Position numbers and translations under genes: made by a program. From positions 1 to 64,000 of the forward strand of contig JAPOYJ010000062.1 in the NCBI GenBank assembly GCA_026706635.1: 64,000 nt of DNA, in the 5' to 3' direction. This stretch comes from Gemmatimonadota bacterium (GTDB lineage: Bacteria > Gemmatimonadota > Gemmatimonadetes > Longimicrobiales > Gaopeijiaceae). This document shows positions 1 through 64,000 of the stretch, piece by piece; the first letter of the stretch is position 1, and every line of letters starts with the position of its first letter. The notes under the pieces are model-generated. The model was given only the letters and a program-made list of their open reading frames with translations. It ran no database searches and was not told where the DNA came from.

Positions 1-105
1 GAAAACCTGCCATTTTCGACGGCCAGTTCTCTGCAATTTTGCGTGGCCGGTAACAAGCTCCTGGCGGCGTCCTGGCACCGAAGCACTGGCTAGCGCTAGC
101 CGCGC

Positions 106-711
106 TCAGCCCCACCAGGTGAAGAGGGTGATGATCCCGGCTTGTGCAAGCGAAGACGCGGCGAGAAAGGTGACCCATTTATGGTGTTCGCCAACCATAT
201 GGCTCACCGCGACTCCCGTGCCAATGCCAGCCGCTAGCCCCACCAGAGACCCCTCCAACGCTGCTCCGCCGGGCGCGCCGGCGAACCCCGCGCCAAGGGC
301 GGGGAGAACGATAGCAGCCGCACCGCCCATCGCTATGTAGGGCGGCCAAGGGGCCGAGAATGCTAATCCCAGTCCGAGGTATTGCGACAACGCTGCCGCA
401 CCCCAGGACGCGAGGAAGACCTTCGACAAGTTCGCCGGCGCAACGGTGGTGTCGGCGGCGGGCGCACCGGCCAGGGCGGCGGGGCGGCCGACGGCGAGGA
501 CTGGCGCTCCGGGCGGTGTCCCTAGGGCTTCGGTCAAGGGAGCGGCGCGGCGAGCGTGGAAGGGGCTCCTCCGCACCTCTTCGACAGCCGTGCTGAGCGA
601 TCGGCTGCCCAATTCGGTGATCGCCTGGGCGGCCACGGGGGAGACGGACGCTGCCGAAGCGCCGGTCGCGGATAGAGTGGCAAGGAGCCGGACTGCACCT
701 CGTCTGATCAT
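106..711 (-). CDS. Hypothetical secreted/membrane protein, 201 aa
   Basis: I do not recognise a family. The protein opens with an export signal (basic MIRR start, Ala/Ser-rich core, possible cleavage after AQA near residue 30). A Pro/Ala-rich linker follows, then several Gly/Ala-rich hydrophobic stretches from about residue 100 to the end (SKVFLASWGAAALSQYLGLGL, a Gly/Ala-rich span near 130-175 and a final one near 185-200), so it is probably a small multi-span membrane protein. A possible partner cannot be named. It is transcribed away from the repair gene at 957, and about 245 bases between them would hold both promoters. The coding frame has typical high-GC third positions, which supports a real gene, but the function is unknown. 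Confidence 0.6.
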   Translation of the reverse strand: MIRRGAVRLLATLSATGASAASVSPVAAQAITELGSRSLSTAVEEVRRSPFHARRAAPLTEALGTPPGAPVLAVGRPAALAGAPAADTTVAPANLSKVFLASWGAAALSQYLGLGLAFSAPWPPYIAMGGAAAIVLPALGAGFAGAPGGAALEGSLVGLAAGIGTGVAVSHMVGEHHKWVTFLAASSLAQAGIITLFTWWG

Positions 712-956
712 GGCTGGCCTCCCGGGGGCGCCACGGCCCCTGCCGAGTTACGGCGCGTCCTCGGGCGGACACCGGACGCGCTCCCGATGCACCGGCCCTA
801 CGGAGCGAGCGCGAGAAGAGGTTTCGGGCGCGCCTGTTCATGAACATCCAGATCGAGGGTGGGCCCGCGGAGGTCCTGGCGGCGAGGCACCGGTGACCGT
901 TTCGGTCCTATCAGCGCCGTGGCGGCCCCCGGCCAGCGTCCATAGCTTGTTGCCGG

Positions 957-1271
957 ATGAGCGCATTCTCCGAACGAGTATACGACTGCGTGCGGCGGAT
1001 TCCCAGAGGCCGAATCGCCAACTACGGCAGCGTTGCAGCTCTGGCGGGCGAGCCGCGCGCCGCCCGCGGCGTGGGGTATGCTCTGAGCCACCTCCCGTCG
1101 GGGAGCGACGTGCCGTGGTGGCGAGTCGTCAATCGGCGGGGTGCCATCTCGACCTCGCGGGTCTCCGGGATGGCACAGTGGCAGAGGGCGCTGCTCGAGA
1201 GCGAGGGTGTGGTCTTCGACGATGCCGGAGAGGCCTCGTGGCAGCGCTTCGGCTGGGCTCCGGGCGAGTGA
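957..1271 (+). CDS. Alkyltransferase-like (ATL) DNA repair protein, MGMT family
   Basis: 104 aa matching the DNA-binding domain of O6-alkylguanine-DNA alkyltransferases: an N-terminal helix-turn-helix (SERVYDCVRRIPRGRIANYGSVAALAG), the Arg-finger region ARGVGYAL, and the active-site segment at residues 53-57. That segment reads PWWRV instead of the PCHRV of active alkyltransferases, so there is no acceptor cysteine. In ATL proteins such as Atl1, a Trp or Ala replaces the cysteine; the protein binds and flips alkylated guanine and passes the lesion to nucleotide excision repair. The C-terminal QRALLESEGV motif is typical of the ATL group. Its TGA stop overlaps the ATG of the next gene, so the two are co-transcribed. 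Confidence 0.9.
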   Translation: MSAFSERVYDCVRRIPRGRIANYGSVAALAGEPRAARGVGYALSHLPSGSDVPWWRVVNRRGAISTSRVSGMAQWQRALLESEGVVFDDAGEASWQRFGWAPGE

Positions 1272-3454
1272 TGCGCCACGAGCCGCGGTCGGCGGGAGAC
1301 GGCTGCCCCACGCTTCGTTGGCGCCATCGGGGGCTCTTGGCACTCGTGGCACCGGTGGTGCTCCTCTCGGCGTGCGGGACGGGGGACGCGGGCGAACCCG
1401 GCGACGCCGCCGGGAGTCCGTCCGGGAGGGACTCGGCCTACGCCGAGATCGTAGCCGAGGAGGACGCGCGCGGCGAGGTCGGGCTTGTGCGTGTGCTGGC
1501 GCACCTGGAGGGGTCGGATCCATGGCTCAGGGCCGCGGCCGCGAGGGCGCTGGGGCGCTTGGAGGACCCTGCGTGGGCGCCCCTCCTTGCCGACCTGCTC
1601 GACGACCCCGACGCGGCGGTCCGGTCGGCGGCGGCCTTCGCCGTCGCCCAGTCGCTGCACGGCCAGGAAGCTGGCGATGTGGTCGAGCTGCTCGCGGCGC
1701 GCGCACCGCTTGAAGCCGACGGACGTGCGCTGGGCTCGCTCGCGACCAGCCTGGGGAGGCTCGGCTTCGCGAAGGCGGAGGAGCGCGCGACGGCTGCGCA
1801 CGCGCTCGTCGCGATTGCGGGGGTGGCCAGGGAGCTCCGGGGCGGGGGCAGGCACGCGGCTCGATTGGGGGTGGCGCGCGGCATCGCCGCCTTTGCCCGC
1901 GGCGGCGGGGCCAGCGCACCGCTCGATCCGGGGATCGTGGCGGCGGCCCGGTGGCTGGCGGAGCTCAGGGACGGGATCGGCTTGGACCCCGAGGGGGCGC
2001 TCGCGGCTCTGCGTGCGCGCAGGATCGCGTGGTCGGTCCTGCTCTGCGCCGAGGGTAGCGATGCTGTCCGGGTGGCGGAGCCCGCCTCCGCCGACTGGGG
2101 TGCGCGGCGCGAGGTGATGGTCGCGTCGAGTCGATGCGGAGCAGGGGGCGAGGCGGCGATCCGGTCCGGCTTGAGCGACCCGGATCCACGTGTTCGGGTC
2201 GAGGCGCTGCGGGCATACGACCGCCGCGTCCGGCCGAGCGGAGGGTGCGGACCGATCCTGGATGCGATCGCCGACCCGGACCCGCGCCTCTGGGCGACGG
2301 CTCTGACCCTGGCGGCGAGCGAGTGTACCGGGGTAGAGCGCGTGCGGCAGCGCTCGCTCCTGATCGCTCTGGCGGACTCCCTGGAGTCGGTTGCAGGGGG
2401 ATGGAAGCGGTCCGCGGGAGCGCTCCGCTCGCTGGCGGCGATCGACCCCGGCGAGGCTGCGGCGCGTATCGGGCCATTTGCGGATCACGGCGATCCGTCG
2501 GTCCGCAGGTGGGCGGCCCTCGCCGCCTCCAAGGCGGGGGCCGTCGAGGCGCTGAGGGAGCTGGGCGCCCCAGGAGAGGATGCGAATGTCCGTGCGGCCG
2601 CGCTGGAGGGTCTCGGAGCGGCCGTCGGGGGCGGAGGGCGCGACCTGTATCTGGACGCGCTCGCATCCGACGATCCGCAGCTCGTCATGACCGCCGCCCG
2701 GCTCCTCGGTGAGCACATGGCGCCGGGCGACGCGGATGCGACCTCGGCTCTGCTGGCGGCCCTCGGCCACTTTACCGCCCGGCAGCGCGAGACGGAGCGC
2801 GACGCCCGTGTGGCGCTCCTCGAGGCGATCGCAGAGCTCGAAGGCTTCGGGAGCGCCGATCTCGACCCCTACCTCCACGACTACGACCGGGCCGTCGCGG
2901 AGCTTGCGGCTAGGACCCTGAGCGCATCCACCGGCGAGTCGCACGCAGCCGCAGCTGTGCCGCTCCCGCGCCTGCCGACCCCTACGCCGATGCAGCTGGC
3001 AGAGCTCGCCCAGGAGCGCATCCGGATCCAGATGGCTGACGGCAGGGGCGAGGTGGTCATCGCGCTGCGGCCCGACCTCGCCGCCACCAACGCGGCCCGC
3101 CTATCGCGTCTGGTCCGCGAGGGGTACTTCGACGGCCTGACCTTCCACCGCGTAGTCCCCAACTTCGTGGTGCAGGGTGGCAGCCCGAATGGCAACGAAT
3201 ACTCCGGCGACGGCCCATACACCCGCGACGAGATCTCCAGCCACGGCCACTGGCGCGGCACGGTCGGCCTCTCGACGCGAGGTCGCGACACAGGCGACGC
3301 CCAGATCTTCATCAACCTCGTCGACAACGTGCGCCTCGACGCCGACTACACCGTCCTGGGCGAGGTTGTCGAGGGGATGCACGTCGTCGACGCCATCCAG
3401 GAGGGAGACACAATCGTGCTAGTGGACCATCCGACTTCGACGACCACCCGATGA
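1271..3454 (+). CDS. HEAT-repeat lipoprotein fused to cyclophilin-type peptidyl-prolyl isomerase
   Basis: The ATG at 1271 overlaps the previous stop (TGATG) and gives 727 aa; the frame stays open further upstream but the lipobox fits this start. An Arg-rich n-region and [14 protein letters not shown] give a lipobox with Cys at residue 35, so the protein should be lipid-anchored. Residues about 60-560 are HEAT/PBS-lyase-like repeats ([49 protein letters not shown]). Residues about 580-720 form a cyclophilin domain ([46 protein letters not shown]) that would isomerise Xaa-Pro bonds in envelope proteins. The repeats probably bind clients or an assembly partner (inference). The stop overlaps the HIT gene start by ATGA. 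Confidence 0.9.
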
Positions 3455-3807
3455 CGCAGGCCACCCTCTTCGCCAGGATCGTGAGCGGCGAGCTTCCCGC
3501 CGACATCGTCTACCGGGACGATCTCGTCACCGCCTTTAAAGACATCCGCCCACTCGCGCCGATCCACATCCTGATAGTGCCGAACAGGGCGATTGCGACG
3601 CTAGCCGACGTATCCGAGGGCGACGAGGCGACGCTCGGCAGGATGCTCCGCGTGGCCTCCGCCCTGGCCCGCCAGGAGGGGATCGCCGAGGACGGGTACC
3701 GGGTGATGATCAACTGCCGCGATCACGGCGGCCAGGAAGTCTACCACCTGCACCTTCACCTAGTCGGTGGACGCCCCCTGGGGCCAATGCTCGCGAGGTC
3801 GCGCTGA
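3451..3807 (+). CDS. HIT family (HINT-like) nucleotide hydrolase
   Basis: 118 aa, the usual length for HINT proteins. It starts with the family pattern [19 protein letters not shown], contains the ribose/phosphate-binding region ([15 protein letters not shown]) and ends with the histidine triad [10 protein letters not shown], catalytic histidines at about 99, 101 and 103. HINT proteins hydrolyse nucleoside phosphoramidates, such as AMP-lysine, in the cytoplasm. It overlaps the preceding HEAT/cyclophilin gene by ATGA and so is translationally coupled to it. The physiological substrate cannot be read from the sequence. Confidence 0.93.
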
Positions 3808-3832
3808 GTCCGGCGAGGCAGCCCCACGCCCC

Positions 3833-4264
3833 TCAGCCCCTCGCCCTACGAAAGAGCCTCGCGGACGCCACCCAGAGCGCCACGAAGAATCCGTTCGAGA
3901 GAACGATCTCCGGCGTTGACGAGACCGGGTGGTGCTGCTTGCCCAGGATCAGCGCGACGACCACCACGAGGCACTGCGCCACGGCCGCCCAGTAGAGCGC
4001 CAGCTCCATCCCGGCGGGCCGGAAACGGGCCACCAGGGCACCGACCGCCGCAACACCGATCACGCCGCCGTAGAGCAAGTCGAAGGGATCGCCCTCCACA
4101 CCGATCAGACCCACGGCACCGATCACCCAAATCAGGAGCATCGCCGTCCCCAGCACCGCGCCGTAGGCTACCCTCAGACCTCGGGTCCAACCCACGCGGC
4201 TCAGCGATCGTTCTTCCAACGGGCGGTTGCCTGCCAGCACCAAAGTCGCGCCTCCCATACACAT
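3833..4264 (-). CDS. Small membrane protein, four predicted TM segments
   Basis: About 143 aa from the ATG at 4264; a nearby ATG (4258) or a TTG after GGAGG are alternatives, so the start is uncertain. Four hydrophobic segments are visible: AYGAVLGTAMLLIWVIGAVGLIGV, LLYGGVIGVAAVGALVA, ELALYWAAVAQCLVVVVALIL and IVLSNGFFVALWVASARLF. The spacing (four helices, short loops) matches small uncharacterised inner-membrane proteins found in many phyla. No enzymatic motif is seen. It converges on the HIT gene with 25 bases between stops, so it is not part of that operon. Function unknown. Confidence 0.65.
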   Translation of the reverse strand: MCMGGATLVLAGNRPLEERSLSRVGWTRGLRVAYGAVLGTAMLLIWVIGAVGLIGVEGDPFDLLYGGVIGVAAVGALVARFRPAGMELALYWAAVAQCLVVVVALILGKQHHPVSSTPEIVLSNGFFVALWVASARLFRRARG

Positions 4265-4335
4265 GGACGTCCGAACGTGGAGCCATCGAACGCATCCTCG
4301 ACCGCTGGGACAGGTCCGGCACCGCGCATGGTTGC

Positions 4336-4453
4336 CTAGCAGCCCGTGGACAAACCTACAATTCCTGTATCCCTGGCTTCGCTCTGCGTCGCTCTTCGGG
4401 CCGGTAGCGCTGCTACCAGCCCATGCCCACTGCCGGCTGTCGCAAGGGTAGGC
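4336..4453. repeat. Copy of the CTAG-bounded inverted-repeat element, one recognisable end
   Basis: CTAG (4336-4339) is followed by CAGCCCGTGGACAA, the terminal sequence found at many gene ends in this window. Inside, GCTCTGCGTCGCTCTTCGGG and the small hairpin GGTAGCGCTGCTACC match the inner part of the copies at 36.9 kb and 49.6 kb. I cannot find the opposite inverted end, so this copy looks one-sided or decayed. It lies between the membrane-protein start and accA. Confidence 0.6.
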
Positions 4454-4541
4454 TCGGCTGTAGTTTATCCTACCGATGTTGCACGGAGTCCCCACCCCAG
4501 GGTGTGGCGACCCGGCCCCGACTGGGAGGAGCAGAGACGAA

Positions 4542-5513
4542 GTGTCAGGCACGGCGCACTTTGCATTCGAGCGAGATATCGTAGAGCTGGAGGACCAGGT
4601 CGCACGGCTTCGCGACAACGCCGCCAAGCGGGGCCTGGACGCTGGCGACGAGCTGCAGGTCCTTTCGGCGAAGCTGGACGCGCTCCGCGACGAGACATAC
4701 CGCAACCTCGCCCCGATGGAACAGGTGCAGGTGGCCCGCCACCCCAAGCGTCCCTACGCGCTCGACTACATCGAGGGCGTCTTCGCCGACTGGTTCGAGC
4801 TCCGGGGGGATCGCCGCTACCGCAACGACGAGGCGATCGTGGGCGGCTGGGCGAGGCTTGACGGCAAGTCGGTCATGGTGATCGGCCACCAGAAGGGGCG
4901 CGACATGAAGGAGAATCTGCGCCGCAACTTCGGGATGCCCCACCCGGAGGGCTACCGCAAGGCGCTCCGCCTCATGCGCATGGCGGCCAAATTCCGCCGT
5001 CCGGTCGTGACGCTGATCGACACACCCGGCGCCTACCCGGGCTTCGGCGCCGAGGAGCGGGGACAGGCGGAGGCGATCGCCACCAACCTGCGCGAGATGG
5101 CGCGGCTGCGGGTGCCGAGCGTCTCCGTGGTGATCGGCGAGGGGGGATCGGGAGGGGCGCTGGCGCTCGGAGTCACCGACCGCATCCTCCTGCTCGAGCA
5201 CTCGATCTACTCGGTGATCTCGCCAGAGGGGTGCGCGGCCATTCTCTGGCGTTCGGCCGACCAGCGCGAGAAGGCGGCCAGCGCGCTGCGCCTGACCTCG
5301 GCGGACCTCTTCGACCTTGGTGTTGCCGACGAGGTGATCGCCGAGCCGCCCGGCGGCGCCCACACAGACCCCAACGCCGCCATGCAGTCGGTCTCCAGAT
5401 CTCTTTCCCGCCACCTTGGCGAGCTAGGGCAGGTGGAGAGGGATCAGCTCCTGGCCAGCCGCCGGGCGAAGTACGAGTCGCTCGGGACCTGGGTCGAGGC
5501 GGGCAGCTCCTGA
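4542..5513 (+). CDS. accA: Acetyl-CoA carboxylase carboxyltransferase subunit alpha
   Basis: 323 aa from the GTG at 4542, preceded by GGGAGGAG; this matches the 319 aa of the E. coli protein, whereas starting further upstream (4476) would add an unconserved tail. AccA pairs with AccD to transfer carboxyl from biotin to acetyl-CoA, making malonyl-CoA for fatty acids. Family features are the N-terminal FERDIVELEDQVARL helix, KRPYALDYIEGVFADWFELRGDR, VMVIGHQKGRD, FGMPHPEGYRKALRLM, TLIDTPGAYPG and IGEGGSGGALALG. No zinc finger is present, as expected because it sits in AccD. The PSP1 gene follows after 7 bases, suggesting one transcript. Confidence 0.96.
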   Translation: MSGTAHFAFERDIVELEDQVARLRDNAAKRGLDAGDELQVLSAKLDALRDETYRNLAPMEQVQVARHPKRPYALDYIEGVFADWFELRGDRRYRNDEAIVGGWARLDGKSVMVIGHQKGRDMKENLRRNFGMPHPEGYRKALRLMRMAAKFRRPVVTLIDTPGAYPGFGAEERGQAEAIATNLREMARLRVPSVSVVIGEGGSGGALALGVTDRILLLEHSIYSVISPEGCAAILWRSADQREKAASALRLTSADLFDLGVADEVIAEPPGGAHTDPNAAMQSVSRSLSRHLGELGQVERDQLLASRRAKYESLGTWVEAGSS

Positions 5514-5520
5514 GGGGCGG

Positions 5521-6390
5521 ATGAACGGGTTTGCGGAGGTGCGCTTCAAGGGTGCCAGGAGGGGCTACTACTCGACGGCGGGTCTGGAGCTGGCCCCCGG
5601 CGATCGGGTGATCGTGCAGGCGGAGCGAGGGGAGGACTTCGGCGAGGTCACTGCGCTCGGCACGATCGCCGAACGCAAATGCTCGACCAGCGAGTGCGGG
5701 ACCCCGAACCCCACGATGCGGGTGCTGCGTCGAGCGGGACCGGAGGAGGTGCAGCGGGCGAGCTACCGGGACGACGACGACCGCCGCGCTCTGCGAGAGG
5801 CCCGTCGGCAGGTCGCCAAGCACGGCCTGAAGATGAAGGTCAGCGACGCGGAGTGGCAGTTCGATCGCAGAAAACTGATCATCTACTTCACGGCCGAGCG
5901 CCGCGTCGACTTCCGAGAGCTGGTGCGCGATCTGGCACGGTCCTTCAGGACCCGCATAGAGCTCAAGCAGATCGGGGTGCGGGACGAGGCGGCGCTGCTG
6001 GGCGGAGTGGGGCGGTGCGGTCGGGAGCTCTGCTGCGCCACCTGGCTCCCCGAGCTCAAGCCGATCAGCCTCCAGCTCGCCAAGGACCAGTCCCTTTCGC
6101 TCAATCCCGCCCAGATTGCGGGGTGCTGCGGGCGGCTGATGTGCTGCCTGCGCTACGAGCACGACTCGTACGTGGAAGCACGGCGGAGGTTTCCGCGTGA
6201 AGGCCGCGTGCTGAGGACGGCGCGGGGGAGCGAGAGGGTGGTCGGCGTCAACATCTTCCGCGACACGATCACGCTCCGGGACGAGGAGGGCGAAATGCGC
6301 GTCGTCGACATCCACGAGCTAATGCGCGAGGTGCAAGCGCGGCGCGACCTGCGTGCCAACGGCAACGGACGCCGCGGGGAGGAGGCTTGA
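5521..6390 (+). CDS. PSP1 domain protein, RicT/YaaT-like
   Basis: 289 aa. The N-terminal two thirds match the PSP1 C-terminal domain (EVRFKGARRGYYS, LAPGDRVIVQAERGEDFGEV, EWQFDRRKLIIYFTAERRVDFRELVRDLARSFRTRIELKQIGVRDEAALLGG). Cysteines occur as CGRELCC near 166-172 and CCGRLMCC near 202-209; in Bacillus RicT equivalent cysteines bind an iron-sulfur cluster in the RicA-RicF-RicT complex, which affects RNase Y mRNA processing. Partners RicA and RicF are not in this window. The C-terminus is basic. It ends by overlapping the proposed TTG start of the following ABC gene. Confidence 0.9.
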   Translation: MNGFAEVRFKGARRGYYSTAGLELAPGDRVIVQAERGEDFGEVTALGTIAERKCSTSECGTPNPTMRVLRRAGPEEVQRASYRDDDDRRALREARRQVAKHGLKMKVSDAEWQFDRRKLIIYFTAERRVDFRELVRDLARSFRTRIELKQIGVRDEAALLGGVGRCGRELCCATWLPELKPISLQLAKDQSLSLNPAQIAGCCGRLMCCLRYEHDSYVEARRRFPREGRVLRTARGSERVVGVNIFRDTITLRDEEGEMRVVDIHELMREVQARRDLRANGNGRRGEEA

Positions 6391-7526
6391 TCGGCTCCGC
6401 GGCGGACAAGGGTACCGGAGAAGGCTCTGGGGCCGAGGCAGTGCATGTCGAGTTCGAGGATGTTGCCAAGAGCTACGACGGCCGCACGATGGCGGTGCAG
6501 GGCTTCGACCTGCGCGTGCGCCGCGGCGAGTTCGTGACGCTGCTGGGTCCTTCGGGTTCCGGCAAGACGACAATCCTGACGATGCTGGCCGGCTTCCAGG
6601 CACCTACCTCCGGGGTCATCAGGATCGACGGTAGCCGCGTGGACGACTTGCCGCCCCGCCGTCGCGGGATCGGGATGGTCTTTCAGAACTACGCCCTCTT
6701 TCCGCACATGTCGGTCGAGGAGAACCTCGCGTTCCCGCTCGAGGTGCGCGGCCTGGCCAGGGCAGAGTGCCGCGAACGCGTGGGCAGCGCTCTGCGCCTG
6801 GTGCGGCTCGAAGGTCTCGAGAAGCGGCGGCCCGGACAGCTCTCGGGTGGCCAGCAGCAGCGTGTCGCGATCGCTCGCGCTCTCGTCTTCGAGCCGAGCC
6901 TGGTGTTGATGGACGAGCCCCTGGGGGCTCTGGACCGCAGGCTGCGCGAAGAGATGCAGTACGAGATCCGGCGCATCCATCGCGAGCTCGCCGTGACCGT
7001 CGTGTACGTGACGCACGACCAGGAGGAGGCCATGGTGTTGTCGGAGCGCATCGCCGTGCTGAGGGCGGGTGCGGTCGAACAGATCGCGGGGCCCGAGGCC
7101 CTGTACGAGGAGCCGGAACGGTCCTTCGTGGCGGACTTCATCGGCGAGAACAACCACCTCGACGGCACGGTGATCGCAGTCGACGGCGACTTCTGCGAAG
7201 TGGAGGTCGGCAGGGAGCGGGTCCGAGCGCTCAGGATCGTCGAGTGCGAGCCGGGCGACCGCGTGACCCTCTCGATCCGACCTGAGCGCGTCGCCGTGAA
7301 TCCCGATCCGGGCCTCTACCAGAACCAGGTCGGGGGCACGATTCGCGACGTGGCCTTTGTGGGCGACCACCTCCGCGTCCGCATGGCGGCTTGCGGCGTC
7401 AGCAACCTAGTGGCGAAGATTCCCAACGTCGCAGGGCACGGCGGGGTCCTCGTGGGCGACACTGTCCGCATCGCGTGGACGGTCACGGACTGCCGCGCCC
7501 TAAACTTCGAACCAATGCAGGACTGA
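6387..7526 (+). CDS. Polyamine-type ABC transporter ATP-binding protein (PotA-like)
   Basis: 379 aa if the TTG at 6387 is used; its overlap with the previous stop (TTGA) supports coupling, but a GTG at 6441 is a real alternative because the ABC domain begins only at VEFEDVAKSY. Walker A GPSGSGKTT (about 54-62), signature LSGGQQQR (about 152), Walker B LVLMDEPLGALD and the switch histidine in VTHDQEEAM are intact. The C-terminal 130 residues form a TOBE regulatory domain. The protein should energise uptake through the two permeases that follow. Family membership indicates polyamines or a related small cation (opine, iron complex); the substrate is not proven here. Confidence 0.92.
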   Translation: MIGSAADKGTGEGSGAEAVHVEFEDVAKSYDGRTMAVQGFDLRVRRGEFVTLLGPSGSGKTTILTMLAGFQAPTSGVIRIDGSRVDDLPPRRRGIGMVFQNYALFPHMSVEENLAFPLEVRGLARAECRERVGSALRLVRLEGLEKRRPGQLSGGQQQRVAIARALVFEPSLVLMDEPLGALDRRLREEMQYEIRRIHRELAVTVVYVTHDQEEAMVLSERIAVLRAGAVEQIAGPEALYEEPERSFVADFIGENNHLDGTVIAVDGDFCEVEVGRERVRALRIVECEPGDRVTLSIRPERVAVNPDPGLYQNQVGGTIRDVAFVGDHLRVRMAACGVSNLVAKIPNVAGHGGVLVGDTVRIAWTVTDCRALNFEPMQD

Positions 7527-7545
7527 CTTCCACCATGGAGCAGAC

Positions 7546-8640
7546 ATGATCAGATCGACCCTCTTCGTATCGGTCGCGGCGGCGGCCGTCGCGGGAATTG
7601 CAACGCCCCGGCAGCTGGAAGCCCAATCGGTGACGGCGGTTTCGTGGGGCGGTTCGTACGGACGAGCCGTTCACATGGGCGTCAACCTCCCGTTCACGCA
7701 GGAGACGGACGTCAGAGTGATAGTCGAGGACTACAACGGCGGGCTCGCTCAGATCAGGGCGCAGGTCGAGGCGGGCAACATCCAGTGGGATGTGGTTGAC
7801 CTCGAGATCGCCGACATGGCGCGCGGATGCGACGAGGGGCTCCTCGAGCCGGTGGACATAAGCAAGCTGCCCCCTGGGCCGGACGGTGTCCCAGCCGTCG
7901 ACGACTTCGTGGCGGACGCCCATGCGGAGTGCGGCGTGGGCCAGCTCTTCTGGTCGACGGTATACGCCTACAACACACAGACTCTCGAGAGCGACGAGCA
8001 ACCCGCCACGATGGCCGACTTCTTCGACCTCGAGAGGTTTCCGGGCCGGCGTGGCATGCGGCGGGTGCCGCAGGTCAATCTGGAGTTCGCCCTGATCGCC
8101 GACGGTGTCCCGACGGACGAGGTGTACGCCACTCTGGGCACGCCCGAAGGGCTGGACCGGGCCTTCGCCAAGCTGAGCTCCATCAAGGACCAAGTCGTGT
8201 GGTGGGAGGCGGGCGCGCAGCCGCCGCAGATGCTGGCGGACGGCGAGGTGGTAATGAGCACCGCCTACAACGGGCGGATCTTCAACGCGCAGGTGCTCGA
8301 AGGCCAGCCCTTCAAGATCGTCTGGGACGGCCAGATGCTCGACATCGGGGTCCTCGGAATCGTCGCTGGCACCCCCCGCCTGGACGAGGCGCTGCGCTAT
8401 CTGGCGTTCGCGACCACCGCCGAGTCCCAAGCGAGGATCGGAAACAGGATCTCGTACTCCCCTGCGCGCAGGTCGGGCACGGCCATGATCGGGAGGCATG
8501 TGCTCACTGGGTTGGAGATGGCCCCCCACATGCCAGCCACCCCCGAGAACACAAAGAACTCGCTCAGGTTCGACTGGCGCTGGTGGGCCGACCACCAGGA
8601 CGAGTTGAACGAGCGTTTCAGCGCGTGGCTCGCCCGCTGA
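7546..8640 (+). CDS. Periplasmic substrate-binding protein (PotD-like, family 1)
   Basis: 364 aa with a signal peptide (MIRSTLFVSVAAAAVAGIA...LEAQ). The mature part begins SVTAVSWGGSYGRAV, typical of spermidine/putrescine-type binding proteins, and has the hinge-region patterns WDVVDLEIADMARGCDEGLLEPVD, MSTAYNGRIFNAQV and a C-terminal SYSPARRSGTAMI. It would capture the solute outside and present it to the permease pair. It lies 19 bases after the ATPase and 4 before the first permease, so it is in the middle of the operon. I cannot assign polyamine specificity from individual residues. Confidence 0.9.
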   Translation: MIRSTLFVSVAAAAVAGIATPRQLEAQSVTAVSWGGSYGRAVHMGVNLPFTQETDVRVIVEDYNGGLAQIRAQVEAGNIQWDVVDLEIADMARGCDEGLLEPVDISKLPPGPDGVPAVDDFVADAHAECGVGQLFWSTVYAYNTQTLESDEQPATMADFFDLERFPGRRGMRRVPQVNLEFALIADGVPTDEVYATLGTPEGLDRAFAKLSSIKDQVVWWEAGAQPPQMLADGEVVMSTAYNGRIFNAQVLEGQPFKIVWDGQMLDIGVLGIVAGTPRLDEALRYLAFATTAESQARIGNRISYSPARRSGTAMIGRHVLTGLEMAPHMPATPENTKNSLRFDWRWWADHQDELNERFSAWLAR

Positions 8641-8644
8641 CGCG

Positions 8645-9838
8645 TTGAGTCACCAGAGCCGGGAGCGGCGGCGGGCGGTCGGCCTTGCGCTGCCGCTCCT
8701 GCTCTTCATCGTCGTCACCTTCGTCGCGCCCCTAGCGGCGATGTTGGTGCGCTCGATCCACGACCCGGCGGTGGTCGACGCCCTGCCGGAGACGATCTCG
8801 GCGCTCGAGGGCTGGGACGGCCAGGGACTCCCCCCGGAGGAGGCGTTCGCAGCGATGGCCCGCGAGCTCGTCGACGCGCGCGCCGACAGGTCGCTGGGAA
8901 AGGTGGCCAGTGCCCTCAACAGGGTGCAGGGAGGTCTTCGAAGCGTCGTCTCCAGGAGCGCCCGCTCCCTCGAGGGGGTGAGCGAAGGACCGTGGCGGGA
9001 GGCGATGGCGGGCGTGCACGAAGCGTGGTCCGACCCCACCACCTGGCACGCGGTGCTCGCCGCAGGTCAGCGCTTTACGCTGCGGCACTACCTCGGTGCC
9101 CTCGACATGCGCCGCCTTCCCGACGGATCGCTAGCCCGACAGCCGGAGGATCGCCGCATCTACCTACCGCTCCTCTGGCGCACACTTGCCGTGAGCGCGT
9201 CGATCGCCGTCATCTGCCTTGTCCTGGGGTACCCCCTGGCGCACCTCATCGCCATCTCGCCCCCGGGGCGCGCCAACCTCCTCCTCGCGCTCGTGCTGGT
9301 GCCCTTCTGGACCTCGCTCCTGGTGCGCACAACCGCCTGGATCGTCCTCCTCCAGAGGCAGGGCGTGGTAAACGACCTGTTGGCTGCCATTGGGCTCGTC
9401 GGCGAGGACGGCCGCCTGGCTCTGATCTACAACATGACCGGCACCGTGGTGGCGATGACGCACGTGCTCCTGCCCTTCATGGTGCTCCCGCTCTACTCGG
9501 TCATGCACGGGATCCCGCCGCAGTACATGAGGGCGGCCTCGTCGCTGGGCGCGCGACCGGCCCAGGCCTTCGCGCGCGTGTACTGGCCGCTTACGCTGCC
9601 GGGCGTCGGAGCCGGAACGCTGCTGGTCTTCATCCTGGCGATCGGCTACTACATCACACCGGCCCTTGTCGGGGGGAGCAGCGGCCAGCTGATCTCGAAC
9701 ATGGTCGCCTACCACATGCAGACTTCGCTCAATTGGGGTCTCGCCGCAGCGCTCGGGGGAATCATGCTCGCCGGCGTGCTCGCGCTCTACGTGCTCTACG
9801 ACCGGCTCGTGGGCGTCGAGCGCCTCGGTCTGGGGTGA
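8645..9838 (+). CDS. ABC transporter permease 1 (PotB-like) with large periplasmic insertion
   Basis: 397 aa from a TTG start 4 bases after the binding-protein stop. Transmembrane segment 1 (LALPLLLFIVVTFVAPLAAMLVRSI) is followed by about 135 soluble residues (roughly 38-173) before the next helix (LAVSASIAVICLVLGYPLAHLIA), much longer than in E. coli PotB. The binding-protein-dependent transport signature is seen as RAASSLGARPAQAFARVYWPLTLPGV, which docks on the ATPase. The remaining helices match the family. Longer loops of this kind also occur in some other members of the family, so it need not be unique. Confidence 0.9.
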   Translation: MSHQSRERRRAVGLALPLLLFIVVTFVAPLAAMLVRSIHDPAVVDALPETISALEGWDGQGLPPEEAFAAMARELVDARADRSLGKVASALNRVQGGLRSVVSRSARSLEGVSEGPWREAMAGVHEAWSDPTTWHAVLAAGQRFTLRHYLGALDMRRLPDGSLARQPEDRRIYLPLLWRTLAVSASIAVICLVLGYPLAHLIAISPPGRANLLLALVLVPFWTSLLVRTTAWIVLLQRQGVVNDLLAAIGLVGEDGRLALIYNMTGTVVAMTHVLLPFMVLPLYSVMHGIPPQYMRAASSLGARPAQAFARVYWPLTLPGVGAGTLLVFILAIGYYITPALVGGSSGQLISNMVAYHMQTSLNWGLAAALGGIMLAGVLALYVLYDRLVGVERLGLG

Positions 9839-9845
9839 TGACCAG

Positions 9846-10691
9846 GTGACAACAGTGGGGCCGTCCGCATTTGCCCGGCTGCTTCGCCCCGGACAGCTGG
9901 GCCGCGCGGCGTACGTGGCGTACTGCGTCGCGGTGCTGATCTTCCTCTTCGCCCCGATATTGGTGATCGTCCCGCTGAGCTTCAACGCCGAGCCGTACTT
10001 CACCTTCACCGAAGGAATGCTCCGGCTGGACCCCGAGGCCTACTCGCTCCGGTGGTACCGCGAGATCGTCGAGAACGAGGTTTGGCGCAGGAGCCTGGTG
10101 AACAGCCTGATCATCGGGGTATCGGCGACCGTCCTTGCCACCGCCCTCGGCACGCTGGCCGCCCTGGGTCTAGCCAGCCCCGCAATGCCGGCCCGCCGTT
10201 TCGTCACCGGCCTCCTGATCTCGCCGATGATCACCCCCGTGATCATCTCGGCGACCGGGATGTTCTTCTTCTACTCGCGGATCGGTCTGGGGCAGACCTA
10301 CCTTGGCCTGATCCTGGCGCACGCGACTCTGGGAATTCCCTTCGTGGTGATCACCGTCACCGCCGCCCTTGCGGGCTACGACCGCAACCTGAACCGGGCC
10401 GCCGCCTCGCTCGGCGCGAGTCCCTTCGCCGTCGTGCGGCGCGTCCAGCTGCCGCTCATCGCCCCGGGCGTGATCTCCGGGGCCCTCTTCGCCTTCGCCA
10501 CCTCCTTCGACGAGGTCGTGGTCGTGCTCTTCATGGCCGGCGTCGAGCAGCGCACCATACCGCGCCAGATGTGGGCTGGCATCCGGGAGCAGATCAGCCC
10601 CGCCATCCTGGCCGTGGCGACCTTCCTGGTGGTCTTTGCGGTGCTCCTCCTGGCGGTGGTGGCGTGGCTAAGGAAGCGGGGCGGCGGCTAG
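9846..10691 (+). CDS. ABC transporter permease 2 (PotC-like)
   Basis: 281 aa from GTG 9846, six hydrophobic segments beginning AYVAYCVAVLIFLFAPILVIVPLSF. It has the typical PotC features FNAEPYFTFTEG, LRWYREIVEN and the coupling helix RAAASLGASPFAVVRRVQLPLIAPGVISG. It forms the heterodimeric membrane channel with permease 1. It is the last gene of the four-gene transporter operon. Its TAG stop is contained in CTAGCAGCC, resembling the end of the dispersed element described elsewhere, and it converges on the Ig-repeat lipoprotein gene. Confidence 0.92.
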   Translation: MTTVGPSAFARLLRPGQLGRAAYVAYCVAVLIFLFAPILVIVPLSFNAEPYFTFTEGMLRLDPEAYSLRWYREIVENEVWRRSLVNSLIIGVSATVLATALGTLAALGLASPAMPARRFVTGLLISPMITPVIISATGMFFFYSRIGLGQTYLGLILAHATLGIPFVVITVTAALAGYDRNLNRAAASLGASPFAVVRRVQLPLIAPGVISGALFAFATSFDEVVVVLFMAGVEQRTIPRQMWAGIREQISPAILAVATFLVVFAVLLLAVVAWLRKRGGG

Positions 10692-10759
10692 CAGCCGTAC
10701 AGCCTACCACCTCATTTCGGGCGGGGCTGGTGGCAGGTTGCCGGCACAGCCGGTTCAGA

Positions 10760-13700
10760 TCAGGGTTGCGCTCCCCGCCGGCTGCGACGACCAGAGGCGA
10801 CCGCGACCAAGCCCCGGGAGCGGAGCGGCTCACCGACGCCCGACGACGGGCGACGAGGCGCCGAGGCGTAGGGCGGGGGCGGCGCTTCGTCCTCGATCTC
10901 GATCGTGTTCTCGGACTTCCGGAGCGCGCGCACGGTGTCTCCTTCGTCCGTGTCGGCGGTGTCGGCTGGCCAGGTCGTCACCTCGCCCACTAGGCGGTAG
11001 ACGCCAGGCGGCTCGTCGGGAAGGTCGTCGAAGGTGCAGACCTCCAGCTCCTTGTACGTCTCCGCCAGCTGCACCCACCCGGTGCCCTCCTGCCTTTGCC
11101 ATTCGGACCGGTGCACGGTGTAGACGGTGTCACCGTAGACGAACCCATCGAGCGGGAAGCACCCTGAGAAGCTCAGCCCCGCGAGGATCACCTTCCCCTC
11201 CTCGGTGATCTCGAGGTTGTCCCACGCCCCGTAGTCGGCGTGCGCGACCCGCACCTGGGCCTCCTGCGAGACCGAGAGGCCGTAGGGGTCGGTGGCGGTC
11301 ACGGTGAGGGTGGTGCTGTCCCACAGCGACGCCGTGTCGACCTCGACCGGCGCGGTCGTGACCACGCTGCCGTCGACGGACTCGACCTCGGCCACGCTGT
11401 CGTGCTCGGTCGAGGCGGAGTAGGTGAGCTCGTCGCCGTCGGGGTCGCTGAAGTAGTCGGAGACATCGAGGACCACCTTGCTCAGCGTGTCCGGTTCGGA
11501 CTCGCCTTCCTCGAACACTATGAAGAGGTCGTGGACTGGCAGAGTGTCCGCCACCACCGGAGGGTTGACTCCTATCGAGGCGCTCAGACTGTCGGATAGG
11601 CCTCCCGGATCGGTGGCGAGGACCGTGACGGTGGCCGCGCCGCCGCCCGTCGCCACGATCGTCACCTGGGAGCCTTCCGCCTCCGCCGTGGCCACCAGGT
11701 CGTCGCTGCTCCTGGCCGCGTAGGAGAGCTCGTCGTCGTCAGGGTCGGTGAAGAGGTCGGCGACATCCACCACGACGGTGTCGTCGGTGACGAGGATATG
11801 GTCCTCCAGCTCGCCCACGGCCCTCGGGGGATGGTTCTTCAAGATCGTGACCTCCACCTCCAGGGTGGCCGAGAGCCCGCCCGGATCGGTCGCCATGATC
11901 GAGACGGCCACGTCTCCAGATCCGACGGCCTCGATCTCGACCTCGGCGCCGTCGATCGTCGCGACCGCAAGCAGCGTGTCGGCGCTCGCGACCGCGTAGG
12001 AGAGCTCGTCGCCGTCGGGATCGGTGAAGTTGCCAGTGACGTCGAGCGTGACCGCCCTCCCGACCTTGAGCGTCTGCGAGGGTATCGGCTCCACCACCTC
12101 CGGCGCCCGGTTCACCACGGAGACCTGGGCACCCTGGGTGGCCGAGAGTCCGTCGGGGTCGGTCGCCGTGACCACGACCTCGGCCTCGCCCTCGCCGACC
12201 GCGCGCACTGTCATCACATCGCCGGCGACGCCGACCGTAGCCACGTCGACGTCCGAAGACCGGGCCACATAGGTAAGCTCGTCGCCGTCGGGGTCGGTGA
12301 AGAACTGCGATACGTCCTGGGCGGATTCCCCGCCCTTGAAGATCTCCACAGGCGCGATCTCGCCTACCGGTTCGGGTGCCCGGTTGGGCTGCTCGACGGT
12401 TACCGCGAAGCTCTGCTCGACCGACAACCCGCCAGGGTCGGCCGCCACGACCGCCACGGTCGCGACTCCCTCGCCCACCGTCGCCACGCTCAGGGAGGCA
12501 CCCGACGTGGAGACCGCGACCACGCCTTCGTCGGACGAGGTTGCCGTGTAGGAGAGCTCGTCGCCGTCGGGATCGCTGAAGTGATCCGACAGCTCCACCT
12601 CGACGGTATCGCCGACATGGATCTCGGCGTCGGAGATCGGGGTGGAGACGACGGGCGCGCGGTTCGGAACCGTCACGACGAAGCTCTGCTCGACCGACAG
12701 CCCGCCGGGGTCGGTGGCGGTGACGGTCACGCTTGCGGTACCCTGGCCTACGCCCGCCACGCTCAGGGCGGCGCCCGACGCGGATGCCGTCGCGACCTCG
12801 TCGTCGGACGAGGTTGCCGTGTAGGTAAGCTCGTCGCCGTCGGGATCGCTGAAGTGCTCCGACAGCTCCACCCCGACCGTATCGCCGACATGGAGCTCGG
12901 CGTCCGGGATCTCGCTGGACACCGAGGGCGCACGGTTGGGAACCGCCACGGCGAAGCTCTGCTCGACCGACAGCCCGCCGGGGTCGGTCGCGGTGACGGT
13001 CACGCTTGCGGAACCCTGGCCCACACCCGCCACTGTCAGGGAGGCACCCGACACGGATGCCGTCGCGACCTCGTCGTCGGACGAGGTCGCCGTGTAGGAG
13101 AGCTCGTCGCCGTCCGCGTCGGCGAAGTGCCCGGAGAGATCCACCTCGACCGTATCGCCAACATGGAGCTCGGTGTCCGGGATCTCGCTGGATACCGAGG
13201 GCGCACGGTTGGGAACCGCCACGGCGAAGCTCTGCTGTACCGACAGCCCACCGGGGTCGGTCGCGGTGACGGTCACGCTTGCGGAACCCTGGCCTACACC
13301 CGCCACGGTCATGGTAGCGCCCGACGCGGATGCCGTCGCGACATCGTCGTCGGACGAGGTTGCCGTGTAGGAGAGCTCGTCGCCGTCCTCGTCGGCGAAG
13401 TGCCCGGCGAGGTCCACCTCGACCGCATCGCCGATATGGAGCTCGGCGTCCGGGATCTGGCTCGAAACCGCAGGCGCGCGGTTAGGCACGGTTGCGGTGA
13501 AAGTCTGTCTGGCCGGGGGACCCTCGGCGTCGGTCGCGGTGACGGTAATGTCGGCGGTCCCCTGGGAGACTCCCGTCACCGTGAGCGATTGGCCGGAGAC
13601 GCTGGCCGTAGCCACCGCCGGAGTCCCCGAAGTCGCGTCGAAGGTGAGCGGGTCGTCGTCGGCGTCGCTGAAGTACTGGTCGAGCGAAAAGGTAGCCGTC

Positions 13701-13867
13701 TCCCCGATCACCACGCTCTGGCCGGGAATGCTGCCCGTCGCGACCGGCGCCTCATTCGAGTCACACCCAGCCGCCCACAGGGCCGCAGCCAACGCAAAGG
13801 TCTGGAGAGCCCGCCCCGGCTTCGAATCCAAATGTAAACTGTACATGACATTATGTAAAGTATTCAT
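10760..13867 (-). CDS. Large surface lipoprotein with nine Ig/cadherin-like repeats
   Basis: Up to 1035 aa. An export signal ends ALAAALWAAGC, so it is a probable lipoprotein. Nine tandem modules of about 85-91 aa follow (each starting NRAP-like, then VGDTVEVDL, HFADPDGDELSYTATSSDD, VSGASLTVAGVGQGSASVTVTATDPGGLS); the acidic DPDGDE segments look like calcium sites. Modules are 273 bp apart in the DNA. A unique C-terminal domain (about 890-990) has two cysteines, followed by an odd Arg/Ser/Pro-rich 40-residue tail. Probable role: adhesion or scaffolding at the surface (inference). The start is unclear: ATGs at 13867 and 13846 bracket a 13-bp palindrome and neither has a good ribosome site. Confidence 0.85.
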   Translation of the reverse strand: MNTLHNVMYSLHLDSKPGRALQTFALAAALWAAGCDSNEAPVATGSIPGQSVVIGETATFSLDQYFSDADDDPLTFDATSGTPAVATASVSGQSLTVTGVSQGTADITVTATDAEGPPARQTFTATVPNRAPAVSSQIPDAELHIGDAVEVDLAGHFADEDGDELSYTATSSDDDVATASASGATMTVAGVGQGSASVTVTATDPGGLSVQQSFAVAVPNRAPSVSSEIPDTELHVGDTVEVDLSGHFADADGDELSYTATSSDDEVATASVSGASLTVAGVGQGSASVTVTATDPGGLSVEQSFAVAVPNRAPSVSSEIPDAELHVGDTVGVELSEHFSDPDGDELTYTATSSDDEVATASASGAALSVAGVGQGTASVTVTATDPGGLSVEQSFVVTVPNRAPVVSTPISDAEIHVGDTVEVELSDHFSDPDGDELSYTATSSDEGVVAVSTSGASLSVATVGEGVATVAVVAADPGGLSVEQSFAVTVEQPNRAPEPVGEIAPVEIFKGGESAQDVSQFFTDPDGDELTYVARSSDVDVATVGVAGDVMTVRAVGEGEAEVVVTATDPDGLSATQGAQVSVVNRAPEVVEPIPSQTLKVGRAVTLDVTGNFTDPDGDELSYAVASADTLLAVATIDGAEVEIEAVGSGDVAVSIMATDPGGLSATLEVEVTILKNHPPRAVGELEDHILVTDDTVVVDVADLFTDPDDDELSYAARSSDDLVATAEAEGSQVTIVATGGGAATVTVLATDPGGLSDSLSASIGVNPPVVADTLPVHDLFIVFEEGESEPDTLSKVVLDVSDYFSDPDGDELTYSASTEHDSVAEVESVDGSVVTTAPVEVDTASLWDSTTLTVTATDPYGLSVSQEAQVRVAHADYGAWDNLEITEEGKVILAGLSFSGCFPLDGFVYGDTVYTVHRSEWQRQEGTGWVQLAETYKELEVCTFDDLPDEPPGVYRLVGEVTTWPADTADTDEGDTVRALRKSENTIEIEDEAPPPPYASAPRRPSSGVGEPLRSRGLVAVASGRRSRRGAQP
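12408..13500. repeat. Four near-identical 273-bp coding repeats
   Basis: The segment beginning AAGCTCTGCTCGACCGACA (or close variants) recurs at 12408, 12681, 12954 and 13227, exactly 273 bp (91 codons) apart, inside the Ig-repeat lipoprotein gene. The outer modules of the gene are more diverged. High identity at the DNA level suggests recent expansion or gene conversion, and such an array can change copy number by recombination. Confidence 0.85.
13846..13858. promoter_or_regulatory. 13-bp dyad (TGACAT-T-ATGTAA) at the lipoprotein start
   Basis: This AT-rich site overlaps the first codons of the Ig-repeat lipoprotein gene. It has one mismatch from the TTACAT-N-ATGTAA dyad seen at 36850 and 53153, and is embedded in further TGTAAA/TTTACA half sites (13831-13871). 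I infer a protein-binding site controlling this gene; the possible regulator is unknown. Confidence 0.45.
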
Positions 13868-13963
13868 TACACCGGACAGGCTGAAAGTCAGGGTGCTGGC
13901 CGTGGACGCGACGCCACTCGAACGGCGTGCGAGGTCTATCCACCGGGTGGTCGGGGGCCGACA

Positions 13964-14518
13964 CTACCGTGGCCTCCAGATGTAGGTGGACACGGCGGCG
14001 GCCGGTTCCGTGATCGAGACCGTCAGCGTGGTGTCCCCGACCTCTGCGGAGAAATCGAGGGTGTAGGTGCCTAGGGCTTCGGCCACCACCCCCGTCTGCC
14101 TCCAGGTGCCGTCGTTGTAGTTGAAGTACTTCCCGTAGTACGCCACCTCGATGGGCGGATCGAGAGACGTCACTATGACCTCCGCGGTCATGTCGCCCGT
14201 CGCCTGGCCGGGATCCTCGCCATAGTCCTGCGACAGCTCGAAGGTCCCCGTCGCCTCCGGCGCCGTATAGGTGGGGCCATCGCGAAGCGAAAAGGACACC
14301 AGGTCGTACACGCCCGAGAGATTTGGCGCCGGTCGCTTCCACTCGGGCTCGGACTCGCACGCCACCATGAGCGCGACCAGAACCAATAGGGCTGCGCTCC
14401 GCCCGAGCTTGGCGGTGCCACGGATCCTGCGCACCAGCCCTCCCGACGGGGCGGCCGGAACCGCGGAGCCAGCCTGCGAGCCTGAACCGGACGCCCTACG
14501 CGCCTTGCTGGACAGCAT
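13964..14518 (-). CDS. Hypothetical lipoprotein, 184 aa
   Basis: The ATG at 14518 is preceded by GGAGG at good spacing; the frame is open further upstream but without such a site. After an unusually long n-region, a hydrophobic stretch SAALLVLVALMVACES gives a lipobox-like cysteine. The mature part (NLSGVYDLVSFSLRDGPTYTAPEATGTFELSQ...) reads as a small beta-rich, lipocalin-like extracytoplasmic domain ending TTLTVSITEPAAAVSTYIWRPR. That fold is a guess from the strand pattern (SGVYDLVSF and GTFELSQ). No family is recognised with certainty. It lies just upstream of the Ig-repeat lipoprotein on the same strand, separated by about 100 bases. Confidence 0.65.
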   Translation of the reverse strand: MLSSKARRASGSGSQAGSAVPAAPSGGLVRRIRGTAKLGRSAALLVLVALMVACESEPEWKRPAPNLSGVYDLVSFSLRDGPTYTAPEATGTFELSQDYGEDPGQATGDMTAEVIVTSLDPPIEVAYYGKYFNYNDGTWRQTGVVAEALGTYTLDFSAEVGDTTLTVSITEPAAAVSTYIWRPR

Positions 14519-14887
14519 CTGAACCTCCAAGCGGCTAGCAACCTGTGGACACGTCCCACGGCACCCAGCGGCCTCGCCGCTTCTCGTCGCTCCCGCGAGA
14601 CTACCCGGGGACCACGGGGCGGGGCCCTCGGCGAGCCGGAACCTAAGGTGCTTCGTTGGTGCCCCGCAAGGCAAATTCTCGTCAAGCGACGGGTGACAGC
14701 CGATCTGGCAGCACCGACCGCGTATCGCGGGATCGCGCGGACGGCATGACGGTCACGCGCAACGAGATTGACCCCGCGGACGGCTCGGCGCAAGCCGATG
14801 CCGGAGAGGGGAACAATCGAGCGCTCCGGCCCTTGGCAAGTGGTCGGCGGACTTGCTCTGGAACGAGGCTGCTAGCGACGATACTCC
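14519..14887. other. Intergenic region between divergent genes
   Basis: 369 bases with no convincing gene. It must hold the promoter and GGAGG site of the minus-strand lipoprotein and the promoter of the YbaK-like gene. At 14535-14552 CTAGCAACCTGTGGACAC is a diverged copy of the terminal sequence of the CTAG-bounded element. Nothing else is recognised. Confidence 0.5.
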
Positions 14888-15451
14888 ATGCCACAGATCA
14901 GAGCCCCTTCGCCCCCCAAGGGGCCGGACGACCTCTTCCGGCGGCTGGACGAGCTCGGAGTCAGCCACACGACCGTGCACCACCCCCCGGTTTTCACGGT
15001 GGAGGAGGCCTCAAGTCTCCGTGGCAAGGTCGAGGGCGCGCACACGAAGAACCTCTTCGTGCGCGACAAGAAGGAGCGGCACTGGCTGGTGTCGTGTCTT
15101 GCCGAGCGCAAGGTCGATCTGCGCTGGCTCGCCAACGAGCTCGGCACCAAGCGCCTCACCTTCTGCAGTGCGCGGCGGCTTCGTGGCTTTCTCGGCATAG
15201 AGGCTGGCTCGGTCTCGCCCTTCGCCGTGGTGAACGATGTGGGCGGCGTGGTGCAGGTGGCGCTGGACGCCGAGATGCTGGAGCGTCAACCCATGAACTT
15301 CCACCCGCTCGACAACTCGATGACCACTGCCGTGTCGACCGATGGACTCCTCCGCTTCCTGGAGGCCGAGGCACACCCCGCAAGGGTGGTACGCTTTCCC
15401 GGCGATTCCTCGGGCCAGGACTCCTCCCGTCCGTTGGCCGAAACCGCTTAG
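14888..15451 (+). CDS. YbaK/ProX-type aminoacyl-tRNA deacylase (prolyl-tRNA editing family)
   Basis: 187 aa. The INS/YbaK editing domain is seen from residue 15 on: LFRRLDELGVSHTTVHHPPVFTVEEA, GAHTKNLFVRDKKERHWLVSC, KLTF-like KRLTFCSARRLRGFLGIEAGSVSPFAVVNDVGGVVQVALD and MNFHPLDNSMTTAVSTDGLLRFL. The KNLF(V/L)RDKK lysine and the N(F)HPL(D)N loop identify the ProX/PrdX group, which hydrolyses Ala-tRNA(Pro) and similar mischarged tRNAs in trans. The frame continues 19 bases short of the cardiolipin synthase start, so the two may be co-transcribed. Confidence 0.9.
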   Translation: MPQIRAPSPPKGPDDLFRRLDELGVSHTTVHHPPVFTVEEASSLRGKVEGAHTKNLFVRDKKERHWLVSCLAERKVDLRWLANELGTKRLTFCSARRLRGFLGIEAGSVSPFAVVNDVGGVVQVALDAEMLERQPMNFHPLDNSMTTAVSTDGLLRFLEAEAHPARVVRFPGDSSGQDSSRPLAETA

Positions 15452-15469
15452 TCGGAAGCCTCGGACAGC

Positions 15470-16912
15470 GTGCCCGAAGCTCTCGCTGGCCTACTCCCGG
15501 CCGCCGCCCTGATCGCGGTCAACGCAGTCTGCGTGGTCTTCGTCATGCTGAGGCCGCGTGCGCGCCAGCCGTCGTCAATGGCATGGATCCTGGTCATCAT
15601 AGCGGTCCCGATAGTGGGGATCGTGCTCTACGCGGTGGTGGGCGAGGTCCGTGCGGGGAGCCGCAGGAGGCACCGGCACCGAGTCATACAGGGGAGCATC
15701 CGATCGGCCGCGCGGCGGGCGCAGGGAGAGGCGACCGTAACGACTGTAGTCCCCTGGGGAACCGAGGCGATCGCCAAGCTGGCTCGTCTCGGCGACGACA
15801 CCCCCCCGAGGCAGGGCAACCGGCTGACGCTTCTCGCCTCCGTCCAGTCGTTGATGCAGTCACTCATTGACGACATTGACAGCGCCAAGGTGCATGCACA
15901 TCTGCTCTTCTACATCTACCTCGACGATCACGTCGGTCGCGCGGTGGCCGATGCGCTGAAGCGGGCCGCGGGGCGGGGCGTCGAGTGCCGCCTACTGGTC
16001 GACAACGCCGGCTCGGGCACGTTCCTGAAGTCCGAGCTAGCCGCCGAGCTGCGGGCGGGCGGAGTCAGGGTCGTGGCTGCGCTGCCCACCCGCATCACGC
16101 AGATCGTCACGATTCGCCTCGACATGCGTAACCACCGCAAGATCGCGGTGATCGACGGCCAGGTCGGCTACACCGGGAGCCACAACCTGGCGGCCGAGTC
16201 GTTCCACCCCAAGCCGCGTTTCGCCCCGTGGGTCGACGCGACTCTCCGAATCGAGGGTCCGGCCGTGCACGACCTGCAGGCGCTCTTCGTCGAGGACTGG
16301 TACATGGATAGCGCCGAGTACCTCGATCACCTCGTCGGCACAGTTCCCGACGCCCACCCGGACGGCCGCATCGTGCAGATAGTCGGCACTGGGGCGAGCT
16401 CGCAGAATCAGGCCCTGGTGCGGGTGATCCAGTCTGCCGTGCACATGGCCCGCGAGGAGCTGATCATGACGACGCCGTACTTCGTTCCCGACGAGGGGAC
16501 TCTCGCCGCCATAACGACGGCCGCGATCCGAGGCGTGCGCACGATCATCGTCGTCCCGGCCCGCAACGACTCCCCGCTGGTGGCGCTGGCGAGCCGGAGC
16601 TTCTACGGAGCCCTCCTCGAGGCCGGTGCCGAGGTGCACGAGTACACGCGGGGCCTGCTTCACGCAAAGACGATTACCGTGGACCGAGACTTCGCGATGG
16701 TGAGCACCGCCAACCTCGACCGTCGCAGCTTCGAGATCAACTTCGAGGTGAGCACGCTCGTCTACAGCAGCGACTTCGCCTCCGAGCTCCGGCTTCTGCA
16801 GACCGGATACCTGAACGACTGCGAGCGAGTCGAGGGCGCTGCCTGGGAGGCGCGCCCGTGGCCGCGAAGGCTCGCCGAGAACGCAGCCGGGCTCTTCAGC
16901 GCCCTTCTCTGA
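15470..16912 (+). CDS. cls: Cardiolipin synthase (phospholipase D family)
   Basis: 480 aa from a GTG start. Two N-terminal membrane helices (residues about 7-27 and 38-60) precede the catalytic region. Both HKD motifs are complete: HRKIAVIDGQVGYTGSHN (His about 222) and HAKTITVDRDFAMVSTANLD (His about 398). The enzyme joins two phosphatidylglycerol molecules into cardiolipin plus glycerol on the inner membrane. Length and layout match bacterial ClsA proteins. It follows the deacylase gene after 18 bases. Confidence 0.95.
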   Translation: MPEALAGLLPAAALIAVNAVCVVFVMLRPRARQPSSMAWILVIIAVPIVGIVLYAVVGEVRAGSRRRHRHRVIQGSIRSAARRAQGEATVTTVVPWGTEAIAKLARLGDDTPPRQGNRLTLLASVQSLMQSLIDDIDSAKVHAHLLFYIYLDDHVGRAVADALKRAAGRGVECRLLVDNAGSGTFLKSELAAELRAGGVRVVAALPTRITQIVTIRLDMRNHRKIAVIDGQVGYTGSHNLAAESFHPKPRFAPWVDATLRIEGPAVHDLQALFVEDWYMDSAEYLDHLVGTVPDAHPDGRIVQIVGTGASSQNQALVRVIQSAVHMAREELIMTTPYFVPDEGTLAAITTAAIRGVRTIIVVPARNDSPLVALASRSFYGALLEAGAEVHEYTRGLLHAKTITVDRDFAMVSTANLDRRSFEINFEVSTLVYSSDFASELRLLQTGYLNDCERVEGAAWEARPWPRRLAENAAGLFSALL

Positions 16913-17182
16913 CTGACGGGTTGTGCCCTCCCCGGCCCCGGATGGGGGGCCACGAAGAAGGGCCTGGATAAGGGTCCCCCAAAAAGGCCACCGCCCACCG
17001 GCGAATCGTCGGTCACCTTCGCCTGACGGCGGTCCCAATCCGTCATGTTTCCGCCCCCTCCCGGGGTGCAACCTGTGACTACAGGCAAGTGGGCAGGCAC
17101 AACGAGTCGCTGCGGAGCGCAGAGGGCGGGCGTACCCATCCGGACCGTCGGGCGGGCTCCGCACCAGCAAGGGAGGTCGAAG

Positions 17183-17518
17183 TTGAGTCGTTCGGTAAAC
17201 AAGGTAATCCTGGTCGGCAACGTGGGGAGCGACCCGGATGTGCGCGTCACCCCCTCGGGGGCCAAGGTGGCCCGAGTGTCGCTCGCCACCAACTGGCGAA
17301 CCGGCGGAGAGGATCCCGAGGAGCGAACCGATTGGCACCGCGTCAAGCTCTGGGGCCGTCTCGCCCAGGTGACCGAGGACTACGTCTCGAAGGGCGACCG
17401 CCTCTACGTCGAGGGGCACCTGCAGTACGACTCCTACGAGCGCGACGGCGTGACGATCCCGACGGCCGAGGTGAGGGTCCGCGAGATGGTCATGCTAACG
17501 CGCAGGGATGACGGCTGA
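17183..17518 (+). CDS. ssb: Single-stranded DNA-binding protein, short form
   Basis: TTG at 17183, six bases after GGGAGG, gives 111 aa starting MSRSVNKVILVGNVGSDPDVR; the frame is open to 17045 but those residues are not conserved. The OB-fold is complete (VARVSLATNW, ERTDWHRVKLWGRLAQVTEDYVSKGDRLYVEGHLQYDSYERDG, AEVRVREMVML). The protein stops right after the fold (LTRRDDG), so it lacks the flexible linker and the acidic tip (DDDIPF-like) that recruits repair and replication partners in standard SSBs. It should bind single-stranded DNA but recruit partners poorly; a full-length SSB may exist elsewhere. Confidence 0.92.
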   Translation: MSRSVNKVILVGNVGSDPDVRVTPSGAKVARVSLATNWRTGGEDPEERTDWHRVKLWGRLAQVTEDYVSKGDRLYVEGHLQYDSYERDGVTIPTAEVRVREMVMLTRRDDG

Positions 17519-17757
17519 GCAGTCCGCCGCGGGTACCGGCACCGTAAGCCACGGGTTGTCCACGGGCTGCCGCAGTCCGTGGGCAGACTCGCGCGAGCAC
17601 CGGGAGGGGCGAAGCGCCAGCGGTCCACGGGTACGGGCGCTGTAAACCACGGATTACAAATTGTAAAGAGTAAATTACAACACTGCACAGGCTAGCGAAG
17701 CGGTCCAGCGGGGATGCAGCGCTGCTCCGCCGCGGGAGCTTGTCCACGCGCTGCTAG
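17517..17757. repeat. Compound CTAG-bounded inverted-repeat elements between ssb and the sigma gene
   Basis: Element ends occur in quick succession. A CAGTCCGCCGCGGG end directly follows the ssb stop. A facing end TTGTCCACGGGCTG (about 17557-17570) is followed by CAGTCCGTGGGCAG (about 17573), then by inner sequence matching other copies (GCGAGCACCGGGAGGGGCG; GCGAAGCGGTCCAGCG). It closes with TTGTCCACGCGCTG and CTAG (17754-17757). That last CTAG forms the TAG stop of the sigma gene. An AT-rich TGTAAA/TTACA island lies at 17641-17681 inside it. Confidence 0.7.
17654..17666. promoter_or_regulatory. 13-bp palindrome TTACAA-A-TTGTAA inside the element
   Basis: A perfect dyad in an AT-rich island of the repeat element between ssb and the sigma gene, flanked by further TGTAAA and TTACA half sites. 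It has the same size and half-site layout as the sites at 23854, 36850 and 53153. Function not known; it may be a binding site for a regulator or for the protein that mobilised the element. Confidence 0.4.
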
Positions 17758-18614
17758 TTCGTCCTCCAGAAACCGGAGAGAGATTCACCCTGGGGGCTGT
17801 CGCGCAGCTTCTCGAAGGCGCGGTTGCGGATCTGGCGGATGCGCTCCCGGGTGACGCCGAGCAGCGAGCCGATCTCCTCCAGGGTGCGCTCCTCGCCGTC
17901 GTCGAGGCCGTAGTAGAGGTAGAGGATCTTGCGTTCGCGCTCGGTCAGGTAGCTGTCGAACATCGTCTCGAGGTAGCTGCGGCGCGCAACGGCCTCCACG
18001 TCGTCCTCGATCTCGGCGGCGTCGGCCCCGGCGAAGCGCTCGCCGAAGTTGGCGCTGTCGCGGTCCCCGCGGTCCATCGGAGCGTCCAGGCTGAGCTCGG
18101 CAGCGGCCACGCGCCGGAGAGCCCGCACCGTCTCGATCGGCTCGTCCATCGTGCGGGCGAGCTCCTGGTCGGTGGGGGTCCTGCCCAGCTGCTGCGTGAG
18201 CACGGTGCTTGTCCGAGCGAGGCGCGCCAGGTTCGAGTTCTGATTTAGCGGAATCCTGACCGACCGGGTCTGCTCGGCGAGCGCCTGCAGGACGGTCTGG
18301 CGGATCCACCACACCGCGTAGGAAATGAACTTGACCCCCTTTTCGGGGTCGAACTTCTTGACCGCCTTAAGAAGCCCCTCGTTGCCGATGCAGACGAGCT
18401 CGGCCAGGCCGAGACCCCGACCCTGGTACTTCTTCACATAGGAGATCACAAAGCGAAGGTTGGCGGTCACCAGCCGCTCGGCCGCCTCCTTGTCGCCCGT
18501 TCGGGCTCGCCTCGCGAGTGCCCTCTCCTCCTCCGGATTGGCTATGAGTGGGTAGCGCTCCACATCTTGGAGATACTGATCGAACGAATCCAGGCCTCGC
18601 GAAGCTCCGAACAA
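17754..18614 (-). CDS. Sigma-70 family RNA polymerase sigma factor (RpoD/SigA-like, short)
   Basis: 286 aa from a TTG start (18614) six bases after AGGAGG. It contains region 1.2 (SFDQYLQDVERYPLIANPEEERALARRARTGD), region 2 with the core-binding and -10 recognition helices (ANLRFVISYVKKYQGRGLGLAELVCIGNEGLLKAVKKFDPEKGVKFISYAVWWIRQTVLQAL), region 3 and a region 4 helix-turn-helix (RTLEEIGSLLGVTRERIRQIRNRAFEKLR). There is no region 1.1, as in Bacteroidota-type primary sigma factors and group 2 factors, so it could be either the housekeeping factor or a paralogue. The TAG stop lies in the end of a repeat element. A TTGACT-17-TACCGT promoter lies about 120 bases upstream. Confidence 0.93.
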   Translation of the reverse strand: MFGASRGLDSFDQYLQDVERYPLIANPEEERALARRARTGDKEAAERLVTANLRFVISYVKKYQGRGLGLAELVCIGNEGLLKAVKKFDPEKGVKFISYAVWWIRQTVLQALAEQTRSVRIPLNQNSNLARLARTSTVLTQQLGRTPTDQELARTMDEPIETVRALRRVAAAELSLDAPMDRGDRDSANFGERFAGADAAEIEDDVEAVARRSYLETMFDSYLTERERKILYLYYGLDDGEERTLEEIGSLLGVTRERIRQIRNRAFEKLRDSPQGESLSGFWRTN

Positions 18615-18737
18615 TGCCGTCCTCCTGAAAGGGCTCTCGTGCAGCTGCTCTTCCCCAAACCTAGTCCCCAAGCGGGCCTCCGACCGGCCAGCTCCAGACC
18701 GTGCGCCGGGCGCCGAGACATCGGCAAGGGGGTACGC

Positions 18738-18766
18738 ACGGTACGAACTTCCGCACGCCAAGTCAA
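18738..18766 (-). promoter_or_regulatory. Sigma-70-type promoter for the sigma factor gene
   Basis: On the minus strand TTGACT (18761-18766) and TACCGT (18738-18743) are 17 bases apart, close to the consensus. Transcription would start near 18731, leaving a leader of about 117 bases before the TTG start codon. Confidence 0.5.
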
Positions 18767-18779
18767 ATGTTTGCGCGAG

Positions 18780-18918
18780 AGAGGCGACGGCCGCCGGCCC
18801 TTCGTCGCGCCCTGCCAGCGGGAGGCTTCGCCGGTCGCGGTGCTCGTCCGGGCCTGTCCACGACCTCCGGCGCTTCGCCGCCCTCGGTGGTCGCGGAAGT
18901 TACACCACGGACTGCTAG
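18780..18918. repeat. Partial CTAG-bounded element at the end of the Omp85 gene
   Basis: The inner sequence (CCCTTCGTCGCGCCCTGCCAG, then GGTCGCGGTGCTCGTC) matches the right half of the copy at 36.9 kb. The terminal CCACGGACTG followed by CTAG (18915-18918) is a standard right end. The CTAG provides the TAG stop of the Omp85-like gene. No left end is visible. Confidence 0.6.
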
Positions 18919-20762
18919 CGCCCCAGAAGGGCGCCGAAGGGACTGGGGGTGCGACCCCGGCGGGCCCGCCGATCACCGATTCGGTCGAGCAGGCTGATCG
19001 CGTCGACACCCACCCGAAACTGGAGCTTCCCGAGCCCGCCGTCCTCGATCGGCGCCGCGAAGTCCAGGCGCATCGCGCGTCTGGCGCCGGCTGGCGCTCC
19101 GATCCGGAGGCCCGCACCAGCCGCGAGCTTCAGCCCCGTGTCCACTCCGAAGGGCGTCCCGTCCCCCAACCCCGCACCCGCATCGACGAAGAAGGCCAGC
19201 CCCAGATCCACCTGCTCCCGAAATGGGCCATCCAGGAGCACCCGGTCCTCCAGGTGCGCCACCACCCGACGGGCCACCGGAAGCGCGTCGCGGTCGTAGC
19301 CACGAAGGGCGTGGGGGCCGCCCATGTTCACCTGGAATGGCAGCGAGCTCCGCCAGGCGCCAACGCCCGTCAGAGCCAGGAGGAGCGTGTGCCGGGGAGC
19401 AGCTCCGGGTCGCCAGTAGAGGTGGGTCCCAGTCTCGGCGAGCAGGTCGCGCACGGCACCCGAGCCCGCGCTTCCCAGGACCGGCAGCGCCGCCCCCACC
19501 TCGAGCGTCGAGTTGACCACCCAGCGCCCCCCGGCGGCACCGAGGAAGAGCGAGAGTGTGCCCCGCACCTCGTGGAACCTGCCCTCCGAGGAGAGCCACC
19601 TCCCGCCGCCCACCGTGGTGCCGACCGTCGCCAGAAGCTGTGCGCCGACACGGACCTCCTGGTCGTTTCGAAGAGCATCCAGCCCCGCCACGGTCACATG
19701 CCTGACGCTGCGCCTCGCGGCGAGCACGTTCAGGCGGAGCGCCCTCCTACCGAGCACGTGCGGCTCGACCGCCTCCGCCGTAGCCGCATCCGCGCGCTTC
19801 GGGTTGTCGAAGTCGGAGTCCACCACAACCATGACGCTGTCTGGGTAGCCGTCGAAGGTCACCTCCTCCCAGGAGACCCCCGCACCTAGCACCGACAGCC
19901 TGCCGGGAGCGCCGAACCGCCTGGAGATGGCGGCGATCGCCGTGCGGGACTGAATCGGCAGGTTAACATGGCCGAAGTCCGTCCCCTCGGGCGCACTGTA
20001 CCGGAATTGGTCTTCCCGCATCGAGTACGATTCGGTCAGCGCCCAGGAACCGACCTCGCCCACATACGGATAGGTCAGCGACTGGTAGATGAAGCCGCCC
20101 GTACGGGTCCTGCCGACGCCTGCCCGCGCGTCGAGCCGTGTGCCAGGCAGCTGCAGGGCGCTCAGCCGGATCCCCAGGTCGCGGCGCTCGTCCTGCTCGG
20201 TCGCGTAGGCGCCGAGGAGGACGCCCACGCCCAGGAAGTTCTCCTCGTCGAAGGAGGCCTGCGTGATTCGCAGGCCCTCGTCGTACTCCCATCGCACATC
20301 CAGCTTGAGCGACCACCGATCACGGGTCTCGGCAACCAGGTGCACCTCCTCGTCGCCCACATGCACGGGGTAGACGTGCGCGTCCGCCATGATGGGAAGC
20401 TCCCGGAGGAGGCGCTGCGACTCCGCCGCGAGGAGCGGGTCGAAGCAGTGGCCCTCGTCCAGCAGCAGCTCGCGGCGGATAAAGCCTTCGCGCGTGCGGT
20501 GATGCAGTAGATTGGCGGTCGAACGCGCCCAGTCCCCCGCACGGGCCACCAACCCTCGGGAGCCCACCGAGTCGATCGCTGGGTAGTAGACGGGGTGGTT
20601 GTCGACGAAGACCCGCGCGACGACAGGCCCATCGCAGCTCCCATCCTCCGCGGCGCCGACGGGAGTGGATTCCTGCGCCGACGCGCCCGAATGGACGGCG
20701 GCGCCCAGGCCGACCAGGACGGTCGCCAGGTGGCGCGGGGAGGCGGCGAGATTCGTCGTCAC
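18915..20762 (-). CDS. Omp85/BamA-superfamily outer-membrane protein
   Basis: 615 aa with a signal peptide ending GASAQ. A periplasmic part (about 45-170) resembles one or two POTRA-like modules (VVARVFVDNHPVYYPAIDS, FIRRELLLDEGHCFDPLLAAESQRLLREL). The rest is a beta-barrel with alternating strands, and MGGPHALRGYDRDALP near residue 485 carries the LRGY motif of the Omp85 L6 loop. It ends VDAISLLDRIGDRRARRGRTPSPFGALLGR rather than with an aromatic residue. It is shorter than BamA and probably a surface-antigen or TamA-like member; the cargo is unknown. It is transcribed divergently from pckA. Confidence 0.82.
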   Translation of the reverse strand: MTTNLAASPRHLATVLVGLGAAVHSGASAQESTPVGAAEDGSCDGPVVARVFVDNHPVYYPAIDSVGSRGLVARAGDWARSTANLLHHRTREGFIRRELLLDEGHCFDPLLAAESQRLLRELPIMADAHVYPVHVGDEEVHLVAETRDRWSLKLDVRWEYDEGLRITQASFDEENFLGVGVLLGAYATEQDERRDLGIRLSALQLPGTRLDARAGVGRTRTGGFIYQSLTYPYVGEVGSWALTESYSMREDQFRYSAPEGTDFGHVNLPIQSRTAIAAISRRFGAPGRLSVLGAGVSWEEVTFDGYPDSVMVVVDSDFDNPKRADAATAEAVEPHVLGRRALRLNVLAARRSVRHVTVAGLDALRNDQEVRVGAQLLATVGTTVGGGRWLSSEGRFHEVRGTLSLFLGAAGGRWVVNSTLEVGAALPVLGSAGSGAVRDLLAETGTHLYWRPGAAPRHTLLLALTGVGAWRSSLPFQVNMGGPHALRGYDRDALPVARRVVAHLEDRVLLDGPFREQVDLGLAFFVDAGAGLGDGTPFGVDTGLKLAAGAGLRIGAPAGARRAMRLDFAAPIEDGGLGKLQFRVGVDAISLLDRIGDRRARRGRTPSPFGALLGR

Positions 20763-20888
20763 GGATATGGTGGTGGATCGCTGTTACTGTTGACGGAGTG
20801 CCGACAATACGAAATTTAGGCGGTCGGCAGGGCCGCGCGGGTGGCCCACAGGGGATCCGACCCGCATCAGCATCGATGGAGTTGCAGG

Positions 20889-22457
20889 GTGGAGCTAACG
20901 GAACATGGACTGACCCCCAGGGGGACGGTGCACCGCAATCTCTCGGCGGCGGCGCTCTACGAGGAGACGCTGCGGCTGGGCACGGGCAGGCTCGCGGCCG
21001 GAGGCGGCCTCGTCACCGTCACCGCGCCCCACACCGGGCGCTCGCCCAACGACCGCTTCGTGGTGCGCGAGCCGTCGAGCAGCGGGAGGATCGACTGGGG
21101 AGCGGTCAACGTCCCGATCTCCGAGGAGTCCTACGCGCTCCTGAATGACGATGTCCGCAGGTGGCTGAGCGGCCGCGACCTCTATGTGCGCGACGCCCGC
21201 GCCGGGGCCGATCCGCGCTATGGGATCGGCGTCCGGGTCGTCTCGGAGAGTCCGTGGCATGACCTCTTCGCCCAGAACATGTTCCTGCGCCTGGCACCGG
21301 GCGACGAGGACGGCTTCGCGCCCGACTTCGTGGTCCTCCACGCGCCTTCGCTGCAGGCGGACCCCGAACGGCACGGCACCAACTCGGGCGCCTTCATCGT
21401 GGTGCACTTCGGCGAGCGGGTCGTGCTGGTCGGCGGAACCCAGTACGCGGGCGAGATCAAGAAGTCGATCTTCGCGTCGCTCAACTTCCTCCTTCCGGCC
21501 CAGGGCGTGCTCCCGATGCACTGCTCCGCCAACATCGGCGAGCGAGGCGACACGGCGCTCTTCTTCGGGCTCTCCGGCACCGGCAAGACGACGCTCTCGA
21601 CCGATCCGGCGAGGCGCCTGATCGGCGACGACGAGCACGGCTGGAGCGACCAGGGCGTCTTCAACTTCGAGGGGGGCTGCTACGCCAAGACGATCCGCCT
21701 CTCGCCAGGAGGGGAGCCGGAGATTTATCGCGCCACCGGCATCTTTGGCACGATTCTCGAGAACGTGATCATAGACGAACGCACCCGCGAGATCGACTAC
21801 GACTCGGCCGAGATCACCGAGAACACGCGGGCCTCCTACCCGCTCCACTACATCGAGAACTCGGTGCGGTCCGGGACCGGGGGACACCCCGAGAACGTCG
21901 TGTTCCTCACTGCGGACGCCTTCGGGGTGCTGCCGCCGATCGCCCGCCTGACCCCCGAGCAGGCGATGTACCACTTCCTCTCCGGGTACACCGCCAAGGT
22001 CGCGGGGACGGAACGCGGCGTGACCGAGCCGCGGGCCGCCTTCAGCGCCTGCTTCGGGGCACCCTTCCTGCCGCAGCACCCCTCGGTCTACGCGAATCTG
22101 CTGGGCGAGAAGCTGCGCGAGCACGGCACCAAGGTCTGGCTAGTCAACACCGGGTGGAGTGGCGGTCGCTACGGAGTGGGGTCCCGCATGGATCTGGCCC
22201 ACACCCGCGCGATGGTGGACGCCGCCCTTGGTGGCGAGCTGGACGAGGCCCCGGTCGCGGTCGATCCGGTCTTCGGTCTGCGTGTCCCGGAGCGCGTCCG
22301 GGGCGTGCCGGAGGACGTTCTCTGGCCGCGGGCGACGTGGGCCGATGCGGGCGCCTACGATGCCGCCGCGGCCGAGCTCGCGGATATGTTCAGGGGCAAC
22401 TTCCGTGCCTTCGAGGGTCAGGTTGAGGGTGGCGTCAGGGAGGCCGGCCCGGGGTAG
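20889..22457 (+). CDS. pckA: Phosphoenolpyruvate carboxykinase (ATP)
   Basis: 522 aa from GTG 20889 (starting VELTEHGLTPRGTVHRNLS); the open frame begins at 20841 but the extra residues are not family-like. The enzyme converts oxaloacetate and ATP to PEP, CO2 and ADP at the entry to gluconeogenesis. Diagnostic features are the substrate loop TVTAPHTGRSPNDRFVV, the metal/ATP site FGLSGTGKTTLSTDP (kinase-1a, about residue 227), DDEHGW, FNFEGGCYAKTI, GRYGVGSRM and the C-terminal YDAAAAELADMFRGNF. Length is close to the 530-540 aa norm. It stands alone between a divergent outer-membrane gene and a hairpin. Confidence 0.95.
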   Translation: MELTEHGLTPRGTVHRNLSAAALYEETLRLGTGRLAAGGGLVTVTAPHTGRSPNDRFVVREPSSSGRIDWGAVNVPISEESYALLNDDVRRWLSGRDLYVRDARAGADPRYGIGVRVVSESPWHDLFAQNMFLRLAPGDEDGFAPDFVVLHAPSLQADPERHGTNSGAFIVVHFGERVVLVGGTQYAGEIKKSIFASLNFLLPAQGVLPMHCSANIGERGDTALFFGLSGTGKTTLSTDPARRLIGDDEHGWSDQGVFNFEGGCYAKTIRLSPGGEPEIYRATGIFGTILENVIIDERTREIDYDSAEITENTRASYPLHYIENSVRSGTGGHPENVVFLTADAFGVLPPIARLTPEQAMYHFLSGYTAKVAGTERGVTEPRAAFSACFGAPFLPQHPSVYANLLGEKLREHGTKVWLVNTGWSGGRYGVGSRMDLAHTRAMVDAALGGELDEAPVAVDPVFGLRVPERVRGVPEDVLWPRATWADAGAYDAAAAELADMFRGNFRAFEGQVEGGVREAGPG

Positions 22458-22465
22458 GAGCGGCG

Positions 22466-22484
22466 GCGAAGATGGGGTCTTCGC
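22466..22484 (+). terminator. Hairpin after pckA
   Basis: GCGAAGA-TGGGG-TCTTCGC is a perfect 7-bp stem with a 5-base loop, 9 bases beyond the pckA stop. There is no clear T run, so it is a weak intrinsic terminator at best. Confidence 0.4.
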
Positions 22485-22550
22485 TCGCTATTCGAGGTTT
22501 CGTCTGGTATTCGTGAAGATCCGTCAATCACCAGTGGATTTTCCCGAATG

Positions 22551-22579
22551 TTGACCGAGGCAGCCCAGCTCCGTACAGT
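22551..22579 (+). promoter_or_regulatory. Promoter giving a nearly leaderless mRNA for the DUF4143 ATPase
   Basis: TTGACC (22551-22556) and TACAGT (22574-22579) are 17 bases apart. A start point about 7 bases further on falls at the ATG (22589), so the message would have almost no leader; no Shine-Dalgarno sequence is seen. Confidence 0.45.
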
Positions 22580-22588
22580 TCAGGGGTC

Positions 22589-23764
22589 ATGTTCGTCGAG
22601 CGACCCGGGTCCACCCGAGAAGTGCATACCGCCCTGCGCGTACACCCCTGCGCGGCGCTTACCGGGCCTCGGCAGTGCGGCAAGACCACGTTGGCCCGCC
22701 GCATAGCAGCAGACGAGCCCAGCACATATTTCGATCTGGAGTCGGCAGTGGACCGGCGTCGGCTTGATGCGCCGGAGCAGACTCTGGGGGGTCTCGCTGG
22801 CCTGGTAGTGATTGACGAGGTGCAGCGTATGCCCGCGCTGTTCGAGACGCTGCGGGTACTGGTGGACCGCCCCTGGTCCGCTGCCCGCTTCCTGCTGCTC
22901 GGCAGCGCATCGCCCGCTCTGGTGAGGGGCGTCTCGGAATCGCTGGCCGGTCGCGTTGGCCTCGTCGATCTAGGCGGGTTTACGCTGGACGAGATCGGCG
23001 GCGAGTCATGGCGGGAGCTCTGGCTGCGCGGCGGCTTCCCTCGGTCCTTTCTCGCCGTTGCGACGGAGGACTCGGCACTCTGGCGCCGGGACTTCGTTCG
23101 CACCTTCCTCGAGCGCGACATCCCGCAGCTCGGCATCACGATTCCCGCCGAGCGGCTGCGACAGTTCTGGACGATGATCGCCCACTACCATGGCCAGAAG
23201 TGGAACGGCGCCGAGTTTGCCCGCTCCCTTGGCACCGGCGAGGGGACGGCCCGACGCTACCTGGACCTGCTTGCGGGGGCGTTCATGGTCCGGGTCCTGC
23301 CGCCGTGGTTCGAGAACCTAAAGAAGCGGCAGGTGAAGGCTCCCAAGGTATACGTCAGGGACACGGGGCTGCTGCACTCGCTCCTGGGGCTTTCCAGCTC
23401 CGACGATCTGGCTGGTCACCCCAAGCGCGGTCCGTCCTTCGAGGGATTCGTCATCGAGCAGCTTCTCGCGTCTTCGGGAATCCGGGACGCGTACTACTGG
23501 GCGACGCACGGCGGTGCCGAGCTGGATCTGCTGCTGCTGCACGCCGGCCGACGCTACGGTGTCGAGTGCAAGTACGCCGACGCGCCCGGCACCACTCGCT
23601 CCATGCGCGTCGCCCTAGCCGACCTCCGGCTGGACCACCTCTGGATAGTCTACCCCGGCGACCGCCCCTACGACCTGGAAGAGCGCATCTCGGTCGTTCC
23701 GGTGCGCGAGATCGGGGCGTTGGCGGCCAGGCTGACCATGTCAGAGCGCCACGACCATACTTAG
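22589..23764 (+). CDS. AAA-type ATPase with DUF4143 domain
   Basis: 391 aa. Walker A GPRQCGKTTLARR (about 27-39), Walker B LVVIDEVQRMP and sensor segment LLLGSASPALV identify the AAA_14 ATPase domain. A winged-helix-like middle (YHGQKWNGAEFARSLGTGEGTARRYLDLLAGAFMVRVLPPW) and a C-terminal DUF4143 domain resembling a PD-(D/E)XK nuclease fold (GGAELDLLLL...YGVECKYAD) follow. Such genes are common accessory loci with no settled biochemical role; links to DNA handling or mobile elements are suspected. It stands alone, and its TTAG stop merges with the end of a repeat element (CTGGTCCGTGGACAG). Confidence 0.88.
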   Translation: MFVERPGSTREVHTALRVHPCAALTGPRQCGKTTLARRIAADEPSTYFDLESAVDRRRLDAPEQTLGGLAGLVVIDEVQRMPALFETLRVLVDRPWSAARFLLLGSASPALVRGVSESLAGRVGLVDLGGFTLDEIGGESWRELWLRGGFPRSFLAVATEDSALWRRDFVRTFLERDIPQLGITIPAERLRQFWTMIAHYHGQKWNGAEFARSLGTGEGTARRYLDLLAGAFMVRVLPPWFENLKKRQVKAPKVYVRDTGLLHSLLGLSSSDDLAGHPKRGPSFEGFVIEQLLASSGIRDAYYWATHGGAELDLLLLHAGRRYGVECKYADAPGTTRSMRVALADLRLDHLWIVYPGDRPYDLEERISVVPVREIGALAARLTMSERHDHT

Positions 23765-23881
23765 CTGGTCCGTGGACAGATTTCCCAGAGCAGGAGTGGT
23801 GCCGTATCCCCGCTGGACCACTTCGCTCGCAAGTCCTTGCTGTAAAGTATGGTTTACAATATGTAATCCACGATTTACAAT
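23761..23881. repeat. One-ended copy of the CTAG-bounded element with AT island
   Basis: TTAG then CTGGTCCGTGGACAGATTTC starts exactly at the stop of the DUF4143 gene. The following GTATCCCCGCTGGACCACTTCGCT resembles the left inner part of the 36.8 kb copy. It runs into an AT-rich island (23841-23881) with TGTAAAG, TTTACAATATGTAAT and ATTTACAATG, including the dyad TTACAATATGTAA at 23854-23866. No right end is recognised. Confidence 0.55.
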
Positions 23882-23940
23882 GCCAGCACCGGCGAGGTGG
23901 GAACCTCAACGGTGGCAGGGCAGGCACCCACCGGGCACGA

Positions 23941-25035
23941 TCACCGGACCGCGATGTGCGCCACATAGATCACGCGGTTGCGCTCGAAAGCGATTTCGGT
24001 CCCACCCGGGGACCACGCGGGGTCCCAGGCCCCGTAGATGTAACCGTCCGTCAGTCGCTCCACATCGCCTCCGTCCGCATTCATCACGTATATCTCCCTC
24101 CATTTGCCGTTGGTGTCGCGGTCGGACGCGAAAGCGATCCTGGCCCCGTCCGGGGACCACGCGGGCCACCAATCGGCGCTGTTGTTCGTCAGCCGCTCCA
24201 CGTCGCTCCCGTCCGCATTCATCACGTAGATCGCCGTGTTGCCGTCGCGGTCGGACTGGAAGGCAATCCTGGCCCCGTCGGGGGACCACGCGGCGAACCA
24301 ATCGATGCCACTGTCGTCCGTCAGTCGCTCCACGTCGCTCCCGTCCGCATTCATCACGTAGATGTCCGCGTTGCCGTCGCGGGTGGACGTGAAAGCGATC
24401 CTGGCCCCGTCCGGAGACCATGTGGGCCACCCATCGTCGGCACCGTCGTTCGTCAGCCGCTCCACGTCGCTCCCGTCCGCGTCGGACACGTAGATATCGA
24501 TGCGGCCATCGCCAAAGGAATTGAAGGCGATCCGGGCCCCGTCCGGGGACCAAGCGGGCGCGTGCCCACCGCCAAAACCGACCCCCGGCAGTTGCCTGAG
24601 GCCCGGAGCCACCGTCACTGTGAATGCCTGGTCGGCCGCGAGTCCCTCGGGATCATGGGCCGTCACCGTCACCACGGCCTCTCCCCAGGCCAGCGCCGTC
24701 ACGGTCAGCACGCTGCCCGCCACCGCCACCTCGGCCGCCGCAGCCGCCGGAGTCTCGGCCTCGTACAGCAGCGCGTCCCCGTCCGGGTCCTCGAAGTGGC
24801 CCGCGAGATCCACCGTAAGCGAGTCCCCGACGAACACCTCGGCGCCGGAGAGGTCGTCCGTCACGACGGGCGCGCGGTTTGCCAAAGGGCTCTCCCCGCA
24901 GGCGGCGGCCACGAGCCCCGCGAAGGCGGCGGCCACGGTGAAGCGTACGCCAGCCCCTCGACGACGAGCGGCGGAGCGGCGCGCGGCGGCGATGTGGCCG
25001 TGAGCACGAGCGGCGAGGATTCGCAGGTTCTGCAT
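23941..25035 (-). CDS. Lipoprotein with Ig-like module and TolB/PD40-type beta-propeller
   Basis: 364 aa from ATG 25035, preceded by AAAGGAA. A Tat- or Sec-like basic n-region and GLVAAACGE give a lipobox. Residues about 50-135 are one Ig/cadherin-like module very similar to those of the 10.8-13.9 kb lipoprotein ([35 protein letters not shown]). The rest is five propeller blades with the pattern [34 protein letters not shown], highly alike in DNA as well. The propeller is shorter than the usual six blades, so it may pair with another protein. Likely periplasmic binding role; ligand unknown. Confidence 0.85.
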   Translation of the reverse strand: [364 protein letters not shown]

Positions 25036-25164
25036 CGTCGGGTTCCTTTCGCTGGCGCAAGCGGGGGCTCCCCATACGGCGGGCCAGACTCGTCTTCGGT
25101 CAACATTGTAACGCCGTGCGGCATCCCCCTCAACGCGACGACCCGGCCGCCACACACCCCCCCC

Positions 25165-26937
25165 CTACCCCGACCAGCCCAGCTTCGGCAGAAGCCGCCA
25201 GAGCCCAAACCCAGCAGCTGCCGAGATCGACACTGCCGCCGTGGCCGCAATCCCCTGCCCGTAGAGGATGAAGCCGGTGCCGAAGAGCGCCGCGTATACG
25301 AGCACGCACCCCAGGAACCACGCCAGGACGGTGGCGGCCAGCCCTCCCGCCTCGATGGGCCCTTCGCCGACCTCGACCACCTTGCGCCACCCCCGGCCCA
25401 TCGGACGGATCCGGTCGTAGAAGCGCTGGAGCGTCGCTGTGTCCGCCGGGCGGGTGAGAAGGGTCACTCCGACCCAGCCCGCGGTCGTGACCGCCACGCC
25501 GACCACCAGCTGCTCCCACGAGTCGAGGGACGGGAGACCCAGCGCAGGGTGCACCCAGGCGAAGTGAACGGCAGCCAGCAGGGAGATCGTCATCCCGGCC
25601 AGCTCGCTCCAGACGTTCACCCGGTGCCAGAACCAGCGGAGGAGGTATACGAGGCCCGTCCCGGCCCCGATCTGCAGGAGGATCTGGAAGCCCTGCCCGG
25701 CGGTGTCGAGCACCAGCGCCACCGCAGCGCCGAGCGCCATCAGCCCCACCGTCGATATGCGCCCGACCGCCACGAGCCGCCGGTCGCTCGCCTCCGGATC
25801 GACGAAGCGGCGGTAGAAGTCGCTCGCCACGTACGACGATCCCCAGTTGAGCTGGGTGCTGATCGTGGACATGTAGGCGGCCGCGAGCGACGCGACCACC
25901 AGTCCGAGGAGACCGGCTGGCAGAAAGACCAGCATGGCCGGGTACGCCAGGTCGTTGCCCACGAGCGAGGGGTCCAGAGCGGGGAAGCGCGCCTGGATGT
26001 CGGATAGCTCCGGGTAGACGAGCATCGAGCAGAGCGCCACGATGATCCACGGCCAGGGGCGCAGCCCGTAGTGAGCGATGTTGAACCAGAGGACCGCCTT
26101 CATCGAGTCCTTCTCGTTCCTGGCCGCGAGCATCCGCTGGGCGACGTACCCCCCGCCCCCCGGCTCCGCGCCCGGGTACCAGGCGCTCCACCACTGCACC
26201 GCAATCGGGATCACGAATATGCCGAGCGCGACGCTCCAGTCGGAGAAGTCGGGGAGGAGCCGCATCGCGGAGCTCAGCTCGGGTTTCGAGACGAGTCCCG
26301 CCAGCCCGCCCACCTCCGGCTGCTGAACGGCGAAGACCGCTGCGGCGATCGACCCCACCATAGCCACCGCGAAGAGGATCAGGTCGGTGGCGACGACCCC
26401 CCAGAGCCCCGAGGTGGCCGAGTAGAGCATCGTCACGGATCCGGCGATCAGCACCGTCTGGAGCGGACTCAGCCCCAGGAGCACCCCGCCGATCTTGGTC
26501 GCCGCGAGCGTCACCGTGGCGATGATCACGACGTTGTAGAAGACGCCCAGGTAGATCGCGCGGAAGCCGCGCAGGAAGGCGGCCCCCCTCCCCGAGTAGC
26601 GGAGCTCGTAGAACTCGATGTCGGTGAGTGCGCCCGAGCGCCGCCAGAGGCGCGCATAGAAAAAGACGGTGCACATCCCGGTGATCAGGAAGGCCCACCA
26701 CGACCAGTTCTGCGCTACACCGCCCCGGCGCACGAAGTCGGCAACCAGATTCGGCGTGTCGGTGGAGAATGTCGTCGCGACCATCGAGGTGCCGAGCATC
26801 CACCAGGGAAGCTTGCGTCCGGAGAGGAAGAACTCGTCCGCTCCGGCCCCGGCCCGGCGGGCGAAGCGCAGCCCGATCGCGACGACCGTCACCCCGTAGA
26901 GGGCGACGACTATCCAGTCGAGGGGGGCAAGCTGCAC
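25165..26937 (-). CDS. Sodium:solute symporter family protein
   Basis: 590 aa with about 13-14 membrane helices. The SSS-family start (LDWIVVALYGVTVVAIGLRFARR...ADEFFLSGRKLPWWMLGTSMVATTFSTDTP) carries the sodium-site region, and FLPAGLLGLVVASLAAAYMSTISTQLNWGSSYVASDFYRRF is the conserved helix 8-9 signature. It should import a solute using the sodium gradient. The substrate (sugar, amino acid, other) cannot be assigned. It starts 16 bases downstream of the nucleotidyltransferase stop, and both lie downstream of leucine dehydrogenase on the same strand, so the three probably form one operon. Confidence 0.93.
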   Translation of the reverse strand: MQLAPLDWIVVALYGVTVVAIGLRFARRAGAGADEFFLSGRKLPWWMLGTSMVATTFSTDTPNLVADFVRRGGVAQNWSWWAFLITGMCTVFFYARLWRRSGALTDIEFYELRYSGRGAAFLRGFRAIYLGVFYNVVIIATVTLAATKIGGVLLGLSPLQTVLIAGSVTMLYSATSGLWGVVATDLILFAVAMVGSIAAAVFAVQQPEVGGLAGLVSKPELSSAMRLLPDFSDWSVALGIFVIPIAVQWWSAWYPGAEPGGGGYVAQRMLAARNEKDSMKAVLWFNIAHYGLRPWPWIIVALCSMLVYPELSDIQARFPALDPSLVGNDLAYPAMLVFLPAGLLGLVVASLAAAYMSTISTQLNWGSSYVASDFYRRFVDPEASDRRLVAVGRISTVGLMALGAAVALVLDTAGQGFQILLQIGAGTGLVYLLRWFWHRVNVWSELAGMTISLLAAVHFAWVHPALGLPSLDSWEQLVVGVAVTTAGWVGVTLLTRPADTATLQRFYDRIRPMGRGWRKVVEVGEGPIEAGGLAATVLAWFLGCVLVYAALFGTGFILYGQGIAATAAVSISAAAGFGLWRLLPKLGWSG

Positions 26938-26953
26938 TGGGCGTCGGCCGTCA

Positions 26954-28000
26954 TTAGGTTGATAGGCTCGCGCGAGCGCCGAGGGCGGCGAAGCGCTCCG
27001 CTGGCCCTTCCCATAGGCGCTCCGGGTAGACCCCGGCCCTCACCATGGCGCGGAGAGCGTCAGCCACGGGCTCGTGGTCGTCGGGGAAGGTGACGCCGAG
27101 CCACCGCTCCTCGGTCGGCACGACTCTGACGCGAATCAGGTCGCGGGCAATCAGCTCGTTCACTGCTTCGGACAGATAGTACTCATTATCTGTCCCAGGA
27201 TTGGTCACGAGGAACTCTTCAAAGAGTCGTCCGAGGAGAAAAATGATATCGTTTGCAGGATGTGTGACAGATTCTGCTACTAATCTGTCACTCGGTGAAT
27301 TGCGGCCTGCGAATCCCCAGAGGTTTGTGCAGACGGGGGTCGAGAGGGGCACGTCCACCGGCCGACGCTGCACGTCGTGGCCTAGGACCCGGTCGCCCGA
27401 GCGGCGCATCTTCAGCCCCTCGGTGAGCCGAACGAGGGTGTCGGGGGGGGCAACCTCGCAGAATCCGCGCGATACCCCGCCGCTCTCCGAGAGGGTGTCG
27501 ACCATCGGGTAGGTGACGACACGCGCGAGCGCCCGCTGGCCTTCGCCATCGGCGGCCATGGCACCCGCCTCGACCTCTGCGCCCCGCACAGCCGCGATCA
27601 GCTGGGCGTAGGCGCCCCGTCCGTAGAAGTCGTCGGCGTTGCAGAGCGCAAAGGGTCCGTCGAGCTCGCGCGCGGCCGCCAGGACCGCGTGTCCCGTGCC
27701 CCAGGGCCGGCTGCGCCCGGGGGGGGGCGTGTCGACGAGCCCGGGGTGAAGCAGGGACTGGTAGGCGTAGCGCAGATCCAGTCCCGCCGCGGCCGCGGGG
27801 GCGAGGTGGTCGTCGAAGGCGCGCTGCAGCTCCTCGCGAATCACCAGCACGAAGCGCGAGTACCCCGCCAGCGAGGCGTCGTAGAGCGAGTAGTCGAGGA
27901 GCGCGGCCCCGCCTGGCCCGACCGGCGTCAGCTGCTTGAGGCGCCCGAAGCGGGTGGCGGTGCCAGCCGCGAGAACGACCAGGGTGTGTTCGTTCGTCAT
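26954..28000 (-). CDS. Nucleotidyltransferase (sugar-phosphate NTP-transferase fold)
   Basis: 348 aa from ATG 28000. The N-terminal MTNEHTLVVLAAGTATRFGRLKQLTPVG is the nucleotide-binding loop of the NTP-transferase superfamily, RPWGTGHAVLAAAREL and FALCNADDFYG the base- and metal-binding parts. The C-terminal RVRVVPTEERWLGVTFPDDHEPVADAL matches the group of uncharacterised bacterial nucleotidyltransferases. Against that pattern, residues encoded near 27235-27300 (NSPSDRLVAESVTHPAND) look like an extra loop between NLWGFA and LLGRLFEEFL. It contains one of two GACAGAT-N10-ATCTGTC palindromes in this gene. The sugar substrate is unknown. Confidence 0.8.
   Translation of the reverse strand: MTNEHTLVVLAAGTATRFGRLKQLTPVGPGGAALLDYSLYDASLAGYSRFVLVIREELQRAFDDHLAPAAAAGLDLRYAYQSLLHPGLVDTPPPGRSRPWGTGHAVLAAARELDGPFALCNADDFYGRGAYAQLIAAVRGAEVEAGAMAADGEGQRALARVVTYPMVDTLSESGGVSRGFCEVAPPDTLVRLTEGLKMRRSGDRVLGHDVQRRPVDVPLSTPVCTNLWGFAGRNSPSDRLVAESVTHPANDIIFLLGRLFEEFLVTNPGTDNEYYLSEAVNELIARDLIRVRVVPTEERWLGVTFPDDHEPVADALRAMVRAGVYPERLWEGPAERFAALGARASLST
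27171..27194. promoter_or_regulatory. Palindrome GACAGAT-N10-ATCTGTC, intragenic copy 1
   Basis: Seven-base inverted arms separated by 10 bases inside the nucleotidyltransferase gene. A second copy begins exactly 95 bp further on (27266) and a third lies at 35131. The identical arms and spacer point to a specific DNA-binding or recombination site; which one is not known. Confidence 0.45.
27266..27289. promoter_or_regulatory. Palindrome GACAGAT-N10-ATCTGTC, intragenic copy 2
   Basis: Same arms and spacer as at 27171, here extended to TGACAGAT...ATCTGTCA. It encodes SDRLVAESVT in the apparent extra loop of the nucleotidyltransferase. The stretch between the two copies is AT-richer than the rest of the gene. 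Confidence 0.45.
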
Positions 28001-28046
28001 TGTGCAGCCCACCCCGACGAGGAGGTCCGTCCGTGGGGCTGCCCGG

Positions 28047-29096
28047 TCACCCGGCCGCTGCGATCCTCTCCTCGGCGATCCGGTCGGCGGCAGCGGAGGT
28101 GCTGATGCCCTGCTCGCCGGCCAGCCTGATCACGCGCAGCGTCTGGTCGTATATCTGCGACACCCTCGAGTAGATCGCGAAGTCCTCGGTGGGGCGCCCG
28201 AAGACTTCCTCCTGGCAGCGTATCAGCCCGCCGGAGTTGACGAGGTAGTCGGGCGCGTACGTTATCCCGCTCCGGGCGAGGGCGTCGCCGTGCCGCGCCT
28301 CGGCGAGGATGTTGTTGGCACCCCCGGCGACCGCCTTGCAGTGCAGGCGCCCCACGGTGTCGTCGTTGACCACGCCGCCGATCGAGTTGGGGGAGAAGAC
28401 GTCGCACTCCGTGTCGTAGATCTCGTCCACGCCGGCTACCTCGGCACCCAGCTCGTCGGCCGCCCTGGCCGCCAGCGGCTCGTCCATCTCCGAGACGGTC
28501 AGCCTAGCCCCGGCCTCGGCGCAGAACTGGGCGAGCGCGAAGCCGACGTTCCCGAGCCCCTGGATCGCGATCTGGCGCCCCGCCATCGAGTCGCTCCCCT
28601 GGGTCGACTTCAGGACGGCGCGGATGCCGCAGCTCACTCCGTAGGCGGTGGTGCGCGACGGGTCGCCTGCGCCTCCCGCCGACTGGTGCACGCACGCGAC
28701 GTGCTTCGTCACACCGCGAATCACGGCCATGTCGTGAGAGTTGGTGCCGATGTCCTGTCCCGCAATGTACTCCCCGCCCATCGAATCGATGAAGCGCCCC
28801 ATGGCGCGAAGCAGCTCGGCGCTCTTGTCGGTCTTGGGGTCGCCCATGATCACGGACTTGCCGCCCCCCAGGTCGAGCCCGCTGATCGACGCCTTGTAGG
28901 TCATCCCGCGCGCGAGCCGCAGCACATCGTGGAGGGCCTGCTCCTCCGTCGCGTACGGCAGCATCCGGATTCCTCCGAGCGCGGGGCCCAGAGTGGTGTC
29001 GTGAATGGCGATGATCGCGCGGAGCCCCGAGTCCTCGTCGCTGCAGAATACCACCTTCTCGTAGTTGTGTTCTCCCATCCGCTGGAAGACGCGCAT
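28047..29096 (-). CDS. ldh: Leucine dehydrogenase (Glu/Leu/Phe/Val dehydrogenase family)
   Basis: 349 aa from ATG 29096; Bacillus leucine dehydrogenase has 364 aa. It interconverts branched-chain amino acids and 2-oxo acids with NAD+ and ammonia. Substrate loop TTLGPALGGIRMLPY, lysine 68 (MTYKASISGLDLGGGKS) and catalytic Lys 80 are in the expected places. The nucleotide-binding GLGNVG motif (IAIQGLGNVGFALAQF) and C-terminal PDYLVNSGGLIRCQEE are intact. Leucine, valine or phenylalanine preference cannot be decided. It heads a probable operon with the nucleotidyltransferase and the symporter. Confidence 0.92.
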   Translation of the reverse strand: MRVFQRMGEHNYEKVVFCSDEDSGLRAIIAIHDTTLGPALGGIRMLPYATEEQALHDVLRLARGMTYKASISGLDLGGGKSVIMGDPKTDKSAELLRAMGRFIDSMGGEYIAGQDIGTNSHDMAVIRGVTKHVACVHQSAGGAGDPSRTTAYGVSCGIRAVLKSTQGSDSMAGRQIAIQGLGNVGFALAQFCAEAGARLTVSEMDEPLAARAADELGAEVAGVDEIYDTECDVFSPNSIGGVVNDDTVGRLHCKAVAGGANNILAEARHGDALARSGITYAPDYLVNSGGLIRCQEEVFGRPTEDFAIYSRVSQIYDQTLRVIRLAGEQGISTSAAADRIAEERIAAAG

Positions 29097-29458
29097 GAGC
29101 TTGGCGCCCCTCTCTCCCTGGATTCGCACTGGTCGGCCAGCCGGCCACGCCGGGAAAGATAATCCCACGAGGTGGGCGACGCAGACTCCGGGGGCGCTCG
29201 GCGGAGACCCAGCAGTCCGTGGGAGGCCTGTCCGCGGGCTGCGGCAGTCCGTGGGAGGTCTGTCGCGCGGGCCGTTAGAGGCGCTATACTACATCCCCGG
29301 CTCGGGGGAGGTGGGGCTCGGCGGGACCGCGTGGTTCCGTCCCGCCCTTGCGGCTCCCCGTGGATGGTTGTCTCTTGTTGGCTGTGCGGTCGATGGCGGC
29401 TCGCCACCTCGATCTTCGGCGTGGCCGCCGAATGTCGGTAAACCAGAAAGGACCAGAA
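29097..29458. other. Intergenic region with paired element ends
   Basis: 362 bases between divergent genes. At 29210-29262 two direct copies of CAGTCCGTGGGAGG(C/T)CTGTC flank GCGGGCTGCGG, all resembling ends of the CTAG-bounded element but without CTAG. A TATACT box (29285-29290) could be the -10 of the spondin lipoprotein gene, although no good -35 is seen. No gene is recognised. Confidence 0.45.
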
Positions 29459-31333
29459 ATGCTGAGAGTCACGAACCGGAGCAGTCGTACGGGAGCCCGC
29501 AGGGCGACATCCTCCCTGGTGGCATTTCCCATTGCGGCGGCTCTCCTTGCGGGCTGCGACGAAGGAAAGATGACCCCGGTGATCGGTACCGTCAGCGGCA
29601 CGGTCATGCTCGAGGGCCAGCCGCTGGCCGGCGTCAAGATTGAGCTTGTAGGCGAGGGTAGGGACACCGAAACCAACGCCAGCGGTGCCTACAGCTTCGG
29701 GGACGTGCTCGAGGGCAACTACACGGTCACCATGAGTGGCCACCCGCCCGACACCGAGTTTGAGGAGTCCGCCAGCACGACAGTGGGCGAGGGCTCGGAG
29801 AACCCGAAGGTGGACTTCTCCGGCGACTACATCAGGACCGCCGGGGTCAGCGGCTCGGTCATAGTCAGGGATCGGGTGCTGGAAGATATGCCGCTCAGCG
29901 GCATCTCGGTGGCTCTCACAGGCGTGGAGGCGCAGACGACGACCACCGACGCGCAGGGGGGCTTCACCTTCTCCAACATGCGCATGGGTGACTATGCGAT
30001 CGCGATCTCCGGCATTGATGAGGCGCGCTACCTGTTCGACGTCGAGGACGTGACCTTCTCGGTCAGGGTTGGCGAGACCTACGACGCCGCCTTCGATGGA
30101 ATGCGACGCGAGTACAACTTCGATGTCACGATCACCAATGTGGCGACCTTCTACCCGTACTTCTCCTCCGGCTCCTTCGACACCCCCGTGGGCGAGAGCG
30201 AGCCCGGTCCGGCCGGGATGGGGATGAGCTACGAGTTCGAGTTCAGGGCTGGTCCGGGCACACGCCTCAGCTTCGCCACGATGATGGCCCACTCGAACGA
30301 CTTCTTCTACGCGCCGGGACCCGAGGGGATCGCGCTCTGGGACGGCCACGAGCAGGTGACGGGAGACGTCACCGACCAGATCATGCTCTGGGACGCCGGA
30401 ACCGAGATCAATCAGGAGCCCGGTGCCGGGGCCGACCAGCTATTCCGCCAGAGCGGTCCCAACACGGGCGCCGACGACCCCAATCCCCTGGTGCGCCTGG
30501 CCGAGGACGAATATGGCACCCTCCCGGAGGTGGATTCTGTGATTTCGGTCACGATCGAGTCGACCGGCCCCTACATGTTCAAGGTCACGATCGAGAACGT
30601 AAGCCTGGACCACACCATCGAGACGATCGCTGGCGAGTGCATGGACGTGCCGATCGCGCCGGGCGTATTCGTCGCCGGCTACGCTCCGCTCTTCGCCGAG
30701 GGCGAAGAGGAGCCCGGGGTCGGCCTCGAAGCACTGGCCGAGGACGGGGCCGCCGGGACCCTCGCGGAGTACGTGGGCGCGAACACGGGTGTGCTGCAGA
30801 TCATCGCCCCCGGCGTCTTCGCCACGCACCAGTCGCCGGGACTGCTCTTCAACTCCGGCACGACTGCAACGGTTGGGATAGAGGCGATGGCAGAGGACGC
30901 TGACCCGATCACGCTCTATGCAAATACCGATTCGGCTGGCGGCTTCCGGGAGCTTGACTTCTTCGCCCCGCTCCTGCCCGGTGAGAGCTACACCTTCCGG
31001 GCGGTCGCCGTCCACGGCGAGGCGCTCTCTCTGGCAATGATGCTGTTGCAGTCCAACGACGTCTTCTTTGCGCCGGACGAGAATGGGATCGCGCTATTCC
31101 CCGGCGGCAATCAGCTGACGGACGACGTGACGGGGATGATCGATCTGTGGGACGCAGGCACCGAGGTGAATGGCGAGCCCGGTCTGGGCAGGTACCAGGC
31201 GCCGCGCCAGCTCGCGCCCAACACCGGTCCAGACGAAGGCGGCACGATCAGGCTCCTCGACGACGAGTTCGACTACCCCGACGTTGGCGACATGATCCAG
31301 GTCCTTGTATTGGGCCTCGGCCCGGTTAGGTAG
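29459..31333 (+). CDS. Lipoprotein with two carboxypeptidase-regulatory-like and two spondin domains
   Basis: 624 aa from ATG 29459 (preceded by AAAGGA). AALLAGCDE is a clear lipobox. Two CarboxypepD_reg-like beta-sandwich modules follow (GTVSGTVMLEGQPLAGVKIELV...; GVSGSVIVRDRVLEDMPLSGISVALTG...). A full spondin-N domain comes next (FDVTITNVATFYPYFSSGSFDTP..., HSNDFFYAPGPEGIALW, QIMLWDAGTEINQEPG). A second, partly overlapping one follows (QSNDVFFAPDENGIALFPG, MIDLWDAGTEVNGEPG). Spondin-N domains are found in matrix proteins of animals and in bacterial secreted proteins; here a surface adhesion or envelope role is likely (inference). It is followed by a strong hairpin. Confidence 0.85.
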   Translation: MLRVTNRSSRTGARRATSSLVAFPIAAALLAGCDEGKMTPVIGTVSGTVMLEGQPLAGVKIELVGEGRDTETNASGAYSFGDVLEGNYTVTMSGHPPDTEFEESASTTVGEGSENPKVDFSGDYIRTAGVSGSVIVRDRVLEDMPLSGISVALTGVEAQTTTTDAQGGFTFSNMRMGDYAIAISGIDEARYLFDVEDVTFSVRVGETYDAAFDGMRREYNFDVTITNVATFYPYFSSGSFDTPVGESEPGPAGMGMSYEFEFRAGPGTRLSFATMMAHSNDFFYAPGPEGIALWDGHEQVTGDVTDQIMLWDAGTEINQEPGAGADQLFRQSGPNTGADDPNPLVRLAEDEYGTLPEVDSVISVTIESTGPYMFKVTIENVSLDHTIETIAGECMDVPIAPGVFVAGYAPLFAEGEEEPGVGLEALAEDGAAGTLAEYVGANTGVLQIIAPGVFATHQSPGLLFNSGTTATVGIEAMAEDADPITLYANTDSAGGFRELDFFAPLLPGESYTFRAVAVHGEALSLAMMLLQSNDVFFAPDENGIALFPGGNQLTDDVTGMIDLWDAGTEVNGEPGLGRYQAPRQLAPNTGPDEGGTIRLLDDEFDYPDVGDMIQVLVLGLGPVR

Positions 31334-31370
31334 GGTTCGCGGCAGTAGCAGGGCTCTGTAGAGGTACCGA

Positions 31371-31413
31371 GAGAGCTCGGCGGTCCCCCGGGGGGACGGG
31401 CCGCCGGGCTCTC
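31371..31413 (+). terminator. Long GC-rich hairpin after the spondin lipoprotein
   Basis: GAGAGC-TCGGCGG-TCCCC pairs with GGGGA...CCGCCGG-GCTCTC, a stem of about 18 bp allowing one wobble, starting 37 bases after the stop. It is followed by TTCG rather than a T run, but the stem is strong and fits a terminator. Confidence 0.6.
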
Positions 31414-31556
31414 TTCGTGTGTGTGCGCTGTAGTACGCCGATGCTCCGCCCCTCCTCTAGACAGCCACCGTGCCCGGGTCTGGCAGTCCGTTGCTCCTCC
31501 GGCAACGGTGATGGAGCGGCCCGCCGGAGGCACTGCAGCATCACGGGCTCCCGGTG

Positions 31557-32597
31557 TCAGACGTTGAAGCGAACATGCACGATGTCGCCGTCGGCCACTA
31601 CGTACTCCTTGCCCTCGACCCGCATCACCCCGCGCGCCTTGGCCACCCTCTCCGAGCCGCACTCGGCGAGCGCCCCGCAGGGGGTGACCTCGGCGCGGAT
31701 GAAGCCGCGTTCGAGATCGCTGTGGATGTGCCCGGCCGCGGCGCGCGCCACCGTGCCCCTCGGGATCGGCCAGGCGCGCACCTCGTCCTCGTTCACGGTA
31801 AAGAAGGAGATAAGGTCCGCGAGCTCGTAGGCGCACCTGATGAAGCGCGCCAGGGTGGGTTCGCCAATCCCCATCTCGGCCAGGAACTCCGTCTGGTCCT
31901 GCGGTGCGAGCGAGGCGATCTCGGCCTCCACGCTCGCCGATAGGACCATTGCCGATCCGCCGATCGCCGCCACCTCGGCCACAAGATCCGGCGGCGGCGA
32001 CTCCCCTGCCCGCTCCTCGGCGACGTTGACCGCCACCAGGAGTGGAAGATCGGTCAGCATTCCGTACCCGCGCAGGAAGCCCCGGTGCAGCTCGTCGGCG
32101 GTTAGCTGCCTGAGCGCACTCCCGGCCTCGAGTGCGCGGACCGCCGTCGCGAAGGCGTCGATCTCGCGCACATCGGCCCGCTCCTTGCGCGCTCGGTCCA
32201 GACGGCGCTCCGCAACCCCCAGATCGGCCAGCACGCACTCCTCGTGGAAGGACCGTAGCTCGCCCAGCGGGTCGGCGTCCCCCTCCAGCGCGGGATTCGC
32301 GAAGTCGCGGATCACCAGGCAGAGGGCGTCACGGTCGCGAATCGCCTGGAGGGTGCGAGCCGAGAGGACGCGCCTGCCGGCGCCGTATTCGCCGGGGACG
32401 TCCCGGAGGCTGATCGTCGCGTGCGTGGTCTTCCTGGGGCTGTAGAGGCCGGAGAGGAAGTCGAGGCGGGGGTCCGGCACCCGCACCGTGCCCATCCTGG
32501 TCGTGCCCCCCATTCCGACCGGCGCGTCCAGGCCGGTCATCGCGTTGAAGAGCGTCGTCTTGCCCGAGCCGGCAAACCCTGTCACCCCGAACTTCAT
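31557..32597 (-). CDS. YchF-like P-loop GTPase/ATPase with TGS domain (divergent)
   Basis: 346 aa aligned along its length with YchF/OLA1 proteins: PDPRLDFLSGLYSPRKTTHATISLRDVPG, LADLGVAERRLDR, coiled-coil region, VNVAEE, SASVEAEIASL and the C-terminal TGS domain (FFTVNEDEVRAWPIPRGTVARAAAGHIHSDLERGFIRAEV...MRVEGKEYVVADGDIVHVRFNV). The P-loop is GFAGSGKTT in place of the canonical GLPNVGKST, and DVPGEYGAG replaces the usual DIAGLVKGAS. The usual protein binds ATP and associates with ribosomes. This may be a second, specialised paralogue rather than the housekeeping YchF. It overlaps the following peptidase gene by 4 bases. Confidence 0.85.
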   Translation of the reverse strand: MKFGVTGFAGSGKTTLFNAMTGLDAPVGMGGTTRMGTVRVPDPRLDFLSGLYSPRKTTHATISLRDVPGEYGAGRRVLSARTLQAIRDRDALCLVIRDFANPALEGDADPLGELRSFHEECVLADLGVAERRLDRARKERADVREIDAFATAVRALEAGSALRQLTADELHRGFLRGYGMLTDLPLLVAVNVAEERAGESPPPDLVAEVAAIGGSAMVLSASVEAEIASLAPQDQTEFLAEMGIGEPTLARFIRCAYELADLISFFTVNEDEVRAWPIPRGTVARAAAGHIHSDLERGFIRAEVTPCGALAECGSERVAKARGVMRVEGKEYVVADGDIVHVRFNV

Positions 32598-33997
32598 GGC
32601 ACCCCCGAACCCTCAGATGTGACGATCGCCACCTGACCGCTCCCCACTTCGACCGAGTACCGCGTCCGGATCATCGCTCGGTCGGAGAGGAGGCGGACGT
32701 TCGGTGCCAGGTGCTCGGGCCGCGCGAAGTAGTCTCGCTCGAAGAGGTCGGCCGGGCGGAGGTGGTGCTCGACCACCGAGAGGGCAAGCGCGCCTCCGCG
32801 GCCCACCGTATCGGCACCCGCCTCGCCGCCCCCTCCGGCAGCGACGTCGAAGTCGAGTACAAGCCCACCGCCCTCGGGCGCGCCCCAGTGCTCGACCCGG
32901 AGCGTACGGACACCACCCGGGAGCGGCCTCCCGTTGAGGGCGACCAGCCGGGGACCCACCTCGCCTAGCTCCAGGAGCAGCATCTCGGCTCCGATTGCCG
33001 ACGCGACCGACACCCTGGCGGTGCCGTGCGGGACCGCCGAGTCGGGCATCAACGCGACCTCCGGGGGCGGGGCGTCCAGAAGTTCGGCGGGCGAGAGCGC
33101 GTACGGGATCCGCGCCGGGTTGTACCGCTCCGGCGCCTCCAGCAGCGCGCCAAAGGGTCCAAGGGAGCTCGCCACCCATGCGGCACCAGGGTCCGGCGGG
33201 CGGCGCGCAGGGTTGGTCCCCCAGCTGGCCGCGCCGCTCTCGCGGTCCATGAGGTAGACGAGCGTCGACGGTGCCGGACGGTCGGAGGAGGGCTCGGCGC
33301 TTCGGATGCCCAGCGCGAGGCACGCTCCTGCGGCCAGCACCCCCAAGGCGGGAAACCACCACCGGTTGGGCTCTGCGAGCACTGCGAGGAGGGGCAGGAT
33401 GGAGAGGAACGCCACCGTCGCGAGCCCGGCAACCACCGAGGCCAGCCGCATCCCCATCGCCAGCCACACCCCCTCGACGAGGGGCGTCATTACCGCGACC
33501 ACTACTGTGGCCGCCAGCACCGTGGCGACCCATTGGAGATGGCCGGGAACGCGTCCCCGCGGCAGCCAGGCGACCGCGAGCGCCGCCAGACAGCCGGCCA
33601 GCGCGGGCCACTGGAAGTTCACGGCCGCCATCGGGAAGAGCGCGGTGGCAACGGAGGCGACCACAACCGAGGGGACCAGCGCCCCGACCGCCAGCTCGGC
33701 CGCCGAGAAACGTCTGCCGAGCGCCACCGCCAGGAGAGCCACGAGCACGAACGACGCGGCGACCAGGGCCAGTACATACCACCCCTCGCTGTGGAAGGAA
33801 CCGGCTTGCAGCGCACCGTACTCCGGGTGCAAGCCGCGTCCCCACCGGAAGAGGAGCGATGCGCCCACCCCGATCGCGCTCACCGAGAGGAGGTACACCC
33901 CGAGCCCCGTCAGCACCCCACCGATGCGCAGCCCCCCCTCCTGGCCGCCGCGAAGGCCGCAAGCCAGAGCACCACCACCGCCGCTCCGAGCAGCCAC
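32594..33997 (-). CDS. C-terminal half of an ERMP1/Fxna-like M28 peptidase (separate frame after a frameshift)
   Basis: This 467-residue frame contains 8-9 membrane helices (about 30-275) and a C-terminal soluble part (STLVYLMDRESGAASWGTNPARRP...) like the non-catalytic half of ERMP1-type M28 peptidases. Only the sequence after about 33938 belongs to the protein; the first 30 residues (MAARSGGGGALACGLRGGQEGG) are shadow frame. The catalytic half is the preceding gene, in a different frame. They would join at a G7 run as AARRGGLRIGGVL if one G were added. It overlaps the YchF-like gene start. Confidence 0.75.
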   Translation of the reverse strand: MAARSGGGGALACGLRGGQEGGLRIGGVLTGLGVYLLSVSAIGVGASLLFRWGRGLHPEYGALQAGSFHSEGWYVLALVAASFVLVALLAVALGRRFSAAELAVGALVPSVVVASVATALFPMAAVNFQWPALAGCLAALAVAWLPRGRVPGHLQWVATVLAATVVVAVMTPLVEGVWLAMGMRLASVVAGLATVAFLSILPLLAVLAEPNRWWFPALGVLAAGACLALGIRSAEPSSDRPAPSTLVYLMDRESGAASWGTNPARRPPDPGAAWVASSLGPFGALLEAPERYNPARIPYALSPAELLDAPPPEVALMPDSAVPHGTARVSVASAIGAEMLLLELGEVGPRLVALNGRPLPGGVRTLRVEHWGAPEGGGLVLDFDVAAGGGGEAGADTVGRGGALALSVVEHHLRPADLFERDYFARPEHLAPNVRLLSDRAMIRTRYSVEVGSGQVAIVTSEGSGVP

Positions 33998-35118
33998 ACC
34001 CAGAGCTTGCCGTACACCACCAGCCCCACCAGCGGAAGCGTCAGGTAGCTCGCATTCGGTGCCCTGACGGCGTCGAGAGCTGCATCGCCAAAGTGCCTGA
34101 GCATCGCCAGCGTCTGGATGCCGTGGTGCTGCAGGGTGCGCTCGTCGAGGTTGCCCGGTGTGTCGGTCGTCTGGTGGTATACGTTGGCGCGTGCTATCCC
34201 CGCGAAGTTGAGCCCCTGCACGCCCGCCTCGCGAAAGGGCGTGAAGTCGGTGTCGTTCGGCATGCGCCGGTATATCTCGACGCCGATCGAATTCGCCACC
34301 GGCCTAGGGCTCGCCTCGGCGAAGGCCCGCACCACCCAGCCGTTCTCGGGACCGGTCTCGAACATCATCGCCGGGCCGCCGCCGCCGCGCATCTCGAGCG
34401 AGATCACCAGCGCCACATCCTCCATCCACGGATGCTCGTCCACGAACGCCCTCGCCCCGAGCAGCCCGAGCTCCTCGGCGTCGGTGACGAGCACGATCAG
34501 GTCGTTGGCGAGGCGCGGACCGGTCACCAGCGCCCGGAGCGACTCCAGGATCGCGGCCACCCCGATCCCGTCGTCGGCGGCGCCAGGCGAGATTCCCCGG
34601 CTGTCGTAGTGGGCGGTCACCAGCACCGCTCGCCCGCTCGACGCCGTCCCCGGCAGCCGGGCGAAGACGTTGCGCACGGTGACGGCAGTCAACGATGGCC
34701 CCACCGACTGCATCGAGGTCGTCGTCTGCACGGCGGGTTCGAGTCCGAGGGCCCGCAGCTCGGCAAGTATGTACTCCAAAGCGTCCGCGTGGCCGGGCGA
34801 GCCGGGCGGCCGCGGCTGAGATGCGATCCGCTCCACGTGCGACATTGCGCGGCCAGAGGAGAAGGCTGAGTCGGGAAGGTCGGCGGTCCCTGCGGCCGGG
34901 AGTCGCAGCGAGCTCGAGAAGAAGGCCGCAGCCAGGAGAATGAGGAGGGTGACCGGCCCGCGCATCCCCCGCCACGGGATGGGGGGTGGAGGACGGGGGG
35001 CCTCCCTGGGCGGATCTTCGCGATCCGCCTCGCTCGCACCCTCGATCGCCTCGATGTCGGACTCGCTGATCCCCAGCTCGGCCAGGGAGGGGATCTCGGG
35101 CAGCCGGGGGTGGCTCAC
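33910..35118 (-). CDS. M28 family metallopeptidase, catalytic half (frameshifted)
   Basis: GTG start at 35118. A cytoplasmic Pro-rich tail and one membrane helix (MRGPVTLLILLAAAFFSSSL) precede the M28 zinc peptidase domain. Zinc ligands are seen as VTAHYDSRGISPGAADDGIG (His, Asp), VTDAEELGLLGARAF (Glu-Glu) and NDTDFTPFREAG/YHQTTDTPGNLD (Asp, His). A second helix (YLTLPLVGLVVYGKLWVWLLGAAVVVLWLAAFAAARRG) follows and then the frame is lost: GGCASVGC and stop. The shift lies in a run of seven G (33932-33938). The intact protein would have about 840 residues. A palindromic operator-like site covers the promoter region. Confidence 0.85.
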   Translation of the reverse strand: MSHPRLPEIPSLAELGISESDIEAIEGASEADREDPPREAPRPPPPIPWRGMRGPVTLLILLAAAFFSSSLRLPAAGTADLPDSAFSSGRAMSHVERIASQPRPPGSPGHADALEYILAELRALGLEPAVQTTTSMQSVGPSLTAVTVRNVFARLPGTASSGRAVLVTAHYDSRGISPGAADDGIGVAAILESLRALVTGPRLANDLIVLVTDAEELGLLGARAFVDEHPWMEDVALVISLEMRGGGGPAMMFETGPENGWVVRAFAEASPRPVANSIGVEIYRRMPNDTDFTPFREAGVQGLNFAGIARANVYHQTTDTPGNLDERTLQHHGIQTLAMLRHFGDAALDAVRAPNASYLTLPLVGLVVYGKLWVWLLGAAVVVLWLAAFAAARRGGCASVGC

Positions 35119-35130
35119 GCGGAGGCTTTC

Positions 35131-35154
35131 GACAGATTGTGCCAGTTATCTGTC
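35131..35154. promoter_or_regulatory. Palindrome GACAGAT-N10-ATCTGTC in front of the M28 peptidase gene
   Basis: Identical arms and spacer to the two copies at 27171 and 27266. It lies 13-36 bases upstream of the GTG start of the M28 gene, where it would overlap the core promoter or the leader, which fits an operator. The regulator is unknown. Confidence 0.5.
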
Positions 35155-35215
35155 ACGGTTCGTGCTCCGAGTCAAGTCCATCGACAAAATGCACCCCGAA
35201 TCTGGCCACGGGCTG

Positions 35216-36652
35216 CTAGAGCGGTCCGTCGGCCCACGGGCCCCAGATGGCGTACGTCGCGCTCGGCCGTGGCTCCTCGTCTCTGCGGCCTCCCTGCACA
35301 TTGAGGAACATCACCCGTCCGTCGGGGCTGAAGCACGCTCCGGCAAACTCACCCGGCTGCTCGTCCCCATCCTCGTGCGGCGACCTCACCATGTTCACGA
35401 TCCGACCCTCGCGGTCGAGACCCCGAACGTACTGCTCGCCGCTCCCGTCCTCGCACATCACGAGCCCACCCCTCGGCGTCACGACGATGTTGTCGGGGCT
35501 GTCGAGCACATCGTGCGACGGCGACTCGAAGACGAGCTCCAGCTCGCCCCCATCTTCCGAAAGGGGCCGATAGTGGAAGACCTGTCCCGCCCCGGCGTCT
35601 CCCCCGTTCGTCGAGACGACGTAGATGCCGTCGTCGCCGAAGAAGGCCCCCTCGAGGCGGGCGAAGCGGGCGGCGCCCTTGGCCACCCCCTGCCTGAAGA
35701 CGGCCAGACGGTCCGCCTCGGCGTCCGGAGGATCGGGATCGTCGATGTCGACCCAGTGAACCGGCAGTGTGGTGCCGGCCTCCTGGCCCCGCGCCGTCAG
35801 GTACCCTGGCCTCCCGTTGACGGCCATCATCTGGAGCCTTCCCCCGGCCGCGAGCACCTCCGGGTCGTTGGGGAGGAACCGGTATAGGCCGGCGCCCGGC
35901 AGCCTATCGGGCACGTACCAGGTGTCCTCGGTCTCGTACACCACCCCGGTGGCCGGGTCGATCGCCACCGCCTCGTGCACAAAGCGCCCCATCGCCTTCA
36001 GCGGAACCGGATCCACCGGCCCGGTTGCGCCGGTCGGCACTTCGAATACGTACCCGTGCGGCCTGGCAAACCCGGCCTCGGCGCCCCAGGTGCTCTCCTC
36101 GCACGACAGCCAGCTCCCCCAAGGCGTCGTGCCGCCTGCGCAGTTCACGACCGTGCCGGCGAGCGATACGAACTCGTCAACCAGCTCGACCGCGAGGTCG
36201 CCCTCGCCGTCCTCCGAGATTCTCACCTCGAGCGACGTGGTCCCGCCGCTCGCCAGGGGGTCGTACGACGGATCTCCAATCGCCGCCCCGCTGCCCGCGC
36301 CGTCCACCATCTCGTGATTCCGGATCAGGCGTACATTGCCGTTTGGGAGCGGAAACGCGGCCATGCCGTCGAAGGCGTTGGGCACCGTCAGCCCGTCTCG
36401 CACTGCCGACCGCTCGCCGCCGGTGCTGATCCGCACGCACCTGAATCCCGTCGGGATCTCCAGCTCGGAGCACTCGGCGCTCCGCGCCAGCGGGCCGTAC
36501 GGCTCGATGAAGTCACCTAGGCCACGCCTGCGCGTCGAACCAGCCGCCGGCCCATTCCATCTCGCCAGTCCGGCTAGGGAGGGAGCGAGGACTGCGACCC
36601 CTCCGGCCGATGCGAGGCTCCTGAGAAACACCCTGCGCTCCATCGAAGACAT
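35216..36652 (-). CDS. PhoX-family (DUF839) secreted phosphatase-like protein
   Basis: 478 aa from ATG 36652 (36643 is possible). A twin-arginine-type signal (RRVFLRSLASAGGVAVLAPSLAGLA) suggests export folded, with cofactor. The body has PhoX features: IPTGFRCVRISTGGE, NHEMVDG, TTSLEVRI, NCAGGTTPWGSWLSCEES, GYVFEVP, MGRFVHEAVAIDPATGVVYETED, FFGDDGIYVVSTNGGDAGAGQVF and SPDNIVVTPRGGLVMCEDG. PhoX enzymes are calcium/iron-dependent alkaline phosphatases, but many DUF839 members are unstudied, so phosphatase activity is inferred. Its TAG stop is formed by the CTAG of an element end (GGCCACGGGCTGCTAG, 35204-35219). Confidence 0.85.
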   Translation of the reverse strand: MSSMERRVFLRSLASAGGVAVLAPSLAGLARWNGPAAGSTRRRGLGDFIEPYGPLARSAECSELEIPTGFRCVRISTGGERSAVRDGLTVPNAFDGMAAFPLPNGNVRLIRNHEMVDGAGSGAAIGDPSYDPLASGGTTSLEVRISEDGEGDLAVELVDEFVSLAGTVVNCAGGTTPWGSWLSCEESTWGAEAGFARPHGYVFEVPTGATGPVDPVPLKAMGRFVHEAVAIDPATGVVYETEDTWYVPDRLPGAGLYRFLPNDPEVLAAGGRLQMMAVNGRPGYLTARGQEAGTTLPVHWVDIDDPDPPDAEADRLAVFRQGVAKGAARFARLEGAFFGDDGIYVVSTNGGDAGAGQVFHYRPLSEDGGELELVFESPSHDVLDSPDNIVVTPRGGLVMCEDGSGEQYVRGLDREGRIVNMVRSPHEDGDEQPGEFAGACFSPDGRVMFLNVQGGRRDEEPRPSATYAIWGPWADGPL

Positions 36653-36677
36653 GACCCCCCCGGTTCCGAGAACACGC

Positions 36678-36700
36678 CCAGCAGTCCGTGGATAATCTCG
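36678..36700. repeat. Isolated element end CCCAGCAGTCCGTGGATAATC
   Basis: A left-type terminal sequence just upstream of the PhoX-like gene, identical over CAGTCCGTGGATAATCTCGC to the one at 44821. The bounding tetranucleotide is changed (CCAG rather than CTAG) and no matching right end is seen nearby, so it is probably a remnant. Confidence 0.55.
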
Positions 36701-36755
36701 CACGGTCAGTGCCGCTGCCTCCTAAGGCTGTGGGGGTCCGCGCACCGGGGCAAGC

Positions 36756-37009
36756 CTAGCAGCCCGTGGACAAAATCCCCCCGGCATTCGAACGGCGATG
36801 CATCCGCGCTGGCCGCTTCGCTTCACCGGTCCACGGTGTAAAGAATACATTACATCATGTAATGTCCGCTATACATTTTGCCACTCCCAAGGCTGCGCTC
36901 TGCGTTGCTCCTCGGGAGAATAGCGCCGCTATTCTCCCTTCGTCGCGCCTTGCCAGCCCGGCGCCTCGCCGCTCTCGGTGCTCGCGGGGCTCTATCCACG
37001 GACTGCTAG
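36756..37009. repeat. Complete CTAG-bounded inverted-repeat element (reference copy)
   Basis: 254 bp. CTAG, then CAGCCCGTGGACAA at the left; TATCCACGGACTG, then CTAG at the right, so the ends are inverted and the CTAG is repeated. The inside has a left arm GCATTCGAACGGCGATGCAT, an AT island with a TTACATCATGTAA dyad (36850) and a small hairpin GAATAGCGCCGCTATTC followed by CTTCGTCGCGCCTTGCCAG. There is no open reading frame of note. The structure is that of a non-autonomous mobile repeat (MITE); an IS5-type transposase using a YTAR target would fit, as an inference. Confidence 0.75.
36850..36862. promoter_or_regulatory. Perfect palindrome TTACAT-C-ATGTAA inside the complete element
   Basis: The palindrome extends to CATTACATCATGTAATG (17 bp, perfect). 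It sits in the AT-rich island of the mobile repeat, among TGTAAAG and ATACATT sequences. The same dyad stands in the promoter region of the hydrolase gene at 53153. Confidence 0.5.
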
Positions 37010-37156
37010 CCATGTTTCCCAATGGCGGCATTGCGTTTACATTGGCGTCCAGGTTGCCGACGCGGCCTCTTCGCGCGCTGCGACGGACGGGGGCATCGAC
37101 GACAGAGGCGGCATCGGGCCGCCATGCGCCCCCGCACCCTCATCGAGGCGAACTGC

Positions 37157-37516
37157 ATGGATATTGAGATCGGTTGGTCGAGAGACTCGGGAGTCCTGGT
37201 TGCGAAGCCCGTCGGTCGCGTCTACAGCGCCCACTACATCGAGTGGCAGGCGGCGCTGATGTCGGGAATCGAGCCGGACGACCGCGCCATGGTGCTGGAC
37301 TGCGAAGAGGTCACGTACCTGAGCAGCGCCGGCCTGAGAGTCGTGCTCGAGACCTCGCAGCGATTCGAGGGACCTGGGCGCGCCTTCGCGCTCAGCCGGC
37401 CGACGAAGGGCGTCCGCAAGGTGCTCGCGGCAAGCGGCTTCGACAAGATCCTCCCGGTCTTCGACTCCGCCGACAAGGCGATCCAGGCCGTCGGCGAGCA
37501 GGCCGCCGCCAGCTAG
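37157..37516 (+). CDS. STAS-domain protein, anti-sigma factor antagonist type
   Basis: 119 aa from ATG 37157. It matches SpoIIAA/RsbV-like STAS domains: an N-terminal strand pair (GVLVAKPVGRVYSAHYIEWQAALMSGI), VLDCEEVTYLSSAGLRVVLETSQRF with the Ser-Ser-Ala-Gly-Leu motif whose first or second serine is phosphorylated in relatives, and SGFDKILPVFDSADKAIQAV. In known systems the unphosphorylated form releases a sigma factor from an anti-sigma kinase; no kinase or phosphatase lies nearby. The TAG stop lies in the left end (CTAGCAGCCCGCGGAC) of a repeat element. Confidence 0.88.
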   Translation: MDIEIGWSRDSGVLVAKPVGRVYSAHYIEWQAALMSGIEPDDRAMVLDCEEVTYLSSAGLRVVLETSQRFEGPGRAFALSRPTKGVRKVLAASGFDKILPVFDSADKAIQAVGEQAAAS

Positions 37517-37671
37517 CAGCCCGCGGACACGGCGCACCCGCGCAGCCGCTTTGGGAACGCCTAGCTCGTCCCCGTAGCGAGCCACCGCGGACTGTTGAGC
37601 GCCGGGAACGGCGGGTCGCTCCGCCCGCGGTCAGCCTCGGCAGCCCGGGAGGTTAGCCCACCGGCTGCTAG
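37513..37671. repeat. CTAG-bounded element whose two ends form the stops of two convergent genes
   Basis: 159 bp. Left CTAG (37513-37516) with CAGCCCGCGGACAC is the stop region of the STAS gene. Right GGTTAGCCCACCGGCTG with CTAG (37668-37671) is the stop region of the TonB receptor gene on the other strand. The inner sequence is unlike that of the reference copy, apart from another end-like CCACCGCGGACTG at about 37580. Confidence 0.7.
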
Positions 37672-40600
37672 CCCGCGGGCCGCCAGGTCACCGTCATCTT
37701 GACGCGCCTCCCCTTCGGGCTGTGGGTGAAGCCGTCGTACGACTGCTCCCAGAAGACGAGCGGCGGCGGGCTGTCAAGGACGTTCAGGATCGACAGGGCG
37801 ACGTTCATTCCGCTGCGCGACCGCCGCATCATGCTGAGGTCCACGGTGACGAAGCCGTTGATGGCGGGCTCGATGCGGGGATCGACACCAGGGCCCCGCT
37901 CGCAGTGGTCGGGGAGTTTCTTGGGATCCGCAAACGCCTCGTTGCAGTACCCGGACACCAGGTTAGCGTAGCTCACGGCGCTGTAGTCGCCTATGTGGTA
38001 GCCGAGCCAGAAGCGCGACTTCAGCTCGGGAAGGGGCGGGGCGATGGGGTTGTACCAGTTGAGCTGGCCGATGGCGCTCAGGCTGTCGAATATCTGGATG
38101 TCGGTGTCGGGCACGTTCAGCGGCTTTACGAAGAACTTCGCCAGAGACGTTCCGCTAGTGCCCAGCGAGACCACCCTGGCGCTGCGGGGAGCGCCGTCCG
38201 CCCTGCCGCCTACAGGGAAGCGGGCGCTAAGGTGCCAGTCGAGCCCCGAGAGCTCGATCCCGGGCCAGTTGACGTAGCTCACCTCGATCCTCTCCAACGC
38301 ACTCACGTCGCAGGTGCCGGTGCCGGGCCCGTCGGGGCAGGTGACGAGGTCCTTGACCGCCTCGCGCGAGCCGCCCCCGGCCGCGTAGAGAGCAGTCACG
38401 CCTCCTGCCGGCAGCACGTCGATGACATCCCTGAAGTCGTAGCTCCAGTAGTCGACCGTGGCGCGCAGGCGTGGCAGGCGCACGGTGGTCCCGAAGTTGT
38501 ACGTCAGGGCTCGCTCGGGCAGCAGGTCGCTGTCGCCCTTCGTGTCCATCGCCTTGTAGATTCCCGCCTCGGCAACGTACTCGAGCGATGTGAAGGGGTC
38601 CTCGTTCAGGTCGTCCACCGACGGCGTCCGCATCGTCGTCTGAACGGAGCCGCGCAGCGCGAGCTCGGGGGTGATCTCCATTCGCACGGCGGCCTTGGGG
38701 TCGAAGCTGCTCACCGGACCGTGCGACTCGAAGTTGGCCGCGATCTGGGCGTGGATGCGGTCGCCGAGGTCCAGCTGCGTCTCGGCGAAGAGGCGGTGCA
38801 CGGTCTGATCGTCGCTGTAGGCGAAGTGGCCAGAGGTGAAGGTGAAGGCTCCGGCCTTCTCCAAGCAATCCTTGTCGCCGATGACCGGACAGGGGTTGAT
38901 CGACAGGTCGCCGGGCTCGTTGGGGTCGCCGGAGACGGCCACCCGACGGAACTGGTACCCGAGGGCGTAGCGGCCGAGGCCGCCCGGCATGGAGCCTCGG
39001 GCCATCAGGTCTCCGACGATTAGGTTAGCGGCGTTGTCCAGGTTGACCTCCTCGTTGATCCAGTCCAGGAGCTCCTCGCTGTTGGCGAGCTCGGACACGT
39101 AGTCGGGGTTGTCCTGATCCAGGTACCGGGCGCCCGGCTGGGCGGAGCGCTGGTTGGCGTTGCTGAAGGGGTTGTAGTACATGCAGGCCCCCTCGCCGGG
39201 AGCGGCCCCGTTCAGAGCGCCGAGCGCCATCCGCGACGGGCTGTCGGGGTCGACGACCACATCCACGCCGCACTCCGGCCCCCCGAATCCCCGAAAGGCC
39301 AGGAACTTCCGGTAGGCGTACTCGGCCGGGAGATTCCAGTTGCCCGTGGACCGGGAGTAGCCGACGGCGGCCTCCAACGACTCCAGGGCGCTGCCGGGCT
39401 CGCCGAGATCGCGGGTGAGCGACGCGGAGAAGCGCTGCGTGCCCGTGCCGCGGTCCAGCGCCCGTCCGGGACCGGTGTTCCCCACGAGGCGGCCATAGAA
39501 GTACCAGTCGTCCTCCAGGCAGGCCTCCGTCGAGGCGAAACCCGCGCTCGCCCCGTGAACGCGGCAGAACTCCCGCCGGCCCGGGTGGCCGGGCTCGAGG
39601 ACCTGGGCACCGTTGTACGGCGATATCGGCGGAAACGACGGCGTCGTGATCCAGCCCGGGGTGGTCGCATCCGCCCAGAGCGCTTCGGCGTGGTACCGGG
39701 TCCCGGTCGAGAGCTCTCCGTTCAGCTCGCCGAAGACCCGGAGATGGCGGGTCTCCTGGATGAGGTTGTCCCAGGGCTGGTACCTGAAGCGGCAGGTCTC
39801 CCCCTCCACATGGCCGCCGAAGGCCTCGCACTGCGGATCGACGAAGACCCCGCCCCACCCGCCGAACTGCGCATCCTGAAGCGCCGCCGAGAACTCCTCC
39901 TTCGACTCGTCGCCGGTCAGCTTCGGAAAGAGGAAGGCGCCTGGGTTTCCTGTGTAGGACCATCCGCCGGCACCCTCGAAACCGCGCAGCGCCCAGTCGC
40001 GCTCTTCGGGCCCAAGCGACTGCGAGAGTGCGGCCTCGGCCGAGAGGACGGCGTGGGCGCCCTCGCCCAGGCGTTTGCCCCAGATGCCTCCCACCCGCGA
40101 CTCGCCCGATCCTGCGAACCACTCGTGCGAGGCGTTCACCTCCGCACCCTCGAAGTCCTTGCGGGTCAGGAAGTTGACAACGCCCGCCACCGCGTCGGAG
40201 CCGTACACGGCCGAGGCACCCTCCTTGACGACCTCGATCCTCTCCAGCGCGATACTTGGGAAGGCGTTCACATCGACGAAGCGCCCCCCCGCAAGCCGCA
40301 CGGGCACGTAGACCTGTCTGCGGCCGTTCAGCAGCACCAGGGTGCGGGACGGGCCGATCCCCCGGAGGTTCACGCTGGCCGAGGCCTCGGAGACCGCGCT
40401 GGCCGGGCGGGTCGTGTACCACCCCTGCCGGTCCCCGAGCACCCCCGCGCTAGAGGCGAGGTTCCGGAAGAAGTCCACGGCGGTCGGGGAGCCCTGCTCC
40501 TGCATCGTCCTTCGGCCCGCCACCGCCACCGAGTACGGTGCTTCCACCGGCGAGTCAGAGAATGCGGTACCGGTAACCACGAGCTCCTCGAGGTGGAAGG

Positions 40601-41000
40601 CCGTGCGACCGAGCGCCACCTCGACTCCGACCACACCTCCCGCCGTCACCTCCACGGTGTGGCTCTCGTCGGCGTATCCGGACATGCGGACGAGAATCGC
40701 GTGGGTGCCCGGCGGCAGCCCGTCGAGCAGAAACACGCCCTCTGCCGAGCTCCGCGCCTCGATGCCGAGCTCGCGGACGAAGACCTCCGCTCCCGCGAGC
40801 GGCGCACCCGTCTCCGCATCGTGGACGCTCCCCTCCACGCTGCCGCTCTCCTGGGCGTGAGCCACCCTCGGCACTCCGACTCCCACCCCACACGCGGAGA
40901 GGAGCAGGATCCCAGCCGAGAGCCGGAAGCGGTTCTTTGCATTCCTACGGGCTTGAATCCCTGACCAGAGTGGCGACAGACCATGGCATGAATGTGGCAC
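37668..41000 (-). CDS. TonB-dependent receptor with N-terminal carboxypeptidase-regulatory domain
   Basis: 1110 aa from a GTG start preceded by AAAGG. A signal peptide ends VAHAQ. A CarboxypepD_reg-like module (GSVEGSVHDAETGAPLAGAEVFV..., about 55-130) and a TonB-box-like LEELVVTGTAF precede the plug domain (about 150-270: VNLRGIGPSRTLVLLNGRRQVYVPV, IERIEVVKEGASAVYGSDAVAGVVNFLTRKD). The rest is a 22-strand barrel. It should take up a large ligand using TonB; the substrate is unknown, and its end (MTVTWRPAG) lacks the usual terminal aromatic. TGTAA-type half sites (41000-41045) lie right upstream. Its stop is part of the element at 37513-37671. Confidence 0.92.
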   Translation of the reverse strand: MPHSCHGLSPLWSGIQARRNAKNRFRLSAGILLLSACGVGVGVPRVAHAQESGSVEGSVHDAETGAPLAGAEVFVRELGIEARSSAEGVFLLDGLPPGTHAILVRMSGYADESHTVEVTAGGVVGVEVALGRTAFHLEELVVTGTAFSDSPVEAPYSVAVAGRRTMQEQGSPTAVDFFRNLASSAGVLGDRQGWYTTRPASAVSEASASVNLRGIGPSRTLVLLNGRRQVYVPVRLAGGRFVDVNAFPSIALERIEVVKEGASAVYGSDAVAGVVNFLTRKDFEGAEVNASHEWFAGSGESRVGGIWGKRLGEGAHAVLSAEAALSQSLGPEERDWALRGFEGAGGWSYTGNPGAFLFPKLTGDESKEEFSAALQDAQFGGWGGVFVDPQCEAFGGHVEGETCRFRYQPWDNLIQETRHLRVFGELNGELSTGTRYHAEALWADATTPGWITTPSFPPISPYNGAQVLEPGHPGRREFCRVHGASAGFASTEACLEDDWYFYGRLVGNTGPGRALDRGTGTQRFSASLTRDLGEPGSALESLEAAVGYSRSTGNWNLPAEYAYRKFLAFRGFGGPECGVDVVVDPDSPSRMALGALNGAAPGEGACMYYNPFSNANQRSAQPGARYLDQDNPDYVSELANSEELLDWINEEVNLDNAANLIVGDLMARGSMPGGLGRYALGYQFRRVAVSGDPNEPGDLSINPCPVIGDKDCLEKAGAFTFTSGHFAYSDDQTVHRLFAETQLDLGDRIHAQIAANFESHGPVSSFDPKAAVRMEITPELALRGSVQTTMRTPSVDDLNEDPFTSLEYVAEAGIYKAMDTKGDSDLLPERALTYNFGTTVRLPRLRATVDYWSYDFRDVIDVLPAGGVTALYAAGGGSREAVKDLVTCPDGPGTGTCDVSALERIEVSYVNWPGIELSGLDWHLSARFPVGGRADGAPRSARVVSLGTSGTSLAKFFVKPLNVPDTDIQIFDSLSAIGQLNWYNPIAPPLPELKSRFWLGYHIGDYSAVSYANLVSGYCNEAFADPKKLPDHCERGPGVDPRIEPAINGFVTVDLSMMRRSRSGMNVALSILNVLDSPPPLVFWEQSYDGFTHSPKGRRVKMTVTWRPAG

Positions 41001-41081
41001 ATGTAACCTTTAGTTTACGTTTTGTATATTGGACTTTACATCTGTTGTGTCGAAATCACTCACCGTGCGCACGGAAGTCAC

Positions 41082-41993
41082 TCACCGTACACGGAAAAAG
41101 CCCTGTGCGAGTTCCCCTTCGCATATCTCCTCGATAGGGCCCCTAAGTCGGAGCGACCAGTCGGGGGCCACCTCGACGCTGGCTACTCCCCCTTTCAATC
41201 TTACTGCCACTGCCCCTCTCGGCGCCAGTGCCTTCCTGACTGCGGCCGCCGCGGCCGCGCACGCCGAAGTTCCCGACGATGTCGTCATTCCGACTCCTCG
41301 CTCCCATATGCGAAGGAGGAGGCCGCCTCCTCGAACAACTTCGGCGAATTGGACGTTGGCACCCTGCGGGAAGGCCTCGCTCCGCTCGATGAGCGGGCCG
41401 TAGCGCTCGACCTCCTCGTCGCTCCACCCGCTGCCGAAGGCGACCGCGTGCGGATTGCCCACCGATACCGGAGTGACACGGATCGACCCGGTTGCGTCAG
41501 AGTCGGAAGCACCAGGACCGCTGGGCACGGCGACCGCCACCTCGCCCCCACTTCCGACCGCTCCAGGCGCCACGAAGGGGGGACCCTTCGGAAAGGAGGC
41601 GCGACCCATCTCGGCCAGGGCGTCCCACACCCCCTCGCGGCCGGTCGCGCGTACTCTCACGCGCACGGTGTCGCCTCCGGCCGCCAGCGCCACCCACTCG
41701 CCCCTCGCGCCACCGCTACGGTGCAGGAAGAGGGCGGCGATGCGCACCCCGTTGCCGCTCCGCTCCGCCTCGCTCCCGTCCGCGTTGAAAATTCGGAGCC
41801 TCGCGTCGGCTTCCGGATCCGGTGCCACCACCACGATGCCGTCTGCGCCAACTCCGCGGCGCCGATCGCAGATGCGCCGCGCCAGCTCCGGGGTGAGGGT
41901 GGGACCGGAGCCGGTGCCGAGCGCCAGGTAGTCGTTGCCGAGGCCGTGAGCCCTGAAGAAAGACCGACCGATGCGGGGGCGGGATTGCAACAT
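41082..41993 (-). CDS. Diaminopimelate epimerase homologue lacking both catalytic cysteines
   Basis: 303 aa with the complete DapF architecture: FFRAHGLGNDYLAL, FNADGSEAERSGNGVR, SVGNPHAVAF, GANVQFAEVV, WERGVGMTTSSGTSACAAAAA. DapF normally inverts LL-diaminopimelate to the meso form for lysine and peptidoglycan using two cysteines (CGNG and ACGTG/ACGSG). Here the first reads SGNG (AGC codon) and the second SSGTS (TCG codon), and the Glu before the second site is Met. The gene is otherwise intact and not frameshifted. It may be inactive, use serine, or catalyse a different step. It lies alone between a TonB receptor and a DUF5916 gene, with no lysine genes nearby. Confidence 0.88.
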   Translation of the reverse strand: MLQSRPRIGRSFFRAHGLGNDYLALGTGSGPTLTPELARRICDRRRGVGADGIVVVAPDPEADARLRIFNADGSEAERSGNGVRIAALFLHRSGGARGEWVALAAGGDTVRVRVRATGREGVWDALAEMGRASFPKGPPFVAPGAVGSGGEVAVAVPSGPGASDSDATGSIRVTPVSVGNPHAVAFGSGWSDEEVERYGPLIERSEAFPQGANVQFAEVVRGGGLLLRIWERGVGMTTSSGTSACAAAAAAVRKALAPRGAVAVRLKGGVASVEVAPDWSLRLRGPIEEICEGELAQGFFRVR

Positions 41994-42125
41994 CTCGACT
42001 CCTTCCTCCGTCTTCGTTCCGGCCGTCTGCGCGGGGCAGGCATCCCTCCCGACGCGTAGGCTATCCTAACCAAGTTGCGCGACGCCGGGTGGACCCCTGG
42101 CGCAGTCCGTGAAAGGGAGGCGTTG

Positions 42126-44816
42126 ATGCGAGATGCGACGATTTCACCAGTGAGCCGGTCGCTATCGGTACCGTGCGCCCACAGCTGGCTTGCGGCCACC
42201 ATTGCCCTCGCTCTGCCGCAGGCGGCCGTTGGCCAGGGTCCCAGGAGTCCGTGGATGAACCCTGACGATAGTCCTCCACCTCCCACACTCGAGGCCCACC
42301 GACTGAGCGGTCCTCCGCCGCAGGTCGACGGCGTGCTCGGGGAATCCGACTGGCAAAGCGCCGCCGTGGCCCAGGAGTTCGTGGTCTTCGAGCCCGACGA
42401 GGGTGCCGTACCCACCCAGCCGACCGAGGCGCGGGTGCTCTACGGGCCCGAAGCGCTCTATGTGGGGATCCGCGCCTTCGACACGGCACCGGATTCGATC
42501 GTGCGGAGGCTCGCGCGGCGCGACGACCGCCCCCACTCGGACTGGGTCGACGTGGTGATCGACAGCTACCTGGATCGACGCACGGCGTTCCGATTCGGAG
42601 TCAATCCGGCCGGAGTCAAGTCGGATGCGTACATGTTCGACGACACGAACGAGGACGACTCATGGGACGCGGTGTGGGAGGTCGCCACCCAGACCGACGA
42701 CCTCGGATGGACCGCCGAGTTCCGTATCCCGTACTCGCAGCTCAGCTTCGACGGCGCGGTTCGCCAGACCTGGGGGCTCAACTTCGTGCGCTATGTCGGC
42801 CGCCATCTGGAGACGAGCCTCTGGGCACCTATATCGCGCGGCGACGGCGCCATGGTGTCGCGCTTCGGAAAGCTGGTGGGTCTGGACGGCATCTCGCCCC
42901 CGATGCGCCTCGAGGTGACGCCCTACTCGCTGGCCAGCGTGCAGGCGGCCCCAGGGAGCGCCGACGACCCCTTCCACGCGGACCGCGACTTCGCGTCCAT
43001 GCTCGGCGCCGACGCCAAGTACGGGATCACCTCCGACCTGACGCTCGACCTGACGGTGAATCCGGACTTCGGGCAGGTGGAGGCCGACCCGGCCCGGGTC
43101 AACCTAAGCGCCTTCGAGACCTTCCTCGACGAGCGGCGCCCATTCTTCGTCGAGGGGGCGAACATCTTCGCCTTCGGCTTCTCGCCGGGTGACGACGGCG
43201 AGGACGAGGGCCTATTCTATTCGCGGAGGATCGGCAGGGCCCCTCGGGGAGCGGCATCGGGCGCGGCCTACGCCGATGTGCCCCGTCAGACCCGGATCCT
43301 CGGGGCGCTCAAGCTGTCGGGGAAGACAGACTCCGGGTGGTCGCTCGGGCTTCTGCACGCCGTCACCCGCCGGGAGGATGCCCGGCTGGCCGACGCCAGC
43401 GCGGGGCGCCTGGAGGACCAGCTCGTGGAGCCCTCGGCGCACTACGGAGTGGCGAGGGCAATAAAGGACCTCCGTGGCGGCCGGAGCGCGGTCGGCCTCA
43501 TCTCCACCTGGAGCCGGCGCGATGCCGCGGCCGCCGAGGAGCTGGCGATCCACTCCGATGCCTATGCCTTTGGCGCGGATGGTCGGCACCGATTCGGAGG
43601 CGACCGGTTCGTGCTCAGGGCCTATCTGCTGGGCTCGACGGTTCGAGGTTCGGCAGCGGCGATCGAACGAACGCAGAGATCCCCGGCACGCTACTTCCAG
43701 CGCCCCGACGCCGATCACCTCGAGCTCGACCCCACGCGGAGCTCGCTCAGCGGATGGGCGGCGTCGACGATGTTCGGCAAGATCTCCGGCGGGTACTGGC
43801 GCTTCGCGGCGGGCGCCATGGCCCGTTCACCCGGATTCGATGCGAACGACCTGGGGTTCATGCGCGAAACCGACTTTGTGTCGCCCTACATCTGGATCGG
43901 ATTCCAGCACTACCGGCCGAGCGGCCCCTTTCAGCGCTGGAATGTGAACCTGAATGGCTGGATGCCCCGGAGTCTGGGCGGCGACCGCTACCAGATGGGC
44001 GGCAACATCAACGGGAACTTCACCCTTAGGAGCTTCTGGCGCGCCTACGCGGGGGTGAGGGCCACCAGCTGGGGACTGAGCAACACGGCGCTCCGAGGCG
44101 GGCCGCTCCTGCGGGTGGACCCGTCGGCGGGCGGCTGGCTTGGTTTCGGGTCCGACTACCGCAAGGACCTGCAGCTCCGGGTCGGTGGCAACTGGGGGAT
44201 TACGGCTGCGTCGGACTCGAGGCGCTACGGAGTCAACGCCACTTTGAGGTGGCGGCCCTCGTCGCGGGCAACGCTTGCGGCAGGCCCGTTTCTGAACTGG
44301 AGCGAGGAGGGTGCCCAGTGGGTGGGGCGCTACGACCTGGGGGACGCGCACTACCTCTTCGCCCGGCTCGCGCACACGACCACGGGGATGACGCTGCGGG
44401 CGGACTGGACCTTCTCGCCCGAACTGTCGCTACAGCTCTACGCGCAGCCCTTCGTCTCGGCGGGGTCGTACGACGGGTACAGGCAGGTGGTGGAGCCGCG
44501 CGCGGCGGCCTTCGCCGACCGCTTCGCATCGATCGACGTCCGGACCGACGCAGATGGGGACCTCGGTGCCGACATCGATGGCGACGGCACCCCCGAGACG
44601 ATCTACGCGCCCGATTTCAACTTCAAGCAGTTCCGGTCGAACGCCGTGCTCCGGTGGGAGTATCGGCCAGGATCGACCCTCTTCGCCGTATGGTCGCAGG
44701 GGCGCGACCACTACGCCTCCGACGGCGGCTTTTCGCTGGGCAGCGACCTCCGGACGCTGATGGAGCAGTCGGCCGACAACGTCCTCATGGTGAAGGCGAG
44801 CTACTGGATCGGGTAG
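42126..44816 (+). CDS. DUF5916 outer-membrane protein with CBM9-like N-terminal domain
   Basis: 896 aa from ATG 42126, five bases after GGGAGG. A signal peptide ends AAVGQ. Residues about 60-240 are a family-9 carbohydrate-binding-like sandwich (PQVDGVLGESDWQSAAVAQEFVVFEP, ARVLYGPEALYVGIRAFD, WDAVWEVATQTDDLGWTAEFRIPYSQL). The DUF5916 part follows (YSLASVQAAPGS..., LTVNPDFGQVEADPARVNLSAFETFLDERRPFFVEGANIF) and is barrel-like up to the end. Such proteins are common in Bacteroidota and Gemmatimonadota, with no proven role. Its TAG stop is followed at once by CCAGCAGTCCGTGGATAA, an element end. Confidence 0.88.
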   Translation: MRDATISPVSRSLSVPCAHSWLAATIALALPQAAVGQGPRSPWMNPDDSPPPPTLEAHRLSGPPPQVDGVLGESDWQSAAVAQEFVVFEPDEGAVPTQPTEARVLYGPEALYVGIRAFDTAPDSIVRRLARRDDRPHSDWVDVVIDSYLDRRTAFRFGVNPAGVKSDAYMFDDTNEDDSWDAVWEVATQTDDLGWTAEFRIPYSQLSFDGAVRQTWGLNFVRYVGRHLETSLWAPISRGDGAMVSRFGKLVGLDGISPPMRLEVTPYSLASVQAAPGSADDPFHADRDFASMLGADAKYGITSDLTLDLTVNPDFGQVEADPARVNLSAFETFLDERRPFFVEGANIFAFGFSPGDDGEDEGLFYSRRIGRAPRGAASGAAYADVPRQTRILGALKLSGKTDSGWSLGLLHAVTRREDARLADASAGRLEDQLVEPSAHYGVARAIKDLRGGRSAVGLISTWSRRDAAAAEELAIHSDAYAFGADGRHRFGGDRFVLRAYLLGSTVRGSAAAIERTQRSPARYFQRPDADHLELDPTRSSLSGWAASTMFGKISGGYWRFAAGAMARSPGFDANDLGFMRETDFVSPYIWIGFQHYRPSGPFQRWNVNLNGWMPRSLGGDRYQMGGNINGNFTLRSFWRAYAGVRATSWGLSNTALRGGPLLRVDPSAGGWLGFGSDYRKDLQLRVGGNWGITAASDSRRYGVNATLRWRPSSRATLAAGPFLNWSEEGAQWVGRYDLGDAHYLFARLAHTTTGMTLRADWTFSPELSLQLYAQPFVSAGSYDGYRQVVEPRAAAFADRFASIDVRTDADGDLGADIDGDGTPETIYAPDFNFKQFRSNAVLRWEYRPGSTLFAVWSQGRDHYASDGGFSLGSDLRTLMEQSADNVLMVKASYWIG

Positions 44817-44867
44817 CCAGCAGTCCGTGGATAATCTCGCGAGCGAAGTGGTTCAGCCAGCTGCTAG
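44817..44867. repeat. Minimal 51-bp element between convergent stops
   Basis: CAGTCCGTGGATAATCTCGC at the left (right after the DUF5916 stop) and AGCCAGCTG with CTAG at the right (44864-44867). The right CTAG is the stop of the DUF4340 gene. There is no inner part. It is a likely remnant or minimal form of the dispersed element, with a diverged right arm. Confidence 0.6.
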
Positions 44868-45820
44868 AAGAGGTCCGCTAGCGCCTGCTCCACCCTGTCG
44901 GTCAGGACTCTGTGCGCACGGGCGATGATGCGGGTGCGCTCGCTCCGGATGAAGTAGTTCGGCCGTTCGCCCGACTCGTCGCGGCTCACCTCCATGAAGG
45001 CGAGGGGGTCGCCGTCCCTGTCGAGGTAGTCGATCCGGAGGAGCAGCTTCAACGACTCGGCGGGGGGGAGGTCCCTGAAGCCGTCGATCCCAAGCTGGTT
45101 AACGCGCTCCATGAAGTTGGCGAAGCCGGGGTCGGGATCGGTCGCGCCGGGTGCGGTCCACTCGCCGTCGCCCGTCCGCTCCATCGTGCGCTCCCGCCCC
45201 TCGGCGTTCACGACCACGGTGGCGATCCTGTCCCGGGCGAAGTCGTGCAACTCCCGCTCCCGTACCGCGCCCTCACCCCTCTGCAGCGGATCGATGACCT
45301 CGCGGGAAATCACCATCCCGCGGCCAGTGGCAACCTCCATAGCATATCGATCGTCCCCCCCGAATACCGAGTCTCCGACGACCAGTTCCCGCCGCTCGTC
45401 GCCGAAGCCGATGGTGAGCGAGGCATCCGAGCCCTCGATCCCGTAGCTCTCCCGCTGGTCAGGCGACAGCGGGCCCAGGTCGCGCAGAGCCCTGAGCGCC
45501 GCAACGCGGGGCACTACCGCCCTTCCCGCCCACCCCACGGGGAACTCGATCTCTTCGGACGGGTCCGCGACGAGCGTCTGGGTGCCCCAGTAGTAGTATT
45601 CGCGCCCGTCGTCGGTGCGACGCTCGATCGTCAGATTCAGCACCGGGGTGCTGTAGTCGAGAACTCTGAAGTCGGCGGTGTCGCGATCCCACATCAGCGG
45701 AAGATCCCTGGCCCTCTCCAGGACCTCGCCACGGTTGCAGGTGAAGGTCATGAGGACGGCGGCCGCGACGAAGAAGGCGACGTGCCCCTTCAGGTCGGCG
45801 GTCAGGAAGGGGCCGTTCAT
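44864..45820 (-). CDS. DUF4340 domain membrane-anchored protein
   Basis: 318 aa from ATG 45820, overlapping the GldG-like stop by ATGA. One hydrophobic segment near residues 12-28 (HVAFFVAAAVLMTFTC) would anchor it, and the rest faces the periplasm and matches DUF4340 (LTIERRTDDGREYYYWGTQT, LVVGDSVFGGDDRYAMEVATGRGMVISREVIDPL, GEWTAPGATDPDPGFANFMERVNQLGIDGFRDL). DUF4340 proteins almost always accompany GldG/GldF-type exporters, as here, and are thought to act with them; the cargo is unknown. Last gene of the four-gene operon. Confidence 0.88.
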   Translation of the reverse strand: MNGPFLTADLKGHVAFFVAAAVLMTFTCNRGEVLERARDLPLMWDRDTADFRVLDYSTPVLNLTIERRTDDGREYYYWGTQTLVADPSEEIEFPVGWAGRAVVPRVAALRALRDLGPLSPDQRESYGIEGSDASLTIGFGDERRELVVGDSVFGGDDRYAMEVATGRGMVISREVIDPLQRGEGAVRERELHDFARDRIATVVVNAEGRERTMERTGDGEWTAPGATDPDPGFANFMERVNQLGIDGFRDLPPAESLKLLLRIDYLDRDGDPLAFMEVSRDESGERPNYFIRSERTRIIARAHRVLTDRVEQALADLF

Positions 45821-47796
45821 GCCTCGCCCCGGCTGGCAGGGGTGCGGCGACGGCGGTACTGCACGACGCCCGCCGCGAGCACCAACGTCGGCGCCCCGAA
45901 GATGATCCCGTAGAACCAGATCACATCCTCCGCATTGGTGTGGCGGATCGGCACGTCCTCCTCCGAAACGACCTCGCCCGCGAACTCCTCCTCGCGGCCA
46001 AGCCAGCGCACACCGTCGCTTACCAGCTCCCACTGCAGGCGCTGGCTCCTGATCACTCGCTCCGAGAAGATGTCCGCGTCGGCGTATACGAGCGCTCGCA
46101 GCGGGGGGGGGCGATCGTCCCCGTCCTGGTCGACCGGCTCGTCCCCCTCGGCGGCTTCGGTCAGGGCACCGCCGTCGGCTTCCATCCTCCCCTCGACCGC
46201 CACCGCAAGGCCGTGGCTCGACCTCTCCTCGTGCCCCTCGTTGAAGGTGTAGTCGCCGTTTCGATCCTGGAAGCTGCTCGGCATGCTGTTGATGGTCACG
46301 GTGGCGCTAACGCCCTCGGCCCCCTCCACGGGGGTCAGGCGGCCCGGCCCAACCATCAGCACGCCCGCTCTGACGCCGTGGCGTGACGCCGTAGTGACCG
46401 AAGGGTGGGTGGAGAAGCGATTGGTGACGATGTTGCGCCGGTCGGCGATCGTGAAACGCTCCGACACAAAGATGTTATCGTCGACGGTCATCGCATCGTC
46501 GTACTCCAGGCCCAGGCGGTCGCCCAGCGCCGCGAAGTCGAAGTCCGAGTCGGGCTCGAGCGCCACCAGCAGCGATCCGCCGCGATCCAGGTACTCGCCC
46601 ACGGCGTTCATCTCCTCGTCGAGGAAGGGCGTCTTGGGCCCGACGATCAGCACCATGGCCGCGTCGTCGGGGATCCTGCTCCCCAGACCGTCCTTGATCC
46701 CGAAATCGAAGGTCTCGTAGTTCATCCCGGCAAGCAGCTTCCGGAGACCGTCCAGGAGGGGTGGCGGCGTGGTCCCGGCGTCGAGGCCCTCGCGAACGTC
46801 CTGGAGCCACAGGTCCAATGGATCGTCTTCCGGGTCCAGCCCCAAAGGGTCGTTGAGCTCGCCGTGGCCGATCGTCAGGTAGGCGACCCGTCGCTCCCGG
46901 ACGAGGAGCAGTAGCGCCTGCTGCACGCTGCCGTCGAGCGTCTTCAGGTTGCGGAGCGCGTCGCTCAGCTCCACGGGGAGCACGATCTCCTCGGTGCGCC
47001 CCTCTGTTCTGAGAAATATCATCCCGTCGCGGCGCGCCCCGAACTCCTCCGCCGCCTGGACATCGCCGAAGCGGTCGTAGGAGAGCACCGTCACCCTCTC
47101 GGTAGCCCGCGCAAGATCGCGGAAGTAGTTGAGGGCCCGCTCCCTGACCGGATTGACGGGGGGGAAGAAGAGGGCGACCTCGAGCGGTTCCTCTAGCCCA
47201 AGCACGATGTTCACGACCGCCTCGCCGGGCTCCGAGGTCTTGAAGTAGCTGAAGTCGGCCGTACGGTCGAGGACCCCGGTGGAGTACCCGGCCATCATGA
47301 GCCCCGAACCGACCACGCCCAGGCTGAGCGCACTCGCCGAGACCCCACGCACCCGGAAGGCGTCCACCGGCAGCGAGCCCTCGGTGCCGCCCGTGCCGAC
47401 CGCCCACTGCGCGCCCAGGACGGGCAGGAGCGAGATGGAGAGGAGCACCGGACCGATCACCATGAAGACACGGCGGAACTCGATCTCTCTCGCGAGGCGG
47501 TCGAACTCCACGCCGAGGAGATCCAGACCCTCGCCGGTGGAGGGCACGAAGGCGGCCAGCGCGGCGATGCAGCCGATGCTGCCCAGGGCGAAGACGGTGG
47601 CGATGGAGCGCTCGTCGCCGTCGGCCCGACGCCACTGGTTCAGGCGCCAGAGGGTGGCGACGACGGCACACGCAGCTCCCAGGAAGACCAGCGGAAGGTG
47701 CAGCGCCGAGACGGCGTCGAGGACCCGCCACCCGAGGTAGACGGCCACCAGTCCGCCGACCAGCAGGTAGGTGGGACGAGGGTTGGCTACTCCCAT
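45817..47796 (-). CDS. GldG-like ABC transporter auxiliary protein
   Basis: 659 aa. Three or four N-terminal helices (about 10-180), a large periplasmic domain and a C-terminal helix (VIWFYGIIFGAPTLVLAAGVVQYRRRR). The ABC_transp_aux/GldG region is seen as EAVVNIVLGLEEPLEVALFFPPVNPVRERALNYFRDL, VQQALLLLVRERRVAYLTIGHGEL, RKLLAGMNYETFDFGIKDGLGSRIPDDAAMVLIVGPKTPFLDEEMNAVGEYLDRGGSLLVALEPDSDFDF. It works with the GldF-type permease and the ATPase downstream in name but upstream on the strand. Gliding itself is not implied. Confidence 0.88.
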   Translation of the reverse strand: MGVANPRPTYLLVGGLVAVYLGWRVLDAVSALHLPLVFLGAACAVVATLWRLNQWRRADGDERSIATVFALGSIGCIAALAAFVPSTGEGLDLLGVEFDRLAREIEFRRVFMVIGPVLLSISLLPVLGAQWAVGTGGTEGSLPVDAFRVRGVSASALSLGVVGSGLMMAGYSTGVLDRTADFSYFKTSEPGEAVVNIVLGLEEPLEVALFFPPVNPVRERALNYFRDLARATERVTVLSYDRFGDVQAAEEFGARRDGMIFLRTEGRTEEIVLPVELSDALRNLKTLDGSVQQALLLLVRERRVAYLTIGHGELNDPLGLDPEDDPLDLWLQDVREGLDAGTTPPPLLDGLRKLLAGMNYETFDFGIKDGLGSRIPDDAAMVLIVGPKTPFLDEEMNAVGEYLDRGGSLLVALEPDSDFDFAALGDRLGLEYDDAMTVDDNIFVSERFTIADRRNIVTNRFSTHPSVTTASRHGVRAGVLMVGPGRLTPVEGAEGVSATVTINSMPSSFQDRNGDYTFNEGHEERSSHGLAVAVEGRMEADGGALTEAAEGDEPVDQDGDDRPPPLRALVYADADIFSERVIRSQRLQWELVSDGVRWLGREEEFAGEVVSEEDVPIRHTNAEDVIWFYGIIFGAPTLVLAAGVVQYRRRRTPASRGEA

Positions 47797-48518
47797 CGCT
47801 TCAGCTCCATCACCCTGGTCGCGGCATACAGGAAGAAGTACGCCACCGCGGCGTAGTAGAAGGCGTCGCTGAGATTCAGCACACCCGAACCGAATCCGGT
47901 CCAGCGGTGGTCGTGAAGCGTCAGGGCATCCAGGACAAATGCCAGGGGTGCCCCCACAACCCGCGCCAGCGTGGAGAAGAGGAACATGCTCCCGGTGATC
48001 ACCGACGCCACCGCGGCAGCGACCAGCTGGTGCCGGGTCAGGGCGGTGGCGAAGAGCCCTATCGCGAGCACGGCGCCGCCCAGGAACAACATCCCCAGGT
48101 ACCCGACCAGGATGTGGCCGAGGGCGATCTTGCCGTTGACGAGGAGGAGGAGCGGGATGTACGCAGTCGCCAGGGTGATCCCCCAGAGGAAGGCGAGCGC
48201 CGACAGAAACTTGCCGAGCACGATCTCCCAGTCCTTCACCGGCGAGGTCTCGAGGAGGAGGAGGGTGCCGGTCTGGCGATCCTCGGCGATGAGGCGGATC
48301 GACAGCGCCACGGCCGCGACGGCGGTCATCCCGCTTGCGTTGTAGAAGAAGCCCCTCAGCGCCTCGCCCGAGAGGAGCTGGCCCGCGTTGGGGCCGAGCG
48401 CCACCGCGTAGAAGAGCACACCGTCGAGGAGCAGAACCACGGCGGCGACGATGTACCCCATGGGCGAGCGCAGATACGCCCTGAGCTCGCGCCGGAAGAT
48501 GATGCCGGTCGCGCCCAT
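47787..48518 (-). CDS. ABC transporter permease, GldF-like
   Basis: 243 aa from ATG 48518 with GGAGCTGAAG upstream. Six hydrophobic helices (GYIVAAVVLLLDGVLFYAVAL, AVAAVALSIRLIAEDRQTGTLLLLETSPVKDWEIVLGKFLSALAF, TAYIPLLLLV, GYLGMLFLGGAVLAIGLFATAL, AAAVASVITGSMFLFSTL, DAFYYAAVAYFFLYAA). The EDRQTGTLLLLETSP segment is characteristic of the ABC-2 permeases of the GldF and NosY group. It forms the membrane part of the exporter; the ATPase gene ends 2 bases upstream, and the GldG-like gene overlaps its end by 10 bases. Confidence 0.92.
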   Translation of the reverse strand: MGATGIIFRRELRAYLRSPMGYIVAAVVLLLDGVLFYAVALGPNAGQLLSGEALRGFFYNASGMTAVAAVALSIRLIAEDRQTGTLLLLETSPVKDWEIVLGKFLSALAFLWGITLATAYIPLLLLVNGKIALGHILVGYLGMLFLGGAVLAIGLFATALTRHQLVAAAVASVITGSMFLFSTLARVVGAPLAFVLDALTLHDHRWTGFGSGVLNLSDAFYYAAVAYFFLYAATRVMELKRWE

Positions 48519-48520
48519 CT

Positions 48521-49480
48521 TCAGCTCCGTTCTCCGCCCACCAGGTCGACGAAGACCCGCTCCAGCCCGCGCTCCGACCTGGCGAGCGCGATCACCTCGT
48601 GCCCGCCTTCGACGAGGGCCCGACAGACGGCGCCGCGAAGGTCCTCCTCGCCCTCCACCTCGAAGGTGACGGCCCCGTCGCCGCCACCGTCGGCGACCTC
48701 GGTGCGGGTGACTCCCGTCACGCCGCGAATCGCCGCCTCGGCGTCGGCCGATGTCCGGTCGGTGCCGTCGCTGCCCCCAAGCCGGATCGTGACCGTCATC
48801 CTGCGGGTGCGGACGAGCGTCCCGCTCAGCTCTTCTTCGGTGCCGGTGGCGACTATCTCGCCGTCGTCCAGGATCAGGAGCCGGTCGCACGTCTGGCTGA
48901 TCTCGGGCAGGATGTGGCTCGAGATCAGGATCGTGTGGGAGTCCTTCAGCGATCGGATCATCCGGCGCATCTCCACGATCTGCACCGGGTCCAGGTCGTG
49001 CGTCGGCTCGTCCAGGATGAGGAGCTCGGGTTCGTGGACGATCGCCTGGGCCACCCCCACCCGCTGGCGGAAGCCCTCGGAGAGGTGGCCGGTGGGCATG
49101 TCGCTCACCTCGGAGATGCGCGTCCGCGCCTCGACTTCGGGCACCCTCCTGGCGATGGCCTCGGCGGTCATTCCCTTGATCCGCCCCGCGAATGCCAGGT
49201 AGTCGCGGACCGTCATGTCGCGGTAGACCGGGGGCGTCTCGGGGAGGTAGCCAACCCGCTTGCGCACCTCGTGCGGGGAGCGCAGCACATCGAAGCCGTC
49301 GATCTCGACCCGGCCCGACGACGGCCGCAGCCCGCACGCCAGAATGCGGAGCAGCGTCGTCTTGCCGACGCCGTTCAGCCCCAGGAATCCGACCGTGTCA
49401 CCCTTTCCGATCTCGCACGAGACCGGGCCAAGCGCCCGCTTGGGCCCGTAGTACTTGGTGACTTCGGTCAGCTGTACCAT
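48521..49480 (-). CDS. ABC transporter ATP-binding protein, GldA-like
   Basis: 319 aa. Walker A GLNGVGKTTLL, signature LSEGFRQRVGVAQA, Walker B LLILDEPTHDLDPVQI and switch histidine SSHIL are present. A C-terminal extension of about 90 residues (TVRIRL...) follows the nucleotide-binding domain, as in GldA-type and NatA-like proteins. The first gene of a four-gene operon (ATPase, permease, GldG-like, DUF4340). I use Gld names only for family likeness; the substrate of this exporter is unknown. No clear Shine-Dalgarno sequence precedes the ATG at 49480. Confidence 0.93.
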   Translation of the reverse strand: MVQLTEVTKYYGPKRALGPVSCEIGKGDTVGFLGLNGVGKTTLLRILACGLRPSSGRVEIDGFDVLRSPHEVRKRVGYLPETPPVYRDMTVRDYLAFAGRIKGMTAEAIARRVPEVEARTRISEVSDMPTGHLSEGFRQRVGVAQAIVHEPELLILDEPTHDLDPVQIVEMRRMIRSLKDSHTILISSHILPEISQTCDRLLILDDGEIVATGTEEELSGTLVRTRRMTVTIRLGGSDGTDRTSADAEAAIRGVTGVTRTEVADGGGDGAVTFEVEGEEDLRGAVCRALVEGGHEVIALARSERGLERVFVDLVGGERS

Positions 49481-49811
49481 CTGCGTTGGTGGGCGAGGCG
49501 TGGTCGTCGGTTCTCGTGATGCCTGCGTACAGCGCGCCGCCCGAACCCAGCGCGAGGTTGGCCGGACGCCGACAAAGCTAGCGGTCCGCGGTTAATCTCG
49601 CCCGCGCACCGAGAGGGGCGCTGGGCTGGGCTGGCAAGGCGCTTCGCAGCGCGAATAGTAGCACTATTCGTGCAAGAAGCAACGCAGAGCGAAGCGGTCC
49701 AGCGCGGATGCAGCGCGCCTCGAATGCCGGGGGAGGTTGTCCACGGGCCGCTAGGCGACCGGCGCAAATCAACCCCGGCCTCCAGCGCCGGGCGTGTCCC
49801 CCCGGAGCGCC
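49481..49811. other. Intergenic region upstream of the exporter operon
   Basis: 331 bases, most of it occupied by the repeat element at 49578-49754. The remaining bases (49481-49577) should hold the promoter of the exporter operon; I see no consensus boxes. No gene is recognised. Confidence 0.5.
49578..49754. repeat. Complete CTAG-bounded inverted-repeat element, second full copy
   Basis: 177 bp. CTAG then CGGTCCGCGGTTAA at the left; TTGTCCACGGGCCG then CTAG at the right. Relative to the copy at 36756 it lies in the opposite orientation: the inner parts GCAAGGCGCTTCGC, GAATAGTAGCACTATTC (hairpin), AACGCAGAGCGAAGCGGTCC and GCGCCTCGAATGCC correspond to its reverse complement. It lacks the AT-rich island of the 36.8 kb copy, so the island is a variable inner segment. 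No coding capacity. Confidence 0.75.
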
Positions 49812-51572
49812 TCACTCCGGAACGATCAGCGTCTCGGTCACCGCGCCCGCCCCGCCCTTGACGCGGAACAATTCGGCGACGGCGACCGCCTCGTCGGCGG
49901 CGTCGCCCACGGTCAGGCTCATCTCCAGCCCGGGGGGGAGGTCGCAGAGTAGGAACAGGCCCCGCCAGTCGGTAGTCGTGGTGGCGGTGGCGTAGCCGCC
50001 GTCGGTGCGCACGCGCCAGCTCCCCGAGACCGCCCTCCCCTCGTCGGCGACGGCGGTAATCGGCACCGTCGGCCCACTGTAGTCCGACTCGCCCGGCCAT
50101 CTCGCAACGACCTCCATTCCCTCCCTGGGCACGCCTCCGGGAGCGACGATGCGGCCGAGGTAGGCGACCGTACCCTCGGGACGAGGCGGTCCGCCACACG
50201 ATGCGGCCACGGCGTGGGTAAGCGTCGGCACCCGGGCCTCGGCCTGCGCCACCTCGCCGAGCCTGACCTCCACAGTGGACACCACGGGTGCGGGCAGCCC
50301 CCATTCGGCGAGCGCGGGGTGCTGGATGGCGAGCGCGTGCCGGCCCTCTTCCAGGTCCGGGATCACGAAGGAGCCGTCGGGATCGGTCGTGACGGCGCGG
50401 CCTGTCCCGACCACGCTCACAACGACTGGCGCGGGTGGCGGCAGGTCACCGGTCGAATCGGTCACCACGCCGAAGATGGTGGGACTCTCGGCGTGGATCA
50501 CCGTCTTGCCCGATCGGTCCGCGATCAGCCACGTCCTGCCGGCCTCCTCTGCGTAGCCAATGCGCCTGAGGCGGCCGCGCAGAAGCTGCTTCATCATGGG
50601 CATCGTGATCCGCCAGTCACGTACGATCCACGCCCCGTTCGGCAGCCTCATGAATCCCACCTCGCCACCGGCCCTGCCCGTCTCGCGTCCCCCCAGGAGG
50701 TTCTGGTAGCGGAACTCCAGACGCTCCAGCTCCCACGTATCGGAGTCCAACCAGAGCACGCCCGCTACCTCCGGCACGGTGCGACCCGGAACTGGCTCGA
50801 AGGCGAGTCCTATCCTCCCGGACGTTCCCTCGCGGAGGCCGAAGCAGTGCGTCTCGAGAAATGGAGCCGAGAGCAGCGTCTCGGCGTCGGGTGCGTAGAC
50901 GACGCTACTCGAGTCGGTCGGCTGCACGAATCCCCGGGCCATGAGCTGGTCGATCGGCCCGGCTGCGAAGGCGTACGGCAGCCGCTCGGAGGTGCGCGAC
51001 GCCCGCGCGAGGACATGTTCGCCGCTGCGGTCGAGCCGACGCGAGAAGCGCCGGAGCGTGTAGCTGTAGAGTCCGGCCTCGCGGGTGTACGACTCGGTCG
51101 CAAGGGCTTTGCGGACCTCCTCCCACACGCGCGCCGTGGCTGGCTGGCCATGCCCAAGGGACTCGCACCGCCGGGCTCCCTCGACGCGCAGCCCCTCCAG
51201 CGAAACCGCCTCCGGGGGAACCTCGACGGTGAAGTCCGGCCCGAGGTTCCCCGGACGGAAGGGGGCAGTTGACCAGTCGGCGTAGCCTATCCTCTCGACC
51301 TCGATGCGGTGAGGCCCCGAGCTGAGGGCACGCACCACAAACCTGCCCGCGGCGTCGGTCAGCGTCCGATCGACGAGCACGCCGTCACCGTCGATCAGGA
51401 TGAGCATCGCTCCCCGGATCGGAGTGCCCGCGTCCTTCTCCACGACCACACCCGACACGGGCTGGGCCGCACCCTGCGCGGGGAGCAGGGCCGCTAGCGT
51501 TGCGACCGCCAGCAGCCCGCGCCAGACCCCAGCAGTCCGTGGACACCATGTGAAGCCAGGCAAGATCCGCAT
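49812..51572 (-). CDS. Secreted protein with carboxypeptidase-regulatory-like domains
   Basis: 586 aa from ATG 51572. A signal peptide (GLLAVATLAALLPAQGAAQ) follows an unusual n-region (WCPRTAGV) encoded by an element end (51529-51547). Residues about 40-125 are a CarboxypepD_reg-like sandwich (PVSGVVVEKDAGTPIRGAMLILIDGDGVLVDRTLTDAAGRFVVRAL). Then comes a middle part (TARVWEEVRKALATESYTREAGLYSYTLRRFSRR..., LGLAFEPVPGRTVPEVAGVLWLDSDTWELERLEFRYQNL) typical of uncharacterised Gemmatimonadota and Bacteroidota proteins, and a second sandwich near 400 (VTDSTGDLPPPAPVVVSVVGTGRAVTTDPDGSFVIPDL). Enzyme function is not recognisable. Confidence 0.75.
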   Translation of the reverse strand: MRILPGFTWCPRTAGVWRGLLAVATLAALLPAQGAAQPVSGVVVEKDAGTPIRGAMLILIDGDGVLVDRTLTDAAGRFVVRALSSGPHRIEVERIGYADWSTAPFRPGNLGPDFTVEVPPEAVSLEGLRVEGARRCESLGHGQPATARVWEEVRKALATESYTREAGLYSYTLRRFSRRLDRSGEHVLARASRTSERLPYAFAAGPIDQLMARGFVQPTDSSSVVYAPDAETLLSAPFLETHCFGLREGTSGRIGLAFEPVPGRTVPEVAGVLWLDSDTWELERLEFRYQNLLGGRETGRAGGEVGFMRLPNGAWIVRDWRITMPMMKQLLRGRLRRIGYAEEAGRTWLIADRSGKTVIHAESPTIFGVVTDSTGDLPPPAPVVVSVVGTGRAVTTDPDGSFVIPDLEEGRHALAIQHPALAEWGLPAPVVSTVEVRLGEVAQAEARVPTLTHAVAASCGGPPRPEGTVAYLGRIVAPGGVPREGMEVVARWPGESDYSGPTVPITAVADEGRAVSGSWRVRTDGGYATATTTTDWRGLFLLCDLPPGLEMSLTVGDAADEAVAVAELFRVKGGAGAVTETLIVPE

Positions 51573-51604
51573 CCTAGCATAATCGGGTGCGCCTCCGTTT
51601 GGTG

Positions 51605-53107
51605 CTAGGGGAGCTGGAGAGTGGCGGCTGAGGTCGTCCGCTGAATCCAGTCGGAGAGGAGCTGCATCGCATCGACCGACCACGTCTCCTCGATTGAGCT
51701 GTACTCGCTAGGCGCACCGGTCTCCGCGTGCTGGAAGAGGTGGTTCAGGCCGGGGAGCGCGTGCACCTCGTAGGCGTGGTTGCCACCCCGCTCCAGCGCC
51801 GCCGCGATCGCGCTCAGATTCTCTTCGTGCGGCACCTGCAGGTCCTTCTCGCCTGTCATCGCGAGCACCGGAACCGTCACCCTCTCCAGCACGGCGGCCG
51901 GATCGTGGGTCAGGAAGAAGCGAAACCAGCGATTGTTGACCTGCTTGACCTGGCCGGCGACAATCGCCTCGGCCGACGCCGAATCGGTGACCCCCGCCAG
52001 CTGCAGCTCCTCCTCGCTCGCCTCCGCGAGGGCTCTGCGCACCACCGCCTCGACGGCACTGCCAGCCACCGCTGGATCCGGCTCCTCCCTGAGAAGCGCG
52101 AAGACCTCCTCCTGGCGCGCCCGATTCGCCGCGATCGCCTCCTCGGTCGCTCCCCCGGCGCGGGCGATCAGCTCGCCCTGCGCGATCAGGATTCGCGCTC
52201 CGTCCACACCCGGAGCGGCCATCAGGGCTAGGAAGGCCACATCGGACGACCTCAGTGCCGCCATCGGTGCCACCAGCCCGCCCTCGGAGTGCCCGGCCAG
52301 GCCGATCGCGCCCGGGTCGATGTCGTCGCGGCCCTTCAGGTAGGCCACCGCCGCCAGCGCGTCCGTGGCGAAGTCCTCGGTGGTCGCCTGGGAGAAGTCG
52401 CCGCCCGAGGCGCCCACGCCCCGGTCGTCGTAGCGGAGGACCGCGATTCCGTTCCTGGCAAGATGGTCGGCGAGCACGAGGAAGGGCCGGTGTCCGGCCA
52501 GCGCCTCGTCCCGGTCCTGGGGGCCCGATCCCGAGATGAGCACCACCGCCGGGAAGGGAGCGTCCTCGAAGGGCCGCGTGAGGGTGCCGCCCAGCGCGTG
52601 TCCGCCCTCCGGGTTGGGGAACGACACATCCTCGGTCATATAGGGGTACGGCTCGGCTGGCTCCTGGGGGCGCGATGGCTCGGTCTCCCCCTCCTCGGAT
52701 GGTGCCAGGACGAGGGGCCGGTTGAGGCCCCCCTGGGAGAAGGTCCCCGAAATCGTGGCGCCGTCCGCCCCCATCGTCCCCGTGTAGGCGGCCCCGATCG
52801 GGGACACGGAGATCGAGATCGTGTCGCCGCTGGTGTCGACGGTCGTGATTGGAAATTCGGCGTTGCCCTGGTCGACCGAGTAGAGCACGCCGGAGAGCGC
52901 CTCCTCCTCGGCGCTCAGCACGAAGCGGAGGCGCAGCTGCATGGCACCCAGGTCGAGTGTGCCGGTCCAGTCGCCTACGAAGCGCACCTGGTCGCCGCCG
53001 TCCTCGGCGTCCTGCGCCTTCGTCTCCAGCGGCGCGCACAGTGCCAGAGCGGCCGGAAGGGCTGCCATTCTCGTGGCGTGGCGTGCAGCGGCAAAGGCAT
53101 TCCTCAT
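51605..53107 (-). CDS. Secreted alpha/beta hydrolase with N-terminal beta domain
   Basis: 500 aa from ATG 53107, five bases after GGGAGG. A signal peptide ends ETKAQ. Residues about 40-140 form a lipocalin-like or DUF-type beta domain (FVGDWTGTLDLGAMQLRLRFVLSAEEEALSGVLYSVDQG). The hydrolase domain has PFPAVVLISGSGPQDRDEAL (oxyanion), LRYDDRGVGASGG, nucleophile GLAGHSEGGL, acid region TGEKDLQVP and histidine LPGLNHLFQHA. The catalytic triad is complete. It likely hydrolyses an ester or peptide outside the cytoplasm. A TTACAT-T-ATGTAA palindrome stands 46-58 bases before the start. Confidence 0.88.
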   Translation of the reverse strand: MRNAFAAARHATRMAALPAALALCAPLETKAQDAEDGGDQVRFVGDWTGTLDLGAMQLRLRFVLSAEEEALSGVLYSVDQGNAEFPITTVDTSGDTISISVSPIGAAYTGTMGADGATISGTFSQGGLNRPLVLAPSEEGETEPSRPQEPAEPYPYMTEDVSFPNPEGGHALGGTLTRPFEDAPFPAVVLISGSGPQDRDEALAGHRPFLVLADHLARNGIAVLRYDDRGVGASGGDFSQATTEDFATDALAAVAYLKGRDDIDPGAIGLAGHSEGGLVAPMAALRSSDVAFLALMAAPGVDGARILIAQGELIARAGGATEEAIAANRARQEEVFALLREEPDPAVAGSAVEAVVRRALAEASEEELQLAGVTDSASAEAIVAGQVKQVNNRWFRFFLTHDPAAVLERVTVPVLAMTGEKDLQVPHEENLSAIAAALERGGNHAYEVHALPGLNHLFQHAETGAPSEYSSIEETWSVDAMQLLSDWIQRTTSAATLQLP

Positions 53108-53152
53108 GTGATCCTCCCAGCGGATGAATGGTTATCTTGTGTCAACCAGAGT

Positions 53153-53165
53153 TTACATTATGTAA
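53153..53165. promoter_or_regulatory. Perfect 13-bp palindrome TTACAT-T-ATGTAA upstream of the hydrolase gene
   Basis: Located 46-58 bases before the ATG, a typical operator position. A further half site lies in TGTAATCTGTAGATGACATA. It matches the dyad in the mobile repeat at 36850 with only the central base changed. Confidence 0.5.
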
Positions 53166-53213
53166 TCTGTAGATGACATATCACAGGTAGCGCCACGATC
53201 ATCGGAAGGCTGG

Positions 53214-56200
53214 CTACCCTGCCTTGGCCAGCCCCACCCGCCCCCTTCCGAAGACACCCTCGAGGGCCTGGATCGTCTCAGGGCGGGCGCTGACTCGGAG
53301 AGACCGGGACCTAAGCACCGCAGCTGCACCCTTCGCACCGGGCGCCATGGCAACCTCGACCGGCGCGGGCCCGGCATTCGCCTCCACCAGGGCGCGTGCC
53401 TGCCCAAAGGCGTCGCCGGGGAGCGGATCGTCGGGCGCGAGCGTTATCCTCACCGCCAGACGCCCGCTGTCGCGCACCTCGGAGAGCGGCTCGGCACCGT
53501 CCAGGAAGACCGGGGGGTCATCCTCGTCGCGCTCCCGGTCGCTCACCTTGCCCCTCAGCAGCACCGCCGCGTCGTCGACGATCACCTCGCGGTGCGAGCG
53601 CCATACATCCCTGAAGGCGAGGACCGTCGCGGTGCCGCCGAGCGTCTCGACCGCGATCTTCGCCCACTCCGAGCCGTCTCTGCGCGAGATCTGGCGCGCC
53701 ACCCCGGTCACCACGCAGGCGATCTCGACCGAATCGCCGGTGCGCTCCCTCAGCTCCCCCGCCTCCGGGTCGTCGAAGACGCGCACCACCTGGCGGAAAC
53801 GGTCGAGCGGGTGCCCGGAGATGAAGAAGCCAAGCGCCTCCTTCTCGTTCGCGAGGCGCTTCCTCTCGGTCCACTCCGGCACCGCCGGCAGGGGGGGAGC
53901 AGGGCGCTCGATGCCGACCGCGCCGAAGAGCGACGCCTGGCCCAGCTCGCGCTCCTGGCGCCGGGCCGACACCTCCGCGTGTGCGTCCGGCAACCCCTCG
54001 AGGAGCTGGGCCCGGTGGCCGAGCGAATCCAGCGCACCCGCCGCGATCAGCGCCTCGCAGGCGCGCTTGTTGAGGGCCCGGGGATCGGTCCGTTCGAGGA
54101 ACTCGAAGAAGCTCTCGAACGATCCTTCCTCCTCGCGCGCCTCGAGGATCGACTCGGCGGCCGCCATCCCGACTCCCCGGACCGCGCCGAGTCCGACCCG
54201 GATCCTGGAGTCGGAGACGGCGGTGAACTTCCAGCCGCTCTCGTTCACGTCGGGGGGGAGCACCTCCAGCCCCTCGTCCAGATCGGGGTGGTAGGCGCCC
54301 ATCTCGCGGCACTCGCCTATGTACCTGACGATGTCGTCGGTCTTGTCAAGAACGGACGAGAGGAGCGCGGCCATGAACTTCGCCGGGTGGCGACGCTTGA
54401 GCCAGGCGGTGCGGTAGGAGATCAGCGAGTAGGCGACGGAGTGGGACTTGTTGAAGCCGTAGCGCCCGAAGGTCTCGATCTGGCTCGCCAGCTCCCGCGC
54501 CCTAGCGGGGCTCAGGCCACGCTCGACCACCCGCTCGCGGAAGCGCGCCAGCTCGTCGCGGATGAGAGCGGCGTCCTTCTTTCCCATCGCCTTCCGGAGC
54601 ACATCGGCCTCGCCGAGCGAGTAGCCGGCGAGCGCGGCCGCGATCAGCATCACCTGCTCCTGGTAGACGATGATCCCGAAGGTGGGCTCCAGGATCTCCT
54701 CGAGTCCGGGCGCCGGGTAGGAGACCTGCTGGCTGCCGATCTTCCGCTGGATGTACCTGTCGGTCATCCCCGAATCGAGGGGGCCGGGACGGATGAGCGC
54801 GTTGGTCGCGACGAGGTCCTCGAAGCGGTCGCAGCGCATCGCCCGCAGCTTGTCGCGCGCCAGACGCGACTCGAACTGGAAGACGCCCGCCGTCCCGCCA
54901 CTCGCGAGCATGCGGTAGACCTCCTCGTCATCGAGGGGAATGTCGTCCAGAGCGCCCACGCCGGCCGCAGCCGCGGCGTCCTGGATGACTGTGAGCGTCT
55001 TGAGGCCCAGGAAGTCCATCTTGAGCATCCCGGCGTCCTCGAGGCACGTCATGTCGTACTGCGTGACGATGTCGGGAGCGCCGTCGCCGCCACCCGCCGC
55101 GGCCCCGTTTCTCGCCCCCTTGCCCTGGGTGCAGATCGGCACGAAGTCGCTCAGCGGCCCCGGGGCGATGACCACGCCGGCCGCGTGCACCGAGGCGTGG
55201 CGCGCCAGCCCCTCGAGCGTCACCGAGTAGTCGAAGAGGCGCCGGTGGCGCTCGTCGGAGTCGTAGAGCGCCTTGACGTCCCTTACCTTCTCGACCGCCT
55301 CGGCCACCGAATAGCTGTGCTGCGGCAGGTTGGGGATCATCTTGGCGATCCGGTCGGTCTCGCCGACCTCGAAGCCGAGCACCCGGCCCACGTCGCGAAT
55401 CACGGCGCGACTCTTCATCGTCCCGAAGGTCATGATCTGCCCCACTGCATCGCGCCCGTACTTCCGCCGCACGTACTCGATGACCTCGCCCCTGCGCTCG
55501 TAGCAGAAGTCGATGTCGATGTCCGGCATCGAGATCCGCTCGGGGTTCAGAAACCGCTCGAAGAGGAGGCCGTGCGCGAGAGGGTCGAGGTCGGTGATTC
55601 CGAGGGCGTAGGAGACGAGCGACCCGGCCGCCGATCCCCTTCCGGGCCCGACCGGGATCCCCTCCTCGCGGGCCCAGCGGATGAAGTCCCACGAGATCAG
55701 GAAATACCCCGCGTACCCGGTCTTGAGGATGACCTCGAGCTCGTACCGAAGGCGTTCGCGGACCTCGGCCGGAAGATCGGCGTCCCGCTCCGACCCGCCC
55801 AGGTAGCGATCCCGGGCGCCGACCTCGGCGAGGTGCACCAGGTAGTCGTTCGGATCCGAGAAGCGCTCGGGGAGGGGGAAGGAGGGGAGCCGGTACTTGC
55901 GCTCCAGCGTCAGCGCCACCTCGTCGGCGATCTTCAGCGTGTTCCGTATCACGTCGTCGCGGCCGGGGAAGGCCTCGGCCATCTCCTGGGGGGACTTCAG
56001 GTAGAGGCCGCCGTCGTAGCGGAGCCGGTCGTCGTCGTCGTGGCTCTTCGCCGTGCCGATGCAGACCAGGATGTCGTGCGCCGGGTGGTGGCCGCTCTCG
56101 AGGAAGTGCGCGTCGTTGGTGGCGACGACGGGCAGCCCCATCTCTTCGGCCAGCGCGAACACCCTCTGGTTCAGCTCGGCCTGGCCCTCCGTGCCGTGCG

Positions 56201-56729
56201 CCTGCACCTCCAGGTAGTAGCGGTCGGGGAAGGCGTTCGCGTACCAGTCGGCCACCTCGCGCGCGCTGTCGTCGCGGCCCGCGGCCAGATGGCGAGCGAG
56301 CTCGCCGGCCATGCACGCGGACGTCGCGATCAGCCCTCCCGAATGGCGGGCGAGCGTCTCCCGGTCGACCCGGGGGCGGTAGTAGAAGCCCTCGGTGTAC
56401 GCGATCGAGGAGAGCTTGATCAGGTTCCGGTAGCCCTCCGCGTCGCGCGCCAGGAGGACGAGGTGGTAGTGCGCCCTCCCCTCCGGCCCAGCCAGCGCCC
56501 GCGCGCGCCTGTCGCCCGGCGCCACGTACGCCTCCATCCCGACGATCGGCCTGAGTCCGTTCTGTCGGGCCAGCTTCTGGAAGGCCCAGGCCCCGAAGAG
56601 GCAGCCGTGGTCGGTGAGCGCGAGAGCTGGCATCTCGTACTCGCACGACCTCCGCACCAGGTCGCGGAGGCGGTTGGCACCGTCGAGCAGCGAGTATTCG
56701 GAGTGGGTGTGAAGATGGACGAAGGACAC
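53214..56729 (-). CDS. dnaE: DNA polymerase III subunit alpha
   Basis: 1171 aa, the standard DnaE length. The N-terminal PHP domain (FVHLHTHSEYSLLDGANRLRDL, GIVATSACMAGELARHL) is followed by the palm with catalytic aspartates at ISMPDIDIDFCYERRGEVIEYVRRKYG (about 402-408) and a third in the PGPLDSGM region. The fingers and tau-binding parts follow, then an OB-fold near residue 1000 (IACVVTGVARQISRRDGSEWAKIAVETLGG). It is the replicative polymerase of the cell. The C-terminus is short and has no obvious clamp-binding extension beyond the usual one. The DUF4837 gene lies 3 bases upstream on the same strand. Confidence 0.97.
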   Translation of the reverse strand: MSFVHLHTHSEYSLLDGANRLRDLVRRSCEYEMPALALTDHGCLFGAWAFQKLARQNGLRPIVGMEAYVAPGDRRARALAGPEGRAHYHLVLLARDAEGYRNLIKLSSIAYTEGFYYRPRVDRETLARHSGGLIATSACMAGELARHLAAGRDDSAREVADWYANAFPDRYYLEVQAHGTEGQAELNQRVFALAEEMGLPVVATNDAHFLESGHHPAHDILVCIGTAKSHDDDDRLRYDGGLYLKSPQEMAEAFPGRDDVIRNTLKIADEVALTLERKYRLPSFPLPERFSDPNDYLVHLAEVGARDRYLGGSERDADLPAEVRERLRYELEVILKTGYAGYFLISWDFIRWAREEGIPVGPGRGSAAGSLVSYALGITDLDPLAHGLLFERFLNPERISMPDIDIDFCYERRGEVIEYVRRKYGRDAVGQIMTFGTMKSRAVIRDVGRVLGFEVGETDRIAKMIPNLPQHSYSVAEAVEKVRDVKALYDSDERHRRLFDYSVTLEGLARHASVHAAGVVIAPGPLSDFVPICTQGKGARNGAAAGGGDGAPDIVTQYDMTCLEDAGMLKMDFLGLKTLTVIQDAAAAAGVGALDDIPLDDEEVYRMLASGGTAGVFQFESRLARDKLRAMRCDRFEDLVATNALIRPGPLDSGMTDRYIQRKIGSQQVSYPAPGLEEILEPTFGIIVYQEQVMLIAAALAGYSLGEADVLRKAMGKKDAALIRDELARFRERVVERGLSPARARELASQIETFGRYGFNKSHSVAYSLISYRTAWLKRRHPAKFMAALLSSVLDKTDDIVRYIGECREMGAYHPDLDEGLEVLPPDVNESGWKFTAVSDSRIRVGLGAVRGVGMAAAESILEAREEEGSFESFFEFLERTDPRALNKRACEALIAAGALDSLGHRAQLLEGLPDAHAEVSARRQERELGQASLFGAVGIERPAPPLPAVPEWTERKRLANEKEALGFFISGHPLDRFRQVVRVFDDPEAGELRERTGDSVEIACVVTGVARQISRRDGSEWAKIAVETLGGTATVLAFRDVWRSHREVIVDDAAVLLRGKVSDRERDEDDPPVFLDGAEPLSEVRDSGRLAVRITLAPDDPLPGDAFGQARALVEANAGPAPVEVAMAPGAKGAAAVLRSRSLRVSARPETIQALEGVFGRGRVGLAKAG

Positions 56730-56732
56730 TCG

Positions 56733-57776
56733 CTACAGCCTCACCCCGTCGCCGCAGGCAAACGAGCCGACGATCTGCTCCAGCTGGATCATGTACTCGT
56801 ACTTGTCGCGGCCGGGGGCGTAGAGCCAGGCGTCGATCAGGTAGCGGCGGTCCTGCTCCGGACAGAGGACGGCGTGCGTCACGAAGGGGCCGGCGGCCGG
56901 GTACTCGCCGGGGGGATTCTGCCAGACGGCCTGATAGGAGTGCGTCTCCCTCCCGTTGAGGGCGACGCGCCTCTCGAGGCTGCGGGTCGTGTCGACGATC
57001 TGCGGGTAGCCGTAGTGCGAGTCCACGACCTCGGCGCGCCAGGCGAGCAGCTCGGGCACCCCGAATTCGGGCGCTATCGGGGTCTGCCAGGTGACGGTGA
57101 CCTGGCGAATCAGCTCCGAGGGGTCCGGGTTGTCATTCCTGAACATATGGACGGAGTCCGAGATCCGGTGGTCGTAGACCTCTGGAACCAGCACCCAGAA
57201 TCCGTCATGCCCGGCAAGCGAGCGGGCAAGCGCTGAATCCGGGCGGGTGACGAACATGCGCGAGAGAGCGCGGGCCCGGAACCACTCGTCGTAGAGATCG
57301 GCGGCCGATGGGATCATCTCCATGACGCCATCGCGCTCGCGACCCTCCTCGACGACCATCAGGGTGGCGACCTGCCCCCGCGCCCACACGTCCTCGACCT
57401 GCCGAAGCGCCGGCGGCACCACGGGGCCATCCACCTTGCCGAGCGCTCTGGCCATCCATGGATCCTCGGGCGAGCCCACCACCAGCTGCTGCCGAAGCTG
57501 GCGCAGACGCACCCAGTCCTCGCCGCCGTAGTCACCCCACGTCACCGTGAAGGTCTTCTCGTCGCGCACGGTGAAGACGGTGCGCTCCAGACCGCCGACC
57601 AGCGCCGCCTCGACCTCGCCCCAGAGCTCCGGCGAGGCGGTCACGATGATGCTGTTGTCGTCGCCGAGCGCCAGCGGCAGCTCACGGCAGCCGCCAACTA
57701 GGGGCACGACCAGGAGTGCCGCGAGGCTCGTTCCTGGCGACAGCCGAGGTCGTGCTGCGAGGGTGGGGCTTCTCAC
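56733..57776 (-). CDS. DUF4837 family lipoprotein
   Basis: 347 aa from GTG 57776, with AGGAG upstream; an earlier start (57866) is also open. SLAALLVVPLVGGCREL is a lipobox. The body matches DUF4837 (IIVTASPELWGEVEAALVGGLERTVFTVRDEKTFTVTW, VEDVWARGQVATLMVVEEG, YDEWFRARALSRMF, TWQTPIAPEFG, VALNGRETHSYQAVWQNPP, CPEQDRRYLIDAWLYAPGRDKYEYMIQLEQIVGSF). The family is common in Bacteroidota and related phyla and unstudied. It is the first gene of a short operon with dnaE. Confidence 0.85.
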   Translation of the reverse strand: MRSPTLAARPRLSPGTSLAALLVVPLVGGCRELPLALGDDNSIIVTASPELWGEVEAALVGGLERTVFTVRDEKTFTVTWGDYGGEDWVRLRQLRQQLVVGSPEDPWMARALGKVDGPVVPPALRQVEDVWARGQVATLMVVEEGRERDGVMEMIPSAADLYDEWFRARALSRMFVTRPDSALARSLAGHDGFWVLVPEVYDHRISDSVHMFRNDNPDPSELIRQVTVTWQTPIAPEFGVPELLAWRAEVVDSHYGYPQIVDTTRSLERRVALNGRETHSYQAVWQNPPGEYPAAGPFVTHAVLCPEQDRRYLIDAWLYAPGRDKYEYMIQLEQIVGSFACGDGVRL

Positions 57777-57918
57777 GCGCTCATCTCCTGTCCTGGACGG
57801 TGGGGTTGCATCGCCGGGCCCCGTCGAAATCGGCGAGCGGGGGGTCCCGGTTCCCAGCCCGGACATTCTACCCGCCCGGGGCGGCCCAGTCCATGGCGCG
57901 GCGCTCCCCAGACGCGGC

Positions 57919-57948
57919 TTGCGCTCCCGGCACCGATTCCGCTAGAAT
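57919..57948 (+). promoter_or_regulatory. Sigma-70-like promoter of the Ig/LamG-type lipoprotein
   Basis: TTGCGC (57919-57924) and TAGAAT (57943-57948) with an 18-base spacer. Transcription would start near 57955, leaving a leader of about 70 bases before ATG 58027. The promoter fits in orientation and position. Confidence 0.45.
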
Positions 57949-58026
57949 GGTCGCCGCGGTCTCGGGGTACGCCGCAGTCTGGGCTCGACCGCTCTTGCCA
58001 TCCTAATCTCGAAGGAGGAACCCGCC

Positions 58027-59358
58027 ATGCGGACCACCCTACCGCTTTCCGTCGCAACCGCAACCCTGATGGCCCTCTCGTGCTCCGCTGGGGGCCCGGA
58101 GGTCTGTGCCGGGAGCGAGTCCATTCCCCAGCAGACCGTCAAGGTGGGTGAGGATCTAGGCGTAACGGCGATATGTTTCGAGGATCCCAGCGGCGGTACC
58201 CTGACTTATACAGCCTCCTCCGCCGACGTATCGATTGTCGAGACGTTTATCCGTGGCTCCGTGTGGATCCGAGGAGTGGCGCCTGGTCAGGCAACTGTCA
58301 CAGCCACAGCCACCAACGAGGCCGACAAGTCCGAGAGCATTGAATTCCAAGTGCTGGTCACGAACCAGGCACCTGAGTACACCGGGCCGACGGAGGGTTC
58401 GGTTGGTGTAGGTAGGTTTTTGTCGTGGAATCTCAACGACTCGGTTTTCGTTGACACAGCCTGGACCGATTATTTCGTCGAGCCGGATGGCGAAGAAATG
58501 ACATTTGAAGTCACCTCCAATTCCGGTAGTCTGGCCGTCAGGATGATGGATGATAGTATCGCCTCTTTCACGGGTATGTCGGAAGGGCAAGTCCAGGCTA
58601 CTCTCACGGCCACCGATCCCCACGGAGGAAGCGGAAGCGGAAACGTTGATTTCACGGTCTGGGAACCTCAGACCATCTTTGAGGACGGTTTTGATAATGA
58701 GTCGTCACTGGACAACTATGAAATCGACACGTTGCTCACGATGGCCGCGATTGAGAACGGATGGCTTGAACTTGCCGCAGAATCACTTGGTTTTTTGGGT
58801 TACGCATTTCGCGATCTAGGCGGCGAAGCGATCGATTGGACAATTGATGTATCACTCCGCACCGTTGACGCGGACGCGACAAGCGGTATTCGCATTTTTA
58901 CAGGTCATCAGCGCTATGTGTACTACGAGTTGCAATTTGGACTGCAGGATATCGGATTGGGAGATGCAAATTTTGTATTCGCTTGGTTCGATCGACAGGC
59001 TAATGGTGGCCAAGGTGGATTATTCGTAACCGACGATACTTGGGGGATATCGAGCTTTGTTGAAGACTTCGTTGAATTGGATGTATCGCTGACAATTGGT
59101 GGCAATCGCGCTTATGTTACCGTGGACGGCAATACACTGTTTTACCTTGGATTTGGATTGCCAGGAGAGCTGGCTGCTTTTATGATGGCCACATGGCTAG
59201 AGGGACAACAGACTGGACTGTCTTCGCGCTTTAACGAGGTTCGCGTGACCGCGCGGGATTTTGCGGACGCCTCTCCGCCCGCCGTCATGCGGGATTCGTA
59301 TGAGCGATTTGATTTCGGCGAGTTTATCGAGGTCAAGCAGATCCAGCAACACAAGTGA
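58027..59358 (+). CDS. Lipoprotein with Ig-like modules and a LamG/concanavalin-like domain
   Basis: 443 aa with GAAGGAGG at good distance. The signal ends LMALSCSAG, a borderline lipobox. Two Ig/cadherin-like modules (TVKVGEDLGVTAICFEDPSGGTLTYTASSADV, DEPDGEEMTFEVTSNSG...ATLTATDPHGG) are followed from about residue 215 by a beta-sandwich (FEDGFDNESSLDNYEIDTLLTMAAIENGWLELAAESLGFLGYAFRDLGG..., VYYELQFGLQDIGLGDANFVFAWFD) typical of LamG-like carbohydrate- or surface-binding domains. The codon use of the second half is less GC-rich than its neighbours, a sign of acquired sequence. It is followed by a strong hairpin. Confidence 0.8.
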   Translation: MRTTLPLSVATATLMALSCSAGGPEVCAGSESIPQQTVKVGEDLGVTAICFEDPSGGTLTYTASSADVSIVETFIRGSVWIRGVAPGQATVTATATNEADKSESIEFQVLVTNQAPEYTGPTEGSVGVGRFLSWNLNDSVFVDTAWTDYFVEPDGEEMTFEVTSNSGSLAVRMMDDSIASFTGMSEGQVQATLTATDPHGGSGSGNVDFTVWEPQTIFEDGFDNESSLDNYEIDTLLTMAAIENGWLELAAESLGFLGYAFRDLGGEAIDWTIDVSLRTVDADATSGIRIFTGHQRYVYYELQFGLQDIGLGDANFVFAWFDRQANGGQGGLFVTDDTWGISSFVEDFVELDVSLTIGGNRAYVTVDGNTLFYLGFGLPGELAAFMMATWLEGQQTGLSSRFNEVRVTARDFADASPPAVMRDSYERFDFGEFIEVKQIQQHK

Positions 59359-59366
59359 GGGCGTGT

Positions 59367-59412
59367 GGACGGCACCGGGGTGGATGCCACTAGGCCACTC
59401 CCGGTGCCGTCC
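59367..59412 (+). terminator. 13-bp GC-rich hairpin after the lipoprotein
   Basis: GGACGGCACCGGG pairs perfectly with CCCGGTGCCGTCC across a 20-base loop, starting 9 bases after the stop. CGCCCTTCTTCG follows, so there is only a weak pyrimidine tail, but the stem is strong. Confidence 0.6.
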
Positions 59413-60005
59413 CGCCCTTCTTCGCACCCGGTTTCCCCGTCTCGCGGCGGGGTGTGCGTTGGCGAGGCCGTCTCGTCATAACCAGAAGTGGGTCAGTGTG
59501 ACCTTGGGCTGCGCCGGGCTGGTGATGACGAGCCCGCCGTTGGCGGGTCAGCCAGCCCATCGAGATGTGGTGGTCGTTGGTCGGTCAGCCTTGGGGCACC
59601 CAGCGGGGTAGCGGGGTGCCCCAAAGCTGGACCCCTGCGACTCGGTGGTTCTGGTGACCAAGTGCCCACCGGAGGTCTCGTGGTTCACCGGCGGTGCGCT
59701 CTGACCGTCCGTCAAGGTCGGCGCATCCTATTGCGGCCCGCGTCACAGTCGTGAGCGCTGACTCCAGCCAGCCCGGTCTTCCTCGTCTACCCCCTTCGCT
59801 GCGCCTGCGAGCGGCGTCTGGACGACCGGAACTATCTGGCCGTGTACGTTGACGGAGGTCACTTCGGGGTTCATCACATGCTGTGGCACACGGCGTGGGA
59901 CCCGAGGGGAACAGGTGGATTCACGGGATCCCGTTAACGCTGGCCGTAGGGCACCCGCCCCTTGATCCTGCGTCCGGGGCGGGTGCTGGCTACGACTATC
60001 CAGTG
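59413..60005. other. Non-coding region with hairpins and a repeated segment
   Basis: 593 bases without a convincing gene. GTCAGTGTGACCTTGGGCTG (59491 on) recurs at 60306 with few changes. TTGGGGCACC...GGTGCCCCAA (59590-59623) and GCACCCGCCCC...GGGGCGGGTGC (about 59949-59986) are hairpins; the second lies just past the end of the truncated gene and may terminate it. Base composition varies. Confidence 0.5.
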
Positions 60006-60305
60006 CTAGTGTGCTATGCTATGAATAAAGAGCAGTTCCAAGGGGAGTTTGCAGGCTTCCGAGTCGGTGAGATAGGGAAAATTACCAAAATTACCAATGG
60101 TTTTTCTGTAAACCCAGCATTTCTGGCCGGGTTCGGGCCCGTAACCGACCCAGTCTGTCCACGACGCATGCACGTGCCTGTAGCCATCGACATACTGCAC
60201 GAGCTCCAGCCGGACCTCGTAATTCTCTTCGTATTTGACGAGCGGACGGTACGTCATTAGCCAGTACGGACGGTCGTTGTCACCATGATTGACATATATA
60301 AGTAG
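60006..60305 (-). pseudogene. 5'-truncated copy of the neighbouring lipoprotein gene
   Basis: Read on the minus strand, VNHGDNDRPYWLMTYRPLV...VDGYRHVHASWTDWVGYGPEPGQKCWVYRK...YLTDSEACKLPLELLF matches the last 100 residues of the intact gene at 60448-61158 (VNHDDDGGQYWLMTYSPVV...CWVYYRR...LRDSEACKIPLKLHS). The two cysteines and DSEACK are conserved. There is no start or signal sequence; the match ends at about 60305, where the segment repeated from 59491 begins. It is a likely remnant of a tandem duplication, although an internal ATG (60257) could still give 83 residues. Confidence 0.7.
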
Positions 60306-60447
60306 GTCAGTGCGACCTTGGGCTGCGTCGGGCTGGCGGCGAGGCCAGCCCTATCGAGCGAGCGGGTCGCTGTCTTCCTAGGTCCGACAACGCCGACAGC
60401 AGCGAACGTGCGTTGGCACTGGGTGTGGCTGTGTGCAAGTTGTCGGG

Positions 60448-61158
60448 TTAACCTGATTCGACGACATCTAAGATACTATGCAGTTTCAAGGGAATTTTGC
60501 AGGCTTCGGAATCGCGCAGCTCATAGGGACCGAAACTCAAAACACGTCTATAGTAAACCCAACAGTCCTGCTCTTTGAGCCCCCAACCAGCCCAGTCTTC
60601 CCGCTCCGCAAACACGCGCCTCACACCATCGTAATACCCCACAAGCGCTAGGTAGACGAAGTAGGCCTGAGCCTCCCCGACGACCGGAGAGTACGTCATC
60701 AGCCAATACTGACCACCGTCATCATCATGATTAACATAGCCGGTTCCAGCCCACAGCCGAAAATCGCCAGGTTCCGGATCTGGTGTTCCGGCGTCTCCAC
60801 GCACGGAATCAATTTCCAGATACAGCGTCCCAGCCGGGCAATTCCCCTCAGCCCAGAACACGTTCGGGGCCTGATAAAGCCCAGCCCCCTCGGCGACAGC
60901 GACTGTAGTAGCGGAATCAGGAGGAGGCCGACCATCCTTCCACCCGATAAAGTGCTCATTGCCAAAAGCGCTCACGATACGGCACTCATCTTGGTTGGCT
61001 GTTGCCGCTTGCTCTCCACCGGCGGGCGGCAGCGCGGAAGGCGATTCGGCCCCAAGTCCGGCGGGGTCCGCAGCGGTCGGGGTTGGGGGTTCGGCGCAGG
61101 TGGCCAGCGCCAGCAGGGCGGCCGCAGGTGTAGCGGCCAAGATCGTTCGCAGGTTCAT
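60448..61158 (-). CDS. Lipoprotein of unknown family, 236 aa
   Basis: ATG 61158 follows GAGGTCCCGA. The signal TPAAALLALATCAE gives a lipobox cysteine at about residue 21. A Pro/Ala-rich linker and a domain with RIVSAFGNEHFIGWKDGRPP, YLEIDSVRGDAGTPDPEPGDFRLWAGTGYVNHDDDGG, CWVYYRRVLSFGPYELRDSEACKIPL follow. I do not recognise the domain; two cysteines conserved with the truncated copy could form a disulfide. The leader is long and contains four copies of a 17-bp repeat. No partner gene adjoins it. Confidence 0.7.
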   Translation of the reverse strand: MNLRTILAATPAAALLALATCAEPPTPTAADPAGLGAESPSALPPAGGEQAATANQDECRIVSAFGNEHFIGWKDGRPPPDSATTVAVAEGAGLYQAPNVFWAEGNCPAGTLYLEIDSVRGDAGTPDPEPGDFRLWAGTGYVNHDDDGGQYWLMTYSPVVGEAQAYFVYLALVGYYDGVRRVFAEREDWAGWGLKEQDCWVYYRRVLSFGPYELRDSEACKIPLKLHSILDVVESG

Positions 61159-61187
61159 TCGGGACCTCACTCTCCGTGTGGTGGTGG

Positions 61188-61265
61188 AGGAGGCCCCCGT
61201 CTCTAGGAGGCCCCCGTCTCTAGGAGGCCCCCGTCTCTAGGAGGCCCCCGTCTCTGGAGGCCCCC
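61188..61265. repeat. 17-bp tandem repeat in the lipoprotein leader
   Basis: AGGAGGCCCCCGTCTCT is repeated four times without change (61188-61255) and followed by a partial copy GGAGGCCCCC. It lies between the start codon (61158) and a proposed promoter at 61284-61312, that is, in the 5' leader of the minus-strand lipoprotein. Perfect short arrays like this tend to vary in copy number. Confidence 0.9.
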
Positions 61266-61283
61266 CTGACTTACCGCTGAGGT

Positions 61284-61312
61284 ATAATGCTAAGGCCGGT
61301 CCCGATCCGCAA
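61284..61312 (-). promoter_or_regulatory. Candidate promoter upstream of the 17-bp repeat
   Basis: On the minus strand TTGCGG (61307-61312) and CATTAT (61284-61289) are 17 bases apart. TATAAT at 61283-61288 on the plus strand could also be a -10 box but has no -35 partner. If used, the repeat array is transcribed as leader. Confidence 0.35.
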
Positions 61313-61522
61313 CCCCCCTACGTCTCCCGCCGCTGGCGACATCCCTCAGCTACGGCTGTGTGATGCGACGGTGGACACGCCCCCTCTGGATGGCGGGGCC
61401 GCCCCGCCACGCCGACCCCTTCCCCGGTCCCGGCCGCCGATGAAATAACGGCGGAGATTACATTTGGTGAGCCCGACAACGACCTCGATAACCCAGCTGC
61501 GAAGCGGGAACGGCAAGCCCCG

Positions 61523-63544
61523 GTGAGCAACCTCCGAATCAACCTCGACGACCTGCTCCACGCCCGCACGGTCGAGTCCGAACGCATCGAGTTCAAGGCG
61601 ACGTGGGACTCGAAGGTCACGGGCCATCAGGTGCTGAGGACGATCTGCGCGTTCGCGAACGACCTGAGGCGCAACGGCAGCGGATACGTCGTGCTCGGCG
61701 TCGCGCAGAAGGACGGCCTTGCCGAGTTGCCGCCGAGGGGACTCACTCCCGAGCAGATGGACGAGGCGGATCGCTGGATCCGGGGAAGGTGCCGGACGAT
61801 GAAGCCGCGGTATGACCCCCGCATCTCCCGGGAGGAGAAGGACGGCAGTAGGATTCTGGTCGTCTGGGCACCCGCCAGCGAGACCCCGCCGCACCAAGCT
61901 CCCGACGGGGAACGAGGGCCCCGAAAGTACTGGGTTCGGGTGGACAACAGGACGGTGGACGCCGAAGCCAACGGTCTTCTGACCCAGCTGCTCGAACAGT
62001 CCGCCATCGTACCCTGGGATTCCCGGACGGCTAACGACGCCACGGTCGATGACATCAGCGAGACGAAGGTCCGGGAACATCTGCGTGATTGCGGGAGCGC
62101 GCTGTCGGACGAGCCCCACGCGCGGCACATCTACCGGAAGATGGACCTGGTCAGACGTGTCAACAACCACGAGCTGCCCCTCAACGTGGCGCTTCTCCTC
62201 TTCTCCCTGGACCCGTCTCGCTGGATTCCGGGAGCCGCGATCGAGACGAGCATCCTGCAGTCCGGGTCGGCCAGCGACACATTTCGGGACAAGACGTTCA
62301 AGGGCGGTCTCGCGGAGCAGGTTCGAGGGTGTCTGGACTATCTGCGCCGCGAGCTGATCGCGTCGAGGGTCGACAAGGTGCCGGGGAAGGCGAGCGCTCA
62401 GAGTCGCTCCAGCTATCCGGAGGACGCGCTTCGCGAAGTGCTGGTGAACGCCGTGTTTCATCGCGGTTACGGTGTCGACTCGCCCCATACGACCCTCGTT
62501 CGCGTAGCGTCGGACCGCATCGACATCCGGAGCACGCCGGGACCCGTCCACGGGATCGACCTCGACCATCTCCAGCCGGGAGCCACGCCGCCGCTGGTTC
62601 CGCCCCGCAACCCGCGGATCGGAGAGTTGTTCAAGGAGATCGGACTGGCCGAGAAGCGTCTCACGGGCCTAGGCAAGGTCTACAAGGAGATGGAGCGCAA
62701 CGGTTCGCCGCCGCCGCAGTTCTTCTTTGACGAGCAGCGTACGTTCTTCCAGGCGACGCTCTTCGCCAACCCGTGGCTGAGCGCCGAGTCGGCCATCCGC
62801 AGGGCTGGCGAGCTGCGTGCGGTGGGACGGGGCGAGGAGGCGCGGAAAGCACTCGAGACCGCATGGCGCGCGGATCCCTCGTCGCAGGTCCTCGCGGAGG
62901 AACTGATCCGTCAGCTGGTGGCCGGAGGCGACCTGGACCGCGCGGAGCCGATGATCGAGGCGGCGCTGTCCATGGACCCCGAGTCACGGCGCCCCGAAGT
63001 CATTGTCCCCTGGCTGGAGGCGCTGGTCGCGGACGGCCAGGGCGATCGCGTGCGGCGTTTCCTGGTCCGTGCGACGGGAAGGCTGTCCCCCAACGAGGCG
63101 ATCGGGGTGGCGATCGTCGCCAGGCGGCTCCGGGACGCCGAGATGGCGGCGATACTGTTCGATGTCGCCGGCCCCGCGATTCTAGGGGATCCCCGGGCGA
63201 TGCTGGAGTGCGCCCAGAACAAGCTGTCGCTGGCCGGACATGCCCACCGCGAAGGCGCAACCGACCGTAACCGCACCCTGCTGGCCGATGCGCGCATTCT
63301 CCTGGAACGCCTTCTGCGCATGGACGCCCCGGGCCGCAGACACGCCTGGGCCTGGAGGGAGCTGGCGAGAGTCCGGCGCTGGCTGGGCGAGCCGGCTTCG
63401 GCGGTGGACGAGGCCTATGCCAACGCTACCCGGCTGGCCCCGGACGAGACGAAGTTCACGAGGGAGTGGGAACGATTCAGACAGACGCGATCCACGCACC
63501 CGGCACCTGACGTCGAACCTGGACACGGCGAGAAGTCGACCTGA
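61523..63544 (+). CDS. Schlafen AlbA_2-domain putative ATP-binding protein with TPR-like tail
   Basis: 673 aa from GTG 61523. The N-terminal AlbA_2 (Schlafen) domain is seen as ESERIEFKATWDSKVTGHQVLRTICAFAND...SGYVVLGVAQKDG. Next come a linker with a YWVRVDNRTVDAE-like strand, and a HATPase_c_4-like region (YPEDALREVLVNAVFHRGYGVDSPHTTLVRVASDRIDIRSTPGP). The last 250 residues are helical repeats (RAGELRAVGRGEEARKALETAWRADPSSQVLAEELIRQLVAGGDLDRAEPMIEAALSMDPES) that look like TPRs. AlbA_2 proteins include RNA/DNA-binding regulators and suspected defence factors. Its task here is unknown; it stands alone. Confidence 0.82.
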   Translation: MSNLRINLDDLLHARTVESERIEFKATWDSKVTGHQVLRTICAFANDLRRNGSGYVVLGVAQKDGLAELPPRGLTPEQMDEADRWIRGRCRTMKPRYDPRISREEKDGSRILVVWAPASETPPHQAPDGERGPRKYWVRVDNRTVDAEANGLLTQLLEQSAIVPWDSRTANDATVDDISETKVREHLRDCGSALSDEPHARHIYRKMDLVRRVNNHELPLNVALLLFSLDPSRWIPGAAIETSILQSGSASDTFRDKTFKGGLAEQVRGCLDYLRRELIASRVDKVPGKASAQSRSSYPEDALREVLVNAVFHRGYGVDSPHTTLVRVASDRIDIRSTPGPVHGIDLDHLQPGATPPLVPPRNPRIGELFKEIGLAEKRLTGLGKVYKEMERNGSPPPQFFFDEQRTFFQATLFANPWLSAESAIRRAGELRAVGRGEEARKALETAWRADPSSQVLAEELIRQLVAGGDLDRAEPMIEAALSMDPESRRPEVIVPWLEALVADGQGDRVRRFLVRATGRLSPNEAIGVAIVARRLRDAEMAAILFDVAGPAILGDPRAMLECAQNKLSLAGHAHREGATDRNRTLLADARILLERLLRMDAPGRRHAWAWRELARVRRWLGEPASAVDEAYANATRLAPDETKFTREWERFRQTRSTHPAPDVEPGHGEKST

Positions 63545-63612
63545 GGGCCCGTGGGGGGCCCTGGAATCCTCCCATTCCGGCTGCCGAATCCGGAGTCCGC
63601 GACAGTCGAGAG

Positions 63613-63870
63613 CTACAGCGGAGCGATCTCCCTCAGGATGTCGCGTCCGCTTACCGCGCGAATCCCTTCGCCAGGAGGAAGGTGCGGCCCCCCGCGTGAA
63701 CCACGTCGATGCCGCTCAATCCGAGGATCTCGCGGGCGGAAGCGCATGGATGAGGTGACCCTTGGCGAGTCCGTCCGCTCGAACTCGAATCCGCGCCCGC
63801 GGTGTCCGCGAACGACCAGAAGATCGAGCTCCGGGCCGCAGTGGACGGACCATTCATTCATTTCATTCAT
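63613..63870 (-). CDS. Uncertain small protein or broken gene
   Basis: An 85-residue frame from ATG 63870 (MNEMNEWSVHCGPELDLLVVRGHRGRGFEFE...). Its first half reads like a beta-hairpin of a small domain, while the second half (RPRDPRIERHRRGSRGGPHLPPG) looks like shifted frame. An overlapping frame reads EILGLSGIDVVHAGGRTFLLAKGFAR, which looks more protein-like, so a frameshifted small gene is possible. No family is recognised, and no start signal is strong. Confidence 0.3.
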   Translation of the reverse strand: MNEMNEWSVHCGPELDLLVVRGHRGRGFEFERTDSPRVTSSMRFRPRDPRIERHRRGSRGGPHLPPGEGIRAVSGRDILREIAPL

Positions 63871-63913
63871 AGTCGTTGCTGTCGAGTGTGGATCGAGCGG
63901 AAGTCGACTCCCA

Positions 63914-63942
63914 GAAATATGAACTCTGGATGCTCATATTTC
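63914..63942. promoter_or_regulatory. Palindrome GAAATATGA-N11-TCATATTTC
   Basis: Nine-base perfect inverted arms with an 11-base spacer in AT-rich sequence, 44 bases upstream of the small minus-strand frame at 63613-63870. It looks like an operator. No other copy was found in this window. Confidence 0.4.
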
Positions 63943-64000
63943 CAGCGTGACGTGGCCTGGATTCACGCCGGGCATCATTCCATGCGAGCCGTGTTCCGGT

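Follow-up and report, generated by a model that had tools for sequence, protein, structure and literature searches.

Correia/NEMIS, ERIC/RU-1 and RUP elements are short, occur in high copy number, form foldbacks and lie mostly between genes, and Correia elements additionally carry a protein-binding site, that of IHF (PMC2229807). MITEPsy1 of Pseudomonas syringae is a MITE of 100 bp with a 4-nt duplication of CTAG or YTAA (PMC3189936). Among insertion sequences, ISPse1, an IS1182-family IS of Paracoccus, was reported to generate a 4-bp duplication (PMC3281130), as does the partner IS presented below, and IS711 of Brucella has the consensus target YTAR and duplicates TA only (PMC2266754). For IS870, the title of a 1993 paper cited in PMC6471742 states that the transposase ORF takes its stop codon from the CTAG target. 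In this study, we analysed a stretch of 64,000 nucleotides (the window) from a 2.81-Mb genome of a sponge-type Gemmatimonadota bacterium (G000) together with 22 relatives (G001 and so on), 23 genus genomes in all. The dispersed repeat of this genome is a real and very abundant MITE family with CTAG-type insertion sites. Very probably, this family is moved by an IS1182-like DDE transposase into YTAR, and its association with stop codons comes from the target motif and selection, with no special targeting.

The 11-mer CAGYCCGYGGA was found 27 times in the window with at most one mismatch (12.7 expected; reached by 2 of 100 shuffles). When CTAG is added to this end (CTAGCAGYCCGYGGA), 164 occurrences (87 + 77) are present in the complete 2.81-Mb genome and none of the reversed control pattern, which confirms that the inverted-repeat ends are dispersed. 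A full-length copy of 254 bp is located at 36756..37009 (+); it covers positions 1-251 of the 251-position search profile, which was derived from one 253-bp copy, and is bounded by CTAG on both sides, as described before (left CTAG-CAGCCCGTGGACAAAATCC, right ...CTCTATCCACGGACTG-CTAG). Statistics of G000 are based on 1.22 of its 2.81 Mb, sampled as stretches (C-coordinates), in which genes were called by our own simple caller (hexamer model). In these 1.22 Mb the profile detected 205 clusters, which corresponds to ~168 per Mb and 2.4% of the sequence; 24 of them consist of the central palindrome alone and have no element arms. The non-autonomous dispersed element proposed in the preliminary description is a MITE family: short, non-coding, multi-copy and with terminal inverted repeats around a 253-bp consensus. 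The family is present in 23/23 genus genomes, with matches in all 22 relatives; same-length copies across them show ~81-93% identity to the window copy 36756-37009, and G014 holds 93 exact ends. Three near-identical copies stand head to tail with a short spacer in G021 (L138:1648-2394), a recent tandem amplification.

The full-length form (253 bp) has an AT-rich centre. In the short form, profile positions 68-134 are missing, as in the window copy 49578..49754 (-; profile 1-67 and 135-251), which has CTAG at both ends. Other forms are end-to-end remnants of ~50-110 bp and composite arrays, the latter recurring at several loci. One-sided truncation is frequent among the copies in 1.22 Mb. In the window, a left end with partial interior has lost its right end at 4336..4424 (+; profile and end search), a right-truncated element lies between two genes at 13815..13952 (-; profile) and a solitary right-type end, CCAG-CAGTCCGTGGATAATCTCGC, was found by the end search at 36678..36701 (+). 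The window also contains tandem repeats, namely several of ~273 bp (11264-13675) inside one large gene (10760-13867) and 17-bp repeats AGGAGGCCCCCGTCTCT with CTAG at the joints (61188-61272). Target-site duplication is evident from CTAG/CTAG borders, seen at 11 of the 42 clusters bordered on both sides, and from a MITE copy flanked by TTAG/TTAG (L147); in old copies the borders are decayed. High copy number, palindromic structure, intergenic location and composite arrays would also suit repeats of the REP/BIME type mobilised by a RAYT (Y1) transposase. However, Y1 elements leave no duplication, and both the 4-bp direct target duplications and the DDE transposase sharing these ends make this origin extremely improbable. 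The right ends of the element and of the partner IS read TTATCCACGG, which is near the DnaA box (TTATNCACA) and may be chance.

A transposase with the same terminal repeats was indeed found, in an IS1182-like IS, that is, a relative of the IS5 type named in the preliminary description. Two sites of the relative G001, a Longimicrobiales MAG (record OX638356.1), have ends TAGCAGGCCGTGGA at a spacing of 1.5 kb, which bound an IS of 1512-1513 bp. The ends of this IS are CTAG-CAGGCCGTGGATAAAATCC and CTAG-CAGGCCGTGGAAGAAGTGG, and L131, with a copy at 1538-3050, is matched by L151 at 100%. The transposase (476 aa) consists of DUF772 (PF05598, 68 bits) followed by DDE_Tnp_1 (PF01609, 46.6 bits). The best NCBIfam match is IS1182 (NF033551; 192.5 bits), which is below the curated cut-off of 270, and the score for IS5 (NF033581) likewise stays below its cut-off (92.6 vs 140). 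Transposase relatives with the same ends occur in MAGs of Gemmatimonadota, Gammaproteobacteria and Rhodothermales; within the genus, long open copies are present in G001, G015 and G005. An intact transposase was not found in G000, where only a decayed piece was detected (C17:21631-22340) and where the MAG may miss intact copies. MITE and partner IS have the terminal 14-17 bp in common, and ends and target coincide in G001, G015, G005 and the MAGs of the groups mentioned. From these shared ends, the IS1182-like IS is likely the autonomous partner moving the MITE in trans. The flanks of the IS relatives are mostly CTAG, but TTAG/TTAG at L164 and CTAA/CTAA at L165; therefore the duplication is a direct one of 4 bp, YTAR. 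The earlier proposal that YTAG-like targets are used and duplicated is hereby supported by CTAG, TTAG and CTAA pairs at the borders. A TA-only duplication of the IS630-like kind, prompted by the GTAG...CTAG flanks of the PhoX site in G003, was ruled out by the 4-bp duplications in L147, L164 and L165.

The transposase ORF has no stop inside the IS. Its frame, checked against the match ends, continues through the last base, the IS ends in TG, and the YTAR target copy completes TGY (Cys) and TAR (stop) in L151, L154, L155, L156, L158, L159, L195 and L196. Thus, YTAR also finishes the transposase gene itself. IS630-family IS were observed at CTAG sites in G001 (L134:2244-3335 and L133), adjoining IS and MITE copies, and their ORF likewise stops on the target CTAG. 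Some copies have flanks with GGGACACAACA at their end, which resembled integrase genes and turned out to be the ends of these IS630-family IS at CTAG.

Eight genes of the window had been described as stopping at element ends, and about six of them do. A composite element occupies the ssb/sigma gap at 17572..17756 (-; profile), whose left end provides the sigma gene with its TAG stop (17754); G003, G014 and G007 lack this element in the corresponding intergenic gap. An element remnant at 18794..18917 (+; profile) has its right end on the TAG stop of Omp85 (18915), and an element with decayed left end (23762..23897, +) lies at the TTAG stop of the DUF4143 gene (22589-23764). The PhoX gene (35216-36643) carries a short end remnant, CTAG-CAGCCCGTGGC, on its TAG stop (35205..35219, -), and the STAS gene (37124-37516) stops in the left CTAG of a ~84-bp deletion derivative (37513..37598, +). 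These five ends match with 0-2 mismatches, and the end on the stop of the TonB receptor (37668) with two. Not sustained were the permease stop at 10691, with six mismatches and no element detected, and the DUF4340 stop at 44864, with three mismatches in the weak right end of a 50-bp remnant (44817..44867, +). This remnant lies between the converging gene ends 42255-44816 and 44864-45820, and the former gene has its stop in GTAG immediately before CCAGCAGTCCGTGG. The ssb gene was said to adjoin an end as well; it stops beside a decayed end, but the stop is TGA, and orthologues in three relatives use TAG.

A stop was called for 961 genes; directly behind it, 74 of them (~8%) have an element end, and 69 of these 74 stops are TAG. 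This count would suit an element that actively prefers stops or gene ends, be it through an extended motif, through DNA structure at 3' ends or through coupling to the end of transcription or translation. As background for the site statistics, other CTAG sites were chosen. Elements with both borders intact fall on 16 stops, 25 intergenic sites and one gene interior, compared with 97, 223 and 542, respectively, for other CTAG sites in the 1.22 Mb. The closeness to stops reported earlier is strong when all other CTAG sites form the background (odds 4.9, p 1e-5). With the background restricted to CTAG outside coding interiors, no significant excess was found (odds 1.47, p 0.28), and none when elements with at least one intact border were counted (odds 1.07, p 0.74). 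A first count, which required an intact border TAG, had given a two-fold stop excess over intergenic CTAG (p 0.0007). It was rejected because stop borders are protected from decay and intergenic ones are not, and the excess vanishes when all borders are counted. With YTAR in place of CTAG as background a weak stop excess appears (p 0.02); CTAG is the fairer background because most intact borders are CTAG. An extended consensus outside CTAG was not found at the insertion sites. Compared with non-coding occurrences of this tetranucleotide, stops are not used significantly more often, and active preference, the settling on stop codons of the preliminary description, is very unlikely. Gene interiors, by comparison, are strongly depleted of elements (odds 0.014, p 3e-16). 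Since the excess is gone against non-coding CTAG, the target motif and the loss from coding DNA explain the stop association, which then requires no particular affinity for stops. In G000, a stop is occupied by 32/116 left ends but by 11/76 right ends (p 0.035), an orientation bias. Away from element genes, TAG makes up ~38% of the G000 stops, which seems high for 68% GC and is similar in other genus members; this high share is not caused by the element.

Most likely, the DDE transposase of the IS1182-like IS binds the ends CAGYCCGTGGAYAAA and moves, or moved, the MITE copies. It would cut a 4-bp YTAR target, mostly CTAG, leaving copies flanked by duplicated CTAG, TTAG or CTAA. Insertions into coding interiors would nearly all be removed by selection, and we infer that selection, and not an insertion bias, is responsible for the missing coding copies. 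The survivors would be those at non-coding CTAGs and at CTAG or TTAG sites whose TAG serves as a stop, where the duplication would leave the reading frame untouched. The frequent seat on TAG stops would arise mainly because insertion there, among few places, does no harm.

That duplication of the target keeps the stop codon intact, as proposed earlier, is supported by the empty sites found in related genomes, although several loci show TAG in place of TGA or a slightly shortened gene. At PhoX, TAG occupies the same residue in 21/22 relatives and the protein end is unchanged; the element end is present only in G000 and G003, and most of the 22 relatives have an empty site. The E2 gene (C8:17596-18855) has the same ATC-TAG, element-free, in G003. 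For locus L148 of G001, the flanks are joined in G004 and G019 with no element, and the in-frame TAG of the neighbouring gene is present. Judged from these sequence comparisons, the element inserted at a pre-existing TAG and left the protein end unchanged. The picture is less clear-cut elsewhere. For sigma, TGA is found in 19/21 relatives and TAG at the element border in G000, element-bearing TAG stops at C13:101655 and C8:10847 correspond to TGA in relatives, and the pdhB-like gene C8:16340-17320 stops ~3-4 residues early at the border, whereas three relatives have a TGA downstream of this point. The sigma and pdhB-like genes in particular would agree with borders that supply stops secondarily, when an element lands nearby and deletions then join the end of the gene with the TAG of the border. 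As a general explanation this is unlikely in view of the pre-existing TAG at PhoX, the E2 gene and the G001 locus; moreover, protein length is unchanged in most TGA-to-TAG cases. Orthologue comparison showed turnover of stop identity at element-free genes too; for this reason, TGA orthologues are not decisive against insertion at an old TAG. The less simple loci may reflect stop turnover or small deletions fusing the gene end to the border. Element genes lean towards a conversion of TGA to TAG stops by the element; no such claim is made, because element-free genes also switch stops and the number of genes in the comparison was small.

A foldback of 61 pairs is common to fourteen full copies from three species, with 96.7% of cells paired. 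Thirteen pairs are changed on both sides, a number as high in 0/500 shuffles; both-side-changed cells amount to 38, compared with 11.6 in shuffles and 0-9 in slid controls, such counts being inflated by the kinship of the sequences. A 3' hairpin supplied by the element had been suggested, and the conserved foldback agrees with it, but it is not an intrinsic terminator: none was detected in the region of the reference copy. This conserved full-length foldback, with its compensatory pairs, together with the excess of left ends at stops, could indicate that copies are retained as beneficial 3'-UTR structures in transcription termination or mRNA protection. The lacking terminator, the many truncated and decayed copies and the location of most copies away from stops speak against such a role, and compensatory changes could also come from exchange between the arms; retention for this benefit appears quite improbable.

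The centre of the element is a double palindrome, TGTMA-N8-TKACA-N3-TGTMA-N8-TKACA. Its 13-mer TKACA-N3-TGTMA occurs at 107 sites in 1.22 Mb (0.55 in approximate shuffles), of which 77 are in elements and 18 stand alone near gene starts. A solo double palindrome without element ends is located in the window at 53139..53197 (no strand assigned), upstream of the gene 51605-53068 (-), and further AT-rich ones precede gene starts in G000 at C15:87526, C25:8907, C30:97318, C12:16186 and elsewhere. The genes below them, judged by eye from sequence only, include transketolase, IMP dehydrogenase, DprA and a YihA-type GTPase. The solo double palindrome looks like a candidate operator. It is tempting to speculate, with considerable doubt, that the MITE might be a vehicle by which an operator for a transcription factor spreads to gene ends, together with a conserved foldback RNA. 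If so, the element could titrate or spread a regulon while being harmless behind stop codons.

A MITE family most likely moved by an IS1182-like transposase into YTAR explains why ~8% of the G000 gene stops touch a repeat, and it provides an uncultured sponge-type Gemmatimonadota genus with a mobile element and its likely engine. A transposon whose target motif includes a stop has a safe place to land in a compact, high-GC genome. For annotators, a warning follows: a striking stop-codon association can come from motif choice and purging. This study newly describes the family together with its likely partner, puts the stop-codon claim to a test and reports the operator-like cargo. In comparison with the IS1182 family of the IS5-IS1182 group (ISfinder; NF033551, NF033581), the partner transposase likewise combines DUF772 and DDE_Tnp_1, but it falls below the NF033551 cut-off, uses YTAR and has the ends CAGGCCGTGGATAAA. 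IS870, as far as the cited title tells, is a different IS; the partner IS described here uses YTAR to form TGY-TAR (Cys-stop), and its MITE also affects host genes. IS711 shares YTAR, but is an IS and not a MITE, and its duplication is restricted to TA. For MITEPsy1 the ends are unrelated (GGAAGGTCTGAAAAAGCC), and the accessible text of its description reports no stop-codon association (PMC3189936). Compared with Correia/NEMIS, ERIC/RU-1 and RUP, the MITE has other ends, hosts and target, and its cargo is an operator-like double palindrome. In summary, this is an ordinary kind of element, a MITE with its IS, that has an unusually visible stop-codon footprint and fits known principles.

Follow-up and report, generated by a model that had tools for sequence, protein, structure and literature searches.

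How can one short intergenic element supply the stop codons of both genes that converge on it? The window analysed here, a 64,000-nucleotide stretch from a Gemmatimonadota bacterium (contig JAPOYJ010000062.1), raises this question at 37513-37671, where 159 bp separate a plus-strand ORF (37022-37516), termed STAS-like because the name STAS is the label of an earlier note on this DNA, from a TonB receptor ORF (37668-41000) with Pfam matches to PF00593 and PF07715. The layout described in that note, a CTAG on each edge with the TAG stop of the adjoining gene inside it, is borne out (Table 1). Both edges match the inverted termini (GCAGYCCGTGGAYAA) that bound a multicopy repeat family, and the interior matches complete copies of the family no better than shuffled sequences do. 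Judged from the sequence, the stretch has the appearance of an eroded mobile repeat of small size, of which only the ends are recognisable.

Table 1. Features of the window that bear on the repeat family and on neighbouring stop codons
Feature	Position	Strand	Remarks
Left-edge CTAG	37513..37516	+	TAG 37514-37516 is the stop of the STAS-like gene 37022-37516
Left terminal repeat GCAGCCCGCGGACAC	37516..37530	+	2/15 mismatches to family end; L type
Right terminal repeat GCAGCCGGTGGGCTA	37654..37668	-	3/15 mismatches; L type
Right-edge CTAG	37668..37671	-	TAG read on the minus strand is the stop of the TonB receptor gene 37668-41000
Apparent decayed member of the repeat family	37513..37671	.	Interior unrecognisable
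TAG stop of DUF5916 gene	44814..44816	+	Within GTAG, 3 nt outside the repeat end (CCAGCAGTCCGTGGATAA...)
R-arm fragment	44818..44846	+	28.9 bits, E 6.7e-8 in window
CTAG with DUF4340 stop	44864..44867	-	Orthologous stops in G014 and G012 are element ends
Complete family copy	36756..37009	+	L and R arms; CTA and TAG flanks
Complete family copy	49578..49754	-	CTA and TAG flanks
Element end on TAG stop of gene 18915-20762	18899..18918	-	
Element end on TAG stop of gene 35216-36643	35202..35219	-	
Element end on TAG stop of gene 17754-18563	17740..17757	-	

With both edges as queries, dozens of short matches were recovered elsewhere in the same genome. Their common word, AGCAGYCCGTGGAYAA, occurs 462 times in its 2.81 Mb with at most two mismatches, against 9 matches for the reversed pattern. 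In the 22 sister genomes of the genus the end matches number 36-394, several of these counts lying little above the genomes' own controls of 5-28, and in 17 genomes sampled elsewhere in the family and order they drop to control level. The repeat family is thus frequent in some members of the genus, with only background counts in those 17 genomes outside it. Aligned ends fall into two arm types, L (CTAGCAGCCCGTGGACAAACCTCCCACGGCATTCGAG) and R (CTAGCAGTCCGTGGATAATCTCGCGCGAGCACCGAG), and the complete copies in the genome of the window (n=40) combine them as L+R in 38 cases and as R+R in two. Sizes are narrowly distributed: 14 of 15 stretches chosen for paired ends in the sister genome G012 span 248-249 bp, and G004 contains two main size classes of about 176 and 251 bp, TA flanks included. 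Short, multicopy and bounded by terminal inverted repeats, the elements have the general form of MITEs. R arms also occur in tandem with a 48-bp step, at four places in the genome of the window (contig C13, 12180/12228 and 102985/103033; C30, 35806/35854; C38, 50136/50184). In G014, an element end often lies 30-60 bases into a contig, a pattern suggestive of assembly breaks at recent, near-identical copies.

Copies are present at some orthologous sites and absent from others, as expected of MITEs. An 11-kb stretch of G004 matches G001, G016 and G019 at 84-91% and is interrupted at two copies that all three lack, the flanks of the empty-site junctions being too diverged for base-level alignment or for reading a duplication. 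At the first of these sites the G004 gene ends on the TAG of the element (...DTGPAVSLT), and its relatives in G001 (...DTGPADRP) and G019 (...DTGPADELGQA) end with TGA, as does that in G016, read by eye. The end on the element lies within -2 to +1 residues of those of the element-free relatives.

Where do the elements insert? Genes were called with a simple codon model in 462.5 kb of the genome of the window (382 genes), and potential sites were scored for occupancy by an element end. Outside genes CTAG is strongly favoured, with 47 of 189 sites occupied as compared with 15 of 1,514 other TA sites; these figures comprise CTAG at stops (16/51) and between genes (31/138), and other TAG stops (7/110) and other TA between genes (8/1,404). 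Within genes, 6 of 198 CTAGs and 3 of 4,572 other TAs are occupied. Between CTAGs at stops and other CTAGs, occupancy does not differ significantly (p 0.26), and the two ends of each insertion inflate the intergenic class in this comparison. When complete copies with TA on both sides are removed in silico and the flanks rejoined, the site reads CTAG in 17 of 30 cases. Left and right flanks agree in 32 of 92 pairs against 31.5 after shuffling, and over 4 bp in 20 of 86 pairs against 16.1; such a lack of excess would be expected of a target that hardly varies, and the flanks are nearly invariant (TA and CTAG). Pairs entered these counts when two neighbouring ends had few mismatches and lay less than 330 bp from each other. 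Any duplication may be 2 or 4 bp long (TA or CTAG).

The ends coincide with stop codons at single-base resolution. Within the 462.5 kb, called genes end in 200 TGA, 161 TAG and 21 TAA codons, and an element end (at most four mismatches) lies exactly on 23 of the 161 TAG stops and on none of the 221 others; the reversed-pattern control falls on 0 of 382 stops. Measured from element ends, 21 stops lie at offset 0, and no other offset from -60 to +90 holds more than two (ends within 300 bases of a stretch end are excluded from this count and from the neighbour counts below). Coding frames that reach a TA-flanked end are in the frame of its TAG in 37 cases and in another frame in two (20 and 2 in the genome of the window, 9 and 0 in G014, G021 and G003 combined, 8 and 0 in G004). 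At ends without a TA flank that an open frame traverses, 29 are in the TAG frame and 8 and 2 in the other frames; these may represent stops since lost, or else intragenic look-alikes. Pfam was searched with ten of the 23 element-ended genes. One carries a UvrD C-terminal tudor domain at residues 708-750 of 757, a phosphofructokinase and an ammonium transporter have complete domains, and for the remainder the matches are indecisive as to completeness. CTAG itself is depleted in the window (68 occurrences, 117 expected). TAG accounts for a share of the called stops (161/382) that is high for a G+C-rich genome.

Did the element create these protein ends? The earlier note had named, as the result that would speak against its reading, homologues of both genes ending at the same residues with other stops, and this is largely what we found: homologues end at nearly the same residues, many with TGA. 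Relatives of the receptor were compared at 17 loci, 13 of which belong to Gemmatimonadota assemblies: their ends differ from that of the protein in the window by -2 to +3 residues, 10 being at the same residue, with 12 TGA and 5 TAG stops and no element end on any of the 17. Among homologues of the STAS-like protein (29 rows, paralogues included) 20 end within -6 to +1 residues; their stops are 16 TAG and 13 TGA, and one, in G005, ends on an element. DUF4340, whose gene borders a second such spacer in the window, has the same terminal residue in 17 of 22 sister genomes (24 rows less two duplicates), with 12 TAG and 10 TGA stops over the 22, and in G014 and G012 the TAG stop itself is the element end. 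Because homologues end at nearly the same residues, and often with TGA, these comparisons indicate that the protein ends predate the element, which did not define them. In none of the 29 loci fetched from the genus was the receptor gene seen beside the STAS-like gene; an alignment of the same junction in relatives, the check suggested in the earlier note, is thus impossible.

What moves the family? Five sister genomes (G005, G007, G014, G015 and G018) each contain, in the fetched loci, a 1.5-kb insertion sequence with ends of the type GCAGNCCGTGGANAA, that is, an autonomous element with the ends of the MITEs. In all five two-ended copies the left flank is CTA and the right flank TAG; the latter holds for seven of seven when the right-end-only copies L312 and L184 (CTGC/TAG) are counted. 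The transposase frame has no internal stop and remains open through the right end of the element to the flanking TAG. In G005 and G015 it comprises 486 codons, and the two proteins share 72% identity and remain collinear up to their final codon, with a poorly conserved tail (48 of 100 positions identical over residues 387-486). The copies in G018 and G014 are open for 461 and 493 codons and apparently frameshifted, as seen from split alignments, and that in G007 is open for its final 47 codons only. Both intact transposases contain DUF772 (PF05598) and DDE (PF01609) domains above cut-off. The nearest NCBIfam model is IS1182 (NF033551), yet its cut-off of 270 bits exceeds even the best of the four proteins scored (196.3, 175.7, 78.7 and 26.5 bits), and we therefore call the element only IS1182-like. 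Genomes matching PF01609 number 15 of the 23 in the genus; the genome of the window has no PF01609 gene, and the sequence searched there yielded no relative of the transposase. The MITEs and the IS1182-like element have only about 15 bp of end in common, as judged by eye, and for this reason we infer, rather than observe, that the MITEs are moved by the IS1182-like transposase. Within the IS1182 family, as far as the consulted parts of the reports go, ISPse1 is tabled with a 4-bp duplication (PMC3281130), and IS1272 reportedly takes the place of inverted repeats and makes no duplication (PMC5678879).

Outside the genus, a stop borrowed from the target was not seen in the five distant plasmid relatives of the transposase that we inspected, of 717 records with a match: their annotated stops are four TGA and one TAG, none at a recognised element border, and in the only relative whose ends were recognised the stop of the gene falls 36 nt within the element. 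A distant relative on a plasmid of Rhodovastum atsumiense (L319) has ends GCAGCCCGTTGACGAA beside TA, so that related ends reach another phylum. In G001 (L184:1975-2000), an IS1182-like copy abuts an IS630 copy (end GTGTTGTGTCC) with one TA in common, and the TAG that stops its transposase consists of this TA and the first G of the IS630 copy.

From the features observed directly, namely the family, its ends and target preference, the coincidence with stops, the older protein ends, the absent copies and the matching insertion sequence, we propose the following model. Members of the family would insert at TA, mostly within CTAG, and leave CTAG, or at least TA, on either side. Because a CTAG target contains TAG and survives insertion, a gene whose stop lies in it would keep that stop: the gene-facing copy would still read TAG, and the protein end would be unchanged. 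Insertions on stop CTAGs would be tolerated and those within genes lost. The likely mover would be the 1.5-kb IS1182-like insertion sequence of the sister genomes, whose ends and CTA and TAG flanks agree with those of the family. At the convergent pair, a single insertion may have entered one CTAG that held, or nearly held, both stops. We consider this model, taken as a whole, probable. If the copy at 37513-37671 were taken out together with one TA or CTAG, CCAGCTAGCCCGCGG would be left, where both genes stop within the same CTAG, and one insertion into such a site would be the simplest history for the two stops together. The earlier note had suggested that the element inserted at one stop and captured the other. 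The first half stands in kind, in that the edges belong to a CTAG-targeting mobile repeat family; the capture is unneeded, because the palindromic CTAG can accommodate the TAG stops of two convergent genes at once.

The alternative that survives best is that two separate insertions, one on the CTAG stop of each gene, decayed and were partly deleted into the present 159 bp. Both ends of the copy are L-like, unlike those of the complete copies in the same genome, and its interior is unlike a complete copy; two insertions followed by decay fit the L-like ends equally well. Element ends on single stops are common (23 genes), and among 50 convergent gene pairs the STAS-like/TonB receptor pair is the only one with an element end on both stops. 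No pair among the 50 shares a single CTAG today, and the shared-target step is for that reason unobserved. Against this, two hits would be required as well as deletion of the outer partner ends, and a single C/T change at the fifth base would give a mutated R end the look of an L end. We regard the two-insertion history as doubtful, albeit a serious competitor; at 37513-37671, both it and the shared CTAG site have to be inferred rather than directly demonstrated.

Could the ends instead be kept by selection, with the element serving as a bidirectional transcription terminator or 3' end, as the earlier note had also considered? The edges form an inverted repeat able to pair as RNA, and 65 of 172 ends adjoin the 3' end of a gene, but 56 adjoin gene starts (the other 51 lie inside called genes), so that the family is not restricted to 3' ends, nor are stops significantly preferred over other CTAGs. 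On neither strand does the element contain a hairpin followed by a T run; no Rfam family matched, and folding is weak (z -1.1 and -2.1). Terminator function, end placement, Rfam and folding thus lend this proposal no positive support, and we judge it improbable. In our best reading, selection for a terminator is not needed to explain ends on stops.

Derivation as MITEs from an IS630 (Tc1/mariner) element that prefers TA in CTAG is more improbable still. The TA flanks and the CTAG preference would suit it, and such a preference of IS630 is reportedly the title of a published paper. As a partner, IS630 was rejected: PF13358 is found in 7 of the 23 genomes of the genus, and the surrounding ends (of the type GTGTAGTGTCC) differ from GCAGYCCGTGGAYAA. 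Least probable of all is that the elements are REPs or REPINs moved by a RAYT transposase, for although GTAG-tagged REPs often supply TAG stops (PMC3733652, consulted in part), full copies here are about 176 or 251 bp long with L and R arms, and the RAYT partner was rejected, PF01797 being matched in 0 of 23 genomes of the genus.

The model of insertion into CTAG can be held against the 51-bp spacer at 44817-44867, which the earlier note had read as a repeat of the same layout between the DUF5916 and DUF4340 genes. This holds for the DUF4340 stop, which lies in CTAG; the DUF5916 stop lies in a GTAG outside the repeat. On the DUF4340 side the match to the repeat end covers CTAGCAG only, and a repeat end is not recognisable there. 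In none of 24 loci of the genus does a DUF5916 gene lie within the 1.5-kb flanks of DUF4340.

How does the family compare with known repeats? The following rests on the consulted parts of the cited reports. MITEPsy1 of Pseudomonas syringae is a 100-bp relative of an IS5-family element, has 18-nt inverted ends and inserts at CTAG or YTAA, which it duplicates (PMC3189936). It resembles the present family as an inverted-end element inserting at CTAG; it differs in its few copies, its ends and its host, and the text consulted draws no link to stop codons (PMC3189936). IS5 of E. coli duplicates the tetranucleotide YTAR, most commonly CTAG (15 of 24 listed sites; PMC5493358), and thus shares the target, but differs in transposase group, ends and host. 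The termini of GTAG-tagged REPs "often provide" a TAG stop to flanking ORFs, and in the two species diagrammed most of those in convergent pairs are no more than 20 bp from either 3' end (PMC3733652); they are, however, 20-40-bp palindromes, with a RAYT partner that the present genus lacks. In Streptococcus pneumoniae, 36 CDSs have their stop encoded by a BOX repeat, truncation being not strongly evidenced (PMC3049150); BOX repeats share the supply of stops and differ in sequence, host and proposed mover.

The stop-preserving effect is therefore already known from other repeats; new to the literature we searched are the family, its host and its likely mover. Our searches turned up no paper describing IS1182 elements whose stop is taken from CTAG. 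Transposase stops created by insertion are reportedly mentioned in a review of insertion sequences. The proposed model gives a compact account of mobile repeats that lie exactly on stops, with no terminator role or recognition of gene ends required, and it points to a candidate mover with a stop codon beyond its own borders, which makes the idea testable. More tentatively, and as something we would not yet bet on, we speculate that targeting CTAG is a shared-stop strategy of the IS1182-like lineage: the transposase would borrow the TAG of its target, the same TAG, read from outside, would spare neighbouring genes, and hundreds of derivatives would pile up on gene ends, perhaps thereby helping to maintain TAG at 42% of stops in a G+C-rich genome.

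The window contains other repeats as well. A minus-strand ORF at 10760-13867 is built of about eight or nine tandem repeats of roughly 273 bp, a 37-bp direct repeat (92% identity) occurs at 59486-59522 and 60300-60336, and a 17-bp tandem repeat, AGGAGGCCCCCGTCTCT, occupies 61188-61272.
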